From positions 1 through 64,000 of the forward strand of contig JAGBEG010000014.1 of assembly GCA_017937095.1 (NCBI GenBank): a stretch of 64,000 nt of DNA, read 5' to 3'. Position numbers and translations under genes: made by a program. The stretch's first letter is position 1. Each line of letters begins with the position of its first letter. This document shows, piece by piece, positions 1-64,000 of the stretch. Under the pieces are notes generated by a model that worked only from the letters and a program-made list of their open reading frames with translations, was not told the origin of the DNA and did not search any database. This DNA comes from Roseburia sp. (GTDB taxonomy: Bacteria; Bacillota; Clostridia; Lachnospirales; Lachnospiraceae).

Positions 1-4
1 ATTA

Positions 5-33
5 ACTATATCATCTTTGAACTCGTTTGTCAA
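5..33 (-). promoter_or_regulatory. strong outward promoter, rRNA-operon style (P2)
   Basis: Read leftwards, the minus strand has TTGACA (33-28), a 17-bp spacer and TATAGT (10-5), so transcription would leave the window. A tract rich in A and T lies upstream, together with an inverted repeat (TTCTAAAAC at 42-50, GTTTTAGAA at 64-72). The layout resembles Lachnospiraceae rRNA promoters, but the transcribed gene is outside the window, so the rRNA link is inference. Confidence 0.55.
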
Positions 34-132
34 CAACTTTTTTCTAAAACTTTTTGAAGAAATGTTTTAGAACAGCAGCCTGCTTTCGCAGTTCTGCCCG
101 CCGCATCCGCTGTTCTCGCGGTCAGCTTGTTT

Positions 133-161
133 ATATTATCACCTTAATTTTCGAATGTCAA
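133..161 (-). promoter_or_regulatory. second tandem outward promoter (P1)
   Basis: The minus strand has TTGACA (161-156), a 17-bp spacer and TAATAT (138-133), about 128 bp upstream of the first promoter and pointing the same way. The motif AATTTTCGA occurs three times around it (146-154, 165-173 and inverted at 198-206). The last two form an 11-bp inverted repeat, ACAATTTTCGA with TCGAAAATTGT at 163-173 and 198-208. The AT-rich upstream tract could act as an UP element. The 1-246 stretch has no credible gene. Confidence 0.5.
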
Positions 162-246
162 CACAATTTTCGAAGTTTCAAAAAAGAAAGTTTTCTGTCG
201 AAAATTGTATTAATTGCGCATACAATTTATGCATTTTCCATACAGT

Positions 247-1614
247 CTACCGCATCACATAATCCATCGCATCCTTGACCGTGCGGACGCCGACCAGCCC
301 GATTCCCTTGACGTCCTTTAAGCTCTCGCGGCATACCTCCGGCAGAATGCACACCTCAAAGCCGAGCTTCTTCGCCTCCTGCACGCGCTGTTCCGCCATG
401 CTCACCGCGCGCACCTCGCCGCTTAAGCCCACTTCACCAAAGCAGATCGTCTTTTCGTCGATTGCCCGATCCTTATAACTCGATACAAGCGCAAGCACGA
501 TTCCCAAGTCAATCGCCGGTTCGTTCATGCGGATGCCGCCCGCTATATTGACATACGCGTCACAGTTTCCGAGCTGTAAGCCCAGCCGCTTTTCCAGGAC
601 CGCCATCAGAAGATTTACGCGGTTGAAATCCGTTCCCGCCGCCGTTCTGCGCGGCATTCCAAAATTGCTGTGGCACACCAGAGCCTGTACCTCCAAAAGA
701 ATCGGTCTGGTTCCCTCCATCGAACACGCCACCACAGAACCGGACGCTCCCTCCGGCTTCCCGGAGAGCATGAACTCTGAAGGATTTTCCACTTCCGTAA
801 GTCCGTCCTGCCGCATTTCAAAGACGCCGATTTCATTCGTCGAGCCGAAACGGTTCTTAACGCCCCGCAGAATGCGGTAAGCCGCATGGCGGTCGCCCTC
901 GAAATAAAGCACCGTATCGACCATATGCTCGAGCACTCTCGGTCCTGCCACCACGCCTTCCTTTGTCACGTGACCGACAATAAAAATAGAAATCCCCATC
1001 CCCTTTGCAATCTGCATGAGGATGCCTGTCGCCTCGCGCACCTGTGACACGCTGCCCGGCGCGGAAGCTACATTTTCATTGTACATCGTCTGTATGGAAT
1101 CTATGACTACAACCTTAGGTTTCTCGCGGTCGATGACCTTCTGGATCACATCCAGATTCGTTTCACAGAGCAGGCTTAAGCTGTCCCGGAAAGTTCCGAT
1201 GCGCTCCGCGCGTATCTTGATCTGCTGCAAGGATTCCTCTCCCGATATGTACAAGACCTCTGTTCCCTGCCCCGCGAGATTCCGGCACACCTGCAGGAGC
1301 AGCGTGGACTTTCCGATACCCGGATCGCCGCCCACAAGCACGAGCGAGCCCTGCACGATGCCGCCGCCAAGCACGCGGTCGAGTTCCTTTATCTCCGTGG
1401 AAATGCGCTTATCCTGCGTCATCTCAATCTGGGAAAGCGGCACTGCCTTTGCAGTCTCACTATCTGCCGCTTTTCCTTTTCCTATATTTTTCTTATCGAT
1501 CAGCTCCTCCACAAAGGTGTTCCACTCGCGGCAGCCCGGGCACTGCCCCATCCATTTCGCTGATTCATAACCGCAGTTCTGGCAGAAATATACCGTCGTC
1601 TTTCCTTTTGCCAT
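247..1614 (-). CDS. radA: DNA repair protein RadA/Sms
   Basis: RadA is a RecA-like ATPase that helps process recombination intermediates and branch migration in the cytoplasm. The 455-residue length is normal for the family. An N-terminal C4 zinc finger is visible (Cys11, Cys14, Cys25, Cys28), followed by Walker A GGDPGIGKST (95-104), Walker B with VVVIDS (about 168-173) and the RadA signature KNRFG (253-257). The C-terminal third is the Lon-protease-like domain. The start has AAGGAG seven bases upstream. It is the last gene of a minus-strand run after clpC, an order common in Firmicutes, though here two small genes lie between them. Confidence 0.97.
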   Translation of the reverse strand: MAKGKTTVYFCQNCGYESAKWMGQCPGCREWNTFVEELIDKKNIGKGKAADSETAKAVPLSQIEMTQDKRISTEIKELDRVLGGGIVQGSLVLVGGDPGIGKSTLLLQVCRNLAGQGTEVLYISGEESLQQIKIRAERIGTFRDSLSLLCETNLDVIQKVIDREKPKVVVIDSIQTMYNENVASAPGSVSQVREATGILMQIAKGMGISIFIVGHVTKEGVVAGPRVLEHMVDTVLYFEGDRHAAYRILRGVKNRFGSTNEIGVFEMRQDGLTEVENPSEFMLSGKPEGASGSVVACSMEGTRPILLEVQALVCHSNFGMPRRTAAGTDFNRVNLLMAVLEKRLGLQLGNCDAYVNIAGGIRMNEPAIDLGIVLALVSSYKDRAIDEKTICFGEVGLSGEVRAVSMAEQRVQEAKKLGFEVCILPEVCRESLKDVKGIGLVGVRTVKDAMDYVMR

Positions 1615-1642
1615 CCAAGTCTCCTTCTCTCAATCGTTCCCT

Positions 1643-2116
1643 CTAATTCGTAAATAGAAATGCAAACAGCGGAAGCAGCCCTATGCCTCCAAAAAACGTG
1701 AGAATACATACCGCGGCAATCACCGCCGCATGTCCCCCGCGCTGCAGATCCAGGTTCGTCACATGCTCTGTGGGATGCTTCGGGTCATACCACACCTCTA
1801 TGTACTGCGGATACAAGGCGCCCTTCTCGTAATTTCCTTTGCCAAAGCTATATCGCTTTGTTGTATAGGAAACTCCGCCTACTTTGTATGCATATTGCAC
1901 CTTCGCCCTGTGCCCCGCCTGGCGCCGCTCTCCTCCCGGCGCATTCTCATATGCATTTCTCAATTTCGGATTGCCAGCGGCCGCTCCGCTGGCGTGATAT
2001 AACTGATACTTTTCCTTAAACTTCTTTCGCTTCACCTTCCTGCATTGAAAGAAAATGTTCAAGCCAATGATTTCCGCAAAAACAATCACCCATATTGCAT
2101 GATAGTATGATTCCAT
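1643..2116 (-). CDS. small two-TM membrane protein, DUF3592-like
   Basis: The 157-residue protein has one hydrophobic helix at the N-terminus (about 5-23), a basic stretch, a central soluble part of about 80 residues with an IEVWYDP motif, and a C-terminal hydrophobic segment (about 128-155). This is the outline of DUF3592-like proteins, whose soluble part is an extracytoplasmic beta domain of unknown role. GAGGAG lies ten bases before the ATG. It sits 28 bp upstream of radA and may be co-transcribed with it. A terminator separates it from the upstream gene. No function can be assigned. Confidence 0.7.
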   Translation of the reverse strand: MESYYHAIWVIVFAEIIGLNIFFQCRKVKRKKFKEKYQLYHASGAAAGNPKLRNAYENAPGGERRQAGHRAKVQYAYKVGGVSYTTKRYSFGKGNYEKGALYPQYIEVWYDPKHPTEHVTNLDLQRGGHAAVIAAVCILTFFGGIGLLPLFAFLFTN

Positions 2117-2166
2117 AACCCGTTATCTCCTCTTCTTATGCCGCCAATGCGATTTCCTATTAGCTG

Positions 2167-2199
2167 AAAAAAAGACCCATCCGTTTCGGACAGGTCTTT
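2167..2199 (-). terminator. intrinsic terminator after the 136-residue gene
   Basis: On the minus strand a stem forms between AAAGACC (2199 side) and GGTCTTT with extra CCG/CGG pairing and a short AAA loop. It is followed by a run of seven T. It lies 30 bp after the stop of the gene at 2229-2639 and before the gene starting at 2116. Confidence 0.85.
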
Positions 2200-2228
2200 C
2201 CATTCATATATTCGGTTTCCCAAATTCC

Positions 2229-2639
2229 TTAACACTTCTGAATGCTGACCACTACCGGCTGCTCTCCCAGTTCAACGCTCAAGCTCAGTTTACCGCCGAG
2301 ATTCGTCTTCATTCTCCCTGCATCTGCGCCGTCAATGACAATGTCATACTCCGTCTCTCCCTCAAGCTCCACTGTCACCTGCGCGTCCTCCGGTCCCTCT
2401 ACCTGAAATTCCACGCCTGTGTCGGTCGCCTTTAATCTCTCGACCGCGGTTCCCGGAACGGATTCGTATACGAACATTCCATTGCGCTCTAACTTCGTAA
2501 TCTCCTGACAGGTCTTTACCTTATAAAGATCCCCCTGATGCTCAAAATTATCGAGCTTTGCCTTGGTGCTCAAAGAATAATCTCCAAAGCTGATTGTCCC
2601 ATCTGCCTCTGAACGAAGCAACTCACTTATAACAGCCAT
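2229..2639 (-). CDS. conserved hypothetical protein, 136 residues
   Basis: I do not recognise a characterised family. The acidic, soluble protein has no signal peptide or membrane segment. The N-terminal half (about 1-60) contains a FGDYSL stretch. The C-terminal half is a run of beta-strand-like segments rich in Val and Glu, ending QPVVVSIQKC, which suggests a small beta sandwich. The ATG is preceded by GGAGG seven bases upstream. It is followed by a terminator. An AT-rich 126-bp gap with TATAAT-like sequences separates it from clpC, so it may have its own promoter. Confidence 0.75.
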   Translation of the reverse strand: MAVISELLRSEADGTISFGDYSLSTKAKLDNFEHQGDLYKVKTCQEITKLERNGMFVYESVPGTAVERLKATDTGVEFQVEGPEDAQVTVELEGETEYDIVIDGADAGRMKTNLGGKLSLSVELGEQPVVVSIQKC

Positions 2640-2765
2640 CTTATCCTCCTGTGATAGAGCAGTGCAGGCACTCTGCAGCCTGCTTTATCGTATCAATATT
2701 GTGCTATAATTATATAATATCTGACATGCGATTTCCAGTGATTTCGACCATATTTAAGGATTTTT

Positions 2766-5219
2766 TTACTTTTCCCTCTCCTCAAAAACAATCGCATTTT
2801 TCTTCGTGGTAACAACGACTTCACTGCCCCTTTTTATGCTTCCGTCCAGAATCTTCTCTGCGAGCTTATCCTCGATTTCCTCCTGAATCTTGCGGCGCAG
2901 CGGTCTCGCTCCATATTTCGGCTCATATGCCTTTTCCACGATATACTGCTTTGCGGCATCGCGTATTACAAGCTGAATGCCAAGCTGCTCCTCGCAGCGC
3001 GCGGACAGCTCTTTTCCCATCAGTCCGACGATCTGCTTCATATCCTCTTTGTTCAGAGAACGGAAAACGATCGTCTCGTCGATACGGTTTAAGAACTCCG
3101 GTTTAAAGATCCGGCGCACTTCCTCCATGACGCTGCCCTTCATGCGCTCGTAATCCTGCTTCTCATTTTCCGTCGATGCAAATCCGAGTTTCTTCGGTTC
3201 TACAATTGCCTGTGCTCCGGCATTGGAGGTCATGATAATGATCGTATTCTTGAAATCGACCTTCCTCCCTTGCGAGTCTGTGATATGTCCGTCATCAAGC
3301 ACCTGAAGCAGGATATTGAATACATCCGGATGCGCTTTCTCGATCTCGTCGAAAAGGACGACAGAATACGGATTCCTGCGCACCTTCTCGCTGAGCTGTC
3401 CGCCATCCTCATGCCCTACATATCCTGGCGGTGAACCGATCATTTTAGAAACACTGTGCTTCTCCATATACTCCGACATATCGACCCGGATCATCGCCTG
3501 CTCCTGACCGAAAACAGCCTCCGCGAGCGCCTTGGAAATCTCCGTCTTGCCGACGCCGGTCGGTCCTAAGAACAGGAAAGAGCCAATCGGACGCTTCGGA
3601 TTCTTTAAGCCGACTCTTCCTCTGCGCACCGCCTTTGCCACGGCAGTCACAGCTTCCTCCTGTCCGATAACGCGCTGGTGCAGAGTCTTTTCCAATCTGC
3701 GCAGCCTTGCTGCCTCTCCTTCCGCCAGCTTCTTCACCGGAATCTTTGTCCAGTCAGAGACAACCTCCGCAATCTCATCCTCTCCGACTGCAAGACTCCT
3801 TCTGTGTCCTTCCCGCCTTGCCTTTGCCGCCAGTTTTTCCTGACGCTCTGTCAAAAGCTCCTTCTGCGCCTTTGCCGCGCGTGCGCTCTCGATATCGCCT
3901 GCAGAAAGCGCGTGCTCAAGCGCCGCCTCACTCTCCTTGATCTGCGCCTTTAATTCCGCAGCTTCACGCGGATCACCGCCCGCAAACAGACGCACCTTCG
4001 CCGCAGCCTCATCCATCAGATCGATTGCCTTATCCGGCAGAAATCGGTCGTTGATATAGCGCGCAGCCAGGCGCACCGAAGCCTCCACCGCCTCGTCTGT
4101 AATCGTCACCTGATGATGTTTCTCGTACTGGCTGCGCAGACCCTTTAAAATCAGCACAGCCTCCTCCTCCGATGGCTCCTCCACAACAACAGGCTGGAAG
4201 CGACGCTCTAACGCCGCGTCCTTCTCGATATATTTACGATATTCTTCAATCGTAGTCGCTCCAATGACCTGTACCTCGCCTCTGGCAAGCGCCGGCTTTA
4301 ATATGTTGGATGCGTCAATCGCGCCCTCCGCGCCGCCCGCGCCGATGATCGTGTGAATCTCATCAATAAACAGCAGGATGTTCCCCGCTTTTTTCACCTC
4401 GGCGATAATCTTCTTGATACGATCCTCGAACTCGCCGCGGTACTTGGAACCCGCAACAATCCCGGAAAGATCAAGGGAAACGACGCGCTTTCCAAGAACC
4501 GTGTCGGGAACCATGCCTGTTGTGATACGCTCCGCAATGCCCTCTACAATTGCAGTCTTTCCAACTCCCGGTTCGCCGATCAGGCACGGATTGTTCTTGC
4601 TCCTTCTGCTCAAAATCTGAATCACACGGTCAATCTCCGTCTCTCTCCCCACGACCGGATCGAGCGCGCCGCCCGCCGCAAGTTCTGTCAGATCTCTGGA
4701 ATACTGGTCAAGGAACGGCGTTCTGCCGGGCTCCTTCTTGCGCCCCGGCTTTCCGTTCTGAAAATCCTCTTTGTAAAGATTCGCATCCTCGCCCATGGCA
4801 ATCAGCGTATCTACGTACATTTTCTGAATATTCACCGAAAGCGTGTTTAACAGCCTCGATGCGACGCATTCCGTCTCCTTTATCATCGCAATCAGGATAT
4901 GCTCTGTTCCGATTTTCTCCGAATGAAAGCGGACAGCCTCTCTTCCCGCTCCCTCCAGCACACGCGCAGCGCGCGGGGAATATTCCCCCTCCTGCAAGGC
5001 GACCGGGGAAGAAGGCGCGATCAGTTCCTCAATCAGTTCCAGTACCTTTTCCGTTTCTACACCATTGTCACGCAGCACCTGACACGCTACACCGGTTCCC
5101 TCTTTCAAAAGTCCGAGCAGGATATGCTCTGTTCCGATGTAATTGTGATGCAGTGACCTTGACATTCGCGCGGCGATATCGACCGCTTTTTTCGCTTTCG
5201 CTGTATATGATGTCTGCAT
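2766..5219 (-). CDS. clpC: ClpC-type AAA+ unfoldase (Clp protease ATPase)
   Basis: ClpC unfolds substrates and feeds them to ClpP. The 817-residue protein has the whole layout: a duplicated Clp-N domain (about 1-150), a first AAA module with Walker A GEPGVGKT, a coiled-coil middle domain (about 400-470), and a second AAA module with GPTGVGKT and the GYVG pore loop. It ends with the D2-small domain. AGGAGG precedes the start. The usual Firmicutes neighbours ctsR, mcsA and mcsB are not upstream: the next gene is a surface protein. No CtsR or CIRCE operator was seen in the 63-bp gap. Confidence 0.96.
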
Positions 5220-5282
5220 AGCTTCCTCCTATACTTAAAATCTCTTCCGCCAAATCATTTCTATAGATAAGATATACGTCAT

Positions 5283-7406
5283 TTACAAGTCGTTGAAATC
5301 TATGATTTCCAGATCGCCTGTCTTTTTTGTTTCCGGCGCGGACTTCGTCTTCTTTCCCGCTTTCATGGGCTTCTCTTTTTCCATTTCTGCCGGAGTTTCT
5401 TTTTCCGTATGGGCTTCTGCTTTCACCTCTGCCGGCTTCTCTCTGCGCGCCGGGGTCTCCTTTTCTGTACGGGCTTCCGCTTTCACCTCAACGGACCTCT
5501 CTCTGCGCAACGGAATCCCTTTTTCCGTCTCAACAGGCTTTTCTTCCCGTATCGGCTTCACCTTTTCCACTTGAATCGGGGCTTCTGTTTCCACGCGGGC
5601 TTCCGCTTTCACCTCTGCCGGCTTCTCCTGTCTGTTCTTCCCTGCCGAAACATCGAGCACCTTTAGCTCACGCGGCTTCTCCTTCTTCTCTTTTGCCGGA
5701 GCTTCCGCCTCATCCCCGTCAAAACGCCCATCAAGTCTCTCATCGAGATTTTCGTCGATCAGGTCATCCTGCTTTCTCCCGAAAATTCCCCGAAGTCCTC
5801 TGCCCGCTTTTCTTCCTTCTGACGGCTCAGACTCGCGGCCGTCATCATAATCGTCGTCATCATCTGAAAAATCGTCGCTGTTTCCCCCGCGGAATCTATG
5901 AATCAGAAGATTGATGATGACAATGACTAACACTGCAAGAATAAATACCAGCACTGCCATCACATTTCTGGAAAACGCCTTTTCCTCGGTGTAGCGCTGT
6001 GAAAGCGCGTCGTATTCCTCCTGCAGATATGTGATGTCCGCCTCGTCTGCCGCTTCCTCCTGCTGCACGTCTGCGGCATTCGCTCTCTGGTAAGTGCCCT
6101 CGAGTGCATCGTACTGATACCAGCCTTCTGTTCCGTCGCTATTTACCGCGTAGAAGGCGTAGAAATCAGATACAAGCTCCGTCTCCTCCTGCGTGATCTG
6201 ATACGCCGTGATATTTCCCGCATCCCCCGTGGCAAGCTCCGTCTGTACATAATTCTCCGGCATCGTAAAATCAATCGGTGCCAGAAGCGCAATCACATAC
6301 TTTTCGCCATGGCTTAACTTCACGAACGGGTAGCAGGCGTCTCTGGTGCCATCGTACACGAAGAACCGTCCCCCGGCGTCCGCCGCATCCACCGGCTTCA
6401 TCCACACAAGACCAAGCGATCCTTTGTCAAAGCTTACGCCTTTATAATCTGTTCCATGATAATTTATCGTAGTTTCCGTAAAATCAACAGGGATCTCCTC
6501 CGCTGTAAAATCGTCCGCAATCTGATATGCCGTCCCGCCGACTGTCACCGTCTCCTCCGTCGGCTCTGCCGTCTCCGGCGTCTCTTCCGGCTGCTCCTCA
6601 TCCGTCGGCTCCGCCGCAGCGCCGCCCTGCTTTGTGACATTGATCGTATAGGTCGCGGTCACTCCGTTTTCCGCCTTTACGACAACCTTAATTGTATTTG
6701 TGCCCGCTTTTAATTCTGTATTTCCCGTAACGGACTCTACGGTCGCCTTGTCGTTGACCGGAGTTGCAGACACCGCAATGCTCGTCACATCACTGCCGAC
6801 CGTCGCACTGTAGGTCGTTGTCTTTCCGGTAAACGCCGGGGAAAGCGTACCCGGCGAAATCGTAAGGCTCTTTAAGGAATTGTCCGCCGACTGCTTTCCT
6901 GTCGCCGGGCTGTCGGACGCATTTCCTCCCGCAGCCGTGCCCGCGCCTCCTGCAGTCGTGCCCGCTGTGCCTCCGGCTGCATTGTTCACCGTAACGGAAG
7001 CGCTGCTGCCGGACATGGAGTCCATTTCTTCACTTGTTTCAAAAATCACGCCGTCGTCGCCCGATACGGAAAGCGCCGAGTTGCCCGCTCCGATTGCCTT
7101 TAAGGTGACCGTATAGCTTTCCCCGGTTGCAATCACGCTGCCGCCGCCACCGCCATAAGTCATCGCGCTGCAGCTTACGAACTCCAGCACCTTTGCATCA
7201 TAGGAGAGTGTCATTTTTGCTATCGCCTTCTCACCGGACGGACCGCTCGCCTTTACTGTAACCGTAACGGTATCTCCTATATTGACAGTTCCTGACGACA
7301 CCGAGACAGATGTTGCACCGCCAGCCGCCCACACGGTGTCCGCTGTCTGCGGCATCAACAGCCACAGACACATCACCGCAAGTATGATTCCGAATTTCTT
7401 TTTCAT
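5283..7406 (-). CDS. membrane-anchored surface protein with cohesin-like domain
   Basis: The protein is about 707 residues. In order it has a signal peptide (1-28), a cohesin-like beta domain (about 32-142), a Thr/Gly/Ala linker, a cadherin-like beta-sandwich (about 177-260), a Pro/Glu linker, an unrecognised domain (285-440), a coiled coil (455-478), a TM helix (about 483-503) and a 200-residue cytoplasmic tail. The tail has an Asp run and then charged repeats built on KAEA..EKE..PA. I chose the ATG at 7406 because GGGAG lies seven bases upstream; a GTG at 7433 would lengthen it by nine residues. It lies 17 bp after the dockerin-bearing glucosaminidase, so the two are probably made together and may bind each other. 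The cohesin call is from pattern reading only. Confidence 0.75.
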   Translation of the reverse strand: MKKKFGIILAVMCLWLLMPQTADTVWAAGGATSVSVSSGTVNIGDTVTVTVKASGPSGEKAIAKMTLSYDAKVLEFVSCSAMTYGGGGGSVIATGESYTVTLKAIGAGNSALSVSGDDGVIFETSEEMDSMSGSSASVTVNNAAGGTAGTTAGGAGTAAGGNASDSPATGKQSADNSLKSLTISPGTLSPAFTGKTTTYSATVGSDVTSIAVSATPVNDKATVESVTGNTELKAGTNTIKVVVKAENGVTATYTINVTKQGGAAAEPTDEEQPEETPETAEPTEETVTVGGTAYQIADDFTAEEIPVDFTETTINYHGTDYKGVSFDKGSLGLVWMKPVDAADAGGRFFVYDGTRDACYPFVKLSHGEKYVIALLAPIDFTMPENYVQTELATGDAGNITAYQITQEETELVSDFYAFYAVNSDGTEGWYQYDALEGTYQRANAADVQQEEAADEADITYLQEEYDALSQRYTEEKAFSRNVMAVLVFILAVLVIVIINLLIHRFRGGNSDDFSDDDDDYDDGRESEPSEGRKAGRGLRGIFGRKQDDLIDENLDERLDGRFDGDEAEAPAKEKKEKPRELKVLDVSAGKNRQEKPAEVKAEARVETEAPIQVEKVKPIREEKPVETEKGIPLRRERSVEVKAEARTEKETPARREKPAEVKAEAHTEKETPAEMEKEKPMKAGKKTKSAPETKKTGDLEIIDFNDL

Positions 7407-7423
7407 TTTCGTTCTCCCAATTT

Positions 7424-9712
7424 CTATTGCCACTGGACAATCTCTGAGATTCCCAATATATGTTTCTGTAAAATAACAAGATCTTTATTGGACACTCCGC
7501 CGTCCCTGCTCGTATTCGCCGCTTCCAGATAACAGCCGGACTGCCCCTCAATTCCAAGAATCTGCTTCTGCATCAGGACAAGGTCGACATTCGACACTCT
7601 TCCGTCTCCGTTGATATCACCGTAAATCACCAGTTCATACTGCTGCACAAGCGCATTGCCTACATAAATTTCAAGCCTGCAGCCCGTACCGACCGCCCCG
7701 CTGTTCTCGCCGCCCGCCGCATTGACGATCCGCGCCGTACAGTTCTGCGCCGTCACGCCCGCAAGAATGTCGCCTGCGCTCGCTCCCGGCCGGATTCCGG
7801 TTATATAACTGCCTGTTACCGGATATGCAAGGGTAATTGATGCACCGTCCGCCACTGTGATTGCATTGCCTGCCGCCTGCGGCTGGCATCTTGCAACTGT
7901 AACTGTATAGGTTCTTGTGCTGCCGCTCTGTGAAATACAGGTAATATTAATAGTATTATTACCGTAATTCAAGGAATAATTACCTGTTCCTGACACCTGC
8001 GACGTCCCCGCGACTGCAGTCGCGCCGACATTAATTGCGGAAACATTCTCCGGTACGACCAGCGAATAGGAGGTGTTTGCTCCGCTAAAGCCCGGCGTCA
8101 GACCGTACCCGTCTATCGTGATCGACGAAAGCCAGTTATTCGGATTGCCGCTGTCCGAAAACGTTGCCGCCGATGCCGGCATGTTCGCATAGACCGGAAT
8201 CCGGAAAACAAACGCCTGGCTCTTGTCGGCATACGCTTTTCCCATGTTGCTGCCCTCGCTCATCGCCGCCTGTACATTCGTCATGTACTGGTGCGTATAG
8301 AGGCTATTCTGATATACCACGTTGAATTTCTCAAAATAAATGGTATTCTGACCCTTTTTTACATAATTGTTTGCGACGACCGATGAACCTCCGGCAATGG
8401 ACTTGTAAATCGAATCCCATCCCTGCTGTTTTGCATAGGCTAATCCGTTGACCGTCGCCGATGCATTGCTGGTCGTAAATGCCCGGACATTGAAATGGTT
8501 ATAATATCCCTCATATCCCGCATATCCACCGGAAATCAAGGGGCTCATCCCCTGCGCTCCCTGCTCCTGCTTGCAGCGCGCGGCAAGATGATAAGGGCTT
8601 ACCCCAAGGTTTCCGCCAATCTCCATAAACGTATCCACATAGCTGCGGACCGCACCGTCCGTATCCGTATAATTTCCCGCCATAAATGTGTTCGCAAGAA
8701 TATTGCCGACACCCGCCGCGTTCTGGTACTGCGCATACTCCAGCGTCTCAAACTGGAATATCTGTGTCTCATTCAGAAAATTCCGCGGATCCATACAGTA
8801 CGCAATATACTCTGACGACGCAGCTACCCAGCCTGCACCGTCAAATCCATACCACGAATTTGTCTCCCAGTTGTACGCCGCGCTGTCCGTGGACTTACGC
8901 GCGTCATTGACTGAGCTTTGTATGAGATTCCGTCCGACTACGCTCTCGTTTGCAATCACGGTATTCCAGTCGAGTCCTGTCTGTACCGGCACGAACTGCC
9001 AGTTCGGGTATTTCTGGTGAAGCGCCAGAAGCTGGCTGCAATAGTTCTCCGGGAAACCTGCCGCCTGCAATGACTGGATATATTCACTGTCAGCCGCAGA
9101 GACGGTCGTTCCCGCCGTGCCGCTGTCCGACGCACCATTCACCGATACATAATCGGCGCACATCCAGCCCGTATAGGAATTGCCGCCGACCGTAAGCGAC
9201 ACATTGTACCATTTCATGCCGCCCGCTTCCTGCTGCCCCAGTATGGAAACCACCTGTCCTTTGTAGACCTTCGTCACTGCCGAATAAGATGTCCCAGCGC
9301 CGGAACGCACATACACGCCAAGATTTGTGTTCGCTACGACGCCGCTTGTTCCCGCCGCGCCTGCCGAAGGCTGGCTTCCGGCGTTATCCGCCGTCTGGAG
9401 CGTGACAAAATCCGACCGGATATAGCCCGTCATACCGGACACCTGAATCTGATACCATGTATAACCGTCCGATCCCACAGCCTCTTCGATTACCGTCACG
9501 GCTGTTCCCGGATAGAGCAGCGTCACCTTCGCCCCGTCTACGGGCGCGCTGCGCACACGCACAGGACCGTCGTTGACCGTTCCCGCCACCGGTGTGTATG
9601 CATATACGGAAACTGTATCTTCCAAAACAGACAGACCGGCAGCCATCATTCCAAAACAGATGACTGCCAGCAAAATCCATTTGTGCTTTCTTCTATAGAA
9701 AGGCTCGCTCAT
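7424..9712 (-). CDS. secreted SH3b-glucosaminidase with C-terminal dockerin
   Basis: The 762-residue protein is a predicted cell-wall hydrolase (endo-beta-N-acetylglucosaminidase type). A signal peptide (about 10-38) is followed by two bacterial SH3 domains (about 40-110 and 120-195). Next is a glucosaminidase domain (about 205-490) with the ARCKQEQG segment expected near the active site. A cadherin-like beta-sandwich (about 510-600) precedes a type I dockerin (698-762). The first dockerin calcium loop reads DINGDGRVSNVD; the second (NTSRDGGVSNKD) is slightly degenerate. The start has GGAGG six bases upstream. It is first in an operon with the cohesin-like protein downstream, which suggests the enzyme is docked on the membrane-anchored partner. 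Confidence 0.88.
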   Translation of the reverse strand: MSEPFYRRKHKWILLAVICFGMMAAGLSVLEDTVSVYAYTPVAGTVNDGPVRVRSAPVDGAKVTLLYPGTAVTVIEEAVGSDGYTWYQIQVSGMTGYIRSDFVTLQTADNAGSQPSAGAAGTSGVVANTNLGVYVRSGAGTSYSAVTKVYKGQVVSILGQQEAGGMKWYNVSLTVGGNSYTGWMCADYVSVNGASDSGTAGTTVSAADSEYIQSLQAAGFPENYCSQLLALHQKYPNWQFVPVQTGLDWNTVIANESVVGRNLIQSSVNDARKSTDSAAYNWETNSWYGFDGAGWVAASSEYIAYCMDPRNFLNETQIFQFETLEYAQYQNAAGVGNILANTFMAGNYTDTDGAVRSYVDTFMEIGGNLGVSPYHLAARCKQEQGAQGMSPLISGGYAGYEGYYNHFNVRAFTTSNASATVNGLAYAKQQGWDSIYKSIAGGSSVVANNYVKKGQNTIYFEKFNVVYQNSLYTHQYMTNVQAAMSEGSNMGKAYADKSQAFVFRIPVYANMPASAATFSDSGNPNNWLSSITIDGYGLTPGFSGANTSYSLVVPENVSAINVGATAVAGTSQVSGTGNYSLNYGNNTINITCISQSGSTRTYTVTVARCQPQAAGNAITVADGASITLAYPVTGSYITGIRPGASAGDILAGVTAQNCTARIVNAAGGENSGAVGTGCRLEIYVGNALVQQYELVIYGDINGDGRVSNVDLVLMQKQILGIEGQSGCYLEAANTSRDGGVSNKDLVILQKHILGISEIVQWQ

Positions 9713-9831
9713 TTATTTCCTCCGCAATCCTGATAACTTGCATATTTCGCCAGTAATTCAGTCTCATTATAGGAGATTCTATATGACGCGTCAACCTAAA
9801 TATAGTATTTTTCTGCCACCAACCACAACAT

Positions 9832-10092
9832 TTAGCCTTCTTTCGACACCATATTCCGGTTAAAAATCAACAATGTTCCCCAGAGTATGCCGCCTAAGGT
9901 ACAGCCGATTCCGATGAGCGCCGCCGCATTGCACTCCTGAAAACGAATCCCCATAAATGCCGCCGTTCCCGCCACGATGCCGAACGCCCCGATTACCGCG
10001 ACCAATGCACATAACGCTACTGTCTCCATATCCACACGTTTCATCCTCTTTTTCTCCTTTTTCTCCTTTTTTGCCTGTTTCTCTCGTTTCAT
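9832..10092 (-). CDS. small basic two-TM membrane protein
   Basis: The 86-residue protein has a strongly basic N-terminus of about 20 residues, mostly Lys and Glu. Two hydrophobic helices follow (about 25-47 and 55-75), with a short positive end. I recognise no family. It starts three bases after the stop of the HAD-type gene, so the two are almost certainly translated from the same transcript. A 119-bp gap without a gene separates it from the glucosaminidase operon. Confidence 0.6.
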   Translation of the reverse strand: MKREKQAKKEKKEKKRMKRVDMETVALCALVAVIGAFGIVAGTAAFMGIRFQECNAAALIGIGCTLGGILWGTLLIFNRNMVSKEG

Positions 10093-10095
10093 CCG

Positions 10096-10455
10096 TTACT
10101 CCGTCAGGTATTTCTTCCATTCCTGCTCGTTCATCCATGGAAAACAGGACCTGTCGTCCACATAGACATCCGCGGAAATCTTTCTGGACTCCGTTCCGTA
10201 TTTCTCTAACGTCCCCGGCACATTCTCATTGACCGCGTCGAACTCCAGCCCGAACATCCGGCACCAGACGACCGCCGCATCCAGCGCCTCCCCGCACCGG
10301 CAGGTCCACAGAATAATCTGTTTTCCCTGCTTCCTTAACTCCTTTAACAGCTCTATCAGCGGCAGATTCGGCAGCCCGATTGCCGGATAGCATTCACTGC
10401 AGAGCGTTCCGTCAAAATCAACCGCTATAATTTCAATCGCTCTTTGCTTCATCAC
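10096..10455 (-). CDS. small HAD-superfamily hydrolase, BT0820-like
   Basis: A compact HAD-type phosphatase of 119 residues. The nucleophile motif DFDGT lies near residues 14-18, motif II is in the ILWTCR segment (about 54-59), and a final acidic motif is DVYVDDR near residue 103. There is no cap domain. Such small HADs resemble the BT0820 group of uncertain substrate, sometimes labelled as hydrolases or nucleotidases. It heads a two-gene unit with the small membrane protein. The upstream region carries a striking set of palindromes at 10490-10519. Confidence 0.8.
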   Translation of the reverse strand: MMKQRAIEIIAVDFDGTLCSECYPAIGLPNLPLIELLKELRKQGKQIILWTCRCGEALDAAVVWCRMFGLEFDAVNENVPGTLEKYGTESRKISADVYVDDRSCFPWMNEQEWKKYLTE

Positions 10456-10489
10456 GCATCCCTCCTGTCCGTTTCGTTAGAGACAGTAT

Positions 10490-10519
10490 GACACATCATG
10501 TGTCCAATTCTTTGGACAC
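10490..10519. promoter_or_regulatory. overlapping palindromes upstream of HAD gene, probable operator
   Basis: Two perfect inverted repeats share bases. GACACAT-C-ATGTGTC spans 10490-10504 and GTGTCCAA-TTCT-TTGGACAC spans 10500-10519. They lie 35-64 bp upstream of the HAD start. There is no T-run directly after them on the minus strand, so a regulator site is more likely than a terminator. Confidence 0.5.
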
Positions 10520-10655
10520 CTAACAACTTTTTTTGAGTTTTTTGAGTTCACTTAAGGGTTTCAAATTACATATGTAAATTCCCGTCGCAAAAAAATGTGT
10601 ACCGCGTCAGGGCTCTCATTCCTCACACGATACACAGAATTTCTTATTTTCTATT

Positions 10656-10730
10656 CACTTTTCTTTTTCTACTCACTTTTCTTTTTCTATTCACATTTCT
10701 TTTTCTATTTCTATGCACTTTTCTATTCGC
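10656..10730. repeat. 18-bp pyrimidine-rich tandem repeat
   Basis: Three near-identical 18-bp units begin at 10656, 10674 and 10692 (consensus CACTTTTCTTTTTCTAYT). A fourth, interrupted unit begins at 10716. The tract lies in the 324-bp space between the radical SAM stop and the HAD start. One strand is almost pure pyrimidine. The rest of the space holds only the palindromes and an AT-rich stretch. Confidence 0.8.
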
Positions 10731-10779
10731 GTTTCAGCCCGCATGCGTCAGGCAATGCAGCGCTCTTCCGCTCTGCCGC

Positions 10780-11883
10780 TCACACACCCTCGCAGTCAAA
10801 TTCCGGGATAAAGCTCTCCTCTGCCGTATCTCCCTCCTGAATGAATCCGCGCTCCACGCCAAGCCCGATCGCATAATCCACAACCTCTTCGTACTCCTCA
10901 TCCGTCACCCTGCGGTTAAGCTCGGGATAACGCTCTAAGCCCGCAAGCGGCGTGAACTGGTTCATGATACTGATGTAAATCGTATCGCCGTAAGTCTCGT
11001 AGAGATATTTTATGACGGCTTTCGAGTCCGTGACGCATCCCGGCAGAAGCAGATGGCGCACGATTACGCCCCGCTTCATCAGCCACCCCGCCTCGATGGG
11101 GTCATCTACATCGCAATCTGCACCCGCTTTTCCCGCCGGGCTTGCCGCTTCCTGCTCTTTTTGACGGCTTTCTCCGCCGCTCCCCGGCTCTCCACCTTCC
11201 GGCTGCCTTCGCCCGCTTTCAATTTCCGCCTCTTTCTCCGGCGCGAACTCCGGCTCTCCATCTTCCGGCTGCCTTCGCCCGCTTTGAATTTCCGCCTCTT
11301 TCTCCGGCGCGAACTGCGGCTCTCCGGTCTGGCGTACCATCTCCGCGATCGCCGCCTTCGCCGCCTCGCTGTAATCTGCGGCATGGGAGTATTTTGCCGA
11401 GAGCTCCGGCGACATATATTTAAAATCCGGCAGATAAATATCCACGAGTCCGTCCAGTCGCCGGATGGTATCGACCGACTCATAGCTGCTGGTATTATAA
11501 ACGACCGGAAGGATCAGCCCCTGCCGCTTCGCCTGCTCAAGCGCCGGGATAATCTGCGGCACAAAATGTCCCGGCGTGACAAGATTGATATTGTTCGCGC
11601 CCTTCTCCTGCAGTTCCAGAAAAATTTCGCAGAGGCGCTCCGGTGAAATCACCTTTCCCGCCGTTCCGTTCGCGATATTGTGATTCTGGCAGAATACGCA
11701 GTGCAGCGCGCACCCGGAGAAGAACACCGCGCCGGAGCCGCGCTTCCCGGAAATGCAGGGCTCTTCCCAGTAGTGCAGCGCCGCCCTCGCCACCTTTAGT
11801 TCTTTGGTCTGTCCGCATATGCCGGTTTCCCCGTCCGCACGGCTGACCGTGCAGTTTCTAGGACACAATGTACATTTTTTCAT
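10780..11883 (-). CDS. radical SAM protein, PflA-like (COG1313 group), with repeat insertion
   Basis: The 367-residue protein has an N-terminal cysteine motif (CTLCPRNC, residues 4-11) and the radical SAM cluster C58-x3-C62-x2-C65. Together they match the group annotated as pyruvate-formate-lyase activating enzyme-like; its true substrate is unknown. Family members are normally about 290-300 residues. Here about 75 extra residues (187-262) interrupt the barrel between the EMVRQTGEP segment and GWLMKRGVIVRHL. The insert holds two 22-residue copies of a GEPxFAPEKEAEI-type unit and then a Gly/Ser/Glu-rich stretch. GAGG precedes the ATG. It is transcribed alone, divergent from pfk. Confidence 0.85.
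   Translation of the reverse strand: MKKCTLCPRNCTVSRADGETGICGQTKELKVARAALHYWEEPCISGKRGSGAVFFSGCALHCVFCQNHNIANGTAGKVISPERLCEIFLELQEKGANNINLVTPGHFVPQIIPALEQAKRQGLILPVVYNTSSYESVDTIRRLDGLVDIYLPDFKYMSPELSAKYSHAADYSEAAKAAIAEMVRQTGEPQFAPEKEAEIQSGRRQPEDGEPEFAPEKEAEIESGRRQPEGGEPGSGGESRQKEQEAASPAGKAGADCDVDDPIEAGWLMKRGVIVRHLLLPGCVTDSKAVIKYLYETYGDTIYISIMNQFTPLAGLERYPELNRRVTDEEYEEVVDYAIGLGVERGFIQEGDTAEESFIPEFDCEGV
11194..11325 (-). repeat. 66-bp in-frame tandem duplication inside the radical SAM gene
   Basis: Codons 187-208 and 209-230 encode near-identical 22-residue units (GEPxFAPEKEAEIxSGRR plus QPE). At DNA level the two 66-bp copies differ at only a few positions, which suggests a recent duplication. 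Confidence 0.85.
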
Positions 11884-11916
11884 CTTTCCTCACATTCTTT
11901 CTATCTAAATTCCACC

Positions 11917-11945
11917 TTGATAATCTCGTCCGATTTGGGTATGAT
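11917..11945 (+). promoter_or_regulatory. sigma-A promoter of pfk
   Basis: TTGATA (11917-11922), a 17-bp spacer and TATGAT (11940-11945) lie 46 bp before the pfk start. Just after it, TTTGAAT (11950-11956) and ATTCAAA (11962-11968) can form a hairpin followed by six T. This gives a short weak-terminator-like element in the 5' leader. Confidence 0.75.
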
Positions 11946-11990
11946 AGTGTTTGAATTTTTCATTCAAATTTTTTACACAAGGAGTTTGTT

Positions 11991-13229
11991 ATGAATCTGA
12001 AAAACTGTATGGTAGCACAGTCCGGCGGACCGACCGCCGCCATCAACGCAAGCCTTGCGGGCGTAATCGCCGGAGTTGCTGAATCTTCCATGTATCATAC
12101 CGTCTACGGTTCTCTCAATGGTATCACGGGTATTTTAAACAACGATTTTATCAATCTGACCGAGCTGATGGGACAAGACCCGGACAATCTCACGCGCCTT
12201 GCGCAGACGCCTGCGATGTACTTAGGTTCCTGCCGCTATAAGCTTCCGGATTATCTGGATGATGATTCCGCGTACATCTTTATCTTTAAGCAGTTCGCAG
12301 ATTACAATATCGAAGCATTTTTCTATATCGGCGGAAACGACTCGATGGATACCGTGTTAAAGCTGTCCGAATACGGCAGGCGTATCGGAAGCCCGGTGCG
12401 CATCATCGGCATCCCAAAGACCATCGACAACGATCTCTGCGAGACCGACCACACGCCGGGCTTTGGCTCTGCGGCAAAATATATCGCCTCCTCGCTGCTT
12501 GAGATCGCACACGACACCTTTATCTATGCGGTAAAGAGCGTAACCATCGTAGAGATCATGGGACGTGACGCCGGATGGCTGACCGCAGCCTCCGCCCTCG
12601 CGAGAAACGGCTACAACACCGCTCCGCACCTGATCTATCTGCCGGAAGTTCCGTTCGATTCCGAGGATTTTCTCTTAGACGTCAAGCGCCTGCTCTTTGA
12701 GCGCAACAACGTCATTGTCGCCGTATCGGAAGGCATCCGCGATGCGTCCGGCAACTATATCAGCGCTTCCGAGCAGTCTGTCGATACGTTCGGACACAGC
12801 CAGTTAAGCGGCGCAGGAAAGACACTCGAATTTCTGGTAAAGGAAAAGCTCGGCGTAAAGGTGCGCTCTGTGGAGGTCAATGTGCTCCAGCGCTGTGCCG
12901 CGCATCTCGCCTCAAAGACCGATCTGGACGAAGCCTTCGCACTTGGCAAAAAAGCCGTCGCACTCTCTATGGAAGGTGTGACAGCTTCTATGGTTACCAT
13001 CGAGCGGGTTTCGAACGATCCTTATGAAGTGACCTACGGATATGCCGAAATCAAGAACATTGCAAATGAGGCGCGCTCCATCCCCCTCGACTGGATTTCC
13101 CCTTCGAGAAACGACGTTAAGCAGCCGCTCATCGATTACCTCGCCCCGCTTATCGTGGGCGAACCGCAGCTTACCTATCGAAACGGTCTGCCTGTCTACA
13201 TGGACGTCAGCCATCTGTCAAGGCACTAG
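11991..13229 (+). CDS. pfp: 6-phosphofructokinase, PPi-dependent type
   Basis: The enzyme phosphorylates fructose 6-phosphate in glycolysis. The 412-residue length fits the long PPi-type clade. GGPT is at 12-15 and GGND at 114-117; in this family the Asp of GGxD (instead of the Gly of ATP enzymes) signals pyrophosphate as donor. PKTIDND (142-148) and MGRDAGW (190-196) are the other substrate motifs. AAGGAG sits upstream of the ATG. It is a single-gene unit with its own promoter and leader hairpin. The donor preference is inferred from motifs. Confidence 0.93.
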   Translation: MNLKNCMVAQSGGPTAAINASLAGVIAGVAESSMYHTVYGSLNGITGILNNDFINLTELMGQDPDNLTRLAQTPAMYLGSCRYKLPDYLDDDSAYIFIFKQFADYNIEAFFYIGGNDSMDTVLKLSEYGRRIGSPVRIIGIPKTIDNDLCETDHTPGFGSAAKYIASSLLEIAHDTFIYAVKSVTIVEIMGRDAGWLTAASALARNGYNTAPHLIYLPEVPFDSEDFLLDVKRLLFERNNVIVAVSEGIRDASGNYISASEQSVDTFGHSQLSGAGKTLEFLVKEKLGVKVRSVEVNVLQRCAAHLASKTDLDEAFALGKKAVALSMEGVTASMVTIERVSNDPYEVTYGYAEIKNIANEARSIPLDWISPSRNDVKQPLIDYLAPLIVGEPQLTYRNGLPVYMDVSHLSRH

Positions 13230-13233
13230 ACGT

Positions 13234-13303
13234 CTCTCGGAGGAATTGACATCCGGCTGGCGGCGAACTGTCATCCGGCTTTCGGAGGTCAGTCCTCCGA
13301 GAG
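13234..13303. repeat. long-range inverted repeat in the pfk/esterase convergent gap
   Basis: CTCTCGGAGGA (13234-13244) and TCCTCCGAGAG (13293-13303) are a perfect 11-bp inverted repeat. The right arm also pairs with nearby CGGAGG (13283-13288), giving an alternative short hairpin. The loop contains a direct repeat of CATCCGGCT. The right arm overlaps the 3' end of the esterase gene. There is no T-run, so it is not a classical terminator. Confidence 0.55.
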
Positions 13304-14215
13304 CACCTCAATGAATTTACCGATCTCGACCCACGCTTTTCTGGATTCCGGCAGCATCTTTGCTGCCATCTGGAAAATGTGGAACATCCCTTCATAGATA
13401 CTCAGACGCACTTTCACGCCCTGCTGTCTCGCCTTTGCCGCGACGTCCACGGAATCGGAAAGCAGCATCTCATAGGAGCCGACCTGAATCAGCATCGGCG
13501 GAAATCCCCGAAAATCCCCGAACATCGGAGAAATATACGCATCCATCGGATCATGTTCTCCCACATAATCACGGTTATAGATCAGACTGTCCCTCGTCTT
13601 TCCAAAGAGCGGGTCCCTCTCGTAATTCGTATCGTAGGACGCTCCGCTGGCAGTTAAATCCGTCCACGGCGACATCGCCACAATCCCGCACGGAAGCTGC
13701 CTTCCCTCATCCTTTAAGTAATGGCAGAGCGCCATGGCAAGCCCGCCTCCGGCAGAATCTCCCGCCACAATAATCTGCTCGGAAAACCATCCCTGTGCAA
13801 GCAGCCAGTCGTATGCCGCAACGGCGTCCTCCAAAGCCGCCGGGTAGGGATGCTCCGGCGCGACCCGGTAATCCGGCGTGAGTACGCTCATCCCGTGGCT
13901 CACCTCACTATAAAGCCCCGCAAACATGCGGTATGCATTGCGCATCGCCCCGACATAGCCGCCGCCGTGAAGCTGTAAAATAATCTTATCCGTATTCGGC
14001 TGCTCCTTTAACTCCAGCAGCTCCATGGTAAAATTCTCCATGGAAATAATCTGCCTGTGAAAGCACTCCGGACATTTCCATGGCGGCTCTGCATTTCCGA
14101 TCCGCTTGCGCAGTTCCCCGTTTTTTATCTTCTTTCCGATTGCAAGGTCATTTGTCATATGGGAAATCATATCCCGCATGACCCTGCCCCGGATACTCGC
14201 TTCATTTTCCCTCAT
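13289..14215 (-). CDS. alpha/beta hydrolase, HSL-type esterase
   Basis: The protein of about 308 residues belongs to the hormone-sensitive-lipase-like esterases. The oxyanion motif HGGG is at 83-86 and the nucleophile motif GDSAGG at 152-157 (Ser154). The acid and His come near the C-terminus (PMDAYISP and GMFHIF segments). There is no signal peptide, so it acts in the cytoplasm. I chose the ATG at 14215 because AGGAG lies nine bases upstream. It is the third gene of an operon with the acyltransferase-like and zinc-ribbon proteins, so esters made or used by that module may be its substrate. Confidence 0.88.
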   Translation of the reverse strand: MRENEASIRGRVMRDMISHMTNDLAIGKKIKNGELRKRIGNAEPPWKCPECFHRQIISMENFTMELLELKEQPNTDKIILQLHGGGYVGAMRNAYRMFAGLYSEVSHGMSVLTPDYRVAPEHPYPAALEDAVAAYDWLLAQGWFSEQIIVAGDSAGGGLAMALCHYLKDEGRQLPCGIVAMSPWTDLTASGASYDTNYERDPLFGKTRDSLIYNRDYVGEHDPMDAYISPMFGDFRGFPPMLIQVGSYEMLLSDSVDVAAKARQQGVKVRLSIYEGMFHIFQMAAKMLPESRKAWVEIGKFIEVLSED

Positions 14216-14305
14216 TCGTTCACACTCCTGCCGTCCCTGCGGCATTTTGCGTCTTACGCTCCCTTTGCATACAGCTTTCTTTTGCCTGTTCTATCGCTGA
14301 TACCG

Positions 14306-14971
14306 TCAGCGGATATGAAATCTGCGCTTTAGCTCCGTCCTTGCTCTCCTGTCGCCGATAATCAGCGTGCCGAGAAACAGCGCCACGGAACACGCGAATG
14401 CCACTCCGGCAAGAAGCGGCGCTGTGACGATGTCCAGTGCATACAGCACAAACGGCACAATACTGCAGAGTATCATAAAAAGCTGCGACATCATATAGCT
14501 CTGCCAGTTCCTCCGATTGAAAATCATGAGGACCAGAATCGCTGCGTCGATCAAAAGAATCGCAGACGGCAGTACATAATTGACCGACCATCCCCGGTAA
14601 CCGACCAGAAAATCGATTGCAACCAGTATAAGAAGCGCAATCAACGTCAATACAATCGTCTTGCTCCGATAACCCGATTTCCCAAGTATCGCATAGCGGA
14701 GCAGCATATACCCGTAAAAAAGCCCCAGTCCCGTAATCGCGCTCCAGAAAATCTGAAACTCGTACGCCACATTCACATAAACGAGCAGCGCTTCCAGAAG
14801 AATCGCACAGAACAGGTAGATATGGCTGATCAGCATGAGCCGCCTGGTAATCGTGCGCACATTCGGGTACATATTCTCTACTTCAATTGTCTGTTCAAGT
14901 ACCGCTTTGCAGAGCGGGCAGCGCTCCGTCTCATCCAGTATCTCAAGATTACATTGCTTACATTTACTCAT
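14306..14971 (-). CDS. zinc-ribbon multi-pass membrane protein (DUF6320-like)
   Basis: The 221-residue protein starts with a rubredoxin-like zinc ribbon (CKQCNLEI...CPLC, Cys at about 4, 7, 18, 21). About six hydrophobic helices follow from residue 45 onward, and the end is basic. This matches the DUF6320 type, which I know only as a companion of alcohol-acyltransferase-like proteins; the role is unknown. Its start overlaps the acyltransferase stop by eight bases, a sign of translational coupling. Confidence 0.75.
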   Translation of the reverse strand: MSKCKQCNLEILDETERCPLCKAVLEQTIEVENMYPNVRTITRRLMLISHIYLFCAILLEALLVYVNVAYEFQIFWSAITGLGLFYGYMLLRYAILGKSGYRSKTIVLTLIALLILVAIDFLVGYRGWSVNYVLPSAILLIDAAILVLMIFNRRNWQSYMMSQLFMILCSIVPFVLYALDIVTAPLLAGVAFACSVALFLGTLIIGDRRARTELKRRFHIR

Positions 14972-16316
14972 AATTCACTCCATTACTGTCCACTTCCACA
15001 TGAATCCCATCCGCGGCAATCTTGCGGAAAAATCCTCTCTGCACGGAAGCGTCCACCAGATCATAACTAAAGGAAAAGACAAGTGTCTGACCATAGGAAC
15101 AGATCGTGCCCTTTAAATGCTGCCCTTTGGACATTGCAAGAAACGCATGGAAAATCTCCACATAGGGCTCATACTCCTCCGCCACAGCGATATTTCCGAT
15201 GTTCGTCACCGTCGCCGTGTTCGCAAGCGCGGACGTGGTATACACATAGCGCATCGCCAGATTCTTAAGGAAAAGCGGCACCGCACGGGCGACCAGAAGC
15301 TTCTCGTTCGATACATTGTATGAGAACAGTTCCTCAAGATGCTCCCTGTTGATCTGGCTGCGCAGGCTCTCTTTTACAATTTCAAGCACCTCCGCAAAGG
15401 TATAGATATCCTTTGTCGGGTGAAATTCCGCCGATACCATGACGAAGAAGTTCTTCGTCGTAATCGAATTAAAGTACGGGCGCAGATTTACCGGAACTGC
15501 AACGCGGATCGGCTTCTCCGACTTCATTCCGTGCATACACTCCGTATATACGCTCCAGATATAGACCCCCACCAGATACTCGTTGATGCTCACGCCGTAA
15601 GCGTGACATACCTGTTTTAGCTCCGGAATCTGCATGTAGCCGTGCATCACGCCAAATTCTCCCGGCGGAAGCTTCTCGCCCTTGAGCAGATATGCCCGCT
15701 TCGTCTGATAGCCCTTGTGCGCGCTTTTCTTATAGTTCTTAAGGAAGCTGTCCTCACGGTTCATGGAAGTGTCGCTGTTTAAGAAATCCCCGACCTTCTC
15801 CTTAAGCTCGGGATGCGCCAGTCTTAAATACTGATAGGTCAGCTCCTTTAAGAAATTGATACCGCCCATGCCGTCGGTGAGCACGTGGAACACCTCAAGA
15901 TTAATGCGGTACTTGTAATAAGTGACGCGGAACATATAGCTGTGATTCTTGTTCTGGCGGATAAAACGGCACGGGAATGTACTCTCCTCGCGGACTCTGG
16001 GCGCCGGCTTGCCGTTCTCCTCAAAATAGTACCAGAACACACCCTGTCTGAGACGCAGATTAAAGCCGTCGAACTTCGGCAGCACAATATCCAGCGCCTG
16101 CTGCAAAAGTTCCCGGTCTACAGGCTCCGTCAAGGTCACGCTGATCCGGTACACATTGCTCATGCTCTCCCCCGCGATCACCGGGAAAAGGTGCGCCGTA
16201 TTGTCGAGACGGTCCCACCGGATCTCGCGCTGCGGCTTGCGTTCCTTATTCTTTTTCCCTTTTTCTGTCTTCTCCGAAGTCTCCTCCGGTACTGCTGTCT
16301 GATCCTTTTTCTTCAT
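14964..16316 (-). CDS. condensation-fold acyltransferase, alcohol O-acetyltransferase-like
   Basis: The 450-residue protein has a Lys-rich N-terminus (1-35) and then a condensation/alcohol-acetyltransferase fold. The catalytic motif HxxxDG is present (His144 to Gly149, HVLTDG). In this superfamily the His activates a hydroxyl or amine acceptor for transfer of an acyl group from CoA or a carrier. No signal peptide is seen, so it is cytoplasmic. It is first in the operon with the DUF6320-like membrane protein and the esterase. A FadR-type regulator is divergent. The acceptor and acyl donor cannot be told from sequence. Confidence 0.82.
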   Translation of the reverse strand: MKKKDQTAVPEETSEKTEKGKKNKERKPQREIRWDRLDNTAHLFPVIAGESMSNVYRISVTLTEPVDRELLQQALDIVLPKFDGFNLRLRQGVFWYYFEENGKPAPRVREESTFPCRFIRQNKNHSYMFRVTYYKYRINLEVFHVLTDGMGGINFLKELTYQYLRLAHPELKEKVGDFLNSDTSMNREDSFLKNYKKSAHKGYQTKRAYLLKGEKLPPGEFGVMHGYMQIPELKQVCHAYGVSINEYLVGVYIWSVYTECMHGMKSEKPIRVAVPVNLRPYFNSITTKNFFVMVSAEFHPTKDIYTFAEVLEIVKESLRSQINREHLEELFSYNVSNEKLLVARAVPLFLKNLAMRYVYTTSALANTATVTNIGNIAVAEEYEPYVEIFHAFLAMSKGQHLKGTICSYGQTLVFSFSYDLVDASVQRGFFRKIAADGIHVEVDSNGVNYE

Positions 16317-16383
16317 ATATATTAACTCTCTTTTATTCTATACGGTTTTTCTTATATATTATTCACATGCTTCGTCTATTCTA

Positions 16384-16444
16384 TCATGTGCAGAAGCAGC
16401 ACATGATCGGCATTCGCCGTTCGTCAATCCTGCAAGCAGGTTGA
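16384..16444. promoter_or_regulatory. inverted repeats in the acyltransferase/FadR divergent region
   Basis: TCATGTGC (16384-16391) and GCACATGA (16399-16406) form a perfect 8-bp inverted repeat. A second stem, GTCAA-T-CCTGC with GCAGG-T-TTGAC type pairing, lies at 16422-16444. The 251-bp intergenic region separates two divergent genes, so these are candidate regulator sites, perhaps for the adjacent FadR-type protein. Confidence 0.4.
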
Positions 16445-16567
16445 CTCTCTTGCGCTCATTTTATCATACTTGCTATTCTTTGTCTAATTTTTGCCTTGCG
16501 TTTTTGGGATTTTTTCACTAAAATAAACTTGTGGTATTGGATATACCAGAAAAGTGAGGATGATCGT

Positions 16568-17278
16568 ATGTTATTTAAGAAGTTAAGCGCTCCTTCCTTA
16601 AAGGAGCTTTTTGTCGCAGAATTGGAAGGAATGATTTTGTCCGGAAAGCTGGAAATCGGCGCAAAGCTGCCGCCGGAACGCGAGCTCGCCGAGTCCATGC
16701 AGGTGTCGCGTGCCGTCGTCAACGCCGGGATCGCCGATATGGAAAAGAAGGGCTTCCTCGTGGTCAAACCACGAATTGGCACCTTTGTCGCCGACTACAG
16801 AAGGTACGGAACGACAGACACGCTCGTATCGATCATGCACTACAATGGGGGAATGCTGCGCGATAAAGAAGTCCGCTCCATCCTTGAGGTACGCATCATC
16901 TTCATGAATCTCGCCGCCACGCTGGCGATCGACAACGCAGACGACGCGGCAATCGCATCGCTCGAGCGGTATGTGCAGGCGTTAAAGCAGAGCGAAGACC
17001 CCGAGGAAACTGCATCGCTGATTTTCGAGTTCAGTCACGAGCTTTCCTTCATCAGCGGCAACTCACTGCTGCCGCTCTTCTTTATCTCGTTTAAGGATCT
17101 CGTCATAAATCTCTGGGTGCGCTACGCGAACGCTTACGGCTGCGCCTCACTCGCCGAAAGCGCTGCCACGATCTATCAGTATGTCGCCGCACGCGACAAA
17201 GACAGCGTGACCGCCTACATCACAGAATCCACAAATGCCAGCATTGACGGGGACAGACAGATTTATACCAAGATGTAG
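16568..17278 (+). CDS. GntR-family regulator, FadR subfamily
   Basis: A transcription factor of 236 residues. The N-terminal winged helix-turn-helix (about 10-75) carries the GntR signature (LPPERELAESMQVSR, then GxGTFV-like IGTFVADY). The C-terminal part (about 90-230) is an all-helical FCD-type ligand domain. The start at 16568 has GAGGA seven bases upstream; an upstream in-frame ATG at 16496 lacks a ribosome site. It is divergent from the acyltransferase operon and probably regulates it and itself. FCD ligands are often organic acids; the ligand here is unknown. Confidence 0.9.
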   Translation: MLFKKLSAPSLKELFVAELEGMILSGKLEIGAKLPPERELAESMQVSRAVVNAGIADMEKKGFLVVKPRIGTFVADYRRYGTTDTLVSIMHYNGGMLRDKEVRSILEVRIIFMNLAATLAIDNADDAAIASLERYVQALKQSEDPEETASLIFEFSHELSFISGNSLLPLFFISFKDLVINLWVRYANAYGCASLAESAATIYQYVAARDKDSVTAYITESTNASIDGDRQIYTKM

Positions 17279-17299
17279 CACGGACGCATATCTGCATCA

Positions 17300-17337
17300 A
17301 AAAGCGGAGGAATTGCATTTCACATTCCTCCGCTTTT
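17300..17337. terminator. bidirectional terminator between FadR and chemoreceptor genes
   Basis: AAAAGCGGAGGAAT (17300-17313) pairs perfectly with ATTCCTCCGCTTTT (17324-17337) around a 10-base loop. There are A and T tracts on the two sides. It serves the converging plus-strand regulator and minus-strand chemoreceptor. Confidence 0.92.
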
Positions 17338-17357
17338 CTTTGGCTTTTCCCCGTTTC

Positions 17358-18923
17358 TTACGCTTCTTCTGCTAACAGGCGGTTCATTTCATCCACCATT
17401 TTATTGATCGCGCCTGCCTGTGCCGTCATTTCTGTAATGTCGTGCACGTTGCTTTCTACCATGGCGTTGATGGAATCGAACTGCCCGTTTTCGTTTCTGA
17501 TGCTTTCTGCAATCGCCTGATTGATCAATACTGTATTTTTGATGACCTGCGCCTGCTTATCGTGCGCATCTCCCATCGCGCTTACCGTATCTACCGACAC
17601 ATGGAGCAATTCCGTCATATTCTGCATTCCCTGAAATACATTATGGAAATATTCGTTCTGTTTTTCCAGTTTGCCGGAATTTTCTTCTACATGTGACGTT
17701 ATCTCTTTCACATTGTTCTGGACCCTTGCAATCACGGCTTCCACCTCGTTCAACGACTCCTTCGTGTTATTTGCAAGGTTGCCTACCTCCTGTGCGACTA
17801 CGGCGAAGCCTTTTCCCGCCTCTCCCGCTCTTGCCGCTTCGATGGATGCGTTTAACGCCAGCAGATTCGTGGAAGAGGAAATCTCATTGATCAGATTTAA
17901 GGTCACGCCGATTTCCTCTACCGCAGCCGACAGCCGCTGCGCCACCTCTCTTGTCAGAAGCATGGACTCCGATACCTCATTGTTGATCGCGTGCAGCTCA
18001 TTTAACATCCGCTCGTTGTCCTTTGATTTTTCCAGTACATCCTTTGATACCGTCTCGACTTTTTCGACATTATCGGCTACAACGACTTCCCACTCTTTCA
18101 GTTCATTGAGGTTTGCCATACTCTCTTCTGTCTTGTTTCCGAGCAGATTGCTGTTTTCCAGCAGTTCTTCACTTGTAGCCGCCAGCTCCTGTGCGGATTC
18201 GCTTTCGTTCTGGGTGACCTCAGACAGGATTTTCCCGGCGGAATACAGATTCTTAGACACCGACTGCACGGAAGAGAGGACTTTTCTCACCTGATCGTTG
18301 TTGCGTTCCATCTCGTCTTTTTTCGCGTTTACTAAAAAGCGTCTGATCAGATACGTCAGCAGTACGACCGTCGGCAATGACAATGCGACGCAGATAGCGC
18401 GGTCGAGTATATTGACCATAAAATATTCATTTTGGGCGGGCAGATGGATCTCTCCCCAGAGAAACCACGATACAATGATCGAACCTGCAATCTCTATGGA
18501 AGTGACTGCGACCATCCGGTAGTCCAGAAAAAACGCCGTCAGTACTACGAAAAAGAAAGCGAATCCCCAGAAATCCGTAGCGGGAATCATATAAAGTATA
18601 AAGTTGAACTGTATCAGCATGATTATGATAAGAAAAATCTTCCCTGCCTTTAATCTGCTCTGTACGACAACCCCATCCCGGAATCCGGTACGTACAAAAT
18701 AAATGCATATTACCAGATACATCAGGCACGTCACGTCGAATATGAGCAATGCCACCCAGCTTACGCTTGGAAGCCAGCCCATAATCTTCTCAAACGTATA
18801 GGCAAGTCCTGCGCACTGGCACGCGCCCGGCACTAAGAGCAGAACAAGAACATAGACCTTATTTATGTATTCGTCCAGTGGCGACAAGTATTTTTTGGAA
18901 CTGTTATCCCCGTTGTTTCTCAT
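17358..18923 (-). CDS. methyl-accepting chemotaxis protein with multi-pass membrane sensor
   Basis: The 521-residue chemoreceptor has about six hydrophobic helices in residues 20-215 in place of the usual two-TM periplasmic sensor. A long helical signalling domain follows (about 230-515), with the conserved hairpin tip [17 protein letters not shown] near residues 350-370. There is no clear HAMP domain. The membrane part is recognisably related to that of the divergent kinase at 19095: VLLLVPG near the start and an IQxNFIL segment followed by FFxVxxxFLxD. GGAG lies ten bases before the ATG. A terminator follows. Confidence 0.93.
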
Positions 18924-19094
18924 AAGACAGCTTCTCCTTTTTGGGTTCTTTTTGCTATATTATACAATGGAACGATATCTGAAAGAGAGCAAATCCATTA
19001 TCTGGTCGAAAATATCCCTTAATCGGTCATTGCATTTTCATAAGAAGACGGTAGAATAAAGGATAGTGATAAAAAACGGAAGCGGGAATATAAG

Positions 19095-20291
19095 ATGAAT
19101 GTGATTAAGAAATACTGGGATTCGGTCTATGTGTATGTATTGCTTTTAGTTCCCGGGCTCTGCATGTGCGCGGGTCTGTTCTGGACGGTCTGCAAGCTCC
19201 TCGGGCTGTATGGAGATTTACACTGGGCGAAAATCATAGCGTTTGACTGCAGCCAGCTTCTTTATTTTTCGGTCGCCCTGTATTTTATCTCCCAGAACAA
19301 AAAGAATCCTTCCTACATTCCCGGGCATCTGGTGTATATAAAGGGATATATCGTTTCCGCATTGTTTATACAGTATAATTTTATCCTCCATCTGTTTGCA
19401 TCCGTTCACGTATGGGAATGCACCTTTTTGTTTTTTGCAGTCATCGTCTTTTTATTTGACAGCAAATTGATGTTTTTTAACATCATATCGTATTTTCTTT
19501 CGCTGACAGCCGCACATCTGTTAAGACCCGCGGATTTTCTCCCCTTAGGAGAGCCGAATTTAAAGGAAATCATCGCCTTCCGCCTCGTCATTTTCACACT
19601 CACCGCCCTGTGCATTATGCTGATCGTGTATTTTGTCGACCGTTTTCTGATGCAGGCAAGAGAAAGCGACGAAGAAAATATGGAGCTTCTGGAAAAGCAG
19701 CTCACGCATTACAGGGATATGGAACTTTGGGACACCGAGCTTCGGAAATTCCGACATGACATCCAAAATCATTTTATCTGCATGGAATCCCTTTTGAAAA
19801 ATGAAAAGATGAACGAACTGCAGGACTATTTTGCGGATCTTCAGCACTCCTTCTCTTTTGAACAGAACCTGTTTTTTTCGGGAAATGACATTATAGACGC
19901 GATTCTGCACTATGACCTGCCCCATTCCTGCAAGAAGGAGGTAGAGGTCACGATCTACGGCAGCCTGCCTGTCCTAAAGACAGTCTCAGCGATGGATCTG
20001 TGCACCGTCTTTTCCAACCTTCTTTCCAATGCCATTGCCTCTGCAAATCAATGCGCAGAATTTTTTAAGCCGCAGATTGCCATCCGCTTTTCAGGCGGAA
20101 GGACTTATTTTTCCATCGCGATATCCAACAGCGCTCTCGCACAGGAAAATAAGAAGCCGCAGGAGAAACCGGACAGAAATCACGGCTTTGGCATCCGCAA
20201 AATTACAAGCGTGACGGAAAAATACGGCGGCAGGATCGAACAGAACAGAACGCCCCAGACGGTATCTGTCACCGTCTATCTTCCCATCTAG
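19095..20291 (+). CDS. sensor histidine kinase, AgrC/NatK-like (GHKL)
   Basis: The 398-residue kinase has six or so membrane helices (about 12-185), a short coiled coil (190-215), the histidine motif FRHDIQNHF with phospho-His221, and a GHKL ATPase domain (about 285-398; N-box FSNLLSNAIASA, G-box HGFGIRKI). The design is that of peptide-sensing or cell-density kinases that work with LytTR regulators. Its membrane module resembles that of the divergent chemoreceptor. A promoter TTGCAT-16-TAGAAT lies in the 171-bp divergent gap. It is 24 bp upstream of the LytTR regulator. Confidence 0.9.
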   Translation: MNVIKKYWDSVYVYVLLLVPGLCMCAGLFWTVCKLLGLYGDLHWAKIIAFDCSQLLYFSVALYFISQNKKNPSYIPGHLVYIKGYIVSALFIQYNFILHLFASVHVWECTFLFFAVIVFLFDSKLMFFNIISYFLSLTAAHLLRPADFLPLGEPNLKEIIAFRLVIFTLTALCIMLIVYFVDRFLMQARESDEENMELLEKQLTHYRDMELWDTELRKFRHDIQNHFICMESLLKNEKMNELQDYFADLQHSFSFEQNLFFSGNDIIDAILHYDLPHSCKKEVEVTIYGSLPVLKTVSAMDLCTVFSNLLSNAIASANQCAEFFKPQIAIRFSGGRTYFSIAISNSALAQENKKPQEKPDRNHGFGIRKITSVTEKYGGRIEQNRTPQTVSVTVYLPI

Positions 20292-20315
20292 CGCTTACAT
20301 ACATAGGAGACGACC

Positions 20316-21032
20316 ATGAAAATTGTATTGTGTGACGACCATGAAACTATTTCAGAACAGCTAAGCCGGCTCATCCGAAAATATGATGACGAGCATCAGA
20401 TGCAGAATGATTTCCGGTATTTTTCGAAGCCCTCCCTGTTATTCCAGTATATGCAGGAAGAGCCGGTGGATCTCATCTTTATGGATCTTGATTTTGGCGA
20501 TGCATCCGAGGACGGCATTGTCTGGTCGAAAAAGATAAAAGCAGCCTTTCCCCGCACGGTCCTCATTATTCTCACTGCCTATGAAAACCGTTACAAGGAG
20601 GGCTACGAGGCAAGAGCCTTTCGCTTTATGACAAAGCCGGTCGAGGAAAAGGAACTGTTTGAATATCTGAATGTCAGCATCGAGGAGCTTGACCTTACCG
20701 AAAGCATTTCTCTGACAAGGCGCGGCATTCCCCATAAGATTCTGCTTCGTGATATCTGCTATTTTTCAGCGCAGTCCGGCGGAAGTGAATTATGGACGAG
20801 AACAGATATGTACTGCTGTGAAGAAAGCCTGCTGGAATGGGAACGCCGTCTGCCGGCGACGGTCTTTTTCCGCTGCCACAGCAAATATCTTGTCAACCTG
20901 ACGCATGTGGCAAAGTTCGAATCCCAGTCCTTAACCCTTTCCGGCGGCGAGCGCATACCGATTTCCCGCCGCAAATGGAAAGCGTTCCAACTGGCATATA
21001 TGAAATATGATACGATGGATTATAAGCTGTAA
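20316..21032 (+). CDS. LytTR-family response regulator
   Basis: The 238-residue regulator has a receiver domain (about 1-120; acidic pair Asp7/Asp8, phospho-acceptor Asp57) and a C-terminal LytTR DNA-binding domain (about 135-235; the FFRCHSKYLVN segment is typical). It is the partner of the kinase 24 bp upstream. AGGAG lies six bases before its ATG. LytTR regulators bind direct repeats; no target could be located with confidence in the window. Confidence 0.93.
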   Translation: MKIVLCDDHETISEQLSRLIRKYDDEHQMQNDFRYFSKPSLLFQYMQEEPVDLIFMDLDFGDASEDGIVWSKKIKAAFPRTVLIILTAYENRYKEGYEARAFRFMTKPVEEKELFEYLNVSIEELDLTESISLTRRGIPHKILLRDICYFSAQSGGSELWTRTDMYCCEESLLEWERRLPATVFFRCHSKYLVNLTHVAKFESQSLTLSGGERIPISRRKWKAFQLAYMKYDTMDYKL

Positions 21033-21066
21033 AGAGCTGCCCGTTTCGTGCGGGCAGCTCTTTCTT
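21031..21066. terminator. bidirectional terminator
   Basis: AAAGAGCTGCCCG (21031-21043) pairs with CGGGCAGCTCTTT (21051-21063) over a 7-base loop, followed by TCT. It ends the kinase/regulator operon and the converging ABC exporter operon. Confidence 0.93.
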
Positions 21067-21069
21067 CTC

Positions 21070-22833
21070 CTATGCCTGGCTCTTTGCGAACTGGCTGTTA
21101 TAAAGGTTCGCATAGAACCCGTTCTTCGCGAGCAGTTCTTCATGATTGCCCTGCTCTATGATACTGCCGTCCTTCATGACAAGGATCGTATCCGCCTCCT
21201 GTATGGTCGAGAGACGGTGCGCGACGATAAAGCTCGTCCTGCCCTGCATCATCTTCGCGAATGCATTCTGAATCTTGATTTCCGTCCGCGTATCGATCGA
21301 CGACGTCGCTTCATCTAAAATCAGCATCGGCGGCAGGCACAGCATGACTCTTGCGATACAAAGGAGCTGCTTCTGCCCCTGCGAGAGGCTGCCTCCCTCC
21401 TCGGCGATCACCGTGTCGTAGCCGTCCGGCAGACGCTTGATAAAGCTGTGTGCGTGCGACGCCTTCGCCGCCGCGATGATCTCCTCCTCCGTCGCGTCCG
21501 GTTTCCCCATGGCAATATTCTCCCGGATCGTACCGCTTCTAAGCCACGTCTCCTGCAATACCATGCCGTAATTATCCCTTAAGCTCTTTCTGGTAAGCTG
21601 CTTCATGGGCGTGCCGCTGACTAAGATCGTGCCGCTGTTCACATCGTAAAAGCGCATCAAAAGGTTAATGAGCGTCGTCTTGCCGCATCCGGTCGGTCCG
21701 ACGATGGCAACGCGCTGTCCCGGCTTCACGGACAGGTTAAAATCTTCAATGAGCTTCTGCTCCGGCGTATAGGAAAAACAGACATGCGTAAGCTCCACCC
21801 TGCCGTCGGCATGCGTAAGCTCGATGGCATCCGGCGCGTCCGGCTCCTCCGCCTCTTCCTCGATCAGTTCAAGCACCCTGCCCGCACATGCGAGCGCGTT
21901 CTGAAGCTCCGTGATAACGCCCGATATCTCATTGAACGGCTTGGTGTACTGGTTCGCGTAGGAGAGAAGGCTCGAAAGCTGCCCTACGCTGATGCCGCCC
22001 GCAATCGCGGTAAATGCACCGACGACACCGACCGCCGCGTAGACAAGGCTGTTGACAAAACGCGTGGACGGGTTCGTGAGACTGGAGAAGAAAATGGCGC
22101 GCAGCGAACATTTCTGCAACCTCCCGTTGATTTCATCAAACTTCTCCAGCGCCTCGTCCTCATGCGAGAATGCCTGTACGACCTTCTGGTTTCCGACCAT
22201 CTCCTCAATGAACGCCGTCTGCTCTCCCCTCGTCTCGGACTGCAGCTTGAACATGGAAAATGTCTTTTTCGCGATAAAGCTCGCCACAAACAACGAAACC
22301 GGCGTAATCACGACCACCGCGACCGTAATATGCACACTGATCGTAAGCATAAAAATCAGCGTTCCGAAAATCGTCACAACGCCTGTAAAAAACTGTGTAA
22401 ATCCCATCAAAAGCCCGTCGGCGAACTGATCCACATCGGCGATGACCCGGCTTACGATCTCGCCGTAAGAATGCGCGTCCAGATACTTAAGCGGTAAACG
22501 CTCCAGCTTCTCGAATGCCTCCGTGCGGATATCCCGGATGACATTGTAGGTAATCTTATTGTTGCACGCATTCATGATCCACTGCGCCGCCGCCGTGAGC
22601 AGAATGATGATCACCATTTTTCTTAGGATAACAGAAATCCCTGCAAAATCCACAAATCCCGCTTCGACGATCAGATCGACCGCCTGTCCGATCAGAATCG
22701 GCAGATACAGCGTCATTGCCACGGTCAACGCCGCAAGCACGATCGACGCTCCCAGATACCCCCAGTATCTTCTGATATAACGCAATACCTTTCCCAGCGT
22801 TTTCTTCTGTCCGCTGCTTACTACTTTACTCAT
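21070..22833 (-). CDS. ABC exporter half-transporter, subunit with intact catalytic site
   Basis: A fused membrane and ATPase half-transporter of about 587 residues. It has six TM helices (about 30-320) and a nucleotide-binding domain with Walker A GPTGCGKT, signature LSQGQ and Walker B LILDEATSS, keeping the catalytic Glu. It pairs with the neighbour 35 bp upstream as a heterodimer, like TM287/TM288, LmrCD or BmrCD drug and lipid exporters. The first Met with a good ribosome site (GGAGG) is at 22833; a GTG at 22845 is the longer alternative. Substrate unknown. Confidence 0.92.
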   Translation of the reverse strand: MSKVVSSGQKKTLGKVLRYIRRYWGYLGASIVLAALTVAMTLYLPILIGQAVDLIVEAGFVDFAGISVILRKMVIIILLTAAAQWIMNACNNKITYNVIRDIRTEAFEKLERLPLKYLDAHSYGEIVSRVIADVDQFADGLLMGFTQFFTGVVTIFGTLIFMLTISVHITVAVVVITPVSLFVASFIAKKTFSMFKLQSETRGEQTAFIEEMVGNQKVVQAFSHEDEALEKFDEINGRLQKCSLRAIFFSSLTNPSTRFVNSLVYAAVGVVGAFTAIAGGISVGQLSSLLSYANQYTKPFNEISGVITELQNALACAGRVLELIEEEAEEPDAPDAIELTHADGRVELTHVCFSYTPEQKLIEDFNLSVKPGQRVAIVGPTGCGKTTLINLLMRFYDVNSGTILVSGTPMKQLTRKSLRDNYGMVLQETWLRSGTIRENIAMGKPDATEEEIIAAAKASHAHSFIKRLPDGYDTVIAEEGGSLSQGQKQLLCIARVMLCLPPMLILDEATSSIDTRTEIKIQNAFAKMMQGRTSFIVAHRLSTIQEADTILVMKDGSIIEQGNHEELLAKNGFYANLYNSQFAKSQA

Positions 22834-22868
22834 CATAACCTCCACACTCTGCTGCGGGCTGACGCCGC

Positions 22869-24665
22869 CTAAGCGCCTGCCGCCCCGCTCTCCTTCACCA
22901 CTGCCTTCCGAAACTGGGAATCGTAGATTTCCTGATATACCTCGCAGCCCGAAAGCAATTCCTCATGCGTTCCCAGACCCACAATCTTACCGTCGTCAAG
23001 CACCACGATCCTGTCCGCATACATAATCGACGCGGCACGCTGGGAGACGATAAATACCGTCATATCGCCCTCCATTCCCGCAATGGCGGCGCGCAGCGCC
23101 GCGTCGGTCGCAAAGTCAAGCGCGGAAGCGGAGTCATCCATGATCAGGATCTCCGGTTTCTTCACAAGCGCACGCGCAATGGTAAGACGCTGCCTCTGAC
23201 CGCCGGAGAGGTTCTTTCCGCCCTGCTCGATCTCATAATCCAGGCCACCGTCCTTCGCCATGACAAATTCCTTCGCCTGTGCCGTCGAAAGCGCCTCCAT
23301 GATTTCTTCGTCTGTCGCATCCGGCTTTCCCCAGCGCATATTCTCGCGGATGGTTCCCTTAAAGAGAACCGCCTTCTGCAGCACAACGCCAATCTTATCC
23401 CGCAATTCTTCGAGTGTGTAATCGCTGACGTTCCTGCCGTCCACACGGACACAGCCGCCCGTCGCCTCGTAGAATCGCGGAATCAGATTTACGACGGAGG
23501 ATTTACCGGAACCCGTACCCCCGATAATGCCGATCGTCTCGCCACGCTTCGCAATAAAGTCAATATCGGTAAGCGCCTCCTCGCCTGCTCCCGCATAGGC
23601 AAGTCCGACATGGGAAAACTCGACCGCAGGCGCATCCTTTCCGCGGCTGTCTGAATCTGCCGTGCTGCCGCTGCCCTGCGGCGATTTCCCATCGGCTGCC
23701 TCCGCAGCGCCATCCCGGATAGACGGCTCCAGATCAAGGACATTCTCGATTCTGTGCATACACGCGACGGACTTATTGATGTTGATAATCAGATTCGCCA
23801 GCTTTACAAGCTCGACCAGAATCTGGGACATATAATTGACGAGCGCCACGACCTCACCCTGTGTGATAAAGCCGCCGTCCACGCGGATTGCTCCCGTCCA
23901 CAGAAGCGCTACGATCGCCCCGTTGATGATAATATAGGTAAACGGATTCATGAGCGCGGAAATCTTCCCGACATACAACTGAATCCTTGTCAGTGCCTCG
24001 TTGCTCTCGTGGAACTGTTCGATTTCGTCCTGCTCCTTATTGAACGCACGAATCACACGGCTTCCCGTGAGATTCTCCCTTGTGATTCCAAGCACTTTAT
24101 CGAGCGCCGCCTGCACCTTCCGGTAGAGTGGAATACTCACCAGCATGATGCCGAATACCACGACCGACAGAAGCGGAATCGTCACGACAAAGACAAGCGC
24201 CGCCTTAACGTCAATCGTAAATGCCATGATCATCGCGCCGAACACGATGAACGGGGAACGCAGGAACAGGCGCAGAACAAGGTTCACTCCATTCTGCACC
24301 TGATTGATATCGCTCGTCATGCGCGTGATAAGCGTAGATGTTCCCACGGTATCCATCTCCGTGAAGGACAGGCTTTCAATATGGGAAAACAGCGCATGGC
24401 GCAGTCCCGTTGCACAGCCGACTGCCGCCTTTGCCGCGAAATATTGTGCCGTAATGGAACAGGTCAGCCCGATGACTGCCAGAAGCACCAGCACCAGACA
24501 CATTTTCATAATATAGGGCCTGTCCCCATTCTCCACACCGGTGTCTATGATTGCCGCCATAACAAGCGGGACAATCAGCTCGAAGGACGCCTCAAGCAGC
24601 TTAAAAAGCGGTCCCAGCAGACTTTCTTTCTTATAATCCTTTAAATATCCAAGCAGCTTTTTCAT
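22869..24665 (-). CDS. ABC exporter half-transporter, subunit with degenerate Walker B
   Basis: The 598-residue half-transporter has six TM helices (about 15-310), a low-complexity Gly/Ser/Asp linker (about 330-350) and a nucleotide-binding domain with Walker A GGTGSGKS and signature LSGGQRQR. Its Walker B reads LIMDDSAS, with Asp where the catalytic Glu should be. That gives one weak ATP site, the known asymmetry of heterodimeric exporters. GGGAG lies six bases before the ATG. It is upstream of the second half in the same operon. Confidence 0.93.
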   Translation of the reverse strand: MKKLLGYLKDYKKESLLGPLFKLLEASFELIVPLVMAAIIDTGVENGDRPYIMKMCLVLVLLAVIGLTCSITAQYFAAKAAVGCATGLRHALFSHIESLSFTEMDTVGTSTLITRMTSDINQVQNGVNLVLRLFLRSPFIVFGAMIMAFTIDVKAALVFVVTIPLLSVVVFGIMLVSIPLYRKVQAALDKVLGITRENLTGSRVIRAFNKEQDEIEQFHESNEALTRIQLYVGKISALMNPFTYIIINGAIVALLWTGAIRVDGGFITQGEVVALVNYMSQILVELVKLANLIININKSVACMHRIENVLDLEPSIRDGAAEAADGKSPQGSGSTADSDSRGKDAPAVEFSHVGLAYAGAGEEALTDIDFIAKRGETIGIIGGTGSGKSSVVNLIPRFYEATGGCVRVDGRNVSDYTLEELRDKIGVVLQKAVLFKGTIRENMRWGKPDATDEEIMEALSTAQAKEFVMAKDGGLDYEIEQGGKNLSGGQRQRLTIARALVKKPEILIMDDSASALDFATDAALRAAIAGMEGDMTVFIVSQRAASIMYADRIVVLDDGKIVGLGTHEELLSGCEVYQEIYDSQFRKAVVKESGAAGA

Positions 24666-24679
24666 GATACACTCCCGTA

Positions 24680-25552
24680 TTATTCTTTCAGTCCCTTTAA
24701 TTTCTGCAGACCAAGAATCAGCGCCCCGCCGATTACAAAGAATAAAATATTAAATTCATGGATGGACATTGCCGGCTGCGGTACATCCAGTGTCGTCGGT
24801 CCCATGACGACCGCGTAAAGCGAACCCAGCATCAGACCGATAATCAGATAAATCGTCTGTGCGCGGAAATTCTCCAGCGCTTTTCGGATCAGCTTTACCA
24901 CGGAAAATACGCCGACAAGCACGCCGCAGCCAAAGATGAACACGGTCGGAAACGCTGCAAAATTCAAATGCAGAATGTCCTTGATCGCCGTGACGACCGG
25001 CAGATACAACCCCATGATAAGCAGCAGCGTAGACCCCGAAATGCCCGGAAGCACCATTGCGGAAATCGCGACCATACCCGCCACAAATACGAAAATGCCA
25101 AGTCCCGGCGTCAGATGCTCCAGATTCACGCCTTCCCCGCCGCCTGCCGGATTAAAATAGGTAATTGCACACACTACGATAATTCCAAGCAGTGCAAACG
25201 GAACCGCTCCCTTTTTCGCAAGCATACACTCCTTCTCTTCCTTTACTACGATCGGAATCGCAAAAATGATAAACCCGATAAACAGGGAACTGATTGCATA
25301 TATGTGGGACTCAAAAACGCTTGCTAAGACCAGCATGGCAAGCACCATGCCGCACACCCAGCCAATGCCGAGCTTGATCAAAAAGAACAGCGCTTTCTTC
25401 TTCTTCTCCATATTTCCGGTCATCAGATCGTCGATCGAATCAATGAACTGGTCATAAAAACCAAGCAGAAATGCGATCGTTCCGCCGGAAACGCCCGGAA
25501 CGCTGTCTGCCAATGCCATGCAGAAACCTCTGACAAACTGTACTACATACAT
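24680..25552 (-). CDS. DUF368 membrane protein, putative undecaprenyl-phosphate translocase (copy 1)
   Basis: The 290-residue, eight-or-more-helix membrane protein has the DUF368 signature near the N-terminus ([13 protein letters not shown]) and its mirror repeat later ([12 protein letters not shown]). DUF368 proteins of the PopT group are reported to return undecaprenyl phosphate across the membrane for wall synthesis. I chose the Met at 25552 because AAAGAGG lies seven bases upstream. It precedes the ABC exporter by 14 bp and is probably co-transcribed, so the exporter may belong to envelope biology too. A paralogue lies at 39129-40028. Confidence 0.9.
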   Translation of the reverse strand: MYVVQFVRGFCMALADSVPGVSGGTIAFLLGFYDQFIDSIDDLMTGNMEKKKKALFFLIKLGIGWVCGMVLAMLVLASVFESHIYAISSLFIGFIIFAIPIVVKEEKECMLAKKGAVPFALLGIIVVCAITYFNPAGGGEGVNLEHLTPGLGIFVFVAGMVAISAMVLPGISGSTLLLIMGLYLPVVTAIKDILHLNFAAFPTVFIFGCGVLVGVFSVVKLIRKALENFRAQTIYLIIGLMLGSLYAVVMGPTTLDVPQPAMSIHEFNILFFVIGGALILGLQKLKGLKE

Positions 25553-25631
25553 ATTCATACCTCTTTCTCTTAATTTTATGCTCACGCACCATTATAACGT
25601 TACTGCTTTCGGTTTGTCTATATTTTATTGC

Positions 25632-25664
25632 GGAAAAAAGCCCCCGGATGGCTCCGGAGGCTTT
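25632..25664 (-). terminator. terminator of the second chemoreceptor gene
   Basis: On the minus strand AAAGCCTCCGGA pairs with TCCGGGGGCTTT around GCCA, followed by a T-run. It lies directly after the chemoreceptor stop at 25670 and upstream of the DUF368 gene. Confidence 0.9.
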
Positions 25665-25669
25665 CAGCC

Positions 25670-27181
25670 TTATTCCTTTATGTATTTGTCAAGCTGATGG
25701 GAAACACCCAACACATTATCGAGCAGACTCTTCGTATTCTCCGCATTGCCGAGGTTCTGAACACTCAGATCCGCCGCCTGTATGGAGGACGCCGTAACCT
25801 CCTCTGTCGTCGCCGACAGATGCATGATGTTCTCCACGATCTGGTTATTCGCCTCAGAAAGACTGTTTAACATATGATCAATCTCTCCGATATCTGAAAT
25901 CAACTCATTTACATTGGCATTTACGCCGCCAAAGCTCTCTGATACCTGCGCAATCATTTCATCCTGTGCGCCTGCCGCCGTCACTGAACGCTCCACCGCG
26001 CCCGCTGCCGCCTGCGCGTTGTCGGAAAGCTCTGCGAGAAGCCGGGCGATATTCTCCGTCTCCTGCCTTGTCTTCTCCGCAAGCTGGCGAATCTCATCCG
26101 CGACAACTGCAAAGCCTCTTCCTGCCTCGCCCGCCCGCGCGCTCTCAATCGACGCATTGAGCGCTAACAGATTGGTCTGGCTCGAAATCGCAAAAATGGT
26201 ATCTGCAATGCTCTTGACCGCGCCCGTGCGCTCCTGCAGCTCTTTCATGGACTCTACGACCTCTAAGTTCGTCTCTGCAATCACCTGCGACTGCTGCTTA
26301 AGCTCTCCCATGATTCTTGCGCTTCTGTCATTGAGTTCACCCGACTGCTTCGCGACTTCAACCATCCGCTCGGAACGCTCAAGCGTCATGCCGATAGAAT
26401 CCTGAATACTCTGCGTCATTTCTGTCTGCGTCTGGATATTCTCGGCAGTGCTCTGCGTACTGTCCGAAATATCCTTCATCGCCCCGTTTACGACTTCTGT
26501 AGAGCTGTTAAGCTCCGTCACAATGCTCATGGCGTTCTCCGTGCCCCTGCGCACCTGATTTGCCACTGCAATGACGTCGTCCACCATCTTCTGCTGCGCT
26601 GCTTCCTTCGCGCCGAGACTTCCGATGGTATCCTGATTGAACCTGTAGGCTACCGACACGGTACAATATATAAGTACCATCAGAAGCATAATCGCCAGTG
26701 TCGCACACACATGGTCGAGCACTGTCTCTCCCTCATACACATGAAGCACCGCCACCTTCATCGCAACAACAAAAACATTTAATGCCGATACCGCGATTCC
26801 CGAGATAGCAGAAAATTTCTTATCGTAGAAAAGAATACAGCCGACAAACGGAATCGCCGCCATAAATCTCACGTAATAATTATCAAACGCCCATGCCATA
26901 AAAAAGGTCACGATCAGAAGTCCGACCGTCGCAACATATCTTATCCTGACATCTGATTTGTTGCGGAGGAACTGGACAATCGTGATAATCGTCATCAGTA
27001 AAATGATAACCGACAGCATCCCCGTATAGCCAACACTGCGAACCCCACGCACACAGGCTGTTACGACCACACATAATACGAATACATAAAATATAAGAAA
27101 CCCGATGGTCAAAAACTGGTTTGCACGCTTCATCTGCTCTGCCTTGTCTGAATATAGATATTTCTGCTCGTTCATTTCCAT
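25670..27181 (-). CDS. methyl-accepting chemotaxis protein, multi-pass membrane sensor
   Basis: The chemoreceptor is about 503 residues. It has roughly six hydrophobic helices in residues 20-190, no clear HAMP, and a signalling domain (about 210-500) with the tip [20 protein letters not shown] near residues 330-350. The Met at 27181 has AAGGA nine bases upstream; an ATG two codons later is possible. It is a single-gene unit with tandem extended -10 elements upstream and its own terminator. The membrane part is only loosely similar to that of the receptor at 17358. Confidence 0.93.
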
Positions 27182-27239
27182 ACTAATTTGTCCTTCCTCT
27201 TTTGTTCGCCCAACACGCAAGCGTGTTTTATTTTCCTGC

Positions 27240-27293
27240 GCTCATTATACCATGCAATAAGCAGCGCGCATTGCCTACGTGCTCATTATACCA
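27240..27293 (-). promoter_or_regulatory. tandem extended -10 promoter elements for the chemoreceptor
   Basis: The 13-mer TGGTATAATGAGC occurs twice on the minus strand (27252-27240 and 27293-27281), 41 bp apart. Each is a TGnTATAAT extended -10. Downstream, AACACGC-AA-GCGTGTT (27212-27227) is a perfect 7-bp inverted repeat in the leader. Confidence 0.6.
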
Positions 27294-27347
27294 CAAATTT
27301 ACGCGGGCACAACACTTACTGTATGTAAAATTTATGTATAAAGTTTC

Positions 27348-28667
27348 TCATCTTCCCTGCCGTACCTCATCCCGCAGCAGCCAGATACAGATCAGGTTCG
27401 GAATTGCCATAAGGGAATTTAGCAGATCCGAAATTCCCCAGACCAGATTCATCGTCATGACTGCGCCAAGGTAAGTAAAGAACATATAGAGCACCTGATA
27501 GACACGGACGCCCTTCTCGCCCCACAGATACCGCACGGCGCAGCTTCCGTACACGTTCCAGCCGATGATCGTGGCAAACGCAAACAGCGCCAGGGAAATC
27601 GAAAGAATCATTCCGCCGCCAAACGGAAGTTCCCGAAACGCCACAAAGCACATCGCATCCGGCTTAACCGCCCGGTATGCATCGGGGTGCGCAAGCATAC
27701 TGCTGACCGCCGCAATCCCTGTGATGGCGCACAGCACCACCGTATCCCAGAACGGTCCTGTCATAGAGATCAGTCCCTGCCTGTGCGCATCCACATTTCC
27801 CGCCGTGGACGCAGCCATCGGGATCGAACCAAGCCCCGCCTCATTTGTAAAAAGCCCCCGGGAAATCCCCGTTCGCATTCCAAGCAGCACCGCTCCCCCC
27901 GCAACGCCCCCCGCCGCCGCGCGCGGCGCAAACGCCATTCCTACAATCGTCTGCACCGCCTCCGGAAGAAACGCATAATTTTTGATAATAATGTAGAGAC
28001 ATCCGCACAGATAAAGCACGCTCATACACGGCACGAGCCACGTACATACCTTTGCGATCTGCCGGTTTCCCCCGATGATGATAAGCCCTGCAAGCACGCC
28101 AACGACGATGCCGATGAGATGCGGGGAAACGGAAATCTGCTGCTCGACCGCCATACGTATAGAATATGACTGTACGCTGCTTCCGATTCCAAAGGACGCC
28201 AGAAACGTAAAGAGGGCAAACGCCACCGCCAGACCCCTTTTTCCAAGACGATGCTCCAGCACATACATCGGTCCGCCGCAGTAGGTGCCGTCGGGCTGTC
28301 TGACCCTGTATTTCACGGAGAGGAAGCACTCTGCATAGCAGGTCGCGATTCCAAAGATTCCCGTCACCCAGCACCAGAATACCGCCCCCGGTCCGCCGAT
28401 GGCGATCGCTGTGGAAATGCCGACAATATTTCCCGTGCCGATCGTCGCCGCAAGCGCCGTTGCAAGCGCCGAATACGGCGTTACCGCATCCTTCCCCTTC
28501 TCCTGCCCGGCGCCTGCCACGGAAAGCCTGATTCCCTCCGGGATTTTGCGCTGAATAAAGCGCAGATGCCATGTAAAATAAAGATGCGTTCCGAACAGAA
28601 GAAAAATCATCGGAAAGCTCCATAAATATTCCTGAAAGGTGGTTACAATGTACTGCAGCGCCTCCAT
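27348..28667 (-). CDS. alanine/glycine:cation symporter (AGCS family)
   Basis: The 439-residue transporter has about eleven TM helices and the AGCS signatures: ATALAATIGTGNIVG near residues 70-85, GPGAVFWCW near 95, and the TNEAGLGS segment near 280. It takes up alanine or glycine with sodium. The first ATG (28667) lies directly after the T-run of a hairpin and has no ribosome site. An ATG at 28610 (residue 20) has GGAG seven bases upstream and is a plausible real start. It is downstream of the cytidylate-kinase-like gene. Confidence 0.92.
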   Translation of the reverse strand: MEALQYIVTTFQEYLWSFPMIFLLFGTHLYFTWHLRFIQRKIPEGIRLSVAGAGQEKGKDAVTPYSALATALAATIGTGNIVGISTAIAIGGPGAVFWCWVTGIFGIATCYAECFLSVKYRVRQPDGTYCGGPMYVLEHRLGKRGLAVAFALFTFLASFGIGSSVQSYSIRMAVEQQISVSPHLIGIVVGVLAGLIIIGGNRQIAKVCTWLVPCMSVLYLCGCLYIIIKNYAFLPEAVQTIVGMAFAPRAAAGGVAGGAVLLGMRTGISRGLFTNEAGLGSIPMAASTAGNVDAHRQGLISMTGPFWDTVVLCAITGIAAVSSMLAHPDAYRAVKPDAMCFVAFRELPFGGGMILSISLALFAFATIIGWNVYGSCAVRYLWGEKGVRVYQVLYMFFTYLGAVMTMNLVWGISDLLNSLMAIPNLICIWLLRDEVRQGR

Positions 28668-28715
28668 AAAAAATCCCCATACACTTCACAGCTTATCTGT
28701 AAAGTATATGGGGAT
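28668..28715 (-). terminator. terminator hairpin abutting the AGCS start codon
   Basis: On the minus strand ATCCCCATATACTT (28715-28702) pairs with AAGTGTATGGGGAT (28686-28673), followed by T6 ending at 28668. The AGCS ATG is the very next codon. It may simply terminate the upstream kinase-like transcript, or act as an attenuator. The rest of the 28668-28793 gap shows no known riboswitch core. Confidence 0.8.
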
Positions 28716-28793
28716 GCGTTATGATGCATGACTTCGTATTCTGCTGCCTGCGCGGCGCTGCCGCCTTCGCCTGACGCTGTTTCGCACGCGGCG

Positions 28794-29396
28794 CTACTGC
28801 ACGAGGCGCGCGACCGCCTTCACAAGCTCCGGTATCTCGGCATTGGAGGTGTTGATGCACAGATCGTAATTGAGACGTTCTCCCCAGGTCTGCCCGGTAA
28901 AGAACTGGTAATACCTTCCTCTGCGCTTATCCACATCCTGAATGTGGCGCTTTAACTCCTTATCCGTGAAATGCTCATTCTCCGGCGCACGCTTTCTGCA
29001 CCGGTCCATCTTATGCTCCATCTGTGCATAGATGAACAGGCGGAACGGGTTCTTCTCACGCAGGATATAGTCTGCGCTTCTGCCGACGATCACGCAGTCC
29101 GACTGCTCCGCCAGCTCCTGAATCAAGAGACTCTGTTCACGGTAAATCGCATTGTTCTGCTCCACGATTGGGTCCACGCCCATATAAAAGCTTCTCCCAA
29201 TCGTAATCGGAAGCAGCGCGGACGGTCCGTTCTCCATAACGTGCTGCACATAGCCTTCCGCAAGCTTTGTCCTCTCTGCAATCTTCGTGATGATTTCGTT
29301 GTCATAGTAAGCAATCCCAAGCTCATCCGCAAGACGCTTTCCAAGCTCGCGTCCTCCGCTGCCAAATTCTCGTCCGATCGTGATAATCTTCGCCAT
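28794..29396 (-). CDS. cytidylate kinase-like family protein
   Basis: The 200-residue protein belongs to the AAA_26-like "cytidylate kinase-like" group common in Clostridia. The P-loop region is GREFGSGGRELG (about 8-19). A LID-like basic segment lies near residues 130-150 (RCRKRAP...). These proteins differ from the true CMP kinase Cmk and their substrate is not settled. A single-gene unit with a good start (GGAG upstream), followed by the hairpin before the AGCS gene. Confidence 0.85.
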   Translation of the reverse strand: MAKIITIGREFGSGGRELGKRLADELGIAYYDNEIITKIAERTKLAEGYVQHVMENGPSALLPITIGRSFYMGVDPIVEQNNAIYREQSLLIQELAEQSDCVIVGRSADYILREKNPFRLFIYAQMEHKMDRCRKRAPENEHFTDKELKRHIQDVDKRRGRYYQFFTGQTWGERLNYDLCINTSNAEIPELVKAVARLVQ

Positions 29397-29505
29397 ATCT
29401 ATCTCCTTTTCCCTGTCGGGTTCTTCGTATTCTTCTACATAACCAGAATACCATTTTTCAGCGGCGGGCGCAACTGTCTTGCGCTGTCTGTGAATTGTCC
29501 GTAAT

Positions 29506-32235
29506 CTACTCCCGGTTCTTTAACACCTCCGCCGGAAGCACACGGCGGAGCCTTGCGACCAGAAAACGGTTGATGACAAAATACAGCACAAGGATTGAAA
29601 CATAGATTCCCACATAAAGCTGCCAAGGAAACGCAAGGTTCATTCCGCAGGCGATATTGGCGATCATGACCGGGTACATCGCGTCCATCACAAGCTTGGA
29701 GAGCGGAATACAGATTGCCGCACCGACCGCCACAATGAAAAAGTTGCCGCTTAGATACAGCTTTTTGATTTCCTTCATCCGGTAACCGAAAATCTTGATT
29801 AAGGATATGCCAAACGCGGAGCGGTCGATCATCACCTTCATCATCAGATACATGACAATGCAGAAAATCAATGCGGACATTACCGTCATCATGGACACCA
29901 TCGGCATCATCAGATTCACAAAGATGTCCGCCGACTCCTCAATCTGCGCACGTGTCGTCACTGCGTAGAGTCTGCCGGACGGAACAGGAAGTTCTTCGTC
30001 CGAGAAGACGACGTTATAGTAATCGTCTGCCACGCCAAACAGCTCCCGCATACTGTCAATGTCCATGAACGCGTACAGACCCGCTGCGTACTGTGTGATT
30101 CCGTCCACAGTAAACGCGTAATCCACATTTTCTTCCTCGTCTGTCAGTATGATCTTATCGCCCACGCCAAGTCGGTATTTCTGCGCAGCCGCGGAGGAGA
30201 GGATCACACGGTTCTTTCCCTCCGTGACCTCTGCGTCAAAATACGGATTATCCTCATCGATTCCAAGCAGCGTCACATCCAGATTGTACCCAAGCGTCTC
30301 GCGCTTTAAGCCCATGGCAAAGCACGCCGTGCCGCCTTCCGGCGCTTCCTCCATCGGGTATTTGAAGGTATACATATATTCATACTTCGTATCCGCCTTG
30401 TTCTCCTCGCTGATATGGCTGCACAGTATATAGCAGTTGATGCCGAGCATGGCAATCAATAGCGAAATGAACATGCCAAACACCACGGTGCAGCCGCAGC
30501 GGAGTTCCCGCAGCATCTGCCGGATGCGAAAACGCCCTACAAAGTCCATATTTCCAAGCTCCACCGTACGGATCCTGCTGCTCTTCGCTTCCCCCTTGAT
30601 CAAAGAGAGTACCGGGCGTTCCAGCTTCTTTCGAATGACGAGCCAGTTCACGAGCACAGCCGCAGCCGTCGGCATGAGAAGTCCGTACACGAGCAGATAC
30701 GGCGCGCAGACCACATCGATTTCCGGAAAAGAAAAATAATCGTAGCAGTCACCCATCTGCACCCTCACGCCCGCCGGTGAAAATCCGATGGCAGTGCCGA
30801 TCACGCTGGAGACAGCGGTGACAATGACTGGCAGCGTCAGATAATGGCGCAGCAGATCGCTCTTTTTTACGCCGAGCGCATACAGCGCACCGATGACGCC
30901 GCTCTCCTTCTCTATGCCGTGCACGACAAAAACGGAAATTACGTAGGTGAACAGCACCATAATAATCACGCCTGCAATCAATCCCCCGACCTTGTTGATG
31001 ATCTGATCGTTTCCTACAGCGCCGATTCTCGGATTATCCTCCGCCGTAAGGAAACGCGTCAGATTGCTCAGTTCCACATCGAAATACTGATCCAGCAGTT
31101 CATCGGTGCTCTCCTTTAATTCCTCTACGCCGTCCGAAAGTTCTGCGGCTCCGTCCGCGGCAGTTGTGACACCGTCCGTGTATTCCTCCACACCTTTTTT
31201 ATAGGAAGAAAGAGCATTCAGTTGTTCTTCTATCGAAATCAGCTTCAGTTTGAAGATTGCATTGTCCGTCGATGCTTTCAGCCGTGACAATTCTTCCCTG
31301 AAATTCTCCTCCGTCAGCTCCTCCGTCAGTCCGTATCCCTTAAGTCCGTCGGACGCCTCCTTTAAGTATGCCTCAAACACCGCCGCCGCGCCGCCGTTTA
31401 CGTCATCCTCATACTCCGAAAGCTCGCCCAGACCGTCCGAGAGCTCCATGGCGCCGTCATACAGTTCATCGATTCCGTCTTTTAGTTCTTCCTTTTTGCC
31501 TCCGGTCTCCTCCCAGTATTCCTTAAAATAAATGTCATCGACCGCTGCGGCATCCACCGTGATGTCCTTTAACGCAGCCTTCAGCTCATCCTGCTCCATG
31601 CCGTCATTCAGCAGATACGCGTAGGTATATTCCTCCGCCTTTGTGCTTTTTCCTCCCTGCTTTAGGGCGTCATACGCGTCCGCCGTCACAAACGCAAGCC
31701 CGAACCCTGTACTGTCTACCGTACTGTCCGAAAGCTCCTTAAACGGCGCCTCATAATCCGGCACACAGCCGATTCCGGTAATCGTAAAGCGCTCCCCTCC
31801 GATAACAATTTCATCCCCGACGCCAAGTCCATGCTCCGCGCAGTAACGCTTTTCCAGCACGACCTCGCCGCTCTTTTTTGCGGGAGCGCCCCGCTCTACC
31901 GCCGCAAGGTTGATTTCCCGACGGTTCTTAAAGATGCGGAGCGTGCTGCGATCCTCCTGCAAAAAATCGAGGTAAAACTGCTCTTCCAGCGTAACGCCTT
32001 CGTCTGTGAGTTCTTCCTTCTGCGCATCGGTAAGCGGCACGAATACCGTAAACTCGCCGTCCTCGACATGCCCTGCTTTCGCTGCCGCCTCCCCTCCGGT
32101 AATCACAGTATCTGCCGCGCCGATCAGCCCGATTACCACATACATGCACAGGATAATCAAAAATCCAAGCGCAAGATAGCGGAACAGATTTTCCCGCAGC
32201 TCGCGGGGTACTCTTTTTCTCAATATTTTCTGCAT
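29506..32235 (-). CDS. FtsX-type ABC transporter permease
   Basis: The 909-residue permease has a first TM near residues 20-42. A large extracytoplasmic domain (about 45-430) follows, including a helical, coiled-coil-like part at 240-400. Three TMs belong to the first FtsX core (about 430-550); then comes a second ectodomain, and three final TMs end it (about 780-900). This is the MacB/FtsX design, which moves substrates by mechanical transmission rather than through a channel. It is co-transcribed with the ATPase 13 bp upstream. The TetR regulator upstream probably controls both. Confidence 0.9.
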   Translation of the reverse strand: MQKILRKRVPRELRENLFRYLALGFLIILCMYVVIGLIGAADTVITGGEAAAKAGHVEDGEFTVFVPLTDAQKEELTDEGVTLEEQFYLDFLQEDRSTLRIFKNRREINLAAVERGAPAKKSGEVVLEKRYCAEHGLGVGDEIVIGGERFTITGIGCVPDYEAPFKELSDSTVDSTGFGLAFVTADAYDALKQGGKSTKAEEYTYAYLLNDGMEQDELKAALKDITVDAAAVDDIYFKEYWEETGGKKEELKDGIDELYDGAMELSDGLGELSEYEDDVNGGAAAVFEAYLKEASDGLKGYGLTEELTEENFREELSRLKASTDNAIFKLKLISIEEQLNALSSYKKGVEEYTDGVTTAADGAAELSDGVEELKESTDELLDQYFDVELSNLTRFLTAEDNPRIGAVGNDQIINKVGGLIAGVIIMVLFTYVISVFVVHGIEKESGVIGALYALGVKKSDLLRHYLTLPVIVTAVSSVIGTAIGFSPAGVRVQMGDCYDYFSFPEIDVVCAPYLLVYGLLMPTAAAVLVNWLVIRKKLERPVLSLIKGEAKSSRIRTVELGNMDFVGRFRIRQMLRELRCGCTVVFGMFISLLIAMLGINCYILCSHISEENKADTKYEYMYTFKYPMEEAPEGGTACFAMGLKRETLGYNLDVTLLGIDEDNPYFDAEVTEGKNRVILSSAAAQKYRLGVGDKIILTDEEENVDYAFTVDGITQYAAGLYAFMDIDSMRELFGVADDYYNVVFSDEELPVPSGRLYAVTTRAQIEESADIFVNLMMPMVSMMTVMSALIFCIVMYLMMKVMIDRSAFGISLIKIFGYRMKEIKKLYLSGNFFIVAVGAAICIPLSKLVMDAMYPVMIANIACGMNLAFPWQLYVGIYVSILVLYFVINRFLVARLRRVLPAEVLKNRE

Positions 32236-32248
32236 AGTAAACTCCTCC

Positions 32249-32950
32249 CTACAGGTCTTCCAGTTCCGCCGCAGACACCCGCACCTCGTTGTCGTACTCT
32301 TTGCTGATCTGCCCGTCCTTGATGCGTATCACCTTATGTACCATATTTTTGATAGAGTTGTTGTGCGTGACAATTAACATCGTCGTCCCGTACTTTGCAT
32401 TGATCTGCTCGAGCAGCACCAGAATATCGCGCGAAGTCTTCGAATCCAGCGCTCCGGTCGGCTCGTCGCATAACAGAAGCTTCGGATTCTTGATCAGGGC
32501 ACGCGCAATCGCGCAGCGCTGCTGCTGTCCGCCCGAAAGCTGCGTCGGGAACTTATTCTGATGCTCCGTCAGCCCGAGTGTCTCAAGCAGTTCCTCCATG
32601 TCAAGCGGCTCTTCCGTGAGAAATTCGCAGACCTGGATATTCTCCTTCACCGTCAGATTCGGCACAAGATTGTAGAACTGAAAGATAAATCCCAGATTAT
32701 CTCTCCTGTAGTCTGCCAGCGCATCCTGACTTAAGCCCGCGATTTCCTTCCCGTCCACCATAATCGAGCCGGAATCGATCGTATCAAGACCCCCGATACA
32801 GTTTAAAAGCGTCGATTTGCCGGAACCGCTCGTTCCCTGAATGACACACATCTTTCCCTGCTCGACGCCCGTACTGATTCCCTTTAGCACCTGTACATAG
32901 CCCTCTCCGTTTCCGTAGCTTTTTTTCAGATTCTTTACCTCAACATACAT
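32249..32950 (-). CDS. ABC transporter ATPase, MacB/LolD type
   Basis: An ATPase of about 233 residues with Walker A GTSGSGKST, signature LSGGQQQR and Walker B LLLCDEPTGALD, the FtsX-partner type. I chose the Met at 32950, with GGAG eight bases upstream. The open frame continues upstream through a purine-rich, repetitive leader to 33058, giving 36 low-complexity Glu/Arg/Lys residues that I think are untranslated. It is the first gene of the ABC operon; a TetR-type palindrome at 33061-33077 precedes it. Confidence 0.92.
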   Translation of the reverse strand: MYVEVKNLKKSYGNGEGYVQVLKGISTGVEQGKMCVIQGTSGSGKSTLLNCIGGLDTIDSGSIMVDGKEIAGLSQDALADYRRDNLGFIFQFYNLVPNLTVKENIQVCEFLTEEPLDMEELLETLGLTEHQNKFPTQLSGGQQQRCAIARALIKNPKLLLCDEPTGALDSKTSRDILVLLEQINAKYGTTMLIVTHNNSIKNMVHKVIRIKDGQISKEYDNEVRVSAAELEDL

Positions 32951-33060
32951 ATCCTCTGCTCCTCTCTGCGCTTTGCTCTCTGCTCTTTGCTCTTTCCTCT
33001 CTGCTCCTTGTTCTCTTCTCTCTGATTCCTGCTTTCTTTTATTGAAAATGATTCTCATTT

Positions 33061-33077
33061 ACATAACAGTGTTATGT
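33061..33077. promoter_or_regulatory. TetR operator upstream of the ABC operon
   Basis: A perfect 17-bp palindrome, ACATAACA-G-TGTTATGT, lies 111 bp before the ATPase start. It shares the ACATAAC/GTTATGT half-sites with the double site before the TetR gene. Confidence 0.75.
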
Positions 33078-33140
33078 TGAAGGGCTTATAGTGGGGAGCA
33101 CATATCCTGTCATGCTCCCCGTATCTTTCCGTCCGGCATC

Positions 33141-33800
33141 CTATGCTTTCTCCTTCGGTTCTCCGGCGATTTCTGGCAGATTCGGCACAATCCCGAACAT
33201 TCCGTACCATCCCATCACCATGTAGCGAACCGCCTGCTTCATGTAGCGCACTGCCTCATCCTCCGTCTCAATGTGCGTAATCATGTAAACAAAAATATCC
33301 GTCTGCATATGCGCAATCCAGTGAATCGTCTCCTCCTCCATGCGCATTCCCGGAAACCGGTCTGCATATGCCCCCGCAAGCGTATGGTAATGGCGGTCGC
33401 TGATCTCCACAATGGCATCCACCGCATTCTCAAGGGACGAGCCCTGCGCCTTTGTGATAAGAAGCAGAAATTCCTCGCGGTACAGATACAGCTCGTGTAT
33501 GACCTCAAATGACGCCTCATAGTCATCTGAAAAGTCCTGCGTAAGGAACGCTCCCTCGTCCGCCATCTGTCTCTCCTGCGTAAAATGCTCACTCATAATC
33601 TTATGGATGCGCGCAAGCGGTTCACGGACAAGCGAGACAAACAAATCGTCCTTGTCCTTGAAAAAGAAGTAAAGCGCCCCTGTCGTAACGCCTGCATTTT
33701 TACAGATATTCCGCAGAGAAGCTTTCATAAAACCTTTTTCGGAAAATTCCTTTTTCGCGCTGCAAAGCAGCTTCTCTCTGGTCTCCCGCTCGTCCTTCAT
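33141..33800 (-). CDS. TetR/AcrR-family regulator
   Basis: The 219-residue regulator has a TetR helix-turn-helix (about 8-55; GFMKASLRNICKNAGVTTGALYFFFKDK covers the recognition region) and a C-terminal ligand domain. It lies directly upstream of the FtsX-type ABC operon. Palindromes of one type precede both, so it probably represses itself and the transporter until a ligand, perhaps an antimicrobial or lipid, is bound. GGAGG lies close to the ATG. Confidence 0.92.
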   Translation of the reverse strand: MKDERETREKLLCSAKKEFSEKGFMKASLRNICKNAGVTTGALYFFFKDKDDLFVSLVREPLARIHKIMSEHFTQERQMADEGAFLTQDFSDDYEASFEVIHELYLYREEFLLLITKAQGSSLENAVDAIVEISDRHYHTLAGAYADRFPGMRMEEETIHWIAHMQTDIFVYMITHIETEDEAVRYMKQAVRYMVMGWYGMFGIVPNLPEIAGEPKEKA

Positions 33801-33898
33801 ATCTCCTCCGTCACCTCATGCCCGGTCGGTCTGCCTTTGCTCATACGTTTGCCCTTGCTCCTGCCTTTGCCTATGCCCGTACGTTTATCCTTACGCAA

Positions 33899-33933
33899 AC
33901 ATAACGTTGTTATGCTTGATAACAACGTTATGT
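33899..33933. promoter_or_regulatory. double TetR operator upstream of the tetR-type gene
   Basis: ACATAACGTTGTTAT and ATAACAACGTTATGT form a perfect 15-bp inverted repeat around GCTTG. It can be read as two adjacent 17-bp sites of the form ATAAC-N3-GTTAT, with centres 18 bp apart. It lies 99 bp upstream of the start. The stretch between it and the gene has imperfect GCCTTTGC repeats. Confidence 0.8.
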
Positions 33934-34039
33934 TAGCTCATTCTAACTCATTTGTCAAGCACTTTCGGAAAACTCCGTGCCGGAAGCCCCGGCGTCACGC
34001 GCAGTAAGCATTTCCGAAAGTCCCGGCTGCTGTCTCTTT

Positions 34040-34801
34040 CTATGAATTGGCGCAGCTATGCTCTCCGCAGGAATGTCCGTCTCCGTGCCCGTGGTGGTCA
34101 CAGTGTACGTTGGGGTCAAAGCCGAGATTTCCTGCAAGATACGCCTGCACTGCCTCGTCTGCGCTGCCTGCGACGCCGCCGTAAAGCCTGATGCCCGCCT
34201 GCGCCAGCGCTGCCTGCGCGCCGCCTCCGATTCCTCCGCAGATCAGCGCGTCCACGCCTGCGTTCGTAAGAAAACCAGCCAGTGCGCCGTGTCCCTGTCC
34301 GTTCGTATCTACAATCTGCTCTCCCGTAATCTGTCCGTCTTCAATGTCATAGAGCTTGAACTGCTCCGTATGCCCAAAATGCTGGAATATGTTTCCGTCC
34401 TCGTAAGTAACTGCAATTCTCATCTGTTCTGCTCCTTTCTCCCGCACAGCGCATTCTAAAACCGTGCCGTGCGCCTTCCTGCAATTTTTCTGACAATAAC
34501 AGACTGCCGAACCGTCACAGAGCCGGTAGTTGCCGCCTGTAATCACAAGCGGTCTGCCGTTTACGATGCAGTCGGCGAGCTTATGCCGCGCCGCCTCGTA
34601 AATCTCGGTCACGGTCGTCCGCGAAATATCCATGCGCTTCGCGCACTGCTCGTGTGTCAGCAGCTCCAGATCGATCAGACGGATCACCTCATATTCATCC
34701 AGTGTCAGTACAATCTGCGGCTCGCCGGAAATCCCTTCCGGACAAAAGCTGTCATACGCCGGTTCTGTACATATTCTTCTGCATCTGCTCGGTCTCGCCA
34801 T
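34040..34801 (-). CDS. DUF134-NifX/NifB domain fusion, metal-binding tail
   Basis: The protein of about 253 residues has an N-terminal DUF134 domain (about 1-95) with a predicted helix-turn-helix (CAKRMDISRTTVTEI). A Cys linker (CYCQKNC) and a dinitrogenase iron-molybdenum cofactor family (NifX/NifB-type) domain (about 125-235) follow. The tail is rich in His and Cys (HCDHHGHGDGHSCGEHSC). Such fusions occur in anaerobes without nitrogenase; the role is thought to involve metal or cluster handling but is unproven. The Met at 34801 has GGAGG seven bases upstream. Confidence 0.85.
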   Translation of the reverse strand: MARPSRCRRICTEPAYDSFCPEGISGEPQIVLTLDEYEVIRLIDLELLTHEQCAKRMDISRTTVTEIYEAARHKLADCIVNGRPLVITGGNYRLCDGSAVCYCQKNCRKAHGTVLECAVREKGAEQMRIAVTYEDGNIFQHFGHTEQFKLYDIEDGQITGEQIVDTNGQGHGALAGFLTNAGVDALICGGIGGGAQAALAQAGIRLYGGVAGSADEAVQAYLAGNLGFDPNVHCDHHGHGDGHSCGEHSCANS

Positions 34802-34902
34802 ATCGCCGCCTCCGTTTCCGTTATATGTCGGAAACATTGTAGCATAGATAAGAAAGAAACGCAAGCCCCACCGGGAATATGCTTACCTCCTCTGGTCTCA
34901 TG

Positions 34903-35406
34903 TCAAAGTACCTCCTTTTTTATCTGCGCAAGCCATGCGTCTATGTTCTTATCCGAAGTTACCAGTTCCGCGCCGCCCGTGGAGTCGAACTGTATCGCCA
35001 TCTCATGCGAAATGACCGCTCCTTTGCATATGCTCTTAATGTCGCTCATCACGTGGCCCGGCCATCCTCCATGCGTCTGAAACGGGATGATTTCCTTACC
35101 GTTCCAATCATAAGCTTTCAAAAAGGATAAAACTGCGGGCGCCATGGTATACCACCAGGTAGGCGTTCCTACGGCAATCACATCATAGTCTGCCGGATTT
35201 AAGGTCAGCGCTTCCAGTTCCGGCTGATACCCGCGGTTCACCTCGCGCTGTCCCTGATCTACGATCTCATTATAAGAGCCTGTATATGGCTTTACCGTCT
35301 CAATCCGGACAATATCCGCATCTGTGGCTTTCTGCATCCGCTCTGCAATCCGTCTGGTATTCCCATTTGATATCGAATAATATACAATCAGCATTTTCTT
35401 TTTCAT
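34903..35406 (-). CDS. flavodoxin-like protein, cytoplasmic (A)
   Basis: A flavodoxin-fold protein of about 167 residues. The FMN phosphate loop is near the N-terminus (YYSISNGNTRRIA, after MLIVY). The second loop is in the GTPTWWYTMAP segment (about 82-92), and the QTHGGWPGH region binds the ring. No signal peptide. It is the "flavodoxin-like, NAD(P)H-dependent oxidoreductase-type" group that works in stress and quinone reduction. The Met at 35406 follows AAGGAG by ten bases. A second flavodoxin lies 72 bp upstream in the same direction. Confidence 0.88.
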   Translation of the reverse strand: MKKKMLIVYYSISNGNTRRIAERMQKATDADIVRIETVKPYTGSYNEIVDQGQREVNRGYQPELEALTLNPADYDVIAVGTPTWWYTMAPAVLSFLKAYDWNGKEIIPFQTHGGWPGHVMSDIKSICKGAVISHEMAIQFDSTGGAELVTSDKNIDAWLAQIKKEVL

Positions 35407-35478
35407 TCTTTTCACACTCCTTACGCCTGCGGCTTTCATGCTCCGTAAAAATTCGTCATTGCCGTTATCTTCCTCTTC

Positions 35479-36006
35479 TTACTGCATATTGACGCTTGAA
35501 AATTCTTCCAGCCATCTTCGTATCTCCGGTTCCGAATGCCGGATGCTCCCTCCGCAAAGCGCCAGTCCTTTCTTTACCTTGGCATCGGGACATAACCGCC
35601 GGATATCCGATTCGCTGCGCCCCATCCCGCTGCCCTCATGCGTACAAAACGGGAGTATGGTCTTTCCGGAGAAATCGAAGTGCTCCAGAAATGTGAATAC
35701 CGCCATCGGCATCGTTCCCCAATAGTTTGGATAACCCAGATATACCGTATCGTATCCGTCTAAGCTTTCCGGATAGGTCTCTAGTTCCGGTCTTGCGTCG
35801 CGCCGCTGGTCCGCCTGCGCCTGCGCAATACATTCGTTGTAGTCTCTGGAATATTCCTGCACAGGCTGCATCTTAAAGATCTCTGCGCCTGTCAGTTTCT
35901 GAATCATATTCGCCGCGACCTCCGTATTGCCGACGGTCAGATTCTTAATCGCACCGCTCACATAGTTCTCATCCCTGCGTGAAAAATATACAATGATTGC
36001 CGCCAT
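35479..36006 (-). CDS. flavodoxin-like protein, cytoplasmic (B)
   Basis: A flavodoxin-fold protein of about 175 residues. It has the N-terminal phosphate loop in variant form (YFSRRDENYVSGAIKNL), the GYPNYWGTMP loop (about 88-97) and the CTHEGSGMGRSESD segment near 125. The start at 36006 has AAAGGAG eight bases upstream. It is divergent from a LysR gene; an 11-bp palindrome between them probably controls both. Confidence 0.88.
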   Translation of the reverse strand: MAAIIVYFSRRDENYVSGAIKNLTVGNTEVAANMIQKLTGAEIFKMQPVQEYSRDYNECIAQAQADQRRDARPELETYPESLDGYDTVYLGYPNYWGTMPMAVFTFLEHFDFSGKTILPFCTHEGSGMGRSESDIRRLCPDAKVKKGLALCGGSIRHSEPEIRRWLEEFSSVNMQ

Positions 36007-36054
36007 ATACCAAGCTCCTTTCCTGTTACTGCCCATATTATAAGCCCCGTGCGC

Positions 36055-36108
36055 TTGACAGAGAATCTCCGATTTGTTATCATCGTATATACCAAAAGTA
36101 TATACGAT
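36055..36108 (+). promoter_or_regulatory. LysR promoter with overlapping perfect palindrome
   Basis: TTGACA (36055-36060), a 17-bp spacer and TATCAT (36078-36083) make the plus-strand promoter. ATCGTATATAC-CAAAA-GTATATACGAT (36082-36108), a perfect 11-bp inverted repeat, covers the expected start site. It probably serves for autoregulation and for the divergent flavodoxin gene. Confidence 0.75.
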
Positions 36109-36124
36109 ACAGGAGGCGGTTTCC

Positions 36125-37012
36125 ATGTTCAATCATCATTTAACAGCCTTCGTCACTGCCGTAGACTGCGGCAGCTTTACCAAGGCAGCAGAGAAATTAT
36201 TTGTCACTCCGACCGCTGTTATGAAGCAGATCAATTCACTGGAAGCACATCTGAACCTGAAGTTGATAGAAAGGACCAGCCAGGGCGTCCGCCCGACGCC
36301 TGCCGGAGAAGTGATCTATAAAGATGCGAAATTTCTGTTCGACTTTTCAAAACGTTCCATTGAAAACGCAAAGCAGGCACAGAAAGCGTATGACAAGACC
36401 TTCTGTGTCGGCACTTCTTTACTGAACCCTGCGAAGCCGTTCATGGATCTGTGGTACAAGGTGGGCAGGCAATTTCCGGATTACAAATTACATTTAGTTC
36501 CCTTTGAGGACGACCACGAAGGTATTCTCTCTGAAATTGAACAATTGGGGGAAAAATTTGATTTTCTGCTCGCGGTGTGCGATTCAAAGCAGTGGCTCGA
36601 CCGGTGCAATATGCTGCCGCTTGGACGCTATCGGAAAATGTGCGCTGTTTCGCGCGAACACCGGCTGGCAGGCAAAAAGTATCTGACCCTGCCGGATCTG
36701 TATGGAGAAACTCTGATGATGGTAAAAGAAGGGGATTCCGAGGTGAACGATCTCATCCGAAGCGATCTTAGGAAAAATCATCCGGAAATCAGAATTGAAG
36801 ATACGCCCCAGTTTTATGATATTTCCGTATTCAACCGCTGTATCGAAACCGGAAATGTCCTGCTGATGTTAGAATGCTGGCAGGATGTACATCCCGCCCT
36901 CGTCAGCATTCCGGTACGCTGGGATTACAGCATTCCCTATGGGCTTCTCTACGCCCTGCACCCGCCCGAGGATGTGCAGAAATTCGTGGAGGCTGTAAGG
37001 CGTCTGGCATAA
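36125..37012 (+). CDS. LysR-family regulator (A)
   Basis: A LysR-type regulator of 295 residues with the N-terminal winged helix (about 1-60; SFTKAAEKLFVTPTAVMKQI) and a periplasmic-binding-like effector domain (about 90-290). The Met at 36125 has GGAGG eight bases upstream. Its product probably controls the divergent flavodoxin gene at 35479-36006. A candidate trigger is a redox-active or quinone-like compound, by analogy only. Confidence 0.9.
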   Translation: MFNHHLTAFVTAVDCGSFTKAAEKLFVTPTAVMKQINSLEAHLNLKLIERTSQGVRPTPAGEVIYKDAKFLFDFSKRSIENAKQAQKAYDKTFCVGTSLLNPAKPFMDLWYKVGRQFPDYKLHLVPFEDDHEGILSEIEQLGEKFDFLLAVCDSKQWLDRCNMLPLGRYRKMCAVSREHRLAGKKYLTLPDLYGETLMMVKEGDSEVNDLIRSDLRKNHPEIRIEDTPQFYDISVFNRCIETGNVLLMLECWQDVHPALVSIPVRWDYSIPYGLLYALHPPEDVQKFVEAVRRLA

Positions 37013-37074
37013 CTGCCTTCCGCCCTACAGCCTCCCTGTCTCTTCTCCGCCCAATGCAGGCGGGAGCAAACGAA

Positions 37075-38763
37075 CTAAGAATTGGAAGCGACCTGAAATT
37101 TGCCGATCAGGCTCTCCAGATGCTCCGCCTGATTGCTCATTTCCTGACTTGCCGCCGCACACTCCTGTGAGGTCGCGGAGTTCGTCTGAACCACATCGTT
37201 GATATGGCTTACGCCGTCTTCCACCTGACCGATCGCAGCGACCTGATCCCTGAGCGCCTCTGCAATTCCACTGACCTCCGCTGTGATCTCCTTGGAGCCG
37301 GATACTACATTTTCAAGCTGCTGCGCCGTCTCATCCGCAATGACCATACCTTTCTCTACCGCCTTTACGGAGGACTCGATCAATACCGTAGATTCCTTTG
37401 CAGCCTCAGAGCTCTGCGCCGCCAGTACAGATACCTGATCGGCTACGACAGCAAATCCCTTGCCCGCTTCTCCCGCACGGGCAGCCTCAATGGAAGCATT
37501 TAACGCCAGCAGGTTTGTCTGGGATGCGATATCGTTGATTGTGGCAATGATCTTGCTGATTTCTCTGGAAGAAGCATTGATCTCGCCCATGGAATCTACC
37601 ATTTGCTGCATCTTGCCGTTGCTGTTGATGATCTCTGTTCCGAGATTTCCCACTCTCTGGCTGATATCCTTTGCATTTTCTGCATTCTGTGCCACACGCT
37701 CCGACACGCTCGTAAGTGTCGCCGACACTTCCTCCGTAATCGCCGCCTGATCTGTTGCGCCCTGCGCCAGATCCATAGAGCTTGCAGCTACCTGCTCCGA
37801 TCCTCCGGTTACCTGATCAGCCACCTGCTGGATTCCGGTTACCGTATCCGCCATGCTCTTCTCAAACAGAAGGAACGAATCCAGAATGTTTACGAAGTCT
37901 CCCTTCCATTCCACTTCCGGCTGCACGTTAAAGTTCCCCTGGGAGAACTTCTCCATGGATCTTGATATATCGTCTATGTAAGAACCCAGAATGCGGATGG
38001 ACTTACGCAGGCTGTGCGCCAGACTTCCGATCTCATCCTCCGAATGGTAATCCAGATTGCTGTGAAGGTTTCCTGCGGCGAGTTCCCCTGCCACATCCTC
38101 GATCTGATGAAGCGGCGTAAGAATCGACTGTACAATAATGCCGCTCACTTTCCTTGCGATCAAAGCTGCCGCAACAATAAAGACAACAATCATTGCCAAT
38201 CCCACGCCGAAAACGATCTGGCTGATCTTAACCGCCTTCGCCGCTTCCGCGTCAGTGATCTCGTCAAGCTCCTGTCCGATTGCAAGCGTACTGTCCAGTG
38301 CCGGCGTACACTTTGTCAGTACCATTTCTTCAGCTTCTTCCCTGTTTCCAGCCTCAACCTCTTCAATAATGGAATATCCGATATTTCCCCATTCATTCAG
38401 AGCCTGTGAATATTCCGCAAAAAGGCTTTCGTCTACCAATCCCGTTTCCTTGATGATCTGTAACTGGTCTCCCACTTCCGTCAACCGCTCTTCTACAGTT
38501 GTACGATAGCTGCTGTAGGTACTCGGATCATCGTTCAACACCATCTCGCGGATATTCCGCGCTGCAATATTAACATCAATCCGGCACACCTTTACCGCCG
38601 TGTCAGCTTTCTGCGCCCCATTTACGTAACCCGTAAATCTTCCGAACAGCACAGACAGGCATATAATGCTCAACACGCCCGAGAGTATCATTGTTCCGAT
38701 TACTAATGTGTAGCCAAATTCAATTTTCTTCTTCAACTTCATACTGTCTAATTTCTTAAACAT
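37075..38763 (-). CDS. methyl-accepting chemotaxis protein, 4HB sensor and HAMP
   Basis: The chemoreceptor is about 562 residues and of classical design: a TM (about 13-36), a four-helix-bundle ligand domain (about 38-185), a second TM (about 188-212) and a HAMP domain (about 215-265). The signalling domain (about 290-562) carries [20 protein letters not shown] at its tip. The start at 38763 has AAAGGA ten bases upstream. A promoter TTGACT-17-TAAAAG lies at 38841-38813. It is a single-gene unit. Confidence 0.94.
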
Positions 38764-38812
38764 TTCATACGCGTCCTTTCCTCTTTTTCTTCTCTTGTTT
38801 TTTTCTCTAGTA

Positions 38813-38841
38813 CTTTTAGCACATATTGAGAGCAAAGTCAA
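38813..38841 (-). promoter_or_regulatory. promoter of the 4HB chemoreceptor gene
   Basis: The minus strand has TTGACT (38841-38836), a 17-bp spacer and TAAAAG (38818-38813), about 50 bp before the start. A pyrimidine-rich tract follows in the leader. Confidence 0.5.
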
Positions 38842-38921
38842 TAGGATGCGATTAAAATAGCAGACAATTTTCCAGTATGATTTCACCCCAAAACACACAT
38901 CCTGTCTTTGAGGTGATCTGT

Positions 38922-39092
38922 ATGTACAACAACTTATCCGAGCTGCTCTGCGGCAGTTCCAGCACAAGCGCTTATTTTGTTTCCCTGCCGGTGTGGCTGC
39001 AAATCCTGCTCCATGAGGAACACCCCTATATCCACACCGCAGCGCAGCTCCATTTGATCGCGGATATTCTTCAAAAGCAGAAGAGACGGTAA
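38922..39092 (+). CDS. small conserved-looking protein, 56 residues
   Basis: The 56-residue frame starts with ATG at 38922 after GAGGTGAT, a strong ribosome site with five-base spacing. The sequence contains [13 protein letters not shown] and then a His-rich [10 protein letters not shown] helix. It recalls short Clostridia proteins with a YF-SLP-x-VQ motif, but that is a weak match. It stands alone on the plus strand between minus-strand genes. It may well be real because of the ribosome site. Confidence 0.5.
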
Positions 39093-39128
39093 ATACTTCC
39101 GGGATGATACGTAATCCATTTTTCCATC

Positions 39129-40028
39129 CTACTCACTCCCTTCTTTCTCCTCTGCCATTCTTGTTTTGACCAGCGTCAGCCCTGCTACGATTGCCCCTCC
39201 CAGAATAAAATACAAAATATGAAACGACTGCATCGTCAGCGCGGGCTGTGGAACATCCAAAGTTGTCGGTCCCATTGCAATCGCGTAAAGAGAGCCGAGC
39301 ATCAGTCCCAGAATCAGATGTATCATCTGACAGCGATATTTTTCCATTCCGGTCTTGACCAGCCGGATGGTCGTGACAATTCCCGTAAGAATCCCTAATC
39401 CAAATACAACAAGAGTCGGGAAATACGCAAAATTGAAATGCAGAAATTCCCGGATCGCATTGATAATCGGAATATACAGCCCGAAAACCAATAACAGCGT
39501 TGAACCCGATATCCCCGGCAATACCATTGCGGAAATGGCGATCATCGCGGCAACAAACACATAAATGACCGTGACTACAGAAAAGTTTTCAATATCATAG
39601 GTTCTTGTTGCGCCGACTGCCTGATTCAGATAGGTAATCAATGATACGATCAATACCCCGATTCCGGTAAAAATCAGATTATAGTATTTATTGCCCAGTG
39701 TTTTATGCTCTTCCAGCAGTACGACAGGAATTGCAAACAGCGTCATCCCCATAAACAGGGAACTGAGCTCGTAGATATGCGTCTCGAACACTGCGCCTAG
39801 CAGAAGCACGGAGCCGCCGAAACCAATCACCCATCCGGCGGCAAGCCTGCCCAGAAAGATGACCGCTTCCTTCCGCTCCTGCCTGCTTCCACTGACAAGG
39901 GCATTCAATGAAAAAATAAACTTATCATAAAACCCCAGAATAAAAGCGATCGTTCCGCCGGATACTCCCGGCACGCTGTCGGCTAACGCCATGCAAAATC
40001 CCTGTACCATATTCCATAATACTTTCAT
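39129..40028 (-). CDS. DUF368 membrane protein, putative undecaprenyl-phosphate translocase (copy 2)
   Basis: The 299-residue, multi-pass protein has the DUF368 double signature ([13 protein letters not shown] near residue 10, [12 protein letters not shown] near 165). It is a clear paralogue of the protein at 24680-25552. PopT-type DUF368 proteins are reported to recycle the C55 lipid carrier. The start at 40028 has GAGG eight bases upstream. It lies 38 bp after the MotE-like gene and shares its two-component-controlled promoter, next to a PAP2 phosphatase operon. Confidence 0.9.
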
Positions 40029-40066
40029 CTTCCAAACCTCGATTCTAAACAATTATTCTTTGTCTC

Positions 40067-40954
40067 CTATTTTTCCATCCTGACTGTGAGTTCCGCCGCG
40101 TTGCTTACGCTCATTTTCGCCAGAATAGCGGCTCTCTGGTCCGGGGAAAGGTTTTCCAGTATCTTTACGACCAGATCTGTTTCATCCGGCATCATATTAT
40201 CAAATACGCCTGCTGCATCCTTCGGTTTCATCTGGGAATAGGTGTCCACGTAATCTGCCAGAGCTGCTTCCGCTTCTGCCTGCGCCGCTGCCTCCGTGTC
40301 CGCCTGTACCGCTGTATTTGTTCCCGGCTGCGCTCCTGCGCTTGTCGGCGTTCCTGTTCCTGCTGCGGCTCCCGTGTCTGCCTGCGTCGCCGCATTTGTT
40401 CCCGGCTGCATTCCTGCGCTTGTCGGCGCTCCTGTTCCTGCTGCGGCTCCCGTGTCTGCCTGCGCCGTCGCATTCGTTCCCGGCTGCGCTCCTGTTCCTG
40501 CTGCGGCTTCCGTGTCCGACTGTGCCGCCGCATTCGTTCCCGGTCGCGTTCCTGCGCTTGTCGGCGTTCCTGCTGCGGCTTCCGTGTCCGGCTGCGCCGC
40601 TACCTGCTCCGCCGCAATTTCAGCTTCCGTTTTTTTCTGCAGTTCTTTCGGAAGCACATTTCTTACAATCGGGACATCTGCAATGAGCGGAGCAAGTACA
40701 TCCGATGCAAAATTTCCTGCATCCATCCTGATGAAACCAAGCAACGCGCCAAAACATATGAGCATTGTAACTGCGAATGCAAATACGCACTTTCTCTTCC
40801 CTTCTGCTGTTCTGCCTCTCAGTTCATCCAGTTCTTCCTCCATTTCTCTTTTCTTTTTTCTCAGCTCGGCGATTTTTTCCTTCTCAGATGAACGCTCCTT
40901 TTGTGTCTCCTCACGAATCACTGTCTTTCTTTTCTGTGGCTGTCTGCGTGCCAT
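40067..40954 (-). CDS. single-TM protein with MotE/MgtE-N-like domain and repeat linker
   Basis: The protein of about 295 residues has a basic, coiled-coil N-terminus (1-54), a TM helix (about 57-76), a low-complexity linker of Ala/Gly/Thr/Gln repeats (120-224) and a C-terminal helical domain (about 232-295). That domain (KPKDAAGVFDNM...ENLSPDQRAAILAKMS) resembles MotE and the N-domain of MgtE. MotE is a flagellar motor chaperone, but no flagellar gene is near and the operon context is envelope, so the role is open. The start at 40954 has GGAGG nine bases upstream. It is the first gene with DUF368. Confidence 0.75.
   Translation of the reverse strand: MARRQPQKRKTVIREETQKERSSEKEKIAELRKKKREMEEELDELRGRTAEGKRKCVFAFAVTMLICFGALLGFIRMDAGNFASDVLAPLIADVPIVRNVLPKELQKKTEAEIAAEQVAAQPDTEAAAGTPTSAGTRPGTNAAAQSDTEAAAGTGAQPGTNATAQADTGAAAGTGAPTSAGMQPGTNAATQADTGAAAGTGTPTSAGAQPGTNTAVQADTEAAAQAEAEAALADYVDTYSQMKPKDAAGVFDNMMPDETDLVVKILENLSPDQRAAILAKMSVSNAAELTVRMEK
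40283..40597 (-). repeat. coding minisatellite in the MotE-like gene
   Basis: Residues 120-224 hold about four and a half copies of a unit up to 26 residues (78 bp) long with the core ADTGAAAGTG followed by PTSAG.QPGTN. Two copies are full and near-identical. Others lack the PTSAG part, so copy number and length look variable. Confidence 0.88.
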
Positions 40955-41035
40955 ATCACACTGCCTCCTCCTGATATATAAGTGTAGGGTTTTCACATAC
41001 AGGAATTTCAAAATCTTCCTGCCGCCTTCCCTTTG

Positions 41036-41090
41036 AGTATATAGCCACTTTCTAAACAACCGCGAATAAGACTCTAAACAAATTCTAAAC
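41036..41090 (-). promoter_or_regulatory. OmpR-type direct-repeat promoter of the MotE-like/DUF368 operon
   Basis: On the minus strand GTTTAGA occurs at 41090-41084, 41079-41073 and 41057-41051, so the boxes start 11 and 22 bp apart. Nine bases after the third comes TATACT (41041-41036) as -10. No good -35 is present, as expected for an activator site. The same layout precedes the PAP2 operon. Confidence 0.75.
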
Positions 41091-41128
41091 AAAAAAAAGA
41101 GAACCGTCCTGTAATCGACAGTTCTCTT
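41091..41128 (-). terminator. terminator of the PAP2-HK-RR-EamA operon
   Basis: On the minus strand AAGAGAAC pairs with GTTCTCTT with three further pairs (GTC/GAC), followed by a run of eight T. It lies 20 bp after the EamA-family stop and abuts the next promoter. Confidence 0.93.
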
Positions 41129-41148
41129 CACTACACCGTTTTTATTCC

Positions 41149-42009
41149 TTATAATAACATCACCAAAGTACCCGCCACGATAAGGACCAGCCCTGCAAAC
41201 GCCTTTTTTGTCAGTTTCTCTTTAAATACCACATAAGAAAAGGCGATGGAAACGACGATACTCAGCTTATCGATCGGCACAATCACACTGGCGGGTCCCG
41301 TCTGCAATGCCCGGTAATAGCACAGCCACGACGCACCGGTGGCAATTCCCGACAAAACAATAAACAGCAGTTCTTTCTTTTCCACGTTCTTTGCATCCTT
41401 CTGCTTACCCTTGACAAACACCACCAGCCATGCCATAAAAAGAACTACAATCGTCCGAATTGCCGTTCCCAGATTGGAATCCACACCGGATATTCCTATT
41501 TTCCCTAAAATAGACGTAAGACTGGCAAATACGGCTGACAAAACAGCGTATAGAAACCAGCCTTTTTTCGACTCTTTCGCTCCGTCACTCTCTTTCTTCT
41601 GAATCATCAAAAAGGTTCCTGCTCCAATTCCAATGATTCCCAGCAGCTTCCAGCGCGTAATTTCTTCCCCCAGAATCAGAAATGCAAGCAGAATCGTAAG
41701 CACCGTGCTGGATTTATCAATCGGCACGACCTTATTTACATCCCCAAGCTGCAATGCCTTAAAATAGCAAAGCCACGAAGCTCCTGTGGCAATTCCCGAC
41801 AGTATCAGAAATACCAATGTTCTTGCTTCGATGTCCGCAATACTGCCGCCCGTTCCTGTCACCGCGACCATCAGCCACGCAAAAATCAGCACCACAACGG
41901 TGCGGATTGCCGTCGCCACATCCGAATCCGTTTTTTTAATTCCGCATTTTGCCAGAATCGATGTAATTCCTGCAAAAAAGGCGGAACCTACCGCAAATCC
42001 AAACCACAT
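41149..42009 (-). CDS. EamA/DMT-superfamily transporter
   Basis: The 286-residue transporter has ten predicted TM helices from two EamA repeats. The halves resemble each other closely, with TSILAKCGIKK near the start and TSILGKIGISG near residue 160. Both contain the segment LSGIATGASWLCY. Substrates of this group vary (metabolites, small organic solutes). The Met at 42009 has AAGGA seven bases upstream. It is the last gene of the PAP2/two-component operon. Confidence 0.88.
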   Translation of the reverse strand: MWFGFAVGSAFFAGITSILAKCGIKKTDSDVATAIRTVVVLIFAWLMVAVTGTGGSIADIEARTLVFLILSGIATGASWLCYFKALQLGDVNKVVPIDKSSTVLTILLAFLILGEEITRWKLLGIIGIGAGTFLMIQKKESDGAKESKKGWFLYAVLSAVFASLTSILGKIGISGVDSNLGTAIRTIVVLFMAWLVVFVKGKQKDAKNVEKKELLFIVLSGIATGASWLCYYRALQTGPASVIVPIDKLSIVVSIAFSYVVFKEKLTKKAFAGLVLIVAGTLVMLL

Positions 42010-42032
42010 AAAACTGTCCTTCTTTCTTCTCG

Positions 42033-42752
42033 TTATTTCATATTCAAACGGTAACCGGCTCCCCATACGGTTTCGATTATCGTTGGATTCTTCGGATCGT
42101 CTTCTATCTTTTCGCGAATCCGGTTAATATGTACGGTCACCGTCGCGCTGTCCCCCACATAATCGTAGCCCCAGATCCGTTCAAATAACTGCTCCCTGGT
42201 AAAGACGATGTTGGGATTTAAGGAAAGGTATTTCAACAATTCAAATTCACGGTTCGGAAAATGAATCTCTTCCCCGTTTTTGATGACCTTCCAGCTTTTT
42301 GTCAGGATCTTCAACGAACCTATCTCTATGCTGTATTCCTCCGCATCAAACTCCCGCTCTTCCTGTACCGAGGTATTTTTCTTTGTGAGCCGTTCATACC
42401 GGAGCAGATGGGACTTCACACGGGCGACCAGTTCCGCCGGGTCAAAGGGCTTTACCACATAATCATCCGCTCCAAGCCCCAGCCCGCGTATCTTGTCGAC
42501 CGACTCCGTCTTCGCCGTCACCATCAGAATGGGGATATCCACCTTATCACGTATTTCCCGGCATATTTCGTACCCGCTCTTTCCCGGGAGCATAATATCC
42601 AGAATCAAAAGATCTATGCTCTCTTTTTCAAGTAACTGCATTGCCGTATGTCCATCCTCCGCAATGACAGCTTCATATCCGTAAATCTCCAGATAATCTT
42701 TCTCGAGATTCGCGATCTCCGCATCATCCTCAGCAATCAAAATCCGCGCCAT
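42033..42752 (-). CDS. OmpR/VanR-type response regulator
   Basis: The 239-residue regulator has a receiver domain (about 1-120; acidic pocket Glu8/Asp9/Asp10, phospho-Asp52, Thr and Lys in the VTAK motif) and a C-terminal winged helix (about 140-239). AGGAGG lies six bases before the ATG at 42752. It overlaps the kinase gene by 23 bp, so the two are coupled. OmpR-type proteins bind direct repeats at 11-bp period, which matches the boxes before its operon and before the MotE-like operon. Confidence 0.95.
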   Translation of the reverse strand: MARILIAEDDAEIANLEKDYLEIYGYEAVIAEDGHTAMQLLEKESIDLLILDIMLPGKSGYEICREIRDKVDIPILMVTAKTESVDKIRGLGLGADDYVVKPFDPAELVARVKSHLLRYERLTKKNTSVQEEREFDAEEYSIEIGSLKILTKSWKVIKNGEEIHFPNREFELLKYLSLNPNIVFTREQLFERIWGYDYVGDSATVTVHINRIREKIEDDPKNPTIIETVWGAGYRLNMK

Positions 42753-44229
42753 ATCGTTCCTCCTGCTGTTCTTCGTTTTCCGTCGTTTTCCCTTCCGCCG
42801 CCATTTCCGGCAGAGTAATCCGGATGTGCAGTCCGTTTTCGTTGTATGCCTGAATCTTTCCGTCGTGAGCCGCGACAATATACTGGCACACATATAAGCC
42901 AAGCCCGTTTCCGTCACACCGGCTTCCTCTCGCCTCGTCTCCGCGATAGAACTGTTCAAAGATGTGCGGCAGCTTGTCTTCCGGAACTCCTTTTCCATTG
43001 TCCGAAACTTCAATTATGATCTGCCCGTCACATCTTCCCAAACGGAAACAAATCAACAATGTCTCTGCTTTTTCTCCATATTTGATGCTGTTCTCGATCA
43101 GATTGTCAAATACTCTCGTAAACTGCTCTTTGTCCATACTGCAGCAGACGCCCGTCATATCCTCCGCTTCCAGAATGAGCGTTCCCTGCTGCATTTCCAG
43201 TTCCCTGCGTTTATCCGACACATACTGCTGCAGGAAGGCATCGATCCTTATTTTCTGCCGGAAGAACGGCATGTTTCCCGTTTCCAGTTTGGAAAAATAA
43301 AACAGCTTGGATAACAGCACATCCATATCACATGCTTTTTTGTACGCAACTTCAAGATATCTCCTGCGCTTTTCTTCCGTATTCGCAACCCCGTCCAGCA
43401 TCCCTTTGATATAGCCTTTCACCGAGGTGAGCGGCGTCCTTAAGTCATGGGAAATGCCGCTTACCATCTCTGTCCTTGCACGCTCATAAGCAGCGTTTCT
43501 CTCCATTCCCTCTTTTAAATTCTTCTGCATCAGATCAAAGCTGTCGCAAACGCTTTTAAACTCATCTTCCTGCTGGTAGTCAATGGGAACGGACAAGTCA
43601 CCGTCGCTGACCCTTTTTGCTGCAATGCTCAGTTCTTCCATCGGTTCTGAGATCTTTTGTATCAGATATCTGGTAAAAAGCTGGCTGCACAGCAGGATGA
43701 CGGCAATCGCCAACAGACCGATTACAAGAAATACAATCAGGAATGTTTCAAACATTCCGCGGTCCATTCCCCAGAAAGAAATATCCTCCGGGCAGCTTGC
43801 TGCGTATATGTCATAAATCACTCCATCCGCCTGACAACGTGTCACCAGAATTGTAACACCCTCGATCAGATAGCTGTCTATCCGGCCCGCCTTTTTATCC
43901 GCTGCGAGCACCGCCTCCACCGCTTCCCATTCGTTGAACTTCAGGTTCTCATAATACTTCTCGTCCGATTCTGTGGAAATATTGAGCCGGAAATCATATT
44001 CCGCCAGCGCATCTGCAAACGCATCCCAGTCGGCAGGGTATTCATCCGCGTTCTGCAACAAGTCCTGCACCTCATAAGTGTGTTCTGACAATCTTGATAT
44101 TCCGCCGTACCAGTCCAGGAACTCGCCCTTAAAGAGTGTGATAAGTCCTCCTCCCACTCCCAGCAGAATGATTAACGACACAAATACCATCATGGTATTA
44201 GCGTAAAATATCCGCTTCTTTATTGTCAT
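42730..44229 (-). CDS. sensor histidine kinase, envelope-stress type
   Basis: The 499-residue kinase has TM1 (about 9-33), an extracytoplasmic sensor of about 125 residues, TM2 (about 160-183) and a HAMP domain (about 185-240). The dimer domain follows with phospho-His261 (ISHDLRTPLTS). The ATPase domain has an N-box (NLIENSIKYG), G1 (DNGKGVP) and G2 (GNGLGLY). GGAGG lies five bases before the Met at 44229. It overlaps the PAP2 gene by 32 bp. The sensor has no named domain that I recognise. The operon partner suggests it reads wall-precursor or membrane stress. Confidence 0.94.
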   Translation of the reverse strand: MTIKKRIFYANTMMVFVSLIILLGVGGGLITLFKGEFLDWYGGISRLSEHTYEVQDLLQNADEYPADWDAFADALAEYDFRLNISTESDEKYYENLKFNEWEAVEAVLAADKKAGRIDSYLIEGVTILVTRCQADGVIYDIYAASCPEDISFWGMDRGMFETFLIVFLVIGLLAIAVILLCSQLFTRYLIQKISEPMEELSIAAKRVSDGDLSVPIDYQQEDEFKSVCDSFDLMQKNLKEGMERNAAYERARTEMVSGISHDLRTPLTSVKGYIKGMLDGVANTEEKRRRYLEVAYKKACDMDVLLSKLFYFSKLETGNMPFFRQKIRIDAFLQQYVSDKRRELEMQQGTLILEAEDMTGVCCSMDKEQFTRVFDNLIENSIKYGEKAETLLICFRLGRCDGQIIIEVSDNGKGVPEDKLPHIFEQFYRGDEARGSRCDGNGLGLYVCQYIVAAHDGKIQAYNENGLHIRITLPEMAAEGKTTENEEQQEERYGADFDC

Positions 44230-44776
44230 TCTTTCCTCCAAAATAAATGGATAATTGATTTACCGCGATTTCTGCCGCATAACTGATTCCGATTCCGCTT
44301 ATGGCGCCGCACAGAACATCACTCGGGTAATGTACGCCCAGATACAGCCGGGAAAGACCAATGAGCGCCGCCAGTATCACTGCCGGAATGCCAAACCGCC
44401 TGGGCAGCTTCCGGTACAGGATTCCTGCCGCCGCAAAAGAACTCGCCGTATGTTCTGACGGGAACGCATAGTCTGTGGGTTTCTCAATCAGCGGAATCAG
44501 ATTTCCGATGATGTCATACGGTCTGGTTCTTGCAACAAGATTTTTCAGGAACAGGTTATTAATCAACAATGACCCCATCAGCGAAAGTATTACCATACAT
44601 CCGATTTTTCGTGTTTTCTTAGGGAACAATAAAATAACCGCTATCCCTATCCATATCATACCGCCATCTCCAAGTTTTGTCACCACTATATTGAATGGCG
44701 TGAGAATCGGTCCCCGGATCACATCCTGTATAAACAATAAAAGAAACTTCTCTGCATTTACCAACGCTTCTATCAT
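44198..44776 (-). CDS. PAP2-family phosphatase, possible undecaprenyl-diphosphatase
   Basis: The 192-residue membrane protein has five or six TM helices and the PAP2 catalytic motifs: KxxxxxxRP as KNLVARTRP (about 73-81), PSEH as FPSEHTASS (about 100-108), and SRLYLGVHYPSD with catalytic His (about 141-152). In bacteria such proteins (BcrC-like) dephosphorylate C55-PP to C55-P and give bacitracin tolerance. The lipid here is inferred from context. AGAAGG precedes the start. It is the first gene of the two-component operon. Confidence 0.88.
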   Translation of the reverse strand: MIEALVNAEKFLLLFIQDVIRGPILTPFNIVVTKLGDGGMIWIGIAVILLFPKKTRKIGCMVILSLMGSLLINNLFLKNLVARTRPYDIIGNLIPLIEKPTDYAFPSEHTASSFAAAGILYRKLPRRFGIPAVILAALIGLSRLYLGVHYPSDVLCGAISGIGISYAAEIAVNQLSIYFGGKNDNKEADILR

Positions 44777-44810
44777 ACGCTTCCACCTTCTATCATTTTC
44801 TGATAGTGGA

Positions 44811-44865
44811 ATTATAGAAAATGACCCTAAATAGAAAGCTGTTCAAATATAAACAATTTATAAAC
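44811..44865 (-). promoter_or_regulatory. OmpR-type direct-repeat promoter of the PAP2/two-component operon
   Basis: On the minus strand GTTTATA lies at 44865-44859 and 44854-44848, and a weaker ATTTAGG at 44832-44826, so boxes start 11 and 22 bp apart. Nine bases later is the -10 TATAAT (44816-44811). The geometry equals that of 41036-41090. Confidence 0.7.
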
Positions 44866-44941
44866 TTTTGCTGTTGAATGCATGGTTGTTTTTCCATTTT
44901 CTCATAGTATTTATTTACCGTTTTTCAAAATATGCGCCGGT

Positions 44942-45424
44942 TTACAGGTTCAATTCTTCCACCCATTTCTTCAAGGCATCTTCTGATATCCCTCCGTTCA
45001 GCATCCTTCCATTTAACAGGATCGCACCAGGACAGCTTGGCTTCAGTTTGTCATTTGTCCTGCCAAGACCACTTCCGCCGGAAGTCGCAAAAGGAATAAT
45101 CGTCTTACCGGAAAAATCATAGCTTTCCAGAAACGTATTGATGATGGTCGGGGCAACATACCACCAGATCGGAAAGCCCACAAAAATAACATCGTACTTT
45201 TCCATATCAGGCAGCCGCTCTGCAATCGCGGGCCGTGATGACGGGTCGTTCATCTCCACCGAGCTTCTGCTCTTTTTGTCCATCCAGTTCAGATCGGCGC
45301 TCGTATAAGGAACCTCCGGTCTGATTTCAAAGAGATCCGCGCCTGCCGCCTCCGCGAGCTTCCACGCCGCCTTTGCAGTTACACCGCTTGCTGAAAAATA
45401 CGCCACCAGAATTTTCTTACTCAT
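44942..45424 (-). CDS. flavodoxin-like protein, cytoplasmic (C)
   Basis: The 160-residue flavodoxin-fold protein has the FMN loop [16 protein letters not shown] (about 9-24), a [10 protein letters not shown] loop (about 78-87) and the ring-binding [10 protein letters not shown] (about 112-121). There is no signal peptide. It is closely similar to the soluble part of the lipoprotein flavodoxin at 46960-47688, including the DLNWxDxxSR-SxEMND segment. GGAGG precedes the ATG. It follows the MATE gene by 50 bp, in the same direction. Confidence 0.9.
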
Positions 45425-45474
45425 AATGTACCTCCATAAATTTGTTTTATTTCTATATTATATAAGGAACTATG

Positions 45475-46818
45475 TCATATCACCTGAAAAGTTTTCCACT
45501 TCCCCGATCTCTGCCTCCAGAAGAAAACAACCGCCCGGACGATCCAGTCACCAACCATTGCGAGAGCAATTCCAACGACGCCCATTTGCAGGACAACCCC
45601 TAAAAGCCAGGACAGCAATAGGCGCACCGCTATGGTGGACAAAACCGAAACATACATTGTGAACTTCACATCGCCTGCTGCCCGCAGCCCGTTGCTGAGC
45701 GCACCGGAAAAAGGATAAGCGACGGCATTGAACAGATTGTGGATCAGAACCAGCAGGATGACAAGCCGCTTTGTGTCCGGCTCCAACGCATAGAATCTCA
45801 TAAACAGGGGCGTCAGAAGGAAAACCAGAAGATTCCATGCCGATGAAAGCAGCAGTGTGATCTTCGTCAATTTCTGAAAGTAGACTTCTGCAGCCTGCGT
45901 GTCCCTGTTTCCCATGCACTGTCCGATGACGGTGATAAACACCGGTCCCATAGCAACACCCGCCAGAGCAGCCAAAGACCAGATACTTTGCGCCACACCG
46001 TTTGCGGCAATCTGATAGGTGCCAAAGAGCGCCACCATACTGCTTAAAGCTACCTTTACCAACTGAAAAATGCCGTTTTCCAGCCCGTTAGGAATAGCGA
46101 TCCTTAAAATATGCCGCATCATCTCACCATTCCACTGAAAAATCCATTTGCGTGCATAAATCACATCATTTTTCTTATGGAAGCAGAGCACCGTGATGAC
46201 CACTGCCGAAAATGTCCGGGCAATCAGGGAGGGCCATGCAACACCGGCGACGCCGGCACGCAGTACGAACACGCCGATCAGGTTTCCAATGACATTGATG
46301 ATATTGGACGCCACAGACAGGTACATGGTCACGCTGGTTTTCCCCATGCTGCGGAACAGCGCGGCGCCGGCGTTATAGACCGCCAAAGCCGGATAGGAAT
46401 AAGCGGAAATTCTAAGATAAGTAATGCAGGCCTGCATGACGTCACTTTCTACCTTTCCGAACATCAGACGAAGCATTCGCTCATTTCCGATCAGCACAAA
46501 TGCCGAAACCAATGCAGAAAAAATCACGGAGAACAGCAGGAGCTGGCTTGCGGCTTCCCCGGCAGCGTCCGCCTCCTTTCTGCCGATATACTGGCTGATT
46601 ACCACCGCGCCGCCGGATGCCAGCGCTGTAAACAGGTAAATAAAAATAGTGTTGAACTGATTGACCAGAGAAACGCCGGAAACCGCCGCTTCCCCGGCAT
46701 AGCTGACAACTAAGGTATCTGCCAGACCTACAAGCATGACCAGCAACTGTTCTAAAAACAGCGGAACAATCATCTCTTTTAATGCTTTATTTGAAAACAA
46801 CTCCGTTTGCTCGTCCAT
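45475..46818 (-). CDS. MATE-family multidrug/metabolite exporter
   Basis: The 447-residue protein has twelve predicted TM helices and the two-fold MATE repeat (VLVGLADTLVVSYAGEAAVSG near residue 30). MATE proteins extrude cationic drugs or metabolites with sodium or protons. AGGAAGG lies six bases before the ATG. It is upstream of flavodoxin C, which hints at coupling between reduction and export of a toxic compound. Confidence 0.92.
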   Translation of the reverse strand: MDEQTELFSNKALKEMIVPLFLEQLLVMLVGLADTLVVSYAGEAAVSGVSLVNQFNTIFIYLFTALASGGAVVISQYIGRKEADAAGEAASQLLLFSVIFSALVSAFVLIGNERMLRLMFGKVESDVMQACITYLRISAYSYPALAVYNAGAALFRSMGKTSVTMYLSVASNIINVIGNLIGVFVLRAGVAGVAWPSLIARTFSAVVITVLCFHKKNDVIYARKWIFQWNGEMMRHILRIAIPNGLENGIFQLVKVALSSMVALFGTYQIAANGVAQSIWSLAALAGVAMGPVFITVIGQCMGNRDTQAAEVYFQKLTKITLLLSSAWNLLVFLLTPLFMRFYALEPDTKRLVILLVLIHNLFNAVAYPFSGALSNGLRAAGDVKFTMYVSVLSTIAVRLLLSWLLGVVLQMGVVGIALAMVGDWIVRAVVFFWRQRSGKWKTFQVI

Positions 46819-46959
46819 GCTTCACCTTCCTCTCTACAGGAAATTCCCTGCCTTCATCTATCGCAGTAATCGTTCTTTTTCCTTCCTTATTTTCATTTTT
46901 GGTTTCATGAGCCATTTGTCCTTTCCCAAGATCCTCTCCTTAAGATCTTCTTTATTGGA

Positions 46960-47688
46960 TCATTCTCCCAGATTCAGACCGAGGCTGTTTACCCACTCCA
47001 TAACCGCATCCTGAGAGTCGCTGCCATTCAGTCGCCGTCCATCAAGCCACGTAGCTCCGCTGGTAAGCTGTTCCAGATTGGCTGCACTGGAACCAACACC
47101 GCTGCCGCCGGACGTGCAGAAGGGAACAATGGTCTTACCGGAAAAGTCATAGCTTTCCATGAAGGTGCTGACAATTCTCGGTGCTTCTCCCCACCAGATG
47201 GGATAACCGAGAAATACAATGTCATACTGATCCATGTTATCTACGGAACCGGAAATGGCGGGGCGGGCAGACGGATCGTTCATTTCGATCGTAGTACGGC
47301 TGTTGTTATCATTGTAGTTAAGATCAGCATCGGTATAAGGCTCTTCCGGTACAATCTCGTAAAGGTCTGCGTTCAGACCATTCGCGATATGTTCCGCCAC
47401 GCCTTTGGTAGTACCAGTGGCAGAGAAATAGGCTACCAGTACCTTTGTACCTTCCGTTTCGTCGGGCTGCGTCACTTCGGTTTCCGGCTCGGATTCCTCT
47501 TCAGCGGGCTGCGTCACTTCGGTTTCCGGTTCGGATTCTGCCGCGCCGCTTTCCGGTACAGATGTTTCTTCCGATACGCTGCTCTCCGTATCAGGGGAAC
47601 TTGTTTTGGCCGGGGTGCTATTTCCGGCGCACGCCACAAGGGATACGGCCATCAAAAGAGTAAGTAAAAGAGCTGCAAATTTCTTCAT
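46960..47688 (-). CDS. surface lipoprotein flavodoxin (D)
   Basis: The protein is about 242 residues. A lipoprotein signal peptide ends in a lipobox (SLVAC, Cys at about 20). A Ser/Glu/Pro/Thr linker (about 21-78) follows, with a 14-residue unit SEPETEVTQP repeated twice (42-bp DNA repeat at about 47464-47545). The flavodoxin domain (about 84-240) has YFSATGTTKGVAEHIA, GYPIWWGEAP and TSGGSGVGSS motifs. Most flavodoxins are cytoplasmic, so this is unusual. The Met at 47688 has GGAGG seven bases upstream. It is the fourth gene of a MerR-like fragment/cupin/CMD operon. Confidence 0.88.
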   Translation of the reverse strand: MKKFAALLLTLLMAVSLVACAGNSTPAKTSSPDTESSVSEETSVPESGAAESEPETEVTQPAEEESEPETEVTQPDETEGTKVLVAYFSATGTTKGVAEHIANGLNADLYEIVPEEPYTDADLNYNDNNSRTTIEMNDPSARPAISGSVDNMDQYDIVFLGYPIWWGEAPRIVSTFMESYDFSGKTIVPFCTSGGSGVGSSAANLEQLTSGATWLDGRRLNGSDSQDAVMEWVNSLGLNLGE

Positions 47689-47762
47689 TGTTTTTCCTCC
47701 AATCTTTATATGAACCGACCCCGAGGTTTCCGGTTCCGTATCGACCATTTCATGTTTTCACC

Positions 47763-48086
47763 TTATGTCTCATCATAAACCTCTTTCGCCATCCGAAACG
47801 CTGCCCACGCCTTCGGCCAACCGGCATAAAAGGCCGCATGGGTCAGGATTTCTGCCATTTCCTCTGCCGTTACCCCGTGGTTTTTTGCGTTCAAAATATG
47901 GAATTTCAGCGAGCTGTCCAACACGCCGCTTGCCATCAGTGCCGTTACTGTAACCACACTTCTGTCTCTGGCGGACAGCTTATCCTCCCGCGACCAGACC
48001 TCACCGAACAGCACATCATCATTTAACTCTGCAAACTTAGGTGCAAAAGCGCCCAATTCGTCATGTCCAGCAGTAACCTTTGTCAT
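47763..48086 (-). CDS. carboxymuconolactone decarboxylase (CMD) family protein
   Basis: A CMD-fold protein of about 107 residues with the family core (LSARDRSVVTVTALMASGVLDSSLKFH as two helices) and a catalytic-type His before NAKNHGV. There is no AhpD-type CxxC pair, so peroxidase activity is unlikely. In Clostridia this type commonly sits with cupins and flavodoxins; the substrate is unknown. GAGGAGG lies eight bases before the ATG at 48086. It is 14 bp after the cupin gene. Confidence 0.85.
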   Translation of the reverse strand: MTKVTAGHDELGAFAPKFAELNDDVLFGEVWSREDKLSARDRSVVTVTALMASGVLDSSLKFHILNAKNHGVTAEEMAEILTHAAFYAGWPKAWAAFRMAKEVYDET

Positions 48087-48100
48087 CTGAAACGCCTCCT

Positions 48101-48514
48101 CTACTTCAATTTTCTGTAATCTTCTTCTGAAACCGGCTCCAGCCACTCATTAGAGGTATTCTCACCGGGAACCTCTATAGCGATATGTGCAAACCAGCTA
48201 TCTTTTGCCGCTTCATGCCAATGCTTTACACCCACCGGAATCGCAACCACATCTCCTGCATGAAGCTCCTGCGCCTCCTTGCCCCATTCCTGATACCAGC
48301 CGCGTCCGCCGGTGACAAGCAGAATCTGTCCGCCGCCCTTATCACCGCGATGGATGTGCCAGTTATTCCGGCAGGCAGGCTCAAATGTCACGTTTGCAAC
48401 ACCCACGCCATTTAATTGTGTCAACATTGCCAGATAAGATTGCCCGGAAAAATATTCTCCAAATGGATTCGGCACACCTTTTTCAAAAATAGTTCCATAC
48501 TCTAATTCATTCAT
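48101..48514 (-). CDS. cupin-domain protein
   Basis: The 137-residue protein is a single-domain cupin. Metal-binding His residues are in NNWHIHRGDKGGGQ (about 50-63), with a second motif GDVVAIPVGVKHWH (about 87-100). It probably acts on small aromatic or quinone-like compounds with the CMD protein next to it, by analogy only. AAGGAG precedes the ATG. It overlaps the MerR-like fragment gene by eight bases. Confidence 0.88.
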   Translation of the reverse strand: MNELEYGTIFEKGVPNPFGEYFSGQSYLAMLTQLNGVGVANVTFEPACRNNWHIHRGDKGGGQILLVTGGRGWYQEWGKEAQELHAGDVVAIPVGVKHWHEAAKDSWFAHIAIEVPGENTSNEWLEPVSEEDYRKLK

Positions 48515-48689
48515 GTAAAAAATCTCCTTTCCTTACCTCATGGATCATATAGTCCAACTGGTCTAATAACTGCTGCTTACTATGGATTTCATCCAGTAAC
48601 TGCGCCCTGCTTTTTCTTAAAATCCTGATCTGTTCCTCCTTTGTTTTCCCATTCTCTTTTACCAGCTTGGTTATTTCCTCTAATGTCAT
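48507..48689 (-). CDS. 60-residue protein resembling the C-terminal helix of MerR regulators
   Basis: The protein is all-helical and reads like the dimerisation/effector helix of MerR-family regulators (start MTLEEI, end QLLDQLDYMIHEV). It has no DNA-binding domain. The upstream 140 bp hold no frame that could supply the N-terminal winged helix. It has its own AAGGAG ribosome site seven bases upstream and is the first gene of the operon, so it seems to be translated as a stand-alone peptide. It could be a relic or a small dominant-negative partner. Confidence 0.6.
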   Translation of the reverse strand: MTLEEITKLVKENGKTKEEQIRILRKSRAQLLDEIHSKQQLLDQLDYMIHEVRKGDFLHE

Positions 48690-48748
48690 CCCTAATCTCC
48701 TTATGCAATAGACAGCACCCTCTGCGAACTTTCTGCGTCAAAAAAAGC

Positions 48749-48818
48749 AGGTGTAGAGGAAAAATGGCTACACTTTTTTCTACACCTACATTATAATCTG
48801 AGCTATGAGTCATATCAA
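48749..48818 (-). promoter_or_regulatory. promoter and operator of the cupin/CMD/flavodoxin operon
   Basis: The minus strand has TTGATA (48818-48813), a 17-bp spacer and TATAAT (48795-48790). A perfect inverted repeat, AGGTGTAGA (48749-48757) with TCTACACCT (48779-48787), starts at the expected start site and runs about 35 bp downstream. CTACAC is also repeated at 48768 and 48780. It is a candidate operator or leader stem. Confidence 0.75.
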
Positions 48819-48829
48819 ATACTTGATTT

Positions 48830-49720
48830 TTATGTCTCACTTATGCCTAAAAAGCATTTCATATGTTCGATGAATTTCGTCGCCGCCAAACTAAAAGGCT
48901 GCTGCCTTTTCCACGCTAATACACTGTTCGCCGTAAGGAGCGGGCATAGCGGCCGGTAAGCAATTTTCTCCTTATCCCAAAAAGGTACGGAGCCTTCAAT
49001 CACAAGGGAATATGCCAGACCTCTCTGAACCATAAGGGCGCTGTTCGTAGCCAGATTGCTGGTAAAGAGGACCTGTTGTTCCTGAAAGGAATCTCCAAGC
49101 CAGTTGGATAATTCATTCCGTACATTTGTCCTTCTCGGAAGAATCAGCGGCATATTCTTCAGGTCGCTTGCGCTTACAGCTTCTTTCTCCGCAAGCGGAT
49201 CATCCGGGCGCATTAAGACAACCCACCGTTCTTTTCCCTTCAAACGAATAAACTCAAACTTTTCTATGTCGACCGGCTCCAGCAACACGCCAATATCAAT
49301 CAGACCTTTTTCCATCTGCTCCTTTACCAGATCGGCATTTGCTGTAAAAATATCGAAAGTGACAAGCGGGTACTTTTTACGGAAGTCTTCAATCATTTCC
49401 GGCAGTACCTGCATCGCCGCCAATTCTCCGCCGCCAATGACGATTCTGCCTTCTACAAGCTCGTCCTGCCAGGCTAATTCTCTTTCGGTCCGGTCAACCA
49501 AAGACAAGATTTCCTCTGCCCGCCGCCGCAGCAATATCCCTTCATTCGTCAGGGTAATTTTTCTCGCACCTCTGTGAAACAGCTTAACTCCGACTTCCTC
49601 CTCCAACTGCGATAGCTGGCGGCTAAGCGTCGGCTGCGTGATATGTAAGACTTCTGCTGCCCGATTGATACCTTCTTCCCGCACAACCGTCAGAAAATAG
49701 CGAAGCACCCGGATTTCCAT
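48830..49720 (-). CDS. LysR-family regulator (B)
   Basis: A LysR-type regulator of about 296 residues with an N-terminal winged helix (about 1-60; GINRAAEVLHITQPTLSRQ) and an effector domain (about 90-290). The Met at 49720 has GGAGG seven bases upstream. It lies in the same direction as, and directly upstream of, the cupin/CMD/flavodoxin operon. The promoter of that operon lies at its 3' end, so it may control it. Confidence 0.9.
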   Translation of the reverse strand: MEIRVLRYFLTVVREEGINRAAEVLHITQPTLSRQLSQLEEEVGVKLFHRGARKITLTNEGILLRRRAEEILSLVDRTERELAWQDELVEGRIVIGGGELAAMQVLPEMIEDFRKKYPLVTFDIFTANADLVKEQMEKGLIDIGVLLEPVDIEKFEFIRLKGKERWVVLMRPDDPLAEKEAVSASDLKNMPLILPRRTNVRNELSNWLGDSFQEQQVLFTSNLATNSALMVQRGLAYSLVIEGSVPFWDKEKIAYRPLCPLLTANSVLAWKRQQPFSLAATKFIEHMKCFLGISET

Positions 49721-49882
49721 AGCATTCCCTCCTGAAAAAAATGTTTTTCGTATTATAACATCGGTTATGCTTAAAAGGCAATATATTGTTTCTGATTTCA
49801 TTTAAGGCATAGCTGGAATCCGCAGCACCCATGTGCGGACAGGGGAGGAAGCAGGAAATGCCTTCCTCTTTATTGCTTTACG

Positions 49883-50638
49883 TTAATACCCAAGACCGTG
49901 CAGCCATTCCTCTACATCGGCTGCCACATCAGATACCGCTGCGGCGGCTGTTTCATGGCTGACCGTAAATCCATCGGAAATCACTGTCGCATCCAGTTCC
50001 AGCTCCTGAATCGTGTCGGGTGTTCCGGAAAGGCGGCTGCCTCTGTGAACATCGAAGGGAATAATCGTCTTGCCAGAGAAATCATATTCGTCAAAGAAGC
50101 TGTACATCACCTGGGGAAGGTCATACCACCACAATGGATAGCCCACAAAAATCGTGTCATATTCGTCGAGATTCTCAATATGCGAGGTCAGCTCCGGACG
50201 TTCATCGTTATCCTGTTCCACGGACGCATATTCAATCAGATCATTGATGTCACCCGGATAGTCTACCGAGGTTTCGATGGAAAACAGATCACCGCCTGTG
50301 ACCGCCTGAATGTCCTCCGCTACCGTCCGGACCAGACCCTTTGCTTCGCCACTTACCTCCGTGACACTGGCTGAGGAAATGGCATCCACATCGCTGTTTT
50401 CAGCGACCGCAAAATAGGCAATGAGAACCTTTCCTGTCCCTGTGTTCTCTGCGTTTCCAACGCTCTCTGTACTGTTTTCTCCATTGTCCTGCAAATCCTG
50501 CACACTGCCCTCTACAGCCTGATTTGGCTCTGTCTGTGTGGACGAATCATTCGCGTTGTCAGAATCATTCGCTGCCCCGCAGGCCGTCAGCCCAAGCATC
50601 AGTGCAGCAGTTAAGGCAAATATAGTTTTTGTTTTCAT
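49883..50638 (-). CDS. surface lipoprotein flavodoxin (E)
   Basis: The 251-residue protein begins with a lipoprotein signal peptide with lipobox (GLTAC, Cys20). An Asn/Asp/Ser/Thr-rich linker (about 21-70) and a flavodoxin domain (about 72-250) follow. The phosphate loop is extended and changed (AENSDVDAISSASV between IAYFAV and later residues). GYPLWWYDLP and DVHRGSRLSGT correspond to the other FMN loops. It lies 20 bp after an aldo/keto reductase gene in one operon, so a cytoplasmic reductase and a surface flavoprotein are co-expressed. Confidence 0.85.
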   Translation of the reverse strand: MKTKTIFALTAALMLGLTACGAANDSDNANDSSTQTEPNQAVEGSVQDLQDNGENSTESVGNAENTGTGKVLIAYFAVAENSDVDAISSASVTEVSGEAKGLVRTVAEDIQAVTGGDLFSIETSVDYPGDINDLIEYASVEQDNDERPELTSHIENLDEYDTIFVGYPLWWYDLPQVMYSFFDEYDFSGKTIIPFDVHRGSRLSGTPDTIQELELDATVISDGFTVSHETAAAAVSDVAADVEEWLHGLGY

Positions 50639-50658
50639 AATGCTTATTTCCTTTCGTT

Positions 50659-51507
50659 TTATGGATGAATTTTCATAGCGTTCAAGGCTCTCGCCGTGCT
50701 GGACGAATAGTGGTTAATAATCTCACTGTACCCGATGTCCAGTGCTGCGATTGCATCCATATCCTTGCTGTCCAGCGTGAAATCCCATATATTCATATTT
50801 TCTTCCATCCGTTCCTTCCGGGCAGATTTGGGAATAACAACAACGCCCCTCTGGATATTCCACCGCAGAATGACCTGCGCCGTACTCTTTCCATATCTGG
50901 CAGCGATTTTGCCCAGCAGGCGGTGACAGAAAATATTCTTCTGCCCTTCCGAAAGCGGTCCCCACGCTTCCGGCTGAACTTTATATCTCCGCATGGTCAA
51001 AATCGCAGAAGTCTGCTGATAAAACGGATGGATCTCCACCTGATTCACTGCCGGCTGGATTTCATGATTCACACACAGATCCACCAGACGGGCGTCATCA
51101 AAGTTACAGACCCCGATGGCACGAATCGTTCCTTCCCGGTACATTTCTTCCATGGCACGCCATGCGCCGTAGTAATCCCCAAAAGGCTGATGGATCAGGT
51201 ACAGATCCAGATAATCAACTCCCAGCCGTTTCATGGAAGCCTCTGCCGCTCTTTTCGCCCCTTTATAGCCCATGTCCTGCACCCACAGCTTTGTGGTAAT
51301 GAACAATTCTTCACGGGGAATACCGGATTTTTTCATAGCGGCTCCAACGCCCTCCTCATTTCCATAGGCAGACGCCGTATCAATCAGCCGGTATCCAACG
51401 GAAAGCGCGTCAGTGACACATCTCTCACATTCTTCAGGCGGTATCTGAAACACGCCATATCCTTCCTGGGGCATTTTTACCCCGTTATCCAACGTAATAT
51501 CATTCAT
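50659..51507 (-). CDS. aldo/keto reductase (AKR5-like, copy 1)
   Basis: An NADPH-dependent aldo/keto reductase of about 282 residues, TIM barrel. The catalytic tetrad is present: Asp and Tyr in DTASAYGNE (about 39-47), Lys in TTKLWV (about 71-76), His in IHQPF (about 106). The C-terminal cofactor motif is VVIPKSARKERM. It resembles 2,5-diketo-gluconate/methylglyoxal reductase-type enzymes. AAGGAGG lies upstream of the Met at 51507. It is divergent from a LysR gene. Paralogues lie at 55530 and 60511. Confidence 0.92.
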   Translation of the reverse strand: MNDITLDNGVKMPQEGYGVFQIPPEECERCVTDALSVGYRLIDTASAYGNEEGVGAAMKKSGIPREELFITTKLWVQDMGYKGAKRAAEASMKRLGVDYLDLYLIHQPFGDYYGAWRAMEEMYREGTIRAIGVCNFDDARLVDLCVNHEIQPAVNQVEIHPFYQQTSAILTMRRYKVQPEAWGPLSEGQKNIFCHRLLGKIAARYGKSTAQVILRWNIQRGVVVIPKSARKERMEENMNIWDFTLDSKDMDAIAALDIGYSEIINHYSSSTARALNAMKIHP

Positions 51508-51589
51508 AGGAGTCCTCCTTACTAAATAGTCATTCATCTATCGCAACAGGTAAGAAGCAGCCATAAAAATCTCCTCATTTGCTTTTGAA

Positions 51590-51605
51590 TCTGTTATAAT
51601 ACAGA
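51590..51605 (+). promoter_or_regulatory. LysR promoter -10 inside a palindrome
   Basis: TCTGT-TATAAT-ACAGA is a perfect 5-bp inverted repeat centred on a TATAAT box, 26 bp before the LysR start. It lies in the 123-bp divergent region to the aldo/keto reductase gene. It is probably an autoregulation site. Confidence 0.5.
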
Positions 51606-51630
51606 CACATACCGCAAAGGAGGACTTGCC

Positions 51631-52479
51631 ATGGCCGAATTAAATCAGTTTTACCAACTGGTTACCATTGCTGATACCGGCACACTGTCAAAAGCCGCAG
51701 AGATCGTCCACATCTCTCAGCCTGCGCTTACCCGTTCCATACAGAAATTGGAAGCCGAATGGAATGTCACTTTGTTTGACCGGCAAAAAAATAAAATCAC
51801 CCTGAATCAGACCGGAGAACTTGCCGTCCAGTATGCCAGGCGTATTCTGGACGATGTTAATACAATGACAAATGCAATTCAGTCTTATGAGCGGAGCCTG
51901 CGCACCATTTCCATCGGCTCCTGCGCTCCCGGACCTTTGTTGGAATTGCTTCCGGAACTGACAGAACGTTTCTATGGAATGACGCTGGCTTCTGAAACGG
52001 TCTGTGTGGAAAACCTGCTTCCCGGATTGTCAAAAGGAATCTATCAGTTAATCATTACCGATACGGAAGTGACTGCTCCAGATGTTTTATGCTGCCCGTT
52101 TTGCAGCGAACAACTCTATCTTACCGTCCCGCCCGCCCATCCTCTTGCGAATCGAAAGGACGGCATTTATCTGGAAGAGCTGGCAGGAGAGACCATGCTG
52201 CTGTTCAAGGAAATTGGTATCTGGAAGAACCGGGTCATCTCGAAAATGCCGCAGACAAAATTTATCCTTCAGGATCAGGATGAGGCTTTCTCCGCCTTGA
52301 TTCAGGCTTCGGCGCTTCCCGCCTTTGCATCTGATCTTACATTAAAGCATAACCATCACCGGGGAGAGCAGACCCATCGGCTGACACTTCCTATCCTTGA
52401 CCCGGAGGCCCATGTGACTTTCTACTGCTCTGCTCCTAAATCCCATAAGGCATATCTGCCAGGTCAGCGCAGCCTGTAA
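51631..52479 (+). CDS. LysR-family regulator (C)
   Basis: The 282-residue LysR-type regulator has a winged helix (about 1-60; TLSKAAEIVHISQPALTRSI) and a short effector domain (about 90-280). It is similar in length and sequence to the regulator at 61566. AAGGAGG precedes the ATG. It is divergent from the aldo/keto reductase/lipoprotein flavodoxin operon and probably regulates it. Confidence 0.9.
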   Translation: MAELNQFYQLVTIADTGTLSKAAEIVHISQPALTRSIQKLEAEWNVTLFDRQKNKITLNQTGELAVQYARRILDDVNTMTNAIQSYERSLRTISIGSCAPGPLLELLPELTERFYGMTLASETVCVENLLPGLSKGIYQLIITDTEVTAPDVLCCPFCSEQLYLTVPPAHPLANRKDGIYLEELAGETMLLFKEIGIWKNRVISKMPQTKFILQDQDEAFSALIQASALPAFASDLTLKHNHHRGEQTHRLTLPILDPEAHVTFYCSAPKSHKAYLPGQRSL

Positions 52480-52551
52480 ACCCTGTCGCCCCGCACACAG
52501 GCTTTCCATGCGCCTGCCACATCCCCGTAAGACCAATGCAGCAGATAAATG

Positions 52552-53361
52552 TTATGCTTTTATCTGCTCAAACAGCCAGCCCATTATCTCCTCGTCAAAG
52601 GCAAACTGCCCGCCGCCACCATGCTGATTGCGGATTCCGCGTTCTGTAAAATACGAACTGTCTTTGATGTCAAGTACTAAAAGACGGTCGATTTCTTCCT
52701 CTGAAAGTCCTTGTTCCAGATACAGCTTCCGCAGCGCCTCATACGCTTCTCTTGTAGGTTCGGAACCATAGTATTCATCATTTTCGCCTATGACCAGATA
52801 AACCGGCAGACGGTTTTCCACTACCGGAGCATAATCCCCATCCCATCTGGAGCTGCAATGCAGATAAGCAGTGAACAGTTCAGGAGCCTTTTCCAATACC
52901 AGCGACATGGTTTCGCCCCAATCCTCAAGCTGCGGTGCGGCAATGATCATATTATCATTGTAGTTCTTGGCTTCAAAGGCAAATTCCTCTGACTCCAGAT
53001 TCACACCCATCCCCTGAAAATATAGCCCTTCATAACCCGGCAGTGTGACAAACAGGGCATACGGCTTGCTTCCGTCATAGCTTTCCGGGATATAAATGTG
53101 GTAGTGAATATCTCCGTCATTTTCCGAATGGAGCACATTGTCCATCAAAAATCCCCGATATACTTCCGTTCCCGCCGTAACGCTCCCGGATAAGTCTGAC
53201 GCTGTAATTGTTTTCCTTGTGGCTTCCTCAACCGTTTCCTGTCCGGACCTCTCCGTGTCCGCAGAGGTGTACGGTTCCTGAGATACCGTGTTTCCGCAGG
53301 CAGTCACGGAAGCTGCCAGAAGCAGCGCCAGCATCCCTGCTAAAATTTTAGCCCCTTTCAT
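52552..53361 (-). CDS. secreted lipoprotein, esterase-like alpha/beta hydrolase
   Basis: The protein of about 269 residues has a lipoprotein signal with lipobox (SVTAC, Cys at about 22). A Glu/Thr-rich linker and a hydrolase domain (about 55-265) follow, with PYALFVTLPGYEGLYF as the oxyanion strand. The usual GxSxG nucleophile motif is not obvious: the segment in its place is APQLEDWGETMS. A C-terminal segment GIRNQHGGGGQF could give the His. It may be a degenerate esterase. The Met at 53361 has GGAGG upstream. It follows the double-hydrolase gene in the same direction. Confidence 0.65.
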   Translation of the reverse strand: MKGAKILAGMLALLLAASVTACGNTVSQEPYTSADTERSGQETVEEATRKTITASDLSGSVTAGTEVYRGFLMDNVLHSENDGDIHYHIYIPESYDGSKPYALFVTLPGYEGLYFQGMGVNLESEEFAFEAKNYNDNMIIAAPQLEDWGETMSLVLEKAPELFTAYLHCSSRWDGDYAPVVENRLPVYLVIGENDEYYGSEPTREAYEALRKLYLEQGLSEEEIDRLLVLDIKDSSYFTERGIRNQHGGGGQFAFDEEIMGWLFEQIKA

Positions 53362-53469
53362 GTTCGCTTTCCTCCTGCAGTCCATTTGCTGTCATAGTTT
53401 CCGTTTCACTTTCCTGTGTTTTCCACGCTGACATTGACGATCCAATTGTCCTTCTGTTTGTTGTTTTTG

Positions 53470-55506
53470 TTAATTCATCTGTCTCTCCCAAAAAGCCACC
53501 GCATTGTCAAGCCAGCCTTCGGCAACGGTACCTTCGCCCAGACCGAAACCATGGGGAAGCCCGTCAAACACTTCTATCTCAGCATCCGTACCCTGTGCCT
53601 GTATCTGACGAATCCGTTTCTCCATGGTTCGATAAGAGGCGATTCCATCCCTTGTCCCGACACAATTATAGGTCGGCGGTTCCTCCCCGGTCACTTCGGA
53701 CAGCCCGGTGTACTGCATGATAACCGCTGCCGGACGGGGATATGCTTCTTCCCCAAAGCTCTCTGTTCCATAGGAGCCAAGCCATGCCGCCATCCGTCCC
53801 CCTGCGGAGCCTCCCCAGAGGGAGTAATCTGTCATATCGATCTGTAGTTCCTCTGCGTGTTCGTGGAGAAAGGCGATCGCTTTTGCCAGATCCTCACAGG
53901 CAGTCTGTGCGCCGGGACGATAAATCAGGGCAAAGGCATTGTAACCTTTTTTTGAGAGTTCCAGTGCGTGGGGAAAACTGTCCTGCATAGCGCCCACATA
54001 GACAAAGCCGCCGCCCGCATTACAGATTGCCACCTTCCCGTCCGGCTCTCCCCGGAAGAAAAACAGACCGGTATTTTCCTTCTGCGGATCTTCTGCTTTT
54101 TCTTCCTCGGTGTAAATATCATAGAAAACCGTATTTCCCGCAGCGGCGTTTTCGCCCAGGTAGTTCACGATTTCCACCGTTTTATCCGGATTGATGTAAG
54201 TATACCAGGTCAGAATATCGTCCACATTCTCCAGTGTCAGGTCGCTGCTGATCGTCTGGTCCACCGGAAACATCAGTCTGCCATATTGCCCAAACACCGG
54301 GTTATCCATCACATCCCGCACTCTGGTTTCTCTGGTCACGCCTGCGAAGCTGCCTCCGGCTTCCGGCAGTTTTGTAGCATCCGTCTTCCCGCCGAAAAAG
54401 TCCTGCAGGGCATAATAAAGGTATCTTTCGCAGGCATCCATATCATGCCGCCCACCTTGGATGATGGCATAGTGAAGATTCTCCGGCGTAAAGGTGCTGC
54501 GGGTAAACATCTCCTGTATCTGGCTGTCGGTCTGATCCCAGATAGGATCGTCTGTTCCGATACCCTGATAAATGCGGAAATCATCTTCCCCATAGCCGCC
54601 TTCGGCAAGCATATTTTCCAGATAATCCACCGTTTCCACCGGATAATACCGACCGCCGTAGGTTCCCATAATCCAGCAGTCGCCGCTCATGGGAACAAAA
54701 TTTTTGATATAGTCAAGGTTATAGATAAACTGATACCATGTGGTGACAGCCCCAAGGGAGAAGCCGCCGAAAGCCCTGTGTTCCCTGGAAGCCTCAAAGC
54801 CCTCCTCCGTCACATCCTCCGCATAAGTATGAAACCGGCTCTCTATGTACGGCATCAGATTTTCCCGCAGATCATTGTGGAATACGGACAATTCTTCTAC
54901 GGAACGGGAAAAACTCTGCGGCTGGTTCTCGGCATCAAATGTAGCGCTTACCACAATGACCGGCGGAATATCGCCGGATGCGATCAGATTGTCCAGGATA
55001 TTCACAAGATTGCTCCGGCCATCGCCCAGAAAATCATCCGCGGTCATCGTCCAGCCGTGCATCAGATAAAGGATGTCATACCGAATGTCCGTGTCATTTT
55101 CATCATATCCATATGGCAAATAGACAAAAGCAGGTTTTGTGATAGCAATATCGTCTCCGGTATAGTCCTTGCTTTCATAAGTTACCTGAATGACCTGCCC
55201 CGGCTGATCTGAATTTTCAAAATATGATGCCGGAATTGCTTCTAAATATTCTGTCTGTTCCTGCTCCATCTCTGATTCCGTGTCCTGTTCTTCTGTCTCT
55301 GTTGTTTCCTGTTCTGTCGCCTCTGCTGTTTCCTGTTCTGCTGCCTCTGCTGTTTTCTGTTCTTCCATATCGGCTGCGGTTTCCGAACTCTGACTGTCCG
55401 CCTGGGAACCGGCAGGCATACTCTTAAGACTGTCTGACTGCCCGCATGCAGTTACACAAAAGGCAAGCAGGCACAACAGAAAAAATGTTATAAAAACACG
55501 CTTCAT
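53470..55506 (-). CDS. surface lipoprotein with two hydrolase domains (esterase-D type plus alpha/beta hydrolase)
   Basis: The protein of about 678 residues has a lipobox (CVTAC, Cys at about 21). A Glu/Thr/Gln linker of about 55 residues with AEATEQET-like repeats follows. Next is a feruloyl-esterase-like domain (about 95-370) with nucleophile motif GGFSLGAV and a YLMHGW oxyanion strand. The second alpha/beta hydrolase domain (about 400-678) has nucleophile motif WGGSAGGR and a C-terminal PHGFGLG His. Each domain is usually a separate protein. The Met at 55506 has AAGGGA upstream. It follows an aldo/keto reductase gene by 23 bp. Confidence 0.88.
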   Translation of the reverse strand: MKRVFITFFLLCLLAFCVTACGQSDSLKSMPAGSQADSQSSETAADMEEQKTAEAAEQETAEATEQETTETEEQDTESEMEQEQTEYLEAIPASYFENSDQPGQVIQVTYESKDYTGDDIAITKPAFVYLPYGYDENDTDIRYDILYLMHGWTMTADDFLGDGRSNLVNILDNLIASGDIPPVIVVSATFDAENQPQSFSRSVEELSVFHNDLRENLMPYIESRFHTYAEDVTEEGFEASREHRAFGGFSLGAVTTWYQFIYNLDYIKNFVPMSGDCWIMGTYGGRYYPVETVDYLENMLAEGGYGEDDFRIYQGIGTDDPIWDQTDSQIQEMFTRSTFTPENLHYAIIQGGRHDMDACERYLYYALQDFFGGKTDATKLPEAGGSFAGVTRETRVRDVMDNPVFGQYGRLMFPVDQTISSDLTLENVDDILTWYTYINPDKTVEIVNYLGENAAAGNTVFYDIYTEEEKAEDPQKENTGLFFFRGEPDGKVAICNAGGGFVYVGAMQDSFPHALELSKKGYNAFALIYRPGAQTACEDLAKAIAFLHEHAEELQIDMTDYSLWGGSAGGRMAAWLGSYGTESFGEEAYPRPAAVIMQYTGLSEVTGEEPPTYNCVGTRDGIASYRTMEKRIRQIQAQGTDAEIEVFDGLPHGFGLGEGTVAEGWLDNAVAFWERQMN

Positions 55507-55529
55507 CCTGCAGTCCCTTCTACTTTCTT

Positions 55530-56387
55530 TCAATGCAGATTTAATACCAGCTTTACGAATGCCGGATCTGCATGATTTACAATCTCACTGTGTCCTAAAT
55601 CTTTTGCAGCAATCTTCGCCATCTCTTCCTCCGTCAGCATGAAGTCCCAGATGTCCATATTCTGTTCCATTCTATCCACATGAACAGACTTCGGAATAAT
55701 GGATACACCACGCTGTGCATTCCATTTCAGGGCTATCTGCGCCGCCGTTTTTCCATATTTTTGACCGATTGCGGTAAGCTCCGGGTCGGTAAAGATACCA
55801 TGTTTTCCTTCCGCCAGCGGTCCCCATGCCTGTGGAACAACACCGTATGCCTTCATATTTTCCAGTGCCTCTGCCTGCACAAAAAACGGATGCAGCTCCA
55901 CCTGATTGACTGCAGGGATTACCTCTGCCGTCTCACAGAGATTTGCAAGAATTGCCGGATAAAAATTTGCGACGCCGATTGCTTTCGTCAGCCCTTCTTT
56001 ATATGCCCTTGTGATGCCTCTGTACGCTGCAAAATAGTCCTTCATCGGCTGATGTAAAAGAATCAGATCCGCATATTCCATCTCCAGCTTTCCGAGGGAA
56101 GTCTTTACTGCCTGATACGCATCCTCTTCATTCCCCATGTCATTGACCCATACCTTCGTGGTAATAAACAGTTCTTCTCTGGTCGTCAGTCCGTCTTTGA
56201 TTGCTCTCGCAACGCCCTTTCCTACAGCCGCCTCATTTCCATACGCAGCCGCCGTATCCAGCAACCGGTATCCTGTCCGGATTGCATCGTATACCACCTG
56301 CTCGCACTGTGCGGCGTCCGGAATCTGAAACACACCAAAACCTTCCAGCGGCATCTCCACTCCATTGTTCAGTATTACTTTTTCCAT
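55530..56387 (-). CDS. aldo/keto reductase (AKR5-like, copy 2)
   Basis: The 285-residue reductase has the tetrad Asp/Tyr in DTAAAYGNE (about 44-52), Lys in TTKVWV and His in LLHQPM. The cofactor loop is IIPKSVHVDRM. It is a paralogue of the enzymes at 50659 and 60511. GGAGG precedes the ATG. It is the first gene of an operon with the two secreted hydrolases, so the reductase may act on products of their ester cleavage. That link is inference. Confidence 0.92.
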   Translation of the reverse strand: MEKVILNNGVEMPLEGFGVFQIPDAAQCEQVVYDAIRTGYRLLDTAAAYGNEAAVGKGVARAIKDGLTTREELFITTKVWVNDMGNEEDAYQAVKTSLGKLEMEYADLILLHQPMKDYFAAYRGITRAYKEGLTKAIGVANFYPAILANLCETAEVIPAVNQVELHPFFVQAEALENMKAYGVVPQAWGPLAEGKHGIFTDPELTAIGQKYGKTAAQIALKWNAQRGVSIIPKSVHVDRMEQNMDIWDFMLTEEEMAKIAAKDLGHSEIVNHADPAFVKLVLNLH

Positions 56388-56566
56388 TGATATATCCTCC
56401 TTTTCATTTGTCCCTTGTTTTCATATTGATTGTAAAGCGGGCATTGAAAAAAGTACAATGCCGAATCGGCAACGTAGTATAACCTGCGTGTATACTGCGT
56501 GAGCAAATGACAGTTTTCTCAAATGTCAGCAGGGACTTTTTCCATGCAGCCGGATCTATCAACGCC

Positions 56567-57555
56567 CTATTTGCTGCTATGCCCGCCGAAAACCTCAAAA
56601 TTCATCGTATCCAGCCTGGAATCAATCCTGGCAATCTCATCCTCTGTCAGAATAATATTGCCCGACTCGAAGTTTTCTTTGAGCCGTTCCGGCTTGCGTG
56701 AGCCGGGAATCGGCACAATATAAGGCTTTTTTTTATCATCCACGCAAGGGATAACTGCCCCAGCGTTGCGTTTTTCTCCGCTGCCATCTGGGTCAGCATA
56801 TCCAGAAGCTCCTTTGCTTTCGCAAAGCCCTCCTTGGTATACTGCGGCATGGCAGCACGATAATCCTGATTTCCCTCAAATTCCGTGTCCGGTGTGTATT
56901 TCCCTGTGAGAAAGCCGTTTGCTATAGGAGAAAACGCAACGTAGGCGACATTCAGTTCTTCACATACAGGGAAAATCGTTTCATGCCACCTTGCCATCAT
57001 GGAATACCGATTCTCAATCGCAGTAACCGGGCAGACGGCATCTGCCCTCCGCAGATATTCTTCCGTCGCTTCGGAAATGCCCCAGCAGCGGATTTTTCCC
57101 TCCTTTATCAGTTCCGCCATGGTTTCGGCGACTGTTTCCGGCTCTACTTTCGGGTCAATCCTATGCTGGTAATACAGGTCAATGTAGTCTGTCCCCAGCT
57201 TTTTCAAGCTGCCTTCCACGCTCCGCCGGATCGTTTCCGGGCTGCTGTCCGTTTTGAGGGAGCGGTCAGCATTATGGCTGACGCCCATTTTCGTAGCGAT
57301 TACCACTTTATCCCGAATCCCCTTTACCGCTTCCCCCACAAGTTCCTCATTGTAGGAGATTGTACCATCGGGGCTGGTGCCGTAATAGGCTTCCGCCGTA
57401 TCAAAAAAGTCATATCCGATTTCGCAGGCTTCCCGAAGTGTTCTGACCGCTACGCCTTTTTCTGTAGGGGCACCATACGCATGGCTGAATCCCATGCACC
57501 CCAGACCAACGGGATTAATATAGAGTTCACTGTTTCCGAGTTTTCTTTTTTTCAT
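56567..57555 (-). pseudogene. aldo/keto reductase with frameshift in a poly-A run
   Basis: The open frame from 57555 matches an aldo/keto reductase (GLGCMGFSHAYG near the start, FDTAEAYYG, TKMG, YYQHR). It loses family similarity after the AWMIKK segment and ends at 56647 with an unrelated tail. Directly at that point is an A8 run (T8 at 56727-56734 on the plus strand). Reading with one more A restores KPYIVPIPGSRKPERLKENF and continues to a proper stop at 56567. So it is a one-base deletion or a sequencing error. The start has AGGAG nine bases upstream. Confidence 0.85.
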
Positions 57556-57707
57556 TTCCAATCTCTCCTTCCTCATTTCAACCGGTCTGTCTCGCATTCT
57601 TCGCCAGATAGTTCAGGCAGAGTCCGACTGTGTAAACAAAGACGCCGGAATTGTATTTCTGAACCTCAAAACCAGATTTTCCCCGGATTGAAAGCTCACG
57701 GCATTTC

Positions 57708-58877
57708 TCAGTAGCATTCCCGGAAAATCTTCAGGATCTCTTCATGGGTCATCTTCCTGTAGCCGCCGGACGCGAGATTGCAGGAATCCGCAATCGCTTT
57801 CAGATCGGTGGTTTCATCCACCCCAAGTTCCCGCAGGGTGGCGGGCAGACCAATCTCCCGGATAAACTTTGCCAACTCCTCCACGCCCTCGCGCGCCAGC
57901 GCTTCGCTGCTCTTCCCCTCGGGGGAGATGCCCCAGACATTCACGGCGAACCGCTCAAATTTGGCAAGCCCATCCTTGTAAATATGCCGGTAATAAACCG
58001 GGTGCAGCACCGCCAGCCCAGCGCCGTGGTTGCAGTTTGTGTACGCGCCAAGCTGATGCTCCATCTGGTGACACTCAAAGTCCATCCGTTTGCCCAGCTT
58101 GATGATGCGGTTTTCCGCCATTGCAGACTCCCACATCAGGTTACTCCTTGCGGTGTAGTCCTGCGGGTCCCGGATCGCCGCCCGCAGATCGCGGATCACG
58201 CCCCGCATAAGAGCCTCCGAAATGTCATCCGACACATTTCCCTCATCCGGCTCGCTAAAATAGGTCTCCATAATGTGGGACAGAATATCAAATCCGCCGG
58301 ATACCATCTGTTCTTTCGGGACACTGTAAGTATACGTGGGGTCCATCAGCGCAAATTTCGCGTTGCACTTAGGATAGTCCCGTCCGGTCTTGATTTTCAG
58401 CTCCTCATTGGTAATCACCGCGCCGCCATTCATTTCGCTGCCGGTACCTGCCACCGTGACGATCACGCCCAGCGGAAGCGGTTCAAAATCGATCACGCCG
58501 GGTCTTGCCCAGAAATCCTTCCAGATGTCACCGTCATAGACCGCCGCCATCGAAATCGCCTTGCAGCAGTCCATAACGCTGCCGCCTCCTACGCCAAGAA
58601 TCAGATCCACCTTGTTTTCCCGCGCCGCCTTCGCTCCCTCCAGCACTTTGGCATAGGTGGGGTTTGCTCCAATGCCGGAAAATTCGATTACCTTCTGCCC
58701 GGCTTTTTGCAGGCATGCCATTACCTCATCGTAGACGCCGTTGCGCTTAATGGAGCCGCCGCCGTAGGCAAGCATGACCGTCTGACCATAATGGCGGGAA
58801 AGACAGGTCAGATATTCCCTGACACACCCCTTTCCAAAATAGGTTTTCGTTCCATTTTCAAAAATAAAGTTATTCAC
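57708..58877 (-). CDS. iron-containing alcohol dehydrogenase (YqhD/BDH type)
   Basis: The 389-residue enzyme reduces aldehydes to alcohols with NAD(P)H. It has the nucleotide motif LAYGGGSIKRNG (about 36-47) and GGGSVMD (about 97-103). The metal-binding residues lie in GGFDILSHIMETYF (His), DFECHQMEHQLG and NCNHGAGLAVLHP. The start is a GTG at 58877 with GGAGG eight bases upstream. It is 152 bp upstream of the frameshifted reductase, in the same direction, and both fit an aldehyde-detoxification theme. Confidence 0.94.
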   Translation of the reverse strand: MNNFIFENGTKTYFGKGCVREYLTCLSRHYGQTVMLAYGGGSIKRNGVYDEVMACLQKAGQKVIEFSGIGANPTYAKVLEGAKAARENKVDLILGVGGGSVMDCCKAISMAAVYDGDIWKDFWARPGVIDFEPLPLGVIVTVAGTGSEMNGGAVITNEELKIKTGRDYPKCNAKFALMDPTYTYSVPKEQMVSGGFDILSHIMETYFSEPDEGNVSDDISEALMRGVIRDLRAAIRDPQDYTARSNLMWESAMAENRIIKLGKRMDFECHQMEHQLGAYTNCNHGAGLAVLHPVYYRHIYKDGLAKFERFAVNVWGISPEGKSSEALAREGVEELAKFIREIGLPATLRELGVDETTDLKAIADSCNLASGGYRKMTHEEILKIFRECY

Positions 58878-58931
58878 GCTCTTCCCCTCCTGTCAGGCAG
58901 TTTCCCCTGTCTCATTTGTTTCCTTTATTGT

Positions 58932-58964
58932 AAAAAAATCGAGACTCCTGTGGAAGTCTCGATT
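58932..58964 (-). terminator. terminator of the macrodomain gene
   Basis: On the minus strand AATCGAGACT (58964-58955) pairs perfectly with AGTCTCGATT (58946-58937) over an eight-base loop, followed by a run of seven T. It lies 55 bp after the macrodomain stop. Confidence 0.93.
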
Positions 58965-59019
58965 CGTTCATTCGTTTATACCTAAAGGTTATATCTACTA
59001 TATTTTAAATCCTTCTATA

Positions 59020-59793
59020 CTATCCGAGCAGCTTTCTATAAATGTCCCTGTCAATATCTTTGAAAACATTGAATATCACTTTTTTTACGCTTGATTTCTG
59101 CTCCAGAAATTTTTTTACCGTGTCAACTGCGATCTCCGCCGCCCGGTCATTCGGAAAATGAAATTCTCCTGTTGATATACAGCAGAACGCCACGCTCTCC
59201 AATTCATATTCAGCGGCAAGCTCCAGACACGACCTGTAGCATGATGCAAGCAGCTCACAATCTCTGTCTGTCACACGTCCGCTTATAATCGGTCCCACTG
59301 TATGCAGTATGTATCTGCATGGAAGATTATACGCAGATGTAAGCTTTGCTTTTCCCGTTGGTTCTTCATATCCCTGCTTTCTCATAAGCTCCGAACATTC
59401 AAGCCTTAGCTGTATTCCTGCAAATGTGTGTATACAATTATCTATACATTTGTGGTTCGGTACATAGCAGCCTGTCATACCACTGTTTGCGGCGTTAACT
59501 ATTGCATCACAGCGCAGTGAAGTGATATCTCCCTGCCAGATATAAAGACCATTCTGTACAGGTACGAGAGTGTCAACATCCGTTATCTGCTTATTTTCTG
59601 TTTCTTCCTGAAGGTAAGAATCCTGTATATCCAGAAATTCCCTGCTGATATCATGAGGCATACGAACATTCATGAGTCCCCGCAATAATTGCCTCTGTTC
59701 TGCGGCATCCGCCGGAATCTTCACATCCTGATATACCGCATTTTCCTTCAACAGCTCCTGTATCAAAAAGATTCGTTTTTCGCTCTGATTCAT
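59020..59793 (-). CDS. zinc-type macrodomain protein, predicted ADP-ribosyl hydrolase
   Basis: The protein of about 257 residues has a helical N-terminal part (1-75) and a macrodomain (about 83-257). ADP-ribose-binding motifs are GDITSLRCDAIVNAAN (about 87-102) and HTVGPI later. The GCYVPNHKCIDN segment keeps the His and Cys used as zinc ligands in this macrodomain class, which removes ADP-ribose from proteins. In other Firmicutes this class sits with a sirtuin and lipoate genes; neither is here. The Met at 59793 has GGAGG eight bases upstream. It has its own promoter with Rrf2-type operators. Confidence 0.9.
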   Translation of the reverse strand: MNQSEKRIFLIQELLKENAVYQDVKIPADAAEQRQLLRGLMNVRMPHDISREFLDIQDSYLQEETENKQITDVDTLVPVQNGLYIWQGDITSLRCDAIVNAANSGMTGCYVPNHKCIDNCIHTFAGIQLRLECSELMRKQGYEEPTGKAKLTSAYNLPCRYILHTVGPIISGRVTDRDCELLASCYRSCLELAAEYELESVAFCCISTGEFHFPNDRAAEIAVDTVKKFLEQKSSVKKVIFNVFKDIDRDIYRKLLG

Positions 59794-59841
59794 GTCGACC
59801 GCCTCCAATGTTTTTATCTGCATTTTACAATCGCTCTTTGT

Positions 59842-59902
59842 TGTAACCATATTTGTTACATTGATAATATATCATGCGTCAGTTGTAATGTCAATAGTTA
59901 CA
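59842..59902 (-). promoter_or_regulatory. macrodomain promoter with two Rrf2-type operators
   Basis: The minus-strand promoter has TTGACA (59894-59889), a 17-bp spacer and TATATT (59871-59866). Two 19-bp sites TGTAA-N9-TTACA lie at 59884-59902, over the -35, and at 59842-59860, downstream of the -10. Their centres are 42 bp apart, close to four helical turns. The first matches the site before the Rrf2 gene. Confidence 0.8.
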
Positions 59903-59964
59903 TCAAAAATTCAAAAAAATATCAGGCACTGCGTTTTATCCTGCAAATGCCTGATGTTCTGTGT

Positions 59965-60411
59965 TTAACACGTCTGTGTTTTGTTCAGATATTTTTCCAG
60001 ATCTTCTGTTACATCCGCTAATGTGATGGAAGATAATTCATTCTCCATCGCCTGCTGTACCCGCCTTAACTTGTCGTCAAGTATGTTGTGAATGTTTCTC
60101 CCTACAGGACACTTATCGTTCGGATTCTCATGAAAATGGAACAGTTCTCCGTCTTCCACGCATTCTACTGCTTTGTAAATATCCAAAAAGGTAATCTCAT
60201 TCAGCGGTCTGCCAACAGATGCTCCGCCAGAACCTCTGGCAACTTCTACAAGTCCCGCGTTCTTTAGCTGCCCAAGCAGCCTTCTTATGATCACCGGATT
60301 CACATTCGTACTGGATGCCAGAAACTCACTCGTCACTTTATAGTCATTCTGAAATGTATCAATACATGTGATAATGTGTACTGCCAATGTAAATCTGCTT
60401 GAAATCTGCAT
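59965..60411 (-). CDS. Rrf2-family transcription regulator
   Basis: The 148-residue regulator has the Rrf2 winged helix (about 1-65; QISSRFTLAVHII, then SSTNVNPVIIRRLLGQLKNAGLV) and the GSGGASVGRPL wing. The C-terminal part has single Cys residues (ECVEDG and DKCPVG) but not the three-Cys cluster site of IscR or NsrR, so a YwnA/CymR-like mode is more likely. GAGG lies eight bases before the ATG. Its promoter and that of the downstream macrodomain gene share an operator, so it probably controls both. Confidence 0.92.
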   Translation of the reverse strand: MQISSRFTLAVHIITCIDTFQNDYKVTSEFLASSTNVNPVIIRRLLGQLKNAGLVEVARGSGGASVGRPLNEITFLDIYKAVECVEDGELFHFHENPNDKCPVGRNIHNILDDKLRRVQQAMENELSSITLADVTEDLEKYLNKTQTC

Positions 60412-60436
60412 AATCTCTACCTCGCTTTTGCAGATT

Positions 60437-60473
60437 ATTATAAATGCGGTTCATTGTACTGTCAATGGTTACA
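60437..60473 (-). promoter_or_regulatory. Rrf2 promoter with operator over the -35
   Basis: The minus strand has TTGACA (60465-60460), a 17-bp spacer and TATAAT (60442-60437). The site TGTAC-N9-TTACA at 60455-60473 spans the -35, in the same position as in the macrodomain promoter. This points to negative autoregulation. Confidence 0.8.
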
Positions 60474-60510
60474 ACAGAATTTATTTTTATGGCATACATC
60501 CACTTTCTCG

Positions 60511-61547
<1,037 letters not shown>

Positions 61548-61565
61548 AAGACATTGGAGGATTTT

Positions 61566-62435
61566 ATGGATATTACGCAACTGCAGTATTTTAAGATGAT
61601 CGCCGAGACAGGCTCGCTTACGAAAGCCGCGAAACTGCTGCATATTTCCCAGCCTGCCATGAGCACCATGCTCAGAAAATTCGAAGAAGAATTGCATGTG
61701 GAATTATTCGACAGAAGCCCGAACCGGATTCACCTGAACCAGACCGGAGAGCTTGCACTGGTGCATGTCAATCATATCCTGCGGAGCGTCGAGCAGATGC
61801 AAGCCGACCTTCTCAGCGCCGCCCAGCAAAATCTGACGCTCTCAATCGCCTTTTGCGATCCGGGCGTCCGCTGGTTCTGTGTTCCGCGCTTCTCTCTGGC
61901 TCATCCCGAAATTCAGGTGAAGGATGACCTATATGAAGGCGGGGAAGCTGCAAGGCTGCTGACAGAACGGGTCTACGATCTGACGGTAACGCCGGAACCG
62001 GTGTCAGGCGACCACATCCAAAGCGTCTCCTTTTTGCGGGATCAGGTGTACCTTTCCGTTCCCGCAGACAGTCCGCTGCTGGGACGGGAAAGTATTTCTT
62101 TGCGGGATATCCCTGCCCAGCCCCTGCTTTATCCGCAGATCGGGGGATATTTCCTCGCGCAGATGGAAAAGGTGATTGCTGAGGACAACTTACCGATTAC
62201 GCTGATCAAAAACAACTACAACATTACGCAGTACATGATCCGCACCACCAATTTCCTTGCCACCATTTCGACCTTGTCGATGGATTTAAGAAATGACGGA
62301 ACACACCGGGCGCTGATTCCAATGAGCGATCCGGAGCTAAATGTTGTCTACCACATCTCTTTTCTGAAATCCAACCGCGAAAAAGTGGGGAATTTTCTTA
62401 AATGGGGCAAGTCTACACTTGTAGCTCCGTCTTAA
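61566..62435 (+). CDS. LysR-family regulator (D)
   Basis: A LysR-type regulator of about 289 residues with a winged helix (about 1-60; SLTKAAKLLHISQPAMSTML) and an effector domain (about 85-285). It is similar to LysR (C) at 51631, including an LNQTGELA segment. The Met at 61566 has GGAGG five bases upstream. It is divergent from aldo/keto reductase copy 3, which is its likely target. Confidence 0.9.
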   Translation: MDITQLQYFKMIAETGSLTKAAKLLHISQPAMSTMLRKFEEELHVELFDRSPNRIHLNQTGELALVHVNHILRSVEQMQADLLSAAQQNLTLSIAFCDPGVRWFCVPRFSLAHPEIQVKDDLYEGGEAARLLTERVYDLTVTPEPVSGDHIQSVSFLRDQVYLSVPADSPLLGRESISLRDIPAQPLLYPQIGGYFLAQMEKVIAEDNLPITLIKNNYNITQYMIRTTNFLATISTLSMDLRNDGTHRALIPMSDPELNVVYHISFLKSNREKVGNFLKWGKSTLVAPS

Positions 62436-62476
62436 GCGCCCGTTTCGCCCCGCTCGCGTTTAGATGCCCAATAAGA

Positions 62477-63511
62477 TTATCGCGTTTGTTCTTCTATATG
62501 ATTAATTCGGATACGTTCTTCCTTTGATAAACGCCATCCTGCGACGCCTGCATTGTCATCCGCCTGCTTTATACTTTTGATTCCCGGTATAGGCAGAATA
62601 TGTATATCGTCAGCAGAAAGCAACCAGTTTAATGCCACCTGCGCAATTGATTTGTCATGGCATTTCGCTATTTCATCCATCACAGCCATCAGCGGCTCCA
62701 TTCTTTTAACGTCAACTTCTCTGGGTTTGGAAAACAGCCTCCGTATAAATGGAACATTATCGTTGCGTTCTTTTGTTAAATCGAGATGTCCAAAATACGA
62801 AGTCACAATATATTGCAGGGGAACTTTTCTATCCCCCGAGCGGTATTTTCCTGTCAATGTTCCTTCCGCCAGCGGCGCATACGGAATCAGCGTAATGCCA
62901 AGTTCACGGCAAACATCCATTATCCCATTGCTTTCCGGATAGCGTCGGATAACGTTGTACCCCGCCATGACAGTAGCCAGCGGAATATTATGATTTTTTA
63001 ACGCTTTATACGCTTCTTCTATCTGCACTTTTGAAAAATTGCAGACGCCAACAGCCCGTACCTTTCCCTCTTTTACGGCTTGCGCCATTACATCCATGTA
63101 CTCTGAGATTCTTCCGTTTCTGGGCGGCATATGAACCTGATACAAATCAATACAGTCCACGCCAAGCCTTTCAAGGCTTCCATCCAATGCTTCCATTAAT
63201 GCGGCAGGGTCTTCCTTTGACACATTTTTTCTTTTTTGGGTGAGAGGATTCATCCGGGACGGCGGCGCGAATTTCGTGGCAATTTTGACTTTCCGACCAT
63301 CCTTTTTCATAAACTCCCCAAGCAATTTCTCTGAGGTTCCGTTCCCATATATTTCAGCGGTATCAAAAAAGTCCAGACCATTATCAATACATTTTTGATA
63401 AGTTTTGAATAAATCATCTTTTGATAAGTTCCTGTTGGGCAGCCATAACATTGTTCCTACGCCGATAGAAGATACAGATATATCCGTTTTTCCTAATTTA
63501 CAATATTCCAT
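62477..63511 (-). CDS. aldo/keto reductase, AKR superfamily (longer type)
   Basis: The 344-residue reductase is of the longer, YajO/AKR11-13-like type. It has GVGTMLWLPN near the start, the tetrad Asp/Tyr in FDTAEIYGNG (about 50-59), Lys in ATKFAPP and His in QVHMPPRNG (about 128). The C-terminal cofactor segment is HILPIPGIKSIKQ. AAGGAG lies upstream of the ATG at 63511. It is divergent from a TetR-type gene at the window edge. Confidence 0.92.
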   Translation of the reverse strand: MEYCKLGKTDISVSSIGVGTMLWLPNRNLSKDDLFKTYQKCIDNGLDFFDTAEIYGNGTSEKLLGEFMKKDGRKVKIATKFAPPSRMNPLTQKRKNVSKEDPAALMEALDGSLERLGVDCIDLYQVHMPPRNGRISEYMDVMAQAVKEGKVRAVGVCNFSKVQIEEAYKALKNHNIPLATVMAGYNVIRRYPESNGIMDVCRELGITLIPYAPLAEGTLTGKYRSGDRKVPLQYIVTSYFGHLDLTKERNDNVPFIRRLFSKPREVDVKRMEPLMAVMDEIAKCHDKSIAQVALNWLLSADDIHILPIPGIKSIKQADDNAGVAGWRLSKEERIRINHIEEQTR

Positions 63512-63684
63512 TTGCAGACTCCTTTATTTACACAAATTTCTTGCGTTTCTATTGATTTTAACTCTGTTCTAAGTTAGCATTATATATACCAGATGTTTAT
63601 TTTACAACCATCCATCTAAGATAAATTGGTTATTAAATCAACACCACAGAATAAAATGTTGTATTTTTAGGGGATATCACGATT

Positions 63685-64000
63685 ATGAATAAGCCGAATA
63701 ACCGCAGAGTACAAATCACAAAGAAAATGTTGAAAGAAAGTCTGCTTGAATTGTTAGAACAAACGGATATTTCAAACATATCTGTCCGCTCTTTATGTGA
63801 AGCAGCCAATGTGAACCGTTCCACATTTTATAAACACTATACGTCGCAATATGAAGTCTTTGATGAGATGCAGAATGATTTCCTGCTTCAGATTGAACAA
63901 TGCTTTCAGCCAGACGACGCAAAAAACGCATCTTATCAGGAAGCCTTAATGAAAAAATTATCCTATATGAAAGAAAACCTTCCGTTATGTAAGATTCTTA
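63685..64000 (+). CDS. TetR/AcrR-type regulator, cut by the window edge
   Basis: The frame opens with ATG at 63685 and is still open at base 64000, giving 105 residues. The N-terminal part reads as a TetR helix-turn-helix: KKMLKESLLELLEQ, DISNISVRSLCEAANVNRST, then FYKHYTSQYEVFDEM. The rest of the ligand domain is outside. It is divergent from the aldo/keto reductase at 62477-63511 and may control it. The 173-bp gap is AT-rich with no clear operator. Confidence 0.85.
   Translation, partial: MNKPNNRRVQITKKMLKESLLELLEQTDISNISVRSLCEAANVNRSTFYKHYTSQYEVFDEMQNDFLLQIEQCFQPDDAKNASYQEALMKKLSYMKENLPLCKIL

Follow-up and report, generated by a model that had tools for sequence, protein, structure and literature searches.

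Two neighbouring operons of Roseburia sp. are preceded by promoters of the same box architecture, which is conserved in relatives, where it stands before positional targets of related kinds, and which is linked with the response regulator encoded in the first operon. Judged from sequence, an autoregulated two-component system of the OmpR/PhoB type probably drives carrier-lipid recycling via both promoters. The window, i.e. the whole stretch of DNA that was analysed, comprises 64,000 nt (contig JAGBEG010000014.1 of assembly GCA_017937095.1, positions 1-64,000, forward strand), and it contains the following features, all on the minus strand:

44811 to 44865, minus strand: promoter of the PAP2-kinase-regulator-EamA operon; half-sites 44865-44859, 44854-44848 and 44832-44826, -10 element TATAAT at 44816-44811
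44198 to 44776, minus strand: PAP2 phosphatase, undecaprenyl-pyrophosphate phosphatase-like (PF01569, 84 bits)
42730 to 44229, minus strand: sensor histidine kinase with HAMP domain (Pfam), overlapping PAP2 by 32 bp
42033 to 42752, minus strand: OmpR/PhoB-type response regulator (Response_reg and Trans_reg_C; tree and helix), proposed activator of both promoters
41149 to 42009, minus strand: EamA transporter (PF00892, 138.9 bits)
41096 to 41129, minus strand: terminator-like hairpin between the two operons, its T-run abutting box 1 of the second promoter
41036 to 41090, minus strand: promoter of the MotE-like-DUF368 operon; half-sites 41090-41084, 41079-41073 and 41057-41051, -10 element TATACT at 41041-41036
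40067 to 40954, minus strand: MotE-like protein (MgtE_N 22.6 bits, below the Pfam cut-off of 25.9), paralog of a flagellar MotE/YlxF-like protein
39129 to 40031, minus strand: DUF368 protein, predicted PopT-like undecaprenyl-phosphate translocase (PF04018, 173.8 bits, cut-off 26)

On the minus strand, the PAP2 promoter reads GTTTATA (11) GTTTATA (22) ATTTAGG, followed after 9 bp by TATAAT, and the MotE-like promoter reads GTTTAGA (11) GTTTAGA (22) GTTTAGA, followed after 9 bp by TATACT. The first-pass annotation had described boxes at spacings of 11 and 22 bp and a -10 element 9 bp past the last box, and this holds at both promoters; a refinement concerns box 3, which falls in the stretch from the -35 to the -10 position. 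The array is best understood as a tandem of two 11-bp dimer sites, set 22 bp from each other, plus a degenerate third half-site, and by sequence the target promoters carry the 11-bp direct-repeat half-sites of OmpR/PhoB-type systems. The genome scan for the box pattern that had been proposed was run with a window-derived search pattern of 55 columns. Both window promoters match it at 0 mismatches, and at up to 3 mismatches it returns neither a further match in the window, where shuffled sequence yields a mean of 0.00, nor a third match in the assembly (3,891,284 bases, 94.57% complete). A promoter matrix made from 21 training sites of relatives, with the window sequence excluded and the sites found via the window-derived pattern, ranks the two promoters first and second in the window with 49.6 and 33.0 bits; the next site reaches 5.9 bits, and the maximum in 30 block-shuffled windows is 15.6 bits. 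A sigma-70 consensus scan of the window gave 8 sites versus 8.2 in shuffles and recovered neither promoter, as is expected where a promoter depends on an activator and has a poor -35 element. A lone GTTTAGA near 40045, ahead of DUF368, has no second half-site adjoining and was deemed a chance occurrence.

Between EamA and the second promoter lies the terminator-like hairpin (53-nt fold, MFE -19.4 kcal/mol, z -4.08; the terminator scan found 7 overall versus 5.6 expected), so that the two operons look like separate units. It could be argued that the system regulates the first operon only and that the MotE-like and DUF368 genes are expressed by read-through or within the flagellar programme, as the MotE-like protein has a flagellar paralog and the genome contains 7 flagellin-domain matches. 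We consider this extremely unlikely, since the hairpin divides the operons, since the second promoter matches without mismatch, has its own -10 element and ranks second in the window, and since DUF368 has an array of its own, with one mismatch each, in two relatives (G026 and G556).

The conservation of the architecture was followed in 25 loci picked by kinase homology. The 11/22 grid yields 24 arrays in 18 of these loci, whereas each of 98 other spacings occurs in at most 2 of the 25, and TANNNT is found at offset 49 in all 24 arrays, as compared with at most 4 of 24 at the other offsets from 40 to 61. A relaxed core adds three loci, so that arrays are present at 21 of the 25; even then there is none at L151, where the contig ends upstream of the kinase, at L047, which has broken genes, and at L048 and L148, which have no such excuse. 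When 397 family genomes were scanned with a strict pattern, 12 matches turned up in 10 genomes, and none with the reversed pattern; the kinase (E <= 1e-60) is present in 8 of these 10 genomes, whereas an even draw of genomes has it in 41 of 200. The matches in the other two were judged by eye to be chance, one being an AT-rich repeat (G110) and the other reading toward the 3' end of a TetR gene (G241). A relaxed pattern lacking the -10 element was near noise in 299 genomes (32 matches versus 23 reversed); it served only to pick places and was replaced by the stricter pattern. The kinase has relatives at 47-51% identity, its HDLRTP motif is invariant across 19 aligned kinases, and a match below 1e-80 is found in 1 of 49 other genomes of the genus.

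The domains of the pair are those of an OmpR/PhoB-type two-component system, with Response_reg and a winged-helix Trans_reg_C in the regulator and HAMP, HisKA and HATPase_c in the kinase, which has no Pfam match before residue 189. PDB searches with the sequences of kinase, regulator and PAP2 retrieved general homologs only, and DUF368 retrieved none. An A at base 6 of boxes 1 and 2 occurs in 7/8 cases in the regulator clade with the helix SDAATVSVHINRLR, as compared with 5/46 elsewhere, the exceptions outside this clade being G026 (A in 4/6 boxes, including both of the DUF368 array) and G159 (1/2). The box sequence type largely follows the recognition helix of the neighbouring regulator. Together with the spacing grid, the fixed -10 element and the pattern scan with its co-occurrence of the kinase, this box-helix link makes the regulator at 42033-42752 a likely partner for the two promoters, which supports in part the earlier proposal that it controls both operons. 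Another OmpR-family regulator might read the boxes instead, the architecture being generic and the link to this pair incidental. Repeats of 11 bp are usual across the OmpR/PhoB family, and a paralogous system (G000:C15) carries a related promoter. In three genomes of another family (f14) the same architecture precedes ABC-kinase-regulator operons whose regulator is more distant, so that this geometry is not confined to carrier-lipid genes, and the boxes of the DUF368 array of G026 are of the type found in the other clade. As most of the scan-matched genomes carry this kinase, the sites in the remaining two looking like chance, and as the box type largely tracks the helix of the neighbouring regulator, we think that such an incidental link is very unlikely.

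In 16 of the 30 listed instances in relatives (11 genomes), the gene run downstream of the array contains PAP2, DUF368 (PopT-like) or DedA/VTT (UptA-like). DUF368 and DedA are both known undecaprenyl-phosphate translocase families. G026 has three separate arrays, before PAP2, GT4-DedA and DUF368, and the PAP2-kinase operons of G026, G182, G050 and G037 all have the same architecture upstream; on contigs other than that of the kinase, arrays precede GT4-DedA-GT4 in G182 and DedA in G050. PAP2 and DUF368, the two carrier-lipid genes of the original suggestion, are thus recurrent targets in the comparison, as is DedA. The other 14 instances lead to ABC/efflux-type genes, a peptidase, a second kinase, P-type ATPases, GT2/GtrA-NAGPA genes (an operon of G228), or to kinase and regulator alone. 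An array upstream of DUF368 in G083 (2 mismatches), a genome without the kinase, is among the 21 matrix training sites and was left out of the instance count. DUF368 shares a gene run with this kinase in 4 of 24 other DUF368-bearing family genomes, the kinase adjoins none of 20 further DUF368 loci, and the second DUF368 gene of the window has no such promoter in the matrix scan. Among those 20 loci, other two-component genes are near in G162 and G002, and PAP2 adjoins in G181.

As alternative, the system could primarily be a glycolipid or antimicrobial-peptide response of the HexRK/YrkPQ kind, with the carrier-lipid genes as one section of a broader membrane programme and with perturbation of the membrane, not shortage of the carrier, as its signal. 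The targets include GT4 pairs, one GT4 scoring above the NCBIfam cut-off for the LTA-glycolipid-anchor family IagA/BgsA (465.8 versus 460), as well as GT2/GtrA genes, ABC transporters and P-type ATPases. According to the available part of PMC10128005, HexRK of Clostridioides difficile governs the synthesis of glycolipids and has an effect on daptomycin resistance, and the YrkP regulon of Bacillus subtilis is small, mostly concerned with lipids and membrane, and contains a predicted C55-P-Glc glucosyltransferase. By description, not by sequence, HexRK-hexSDF and YrkPQ resemble the window system in being two-component systems whose kinase has about 120 extracytoplasmic residues, and they control few lipid or membrane genes (PMC10128005, in the same part), as the window system may do. 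The assembly contains two motif sites, the targets in relatives being assigned by position only. The targets of the window system differ in being PAP2, DUF368, DedA and EamA, and its kinase gene follows PAP2 and precedes the regulator, whereas hexK follows hexR. The binding sequences of YrkP have reportedly been described in a primary paper. Since PAP2, DedA or DUF368 is found in both window operons and recurs as counted above, we regard the wider membrane response as rather unlikely and favour carrier-lipid recycling as the output.

The PAP2 translation, in addition to its PAP2 domain, displays KNLVARTRP, PSEH and SRLYLGVHYPSD, which we take to be the three catalytic motifs of the family, as in an undecaprenyl-pyrophosphate phosphatase; it stays below the cut-offs of the equivalogs of known phosphatases (SepP, the best NCBIfam match, 87.5 bits versus 250; PRK11837, 43.4 versus 229). 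DUF368 scores 151.4 bits against the NCBIfam PopT equivalog with its cut-off of 400 and is therefore labelled PopT-like, not PopT. The inclusion of EamA in the system is strengthened by orthologs that adjoin the regulator in G159, G176, G104 and G684; its ArnF/ArnE matches are below cut-off, those to other transporter families are stronger and likewise below cut-off, and at a guess its substrate is possibly a lipid-linked sugar. The MotE-like protein resembles flagellar MotE/FlgY/YlxF (COG3334), being 50% identical over residues 224-294 to the copy of the same genome that lies between the FliJ and FliK genes (G000:C7, L199:6047-6886) and that, with 25.0 bits for MgtE_N, is also under the Pfam cut-off. 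In contrast to that copy, its gene is encoded with DUF368 under the box promoter, away from flagellar genes and from fliJ/fliK. It may, rather tentatively, be a member as had been proposed: a close match is found in 1 other genome of 200, near DUF368 and at a locus whose reading frames are broken.

In the mechanism that we propose, the kinase would sense an envelope signal, and the phosphorylated regulator would bind two tandem dimer sites just upstream of the -10 element, the 11-bp half-sites being at about -61, -50 and -28, with the degenerate one at about -39. It would activate its own operon, PAP2-kinase-regulator-EamA, as well as the MotE-like-DUF368 operon, and the output would be an increase in polyprenyl carrier-lipid recycling: PAP2 would form undecaprenyl phosphate from the pyrophosphate outside, and DUF368 would return it to the inner side. 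Promoters of this kind lead, in relatives, into DedA/VTT, the other known translocase family, and into glycolipid-type glycosyltransferases. Binding, activation, start sites, substrates and the signal of the kinase are what we infer. In the part of PMC4832192 at hand, OmpR/PhoB-family sites are direct repeats, with PhoP binding as tandem dimers to 7-bp repeats with a 4-bp spacer; the window sites share these repeats and this spacer with PhoB/PhoP-type tandem-dimer sites and differ in their core of GTTTAKA type and in the degenerate half-site between the two dimer sites.

Two further systems are comparable. SigM of Bacillus subtilis, with YhdL/YhdK, raises carrier-lipid recycling (bcrC, uptA) at low undecaprenyl phosphate (PMC11081497, in part); this comparison concerns only how the systems work, as SigM is an alternative sigma factor whereas the window system consists of a histidine kinase and a response regulator. 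DraRS of Clostridioides difficile, likened by description, is a two-component system that answers some lipid-II-binding antibiotics and reaches glycolipid and envelope genes, and carrier-lipid recycling genes are not named for it in the available part of a commentary (PMC10601699). Among the open-licence papers listed (20 of 122 in one case), titles and abstract openings name neither two-component control of DUF368 nor this box pattern.

More tentatively, and with considerable reserve, one could see here a two-component system dedicated to sensing the state of the polyprenyl carrier lipid itself, which co-induces PAP2, the DUF368 and DedA translocases and glycolipid-anchor synthesis. In Clostridia-like bacteria it would be the counterpart of SigM, built on a kinase, with a promoter kept as far as Paenibacillus and, in one branch, a paralog of a flagellar ring protein recruited beside the translocase. 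How bacteria share out the scarce carrier lipid has been called an outstanding question; SigM of Bacillus subtilis is the described case, and pathways analogous to it are expected to be widespread (PMC11081497, in part). The locus and its relatives connect the DUF368 and DedA translocases with a single type of promoter, and the candidate regulator, the exact promoter rule and the list of targets that they supply make the question testable in other Bacillota.

In the 3.89 Mb assembly (completeness 94.57%), of which the window is part of contig 11, the two operons follow each other on the same strand and are separated by a hairpin:

44776 down to 41149, (-), operon PAP2-kinase-regulator-EamA
41129-41096, terminator-like hairpin between the two operons
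40954 down to 39129, (-), operon MotE-like-DUF368, downstream of EamA

The PAP2 and kinase genes overlap by 32 bp and the kinase and regulator genes by 23 bp. Pfam domains are PAP2, HisKA/HATPase/HAMP, Response_reg/Trans_reg_C, EamA and PF04018 (DUF368); the MotE-like protein has a sub-threshold MgtE_N match as its sole hit, and the Pfam search gave no match in the kinase before residue 189. The next large same-strand gene past DUF368 (37075-38967, (-)) encodes a methyl-accepting chemotaxis protein. Five Flavodoxin_4 proteins are encoded within 16 kb (34903-35439, 35479-36132, 44942-45424, 46960-47748 and 49883-50638, all (-)), two of which possess a long N-terminal extension that by eye resembles a lipoprotein signal.

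The first-pass annotation had described boxes spaced 11 and 22 bp, followed by a -10 element, upstream of both operons. This is borne out, as the pattern GTTTADA-N4-GTTTADA-N15-DTTTAG-N10-TATANT matches both window promoters with 0 mismatches. A third match was not found in the whole assembly with up to three mismatches allowed, and the chance-level frequency across the genome that the annotation had named as a refutation was not seen, the assembly holding two matches. A second DUF368 gene in the window (24680-25555, (-); 54% identity to the operon DUF368, PF04018 195.3 bits) has no such promoter array.

The association of the array with the kinase was followed in 25 loci from 24 genomes, one contributing two, collected by kinase homology. 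The sample comprises the window, the paralog of its own genome, 15 other family genomes with best kinase scores down to E 1.9e-66 (the weaker of the 41 matching genomes were omitted), G684, all five other genomes from a further kinase search and three of the four loci of a separate kinase search, one being the G182 locus, counted in its place; L006, a 72-residue kinase match, was left out. Arrays were known beforehand in several of these loci, array presence being no criterion for choosing any. When a grid of 99 spacings was searched without the -10, spacing 11/22 gave 13 arrays at 9/25 loci with 0 mismatches and 24 arrays at 18/25 loci with at most one, the remaining 98 spacings reaching a maximum of 1 and 2 loci, respectively. 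TANNNT lies 49 bases past the first-box start in 24/24 arrays, and at any other offset from 40 to 61 in at most 4/24. A relaxed core with a required -10, which gave 0 matches in 1.13 Mb of shuffled sequence, added three loci (L043, L046 and L049), so that 21 of the 25 kinase loci have an array. None was found, relaxed core included, at L047, L048, L148 and L151; the upstream region of L151 is truncated by a contig end, the genes of L047 are broken, and L048 and L148 are plain negatives. L047 (G176:C36) carries the gene run kinase-regulator-EamA-DUF368-MotE, its fragmented regulator and DUF368 frames indicating a decaying copy or sequencing errors. At L040 (G050:C39) the PAP2-kinase operon has an array and no regulator gene was called adjacent; the regulator may be elsewhere in the genome or lost.

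Scanning 397 family genomes with the pattern including the -10 gave 12 matches in 10 genomes, and the reversed pattern gave 0 in the same 397. As the strict pattern was drawn up after sites were known in the window, G026, G037, G050, G091 and G182 and from a looser scan, these matches are not all independent discoveries: the G728 site was first found by the strict scan, and those of G182:C22, G050:C41, G228, G241 and G110 first surfaced in the looser one. The kinase is present at E <= 1e-60 in 8/10 matched genomes, the window's own among them, versus 41/200 in an even draw; G110 and G241, which lack the kinase, show no sensible target at their sites. A class-level scan of 245 genomes gave 7 matches in 6 genomes (control 0). 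Two are the window's own, one is the already known G513 locus, and one, in G321, precedes an ABC transporter adjoining another kinase and regulator copy. Three belong to f14, a different family (L205:6786, L206:7126 and L207:6551, all (+)), where the genes after the 11/22/9 promoter encode a protein of 303-320 residues that Pfam does not match, an ABC transporter, and a kinase and regulator less closely related to the window's pair.

A tree of 22 regulator sequences contains a five-member clade (L053, L045, L051, L049 and L151; support 99/98), in which L053 is the paralog from the window's genome. The stretch that we take to be the recognition helix reads SDAATVSVHINRLR in all five; regulators outside the clade have GD at its first two places (17/17), never S after TV (0/17), and NRIR in 16/17. 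Counted over boxes 1 and 2 of arrays adjoining the tree's regulators, base 6 is A (TTTAA) in 7/8 clade boxes and 5/46 others. These five belong to G026 (4/6) and G159 (1/2), whose regulators carry A and M after TV, the residue being T in 13 others. In a post hoc tally, A at base 6 occurs in 0/36 boxes with T after TV and in 12/18 without. This covariation, from few independent cases, fits a model in which the neighbouring regulator reads the boxes directly.

Targets were listed for 30 array instances of our choice from kinase loci and pattern matches, some of them relaxed or with two mismatches; outside this list stand the window's two, G091 (contig end), G083, G110, G241 and the three f14 loci. 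PAP2, DedA/VTT or DUF368 occurs in the downstream gene run of 16/30 instances, from 11 genomes. G026 has separate arrays before PAP2-kinase-regulator, before GT4-DedA-GT4 and before DUF368, the DUF368 array having one mismatch. Arrays precede GT4-DedA-GT4 in G182 and a DedA gene in G050, both on contigs other than the kinase's. In G728 an array lying directly past the regulator gene leads into a DedA gene, and in G556, from another family, an array with one mismatch leads into DUF368. One GT4 target scores 465.8 for IagA/BgsA LTA-glycolipid-anchor synthesis in NCBIfam, above the cut-off of 460. The other 14/30 instances lead to ABC/efflux-type genes, P-type ATPases, a GT2/GtrA-NAGPA pair, a peptidase, a second kinase or an HlyD-type protein, and the rest of them to kinase and regulator with other genes. 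The paralogous kinase-regulator pair of the window's genome (L053, G000:C15:1-16000), whose regulator departs from that of the window in the helix residues that separate the clades, has a TTTAAA-type array at 4459 (-) before an HlyD-type protein and an ABC gene. Paenibacillus auburnensis (L004) has divergent arrays at 9878 (-) and 9906 (+), one leading to the kinase-regulator operon and the other, with one mismatch, to an X-Pro dipeptidyl-peptidase-like gene.

The MotE-like protein is paralogous to the flagellar MotE/YlxF protein. With 7 flagellin-domain matches, the genome also has a second MotE copy between FliJ and FliK genes, the usual place of the MotE/YlxF gene (PMC13023049). Some MotE-like match exists in 44/200 family genomes, the closest by far being in G176, likewise adjoining DUF368 and with broken reading frames. 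The locus is patchy: 1/49 other genomes of the genus has a kinase match below 1e-80. Relatives of the window's genome point to Clostridia as its class. DUF368 shares a gene run with the kinase in 4/24 other DUF368-bearing family genomes (G026, G159, G176 and G177), and in the remaining 20/24 the kinase is not in the DUF368 run.

With the -10 set at -12, the half-sites fall at -61, -50 and -28, and the slot at -39 is degenerate; L149 and L150, from two distant genomes of one genus, do show by eye an 11-bp repeat in that slot. This arrangement is the one predicted for two OmpR/PhoB dimers in tandem, 22 bp from each other. PhoP, for comparison, is described as a tandem dimer whose 7-bp repeats are separated by a 4-bp spacer (PMC4832192). 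On this comparative basis the regulator would activate both promoters, with positive autoregulation through that of the first operon. The published route of recycling has PAP2 proteins dephosphorylating the pyrophosphate on the outside and DedA and DUF368 proteins flipping undecaprenyl phosphate back (PMC12826051; PMC10216114); the putative output of the system agrees with this route. EamA, whose gene also adjoins that of the regulator in four other genomes, could transport a lipid-linked sugar, a guess drawn from weak ArnE/ArnF matches that stand among several weak transporter matches.

Among known systems, the two-component systems HexRK and YrkPQ each have a small regulon of lipid/membrane genes (PMC10128005), ykcBC is part of both the YclJ and the YrkP regulon (PMC5836110), and DraRS responds to some lipid-II-binding antibiotics according to a commentary (PMC10601699); bcrC and uptA are under SigM, which answers carrier-lipid levels (PMC11081497). 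The window's system was compared with HexRK, DraRS and YrkPQ by description. On comparative grounds it would be an OmpR-type envelope system, with carrier-lipid recycling as its recurrent output.
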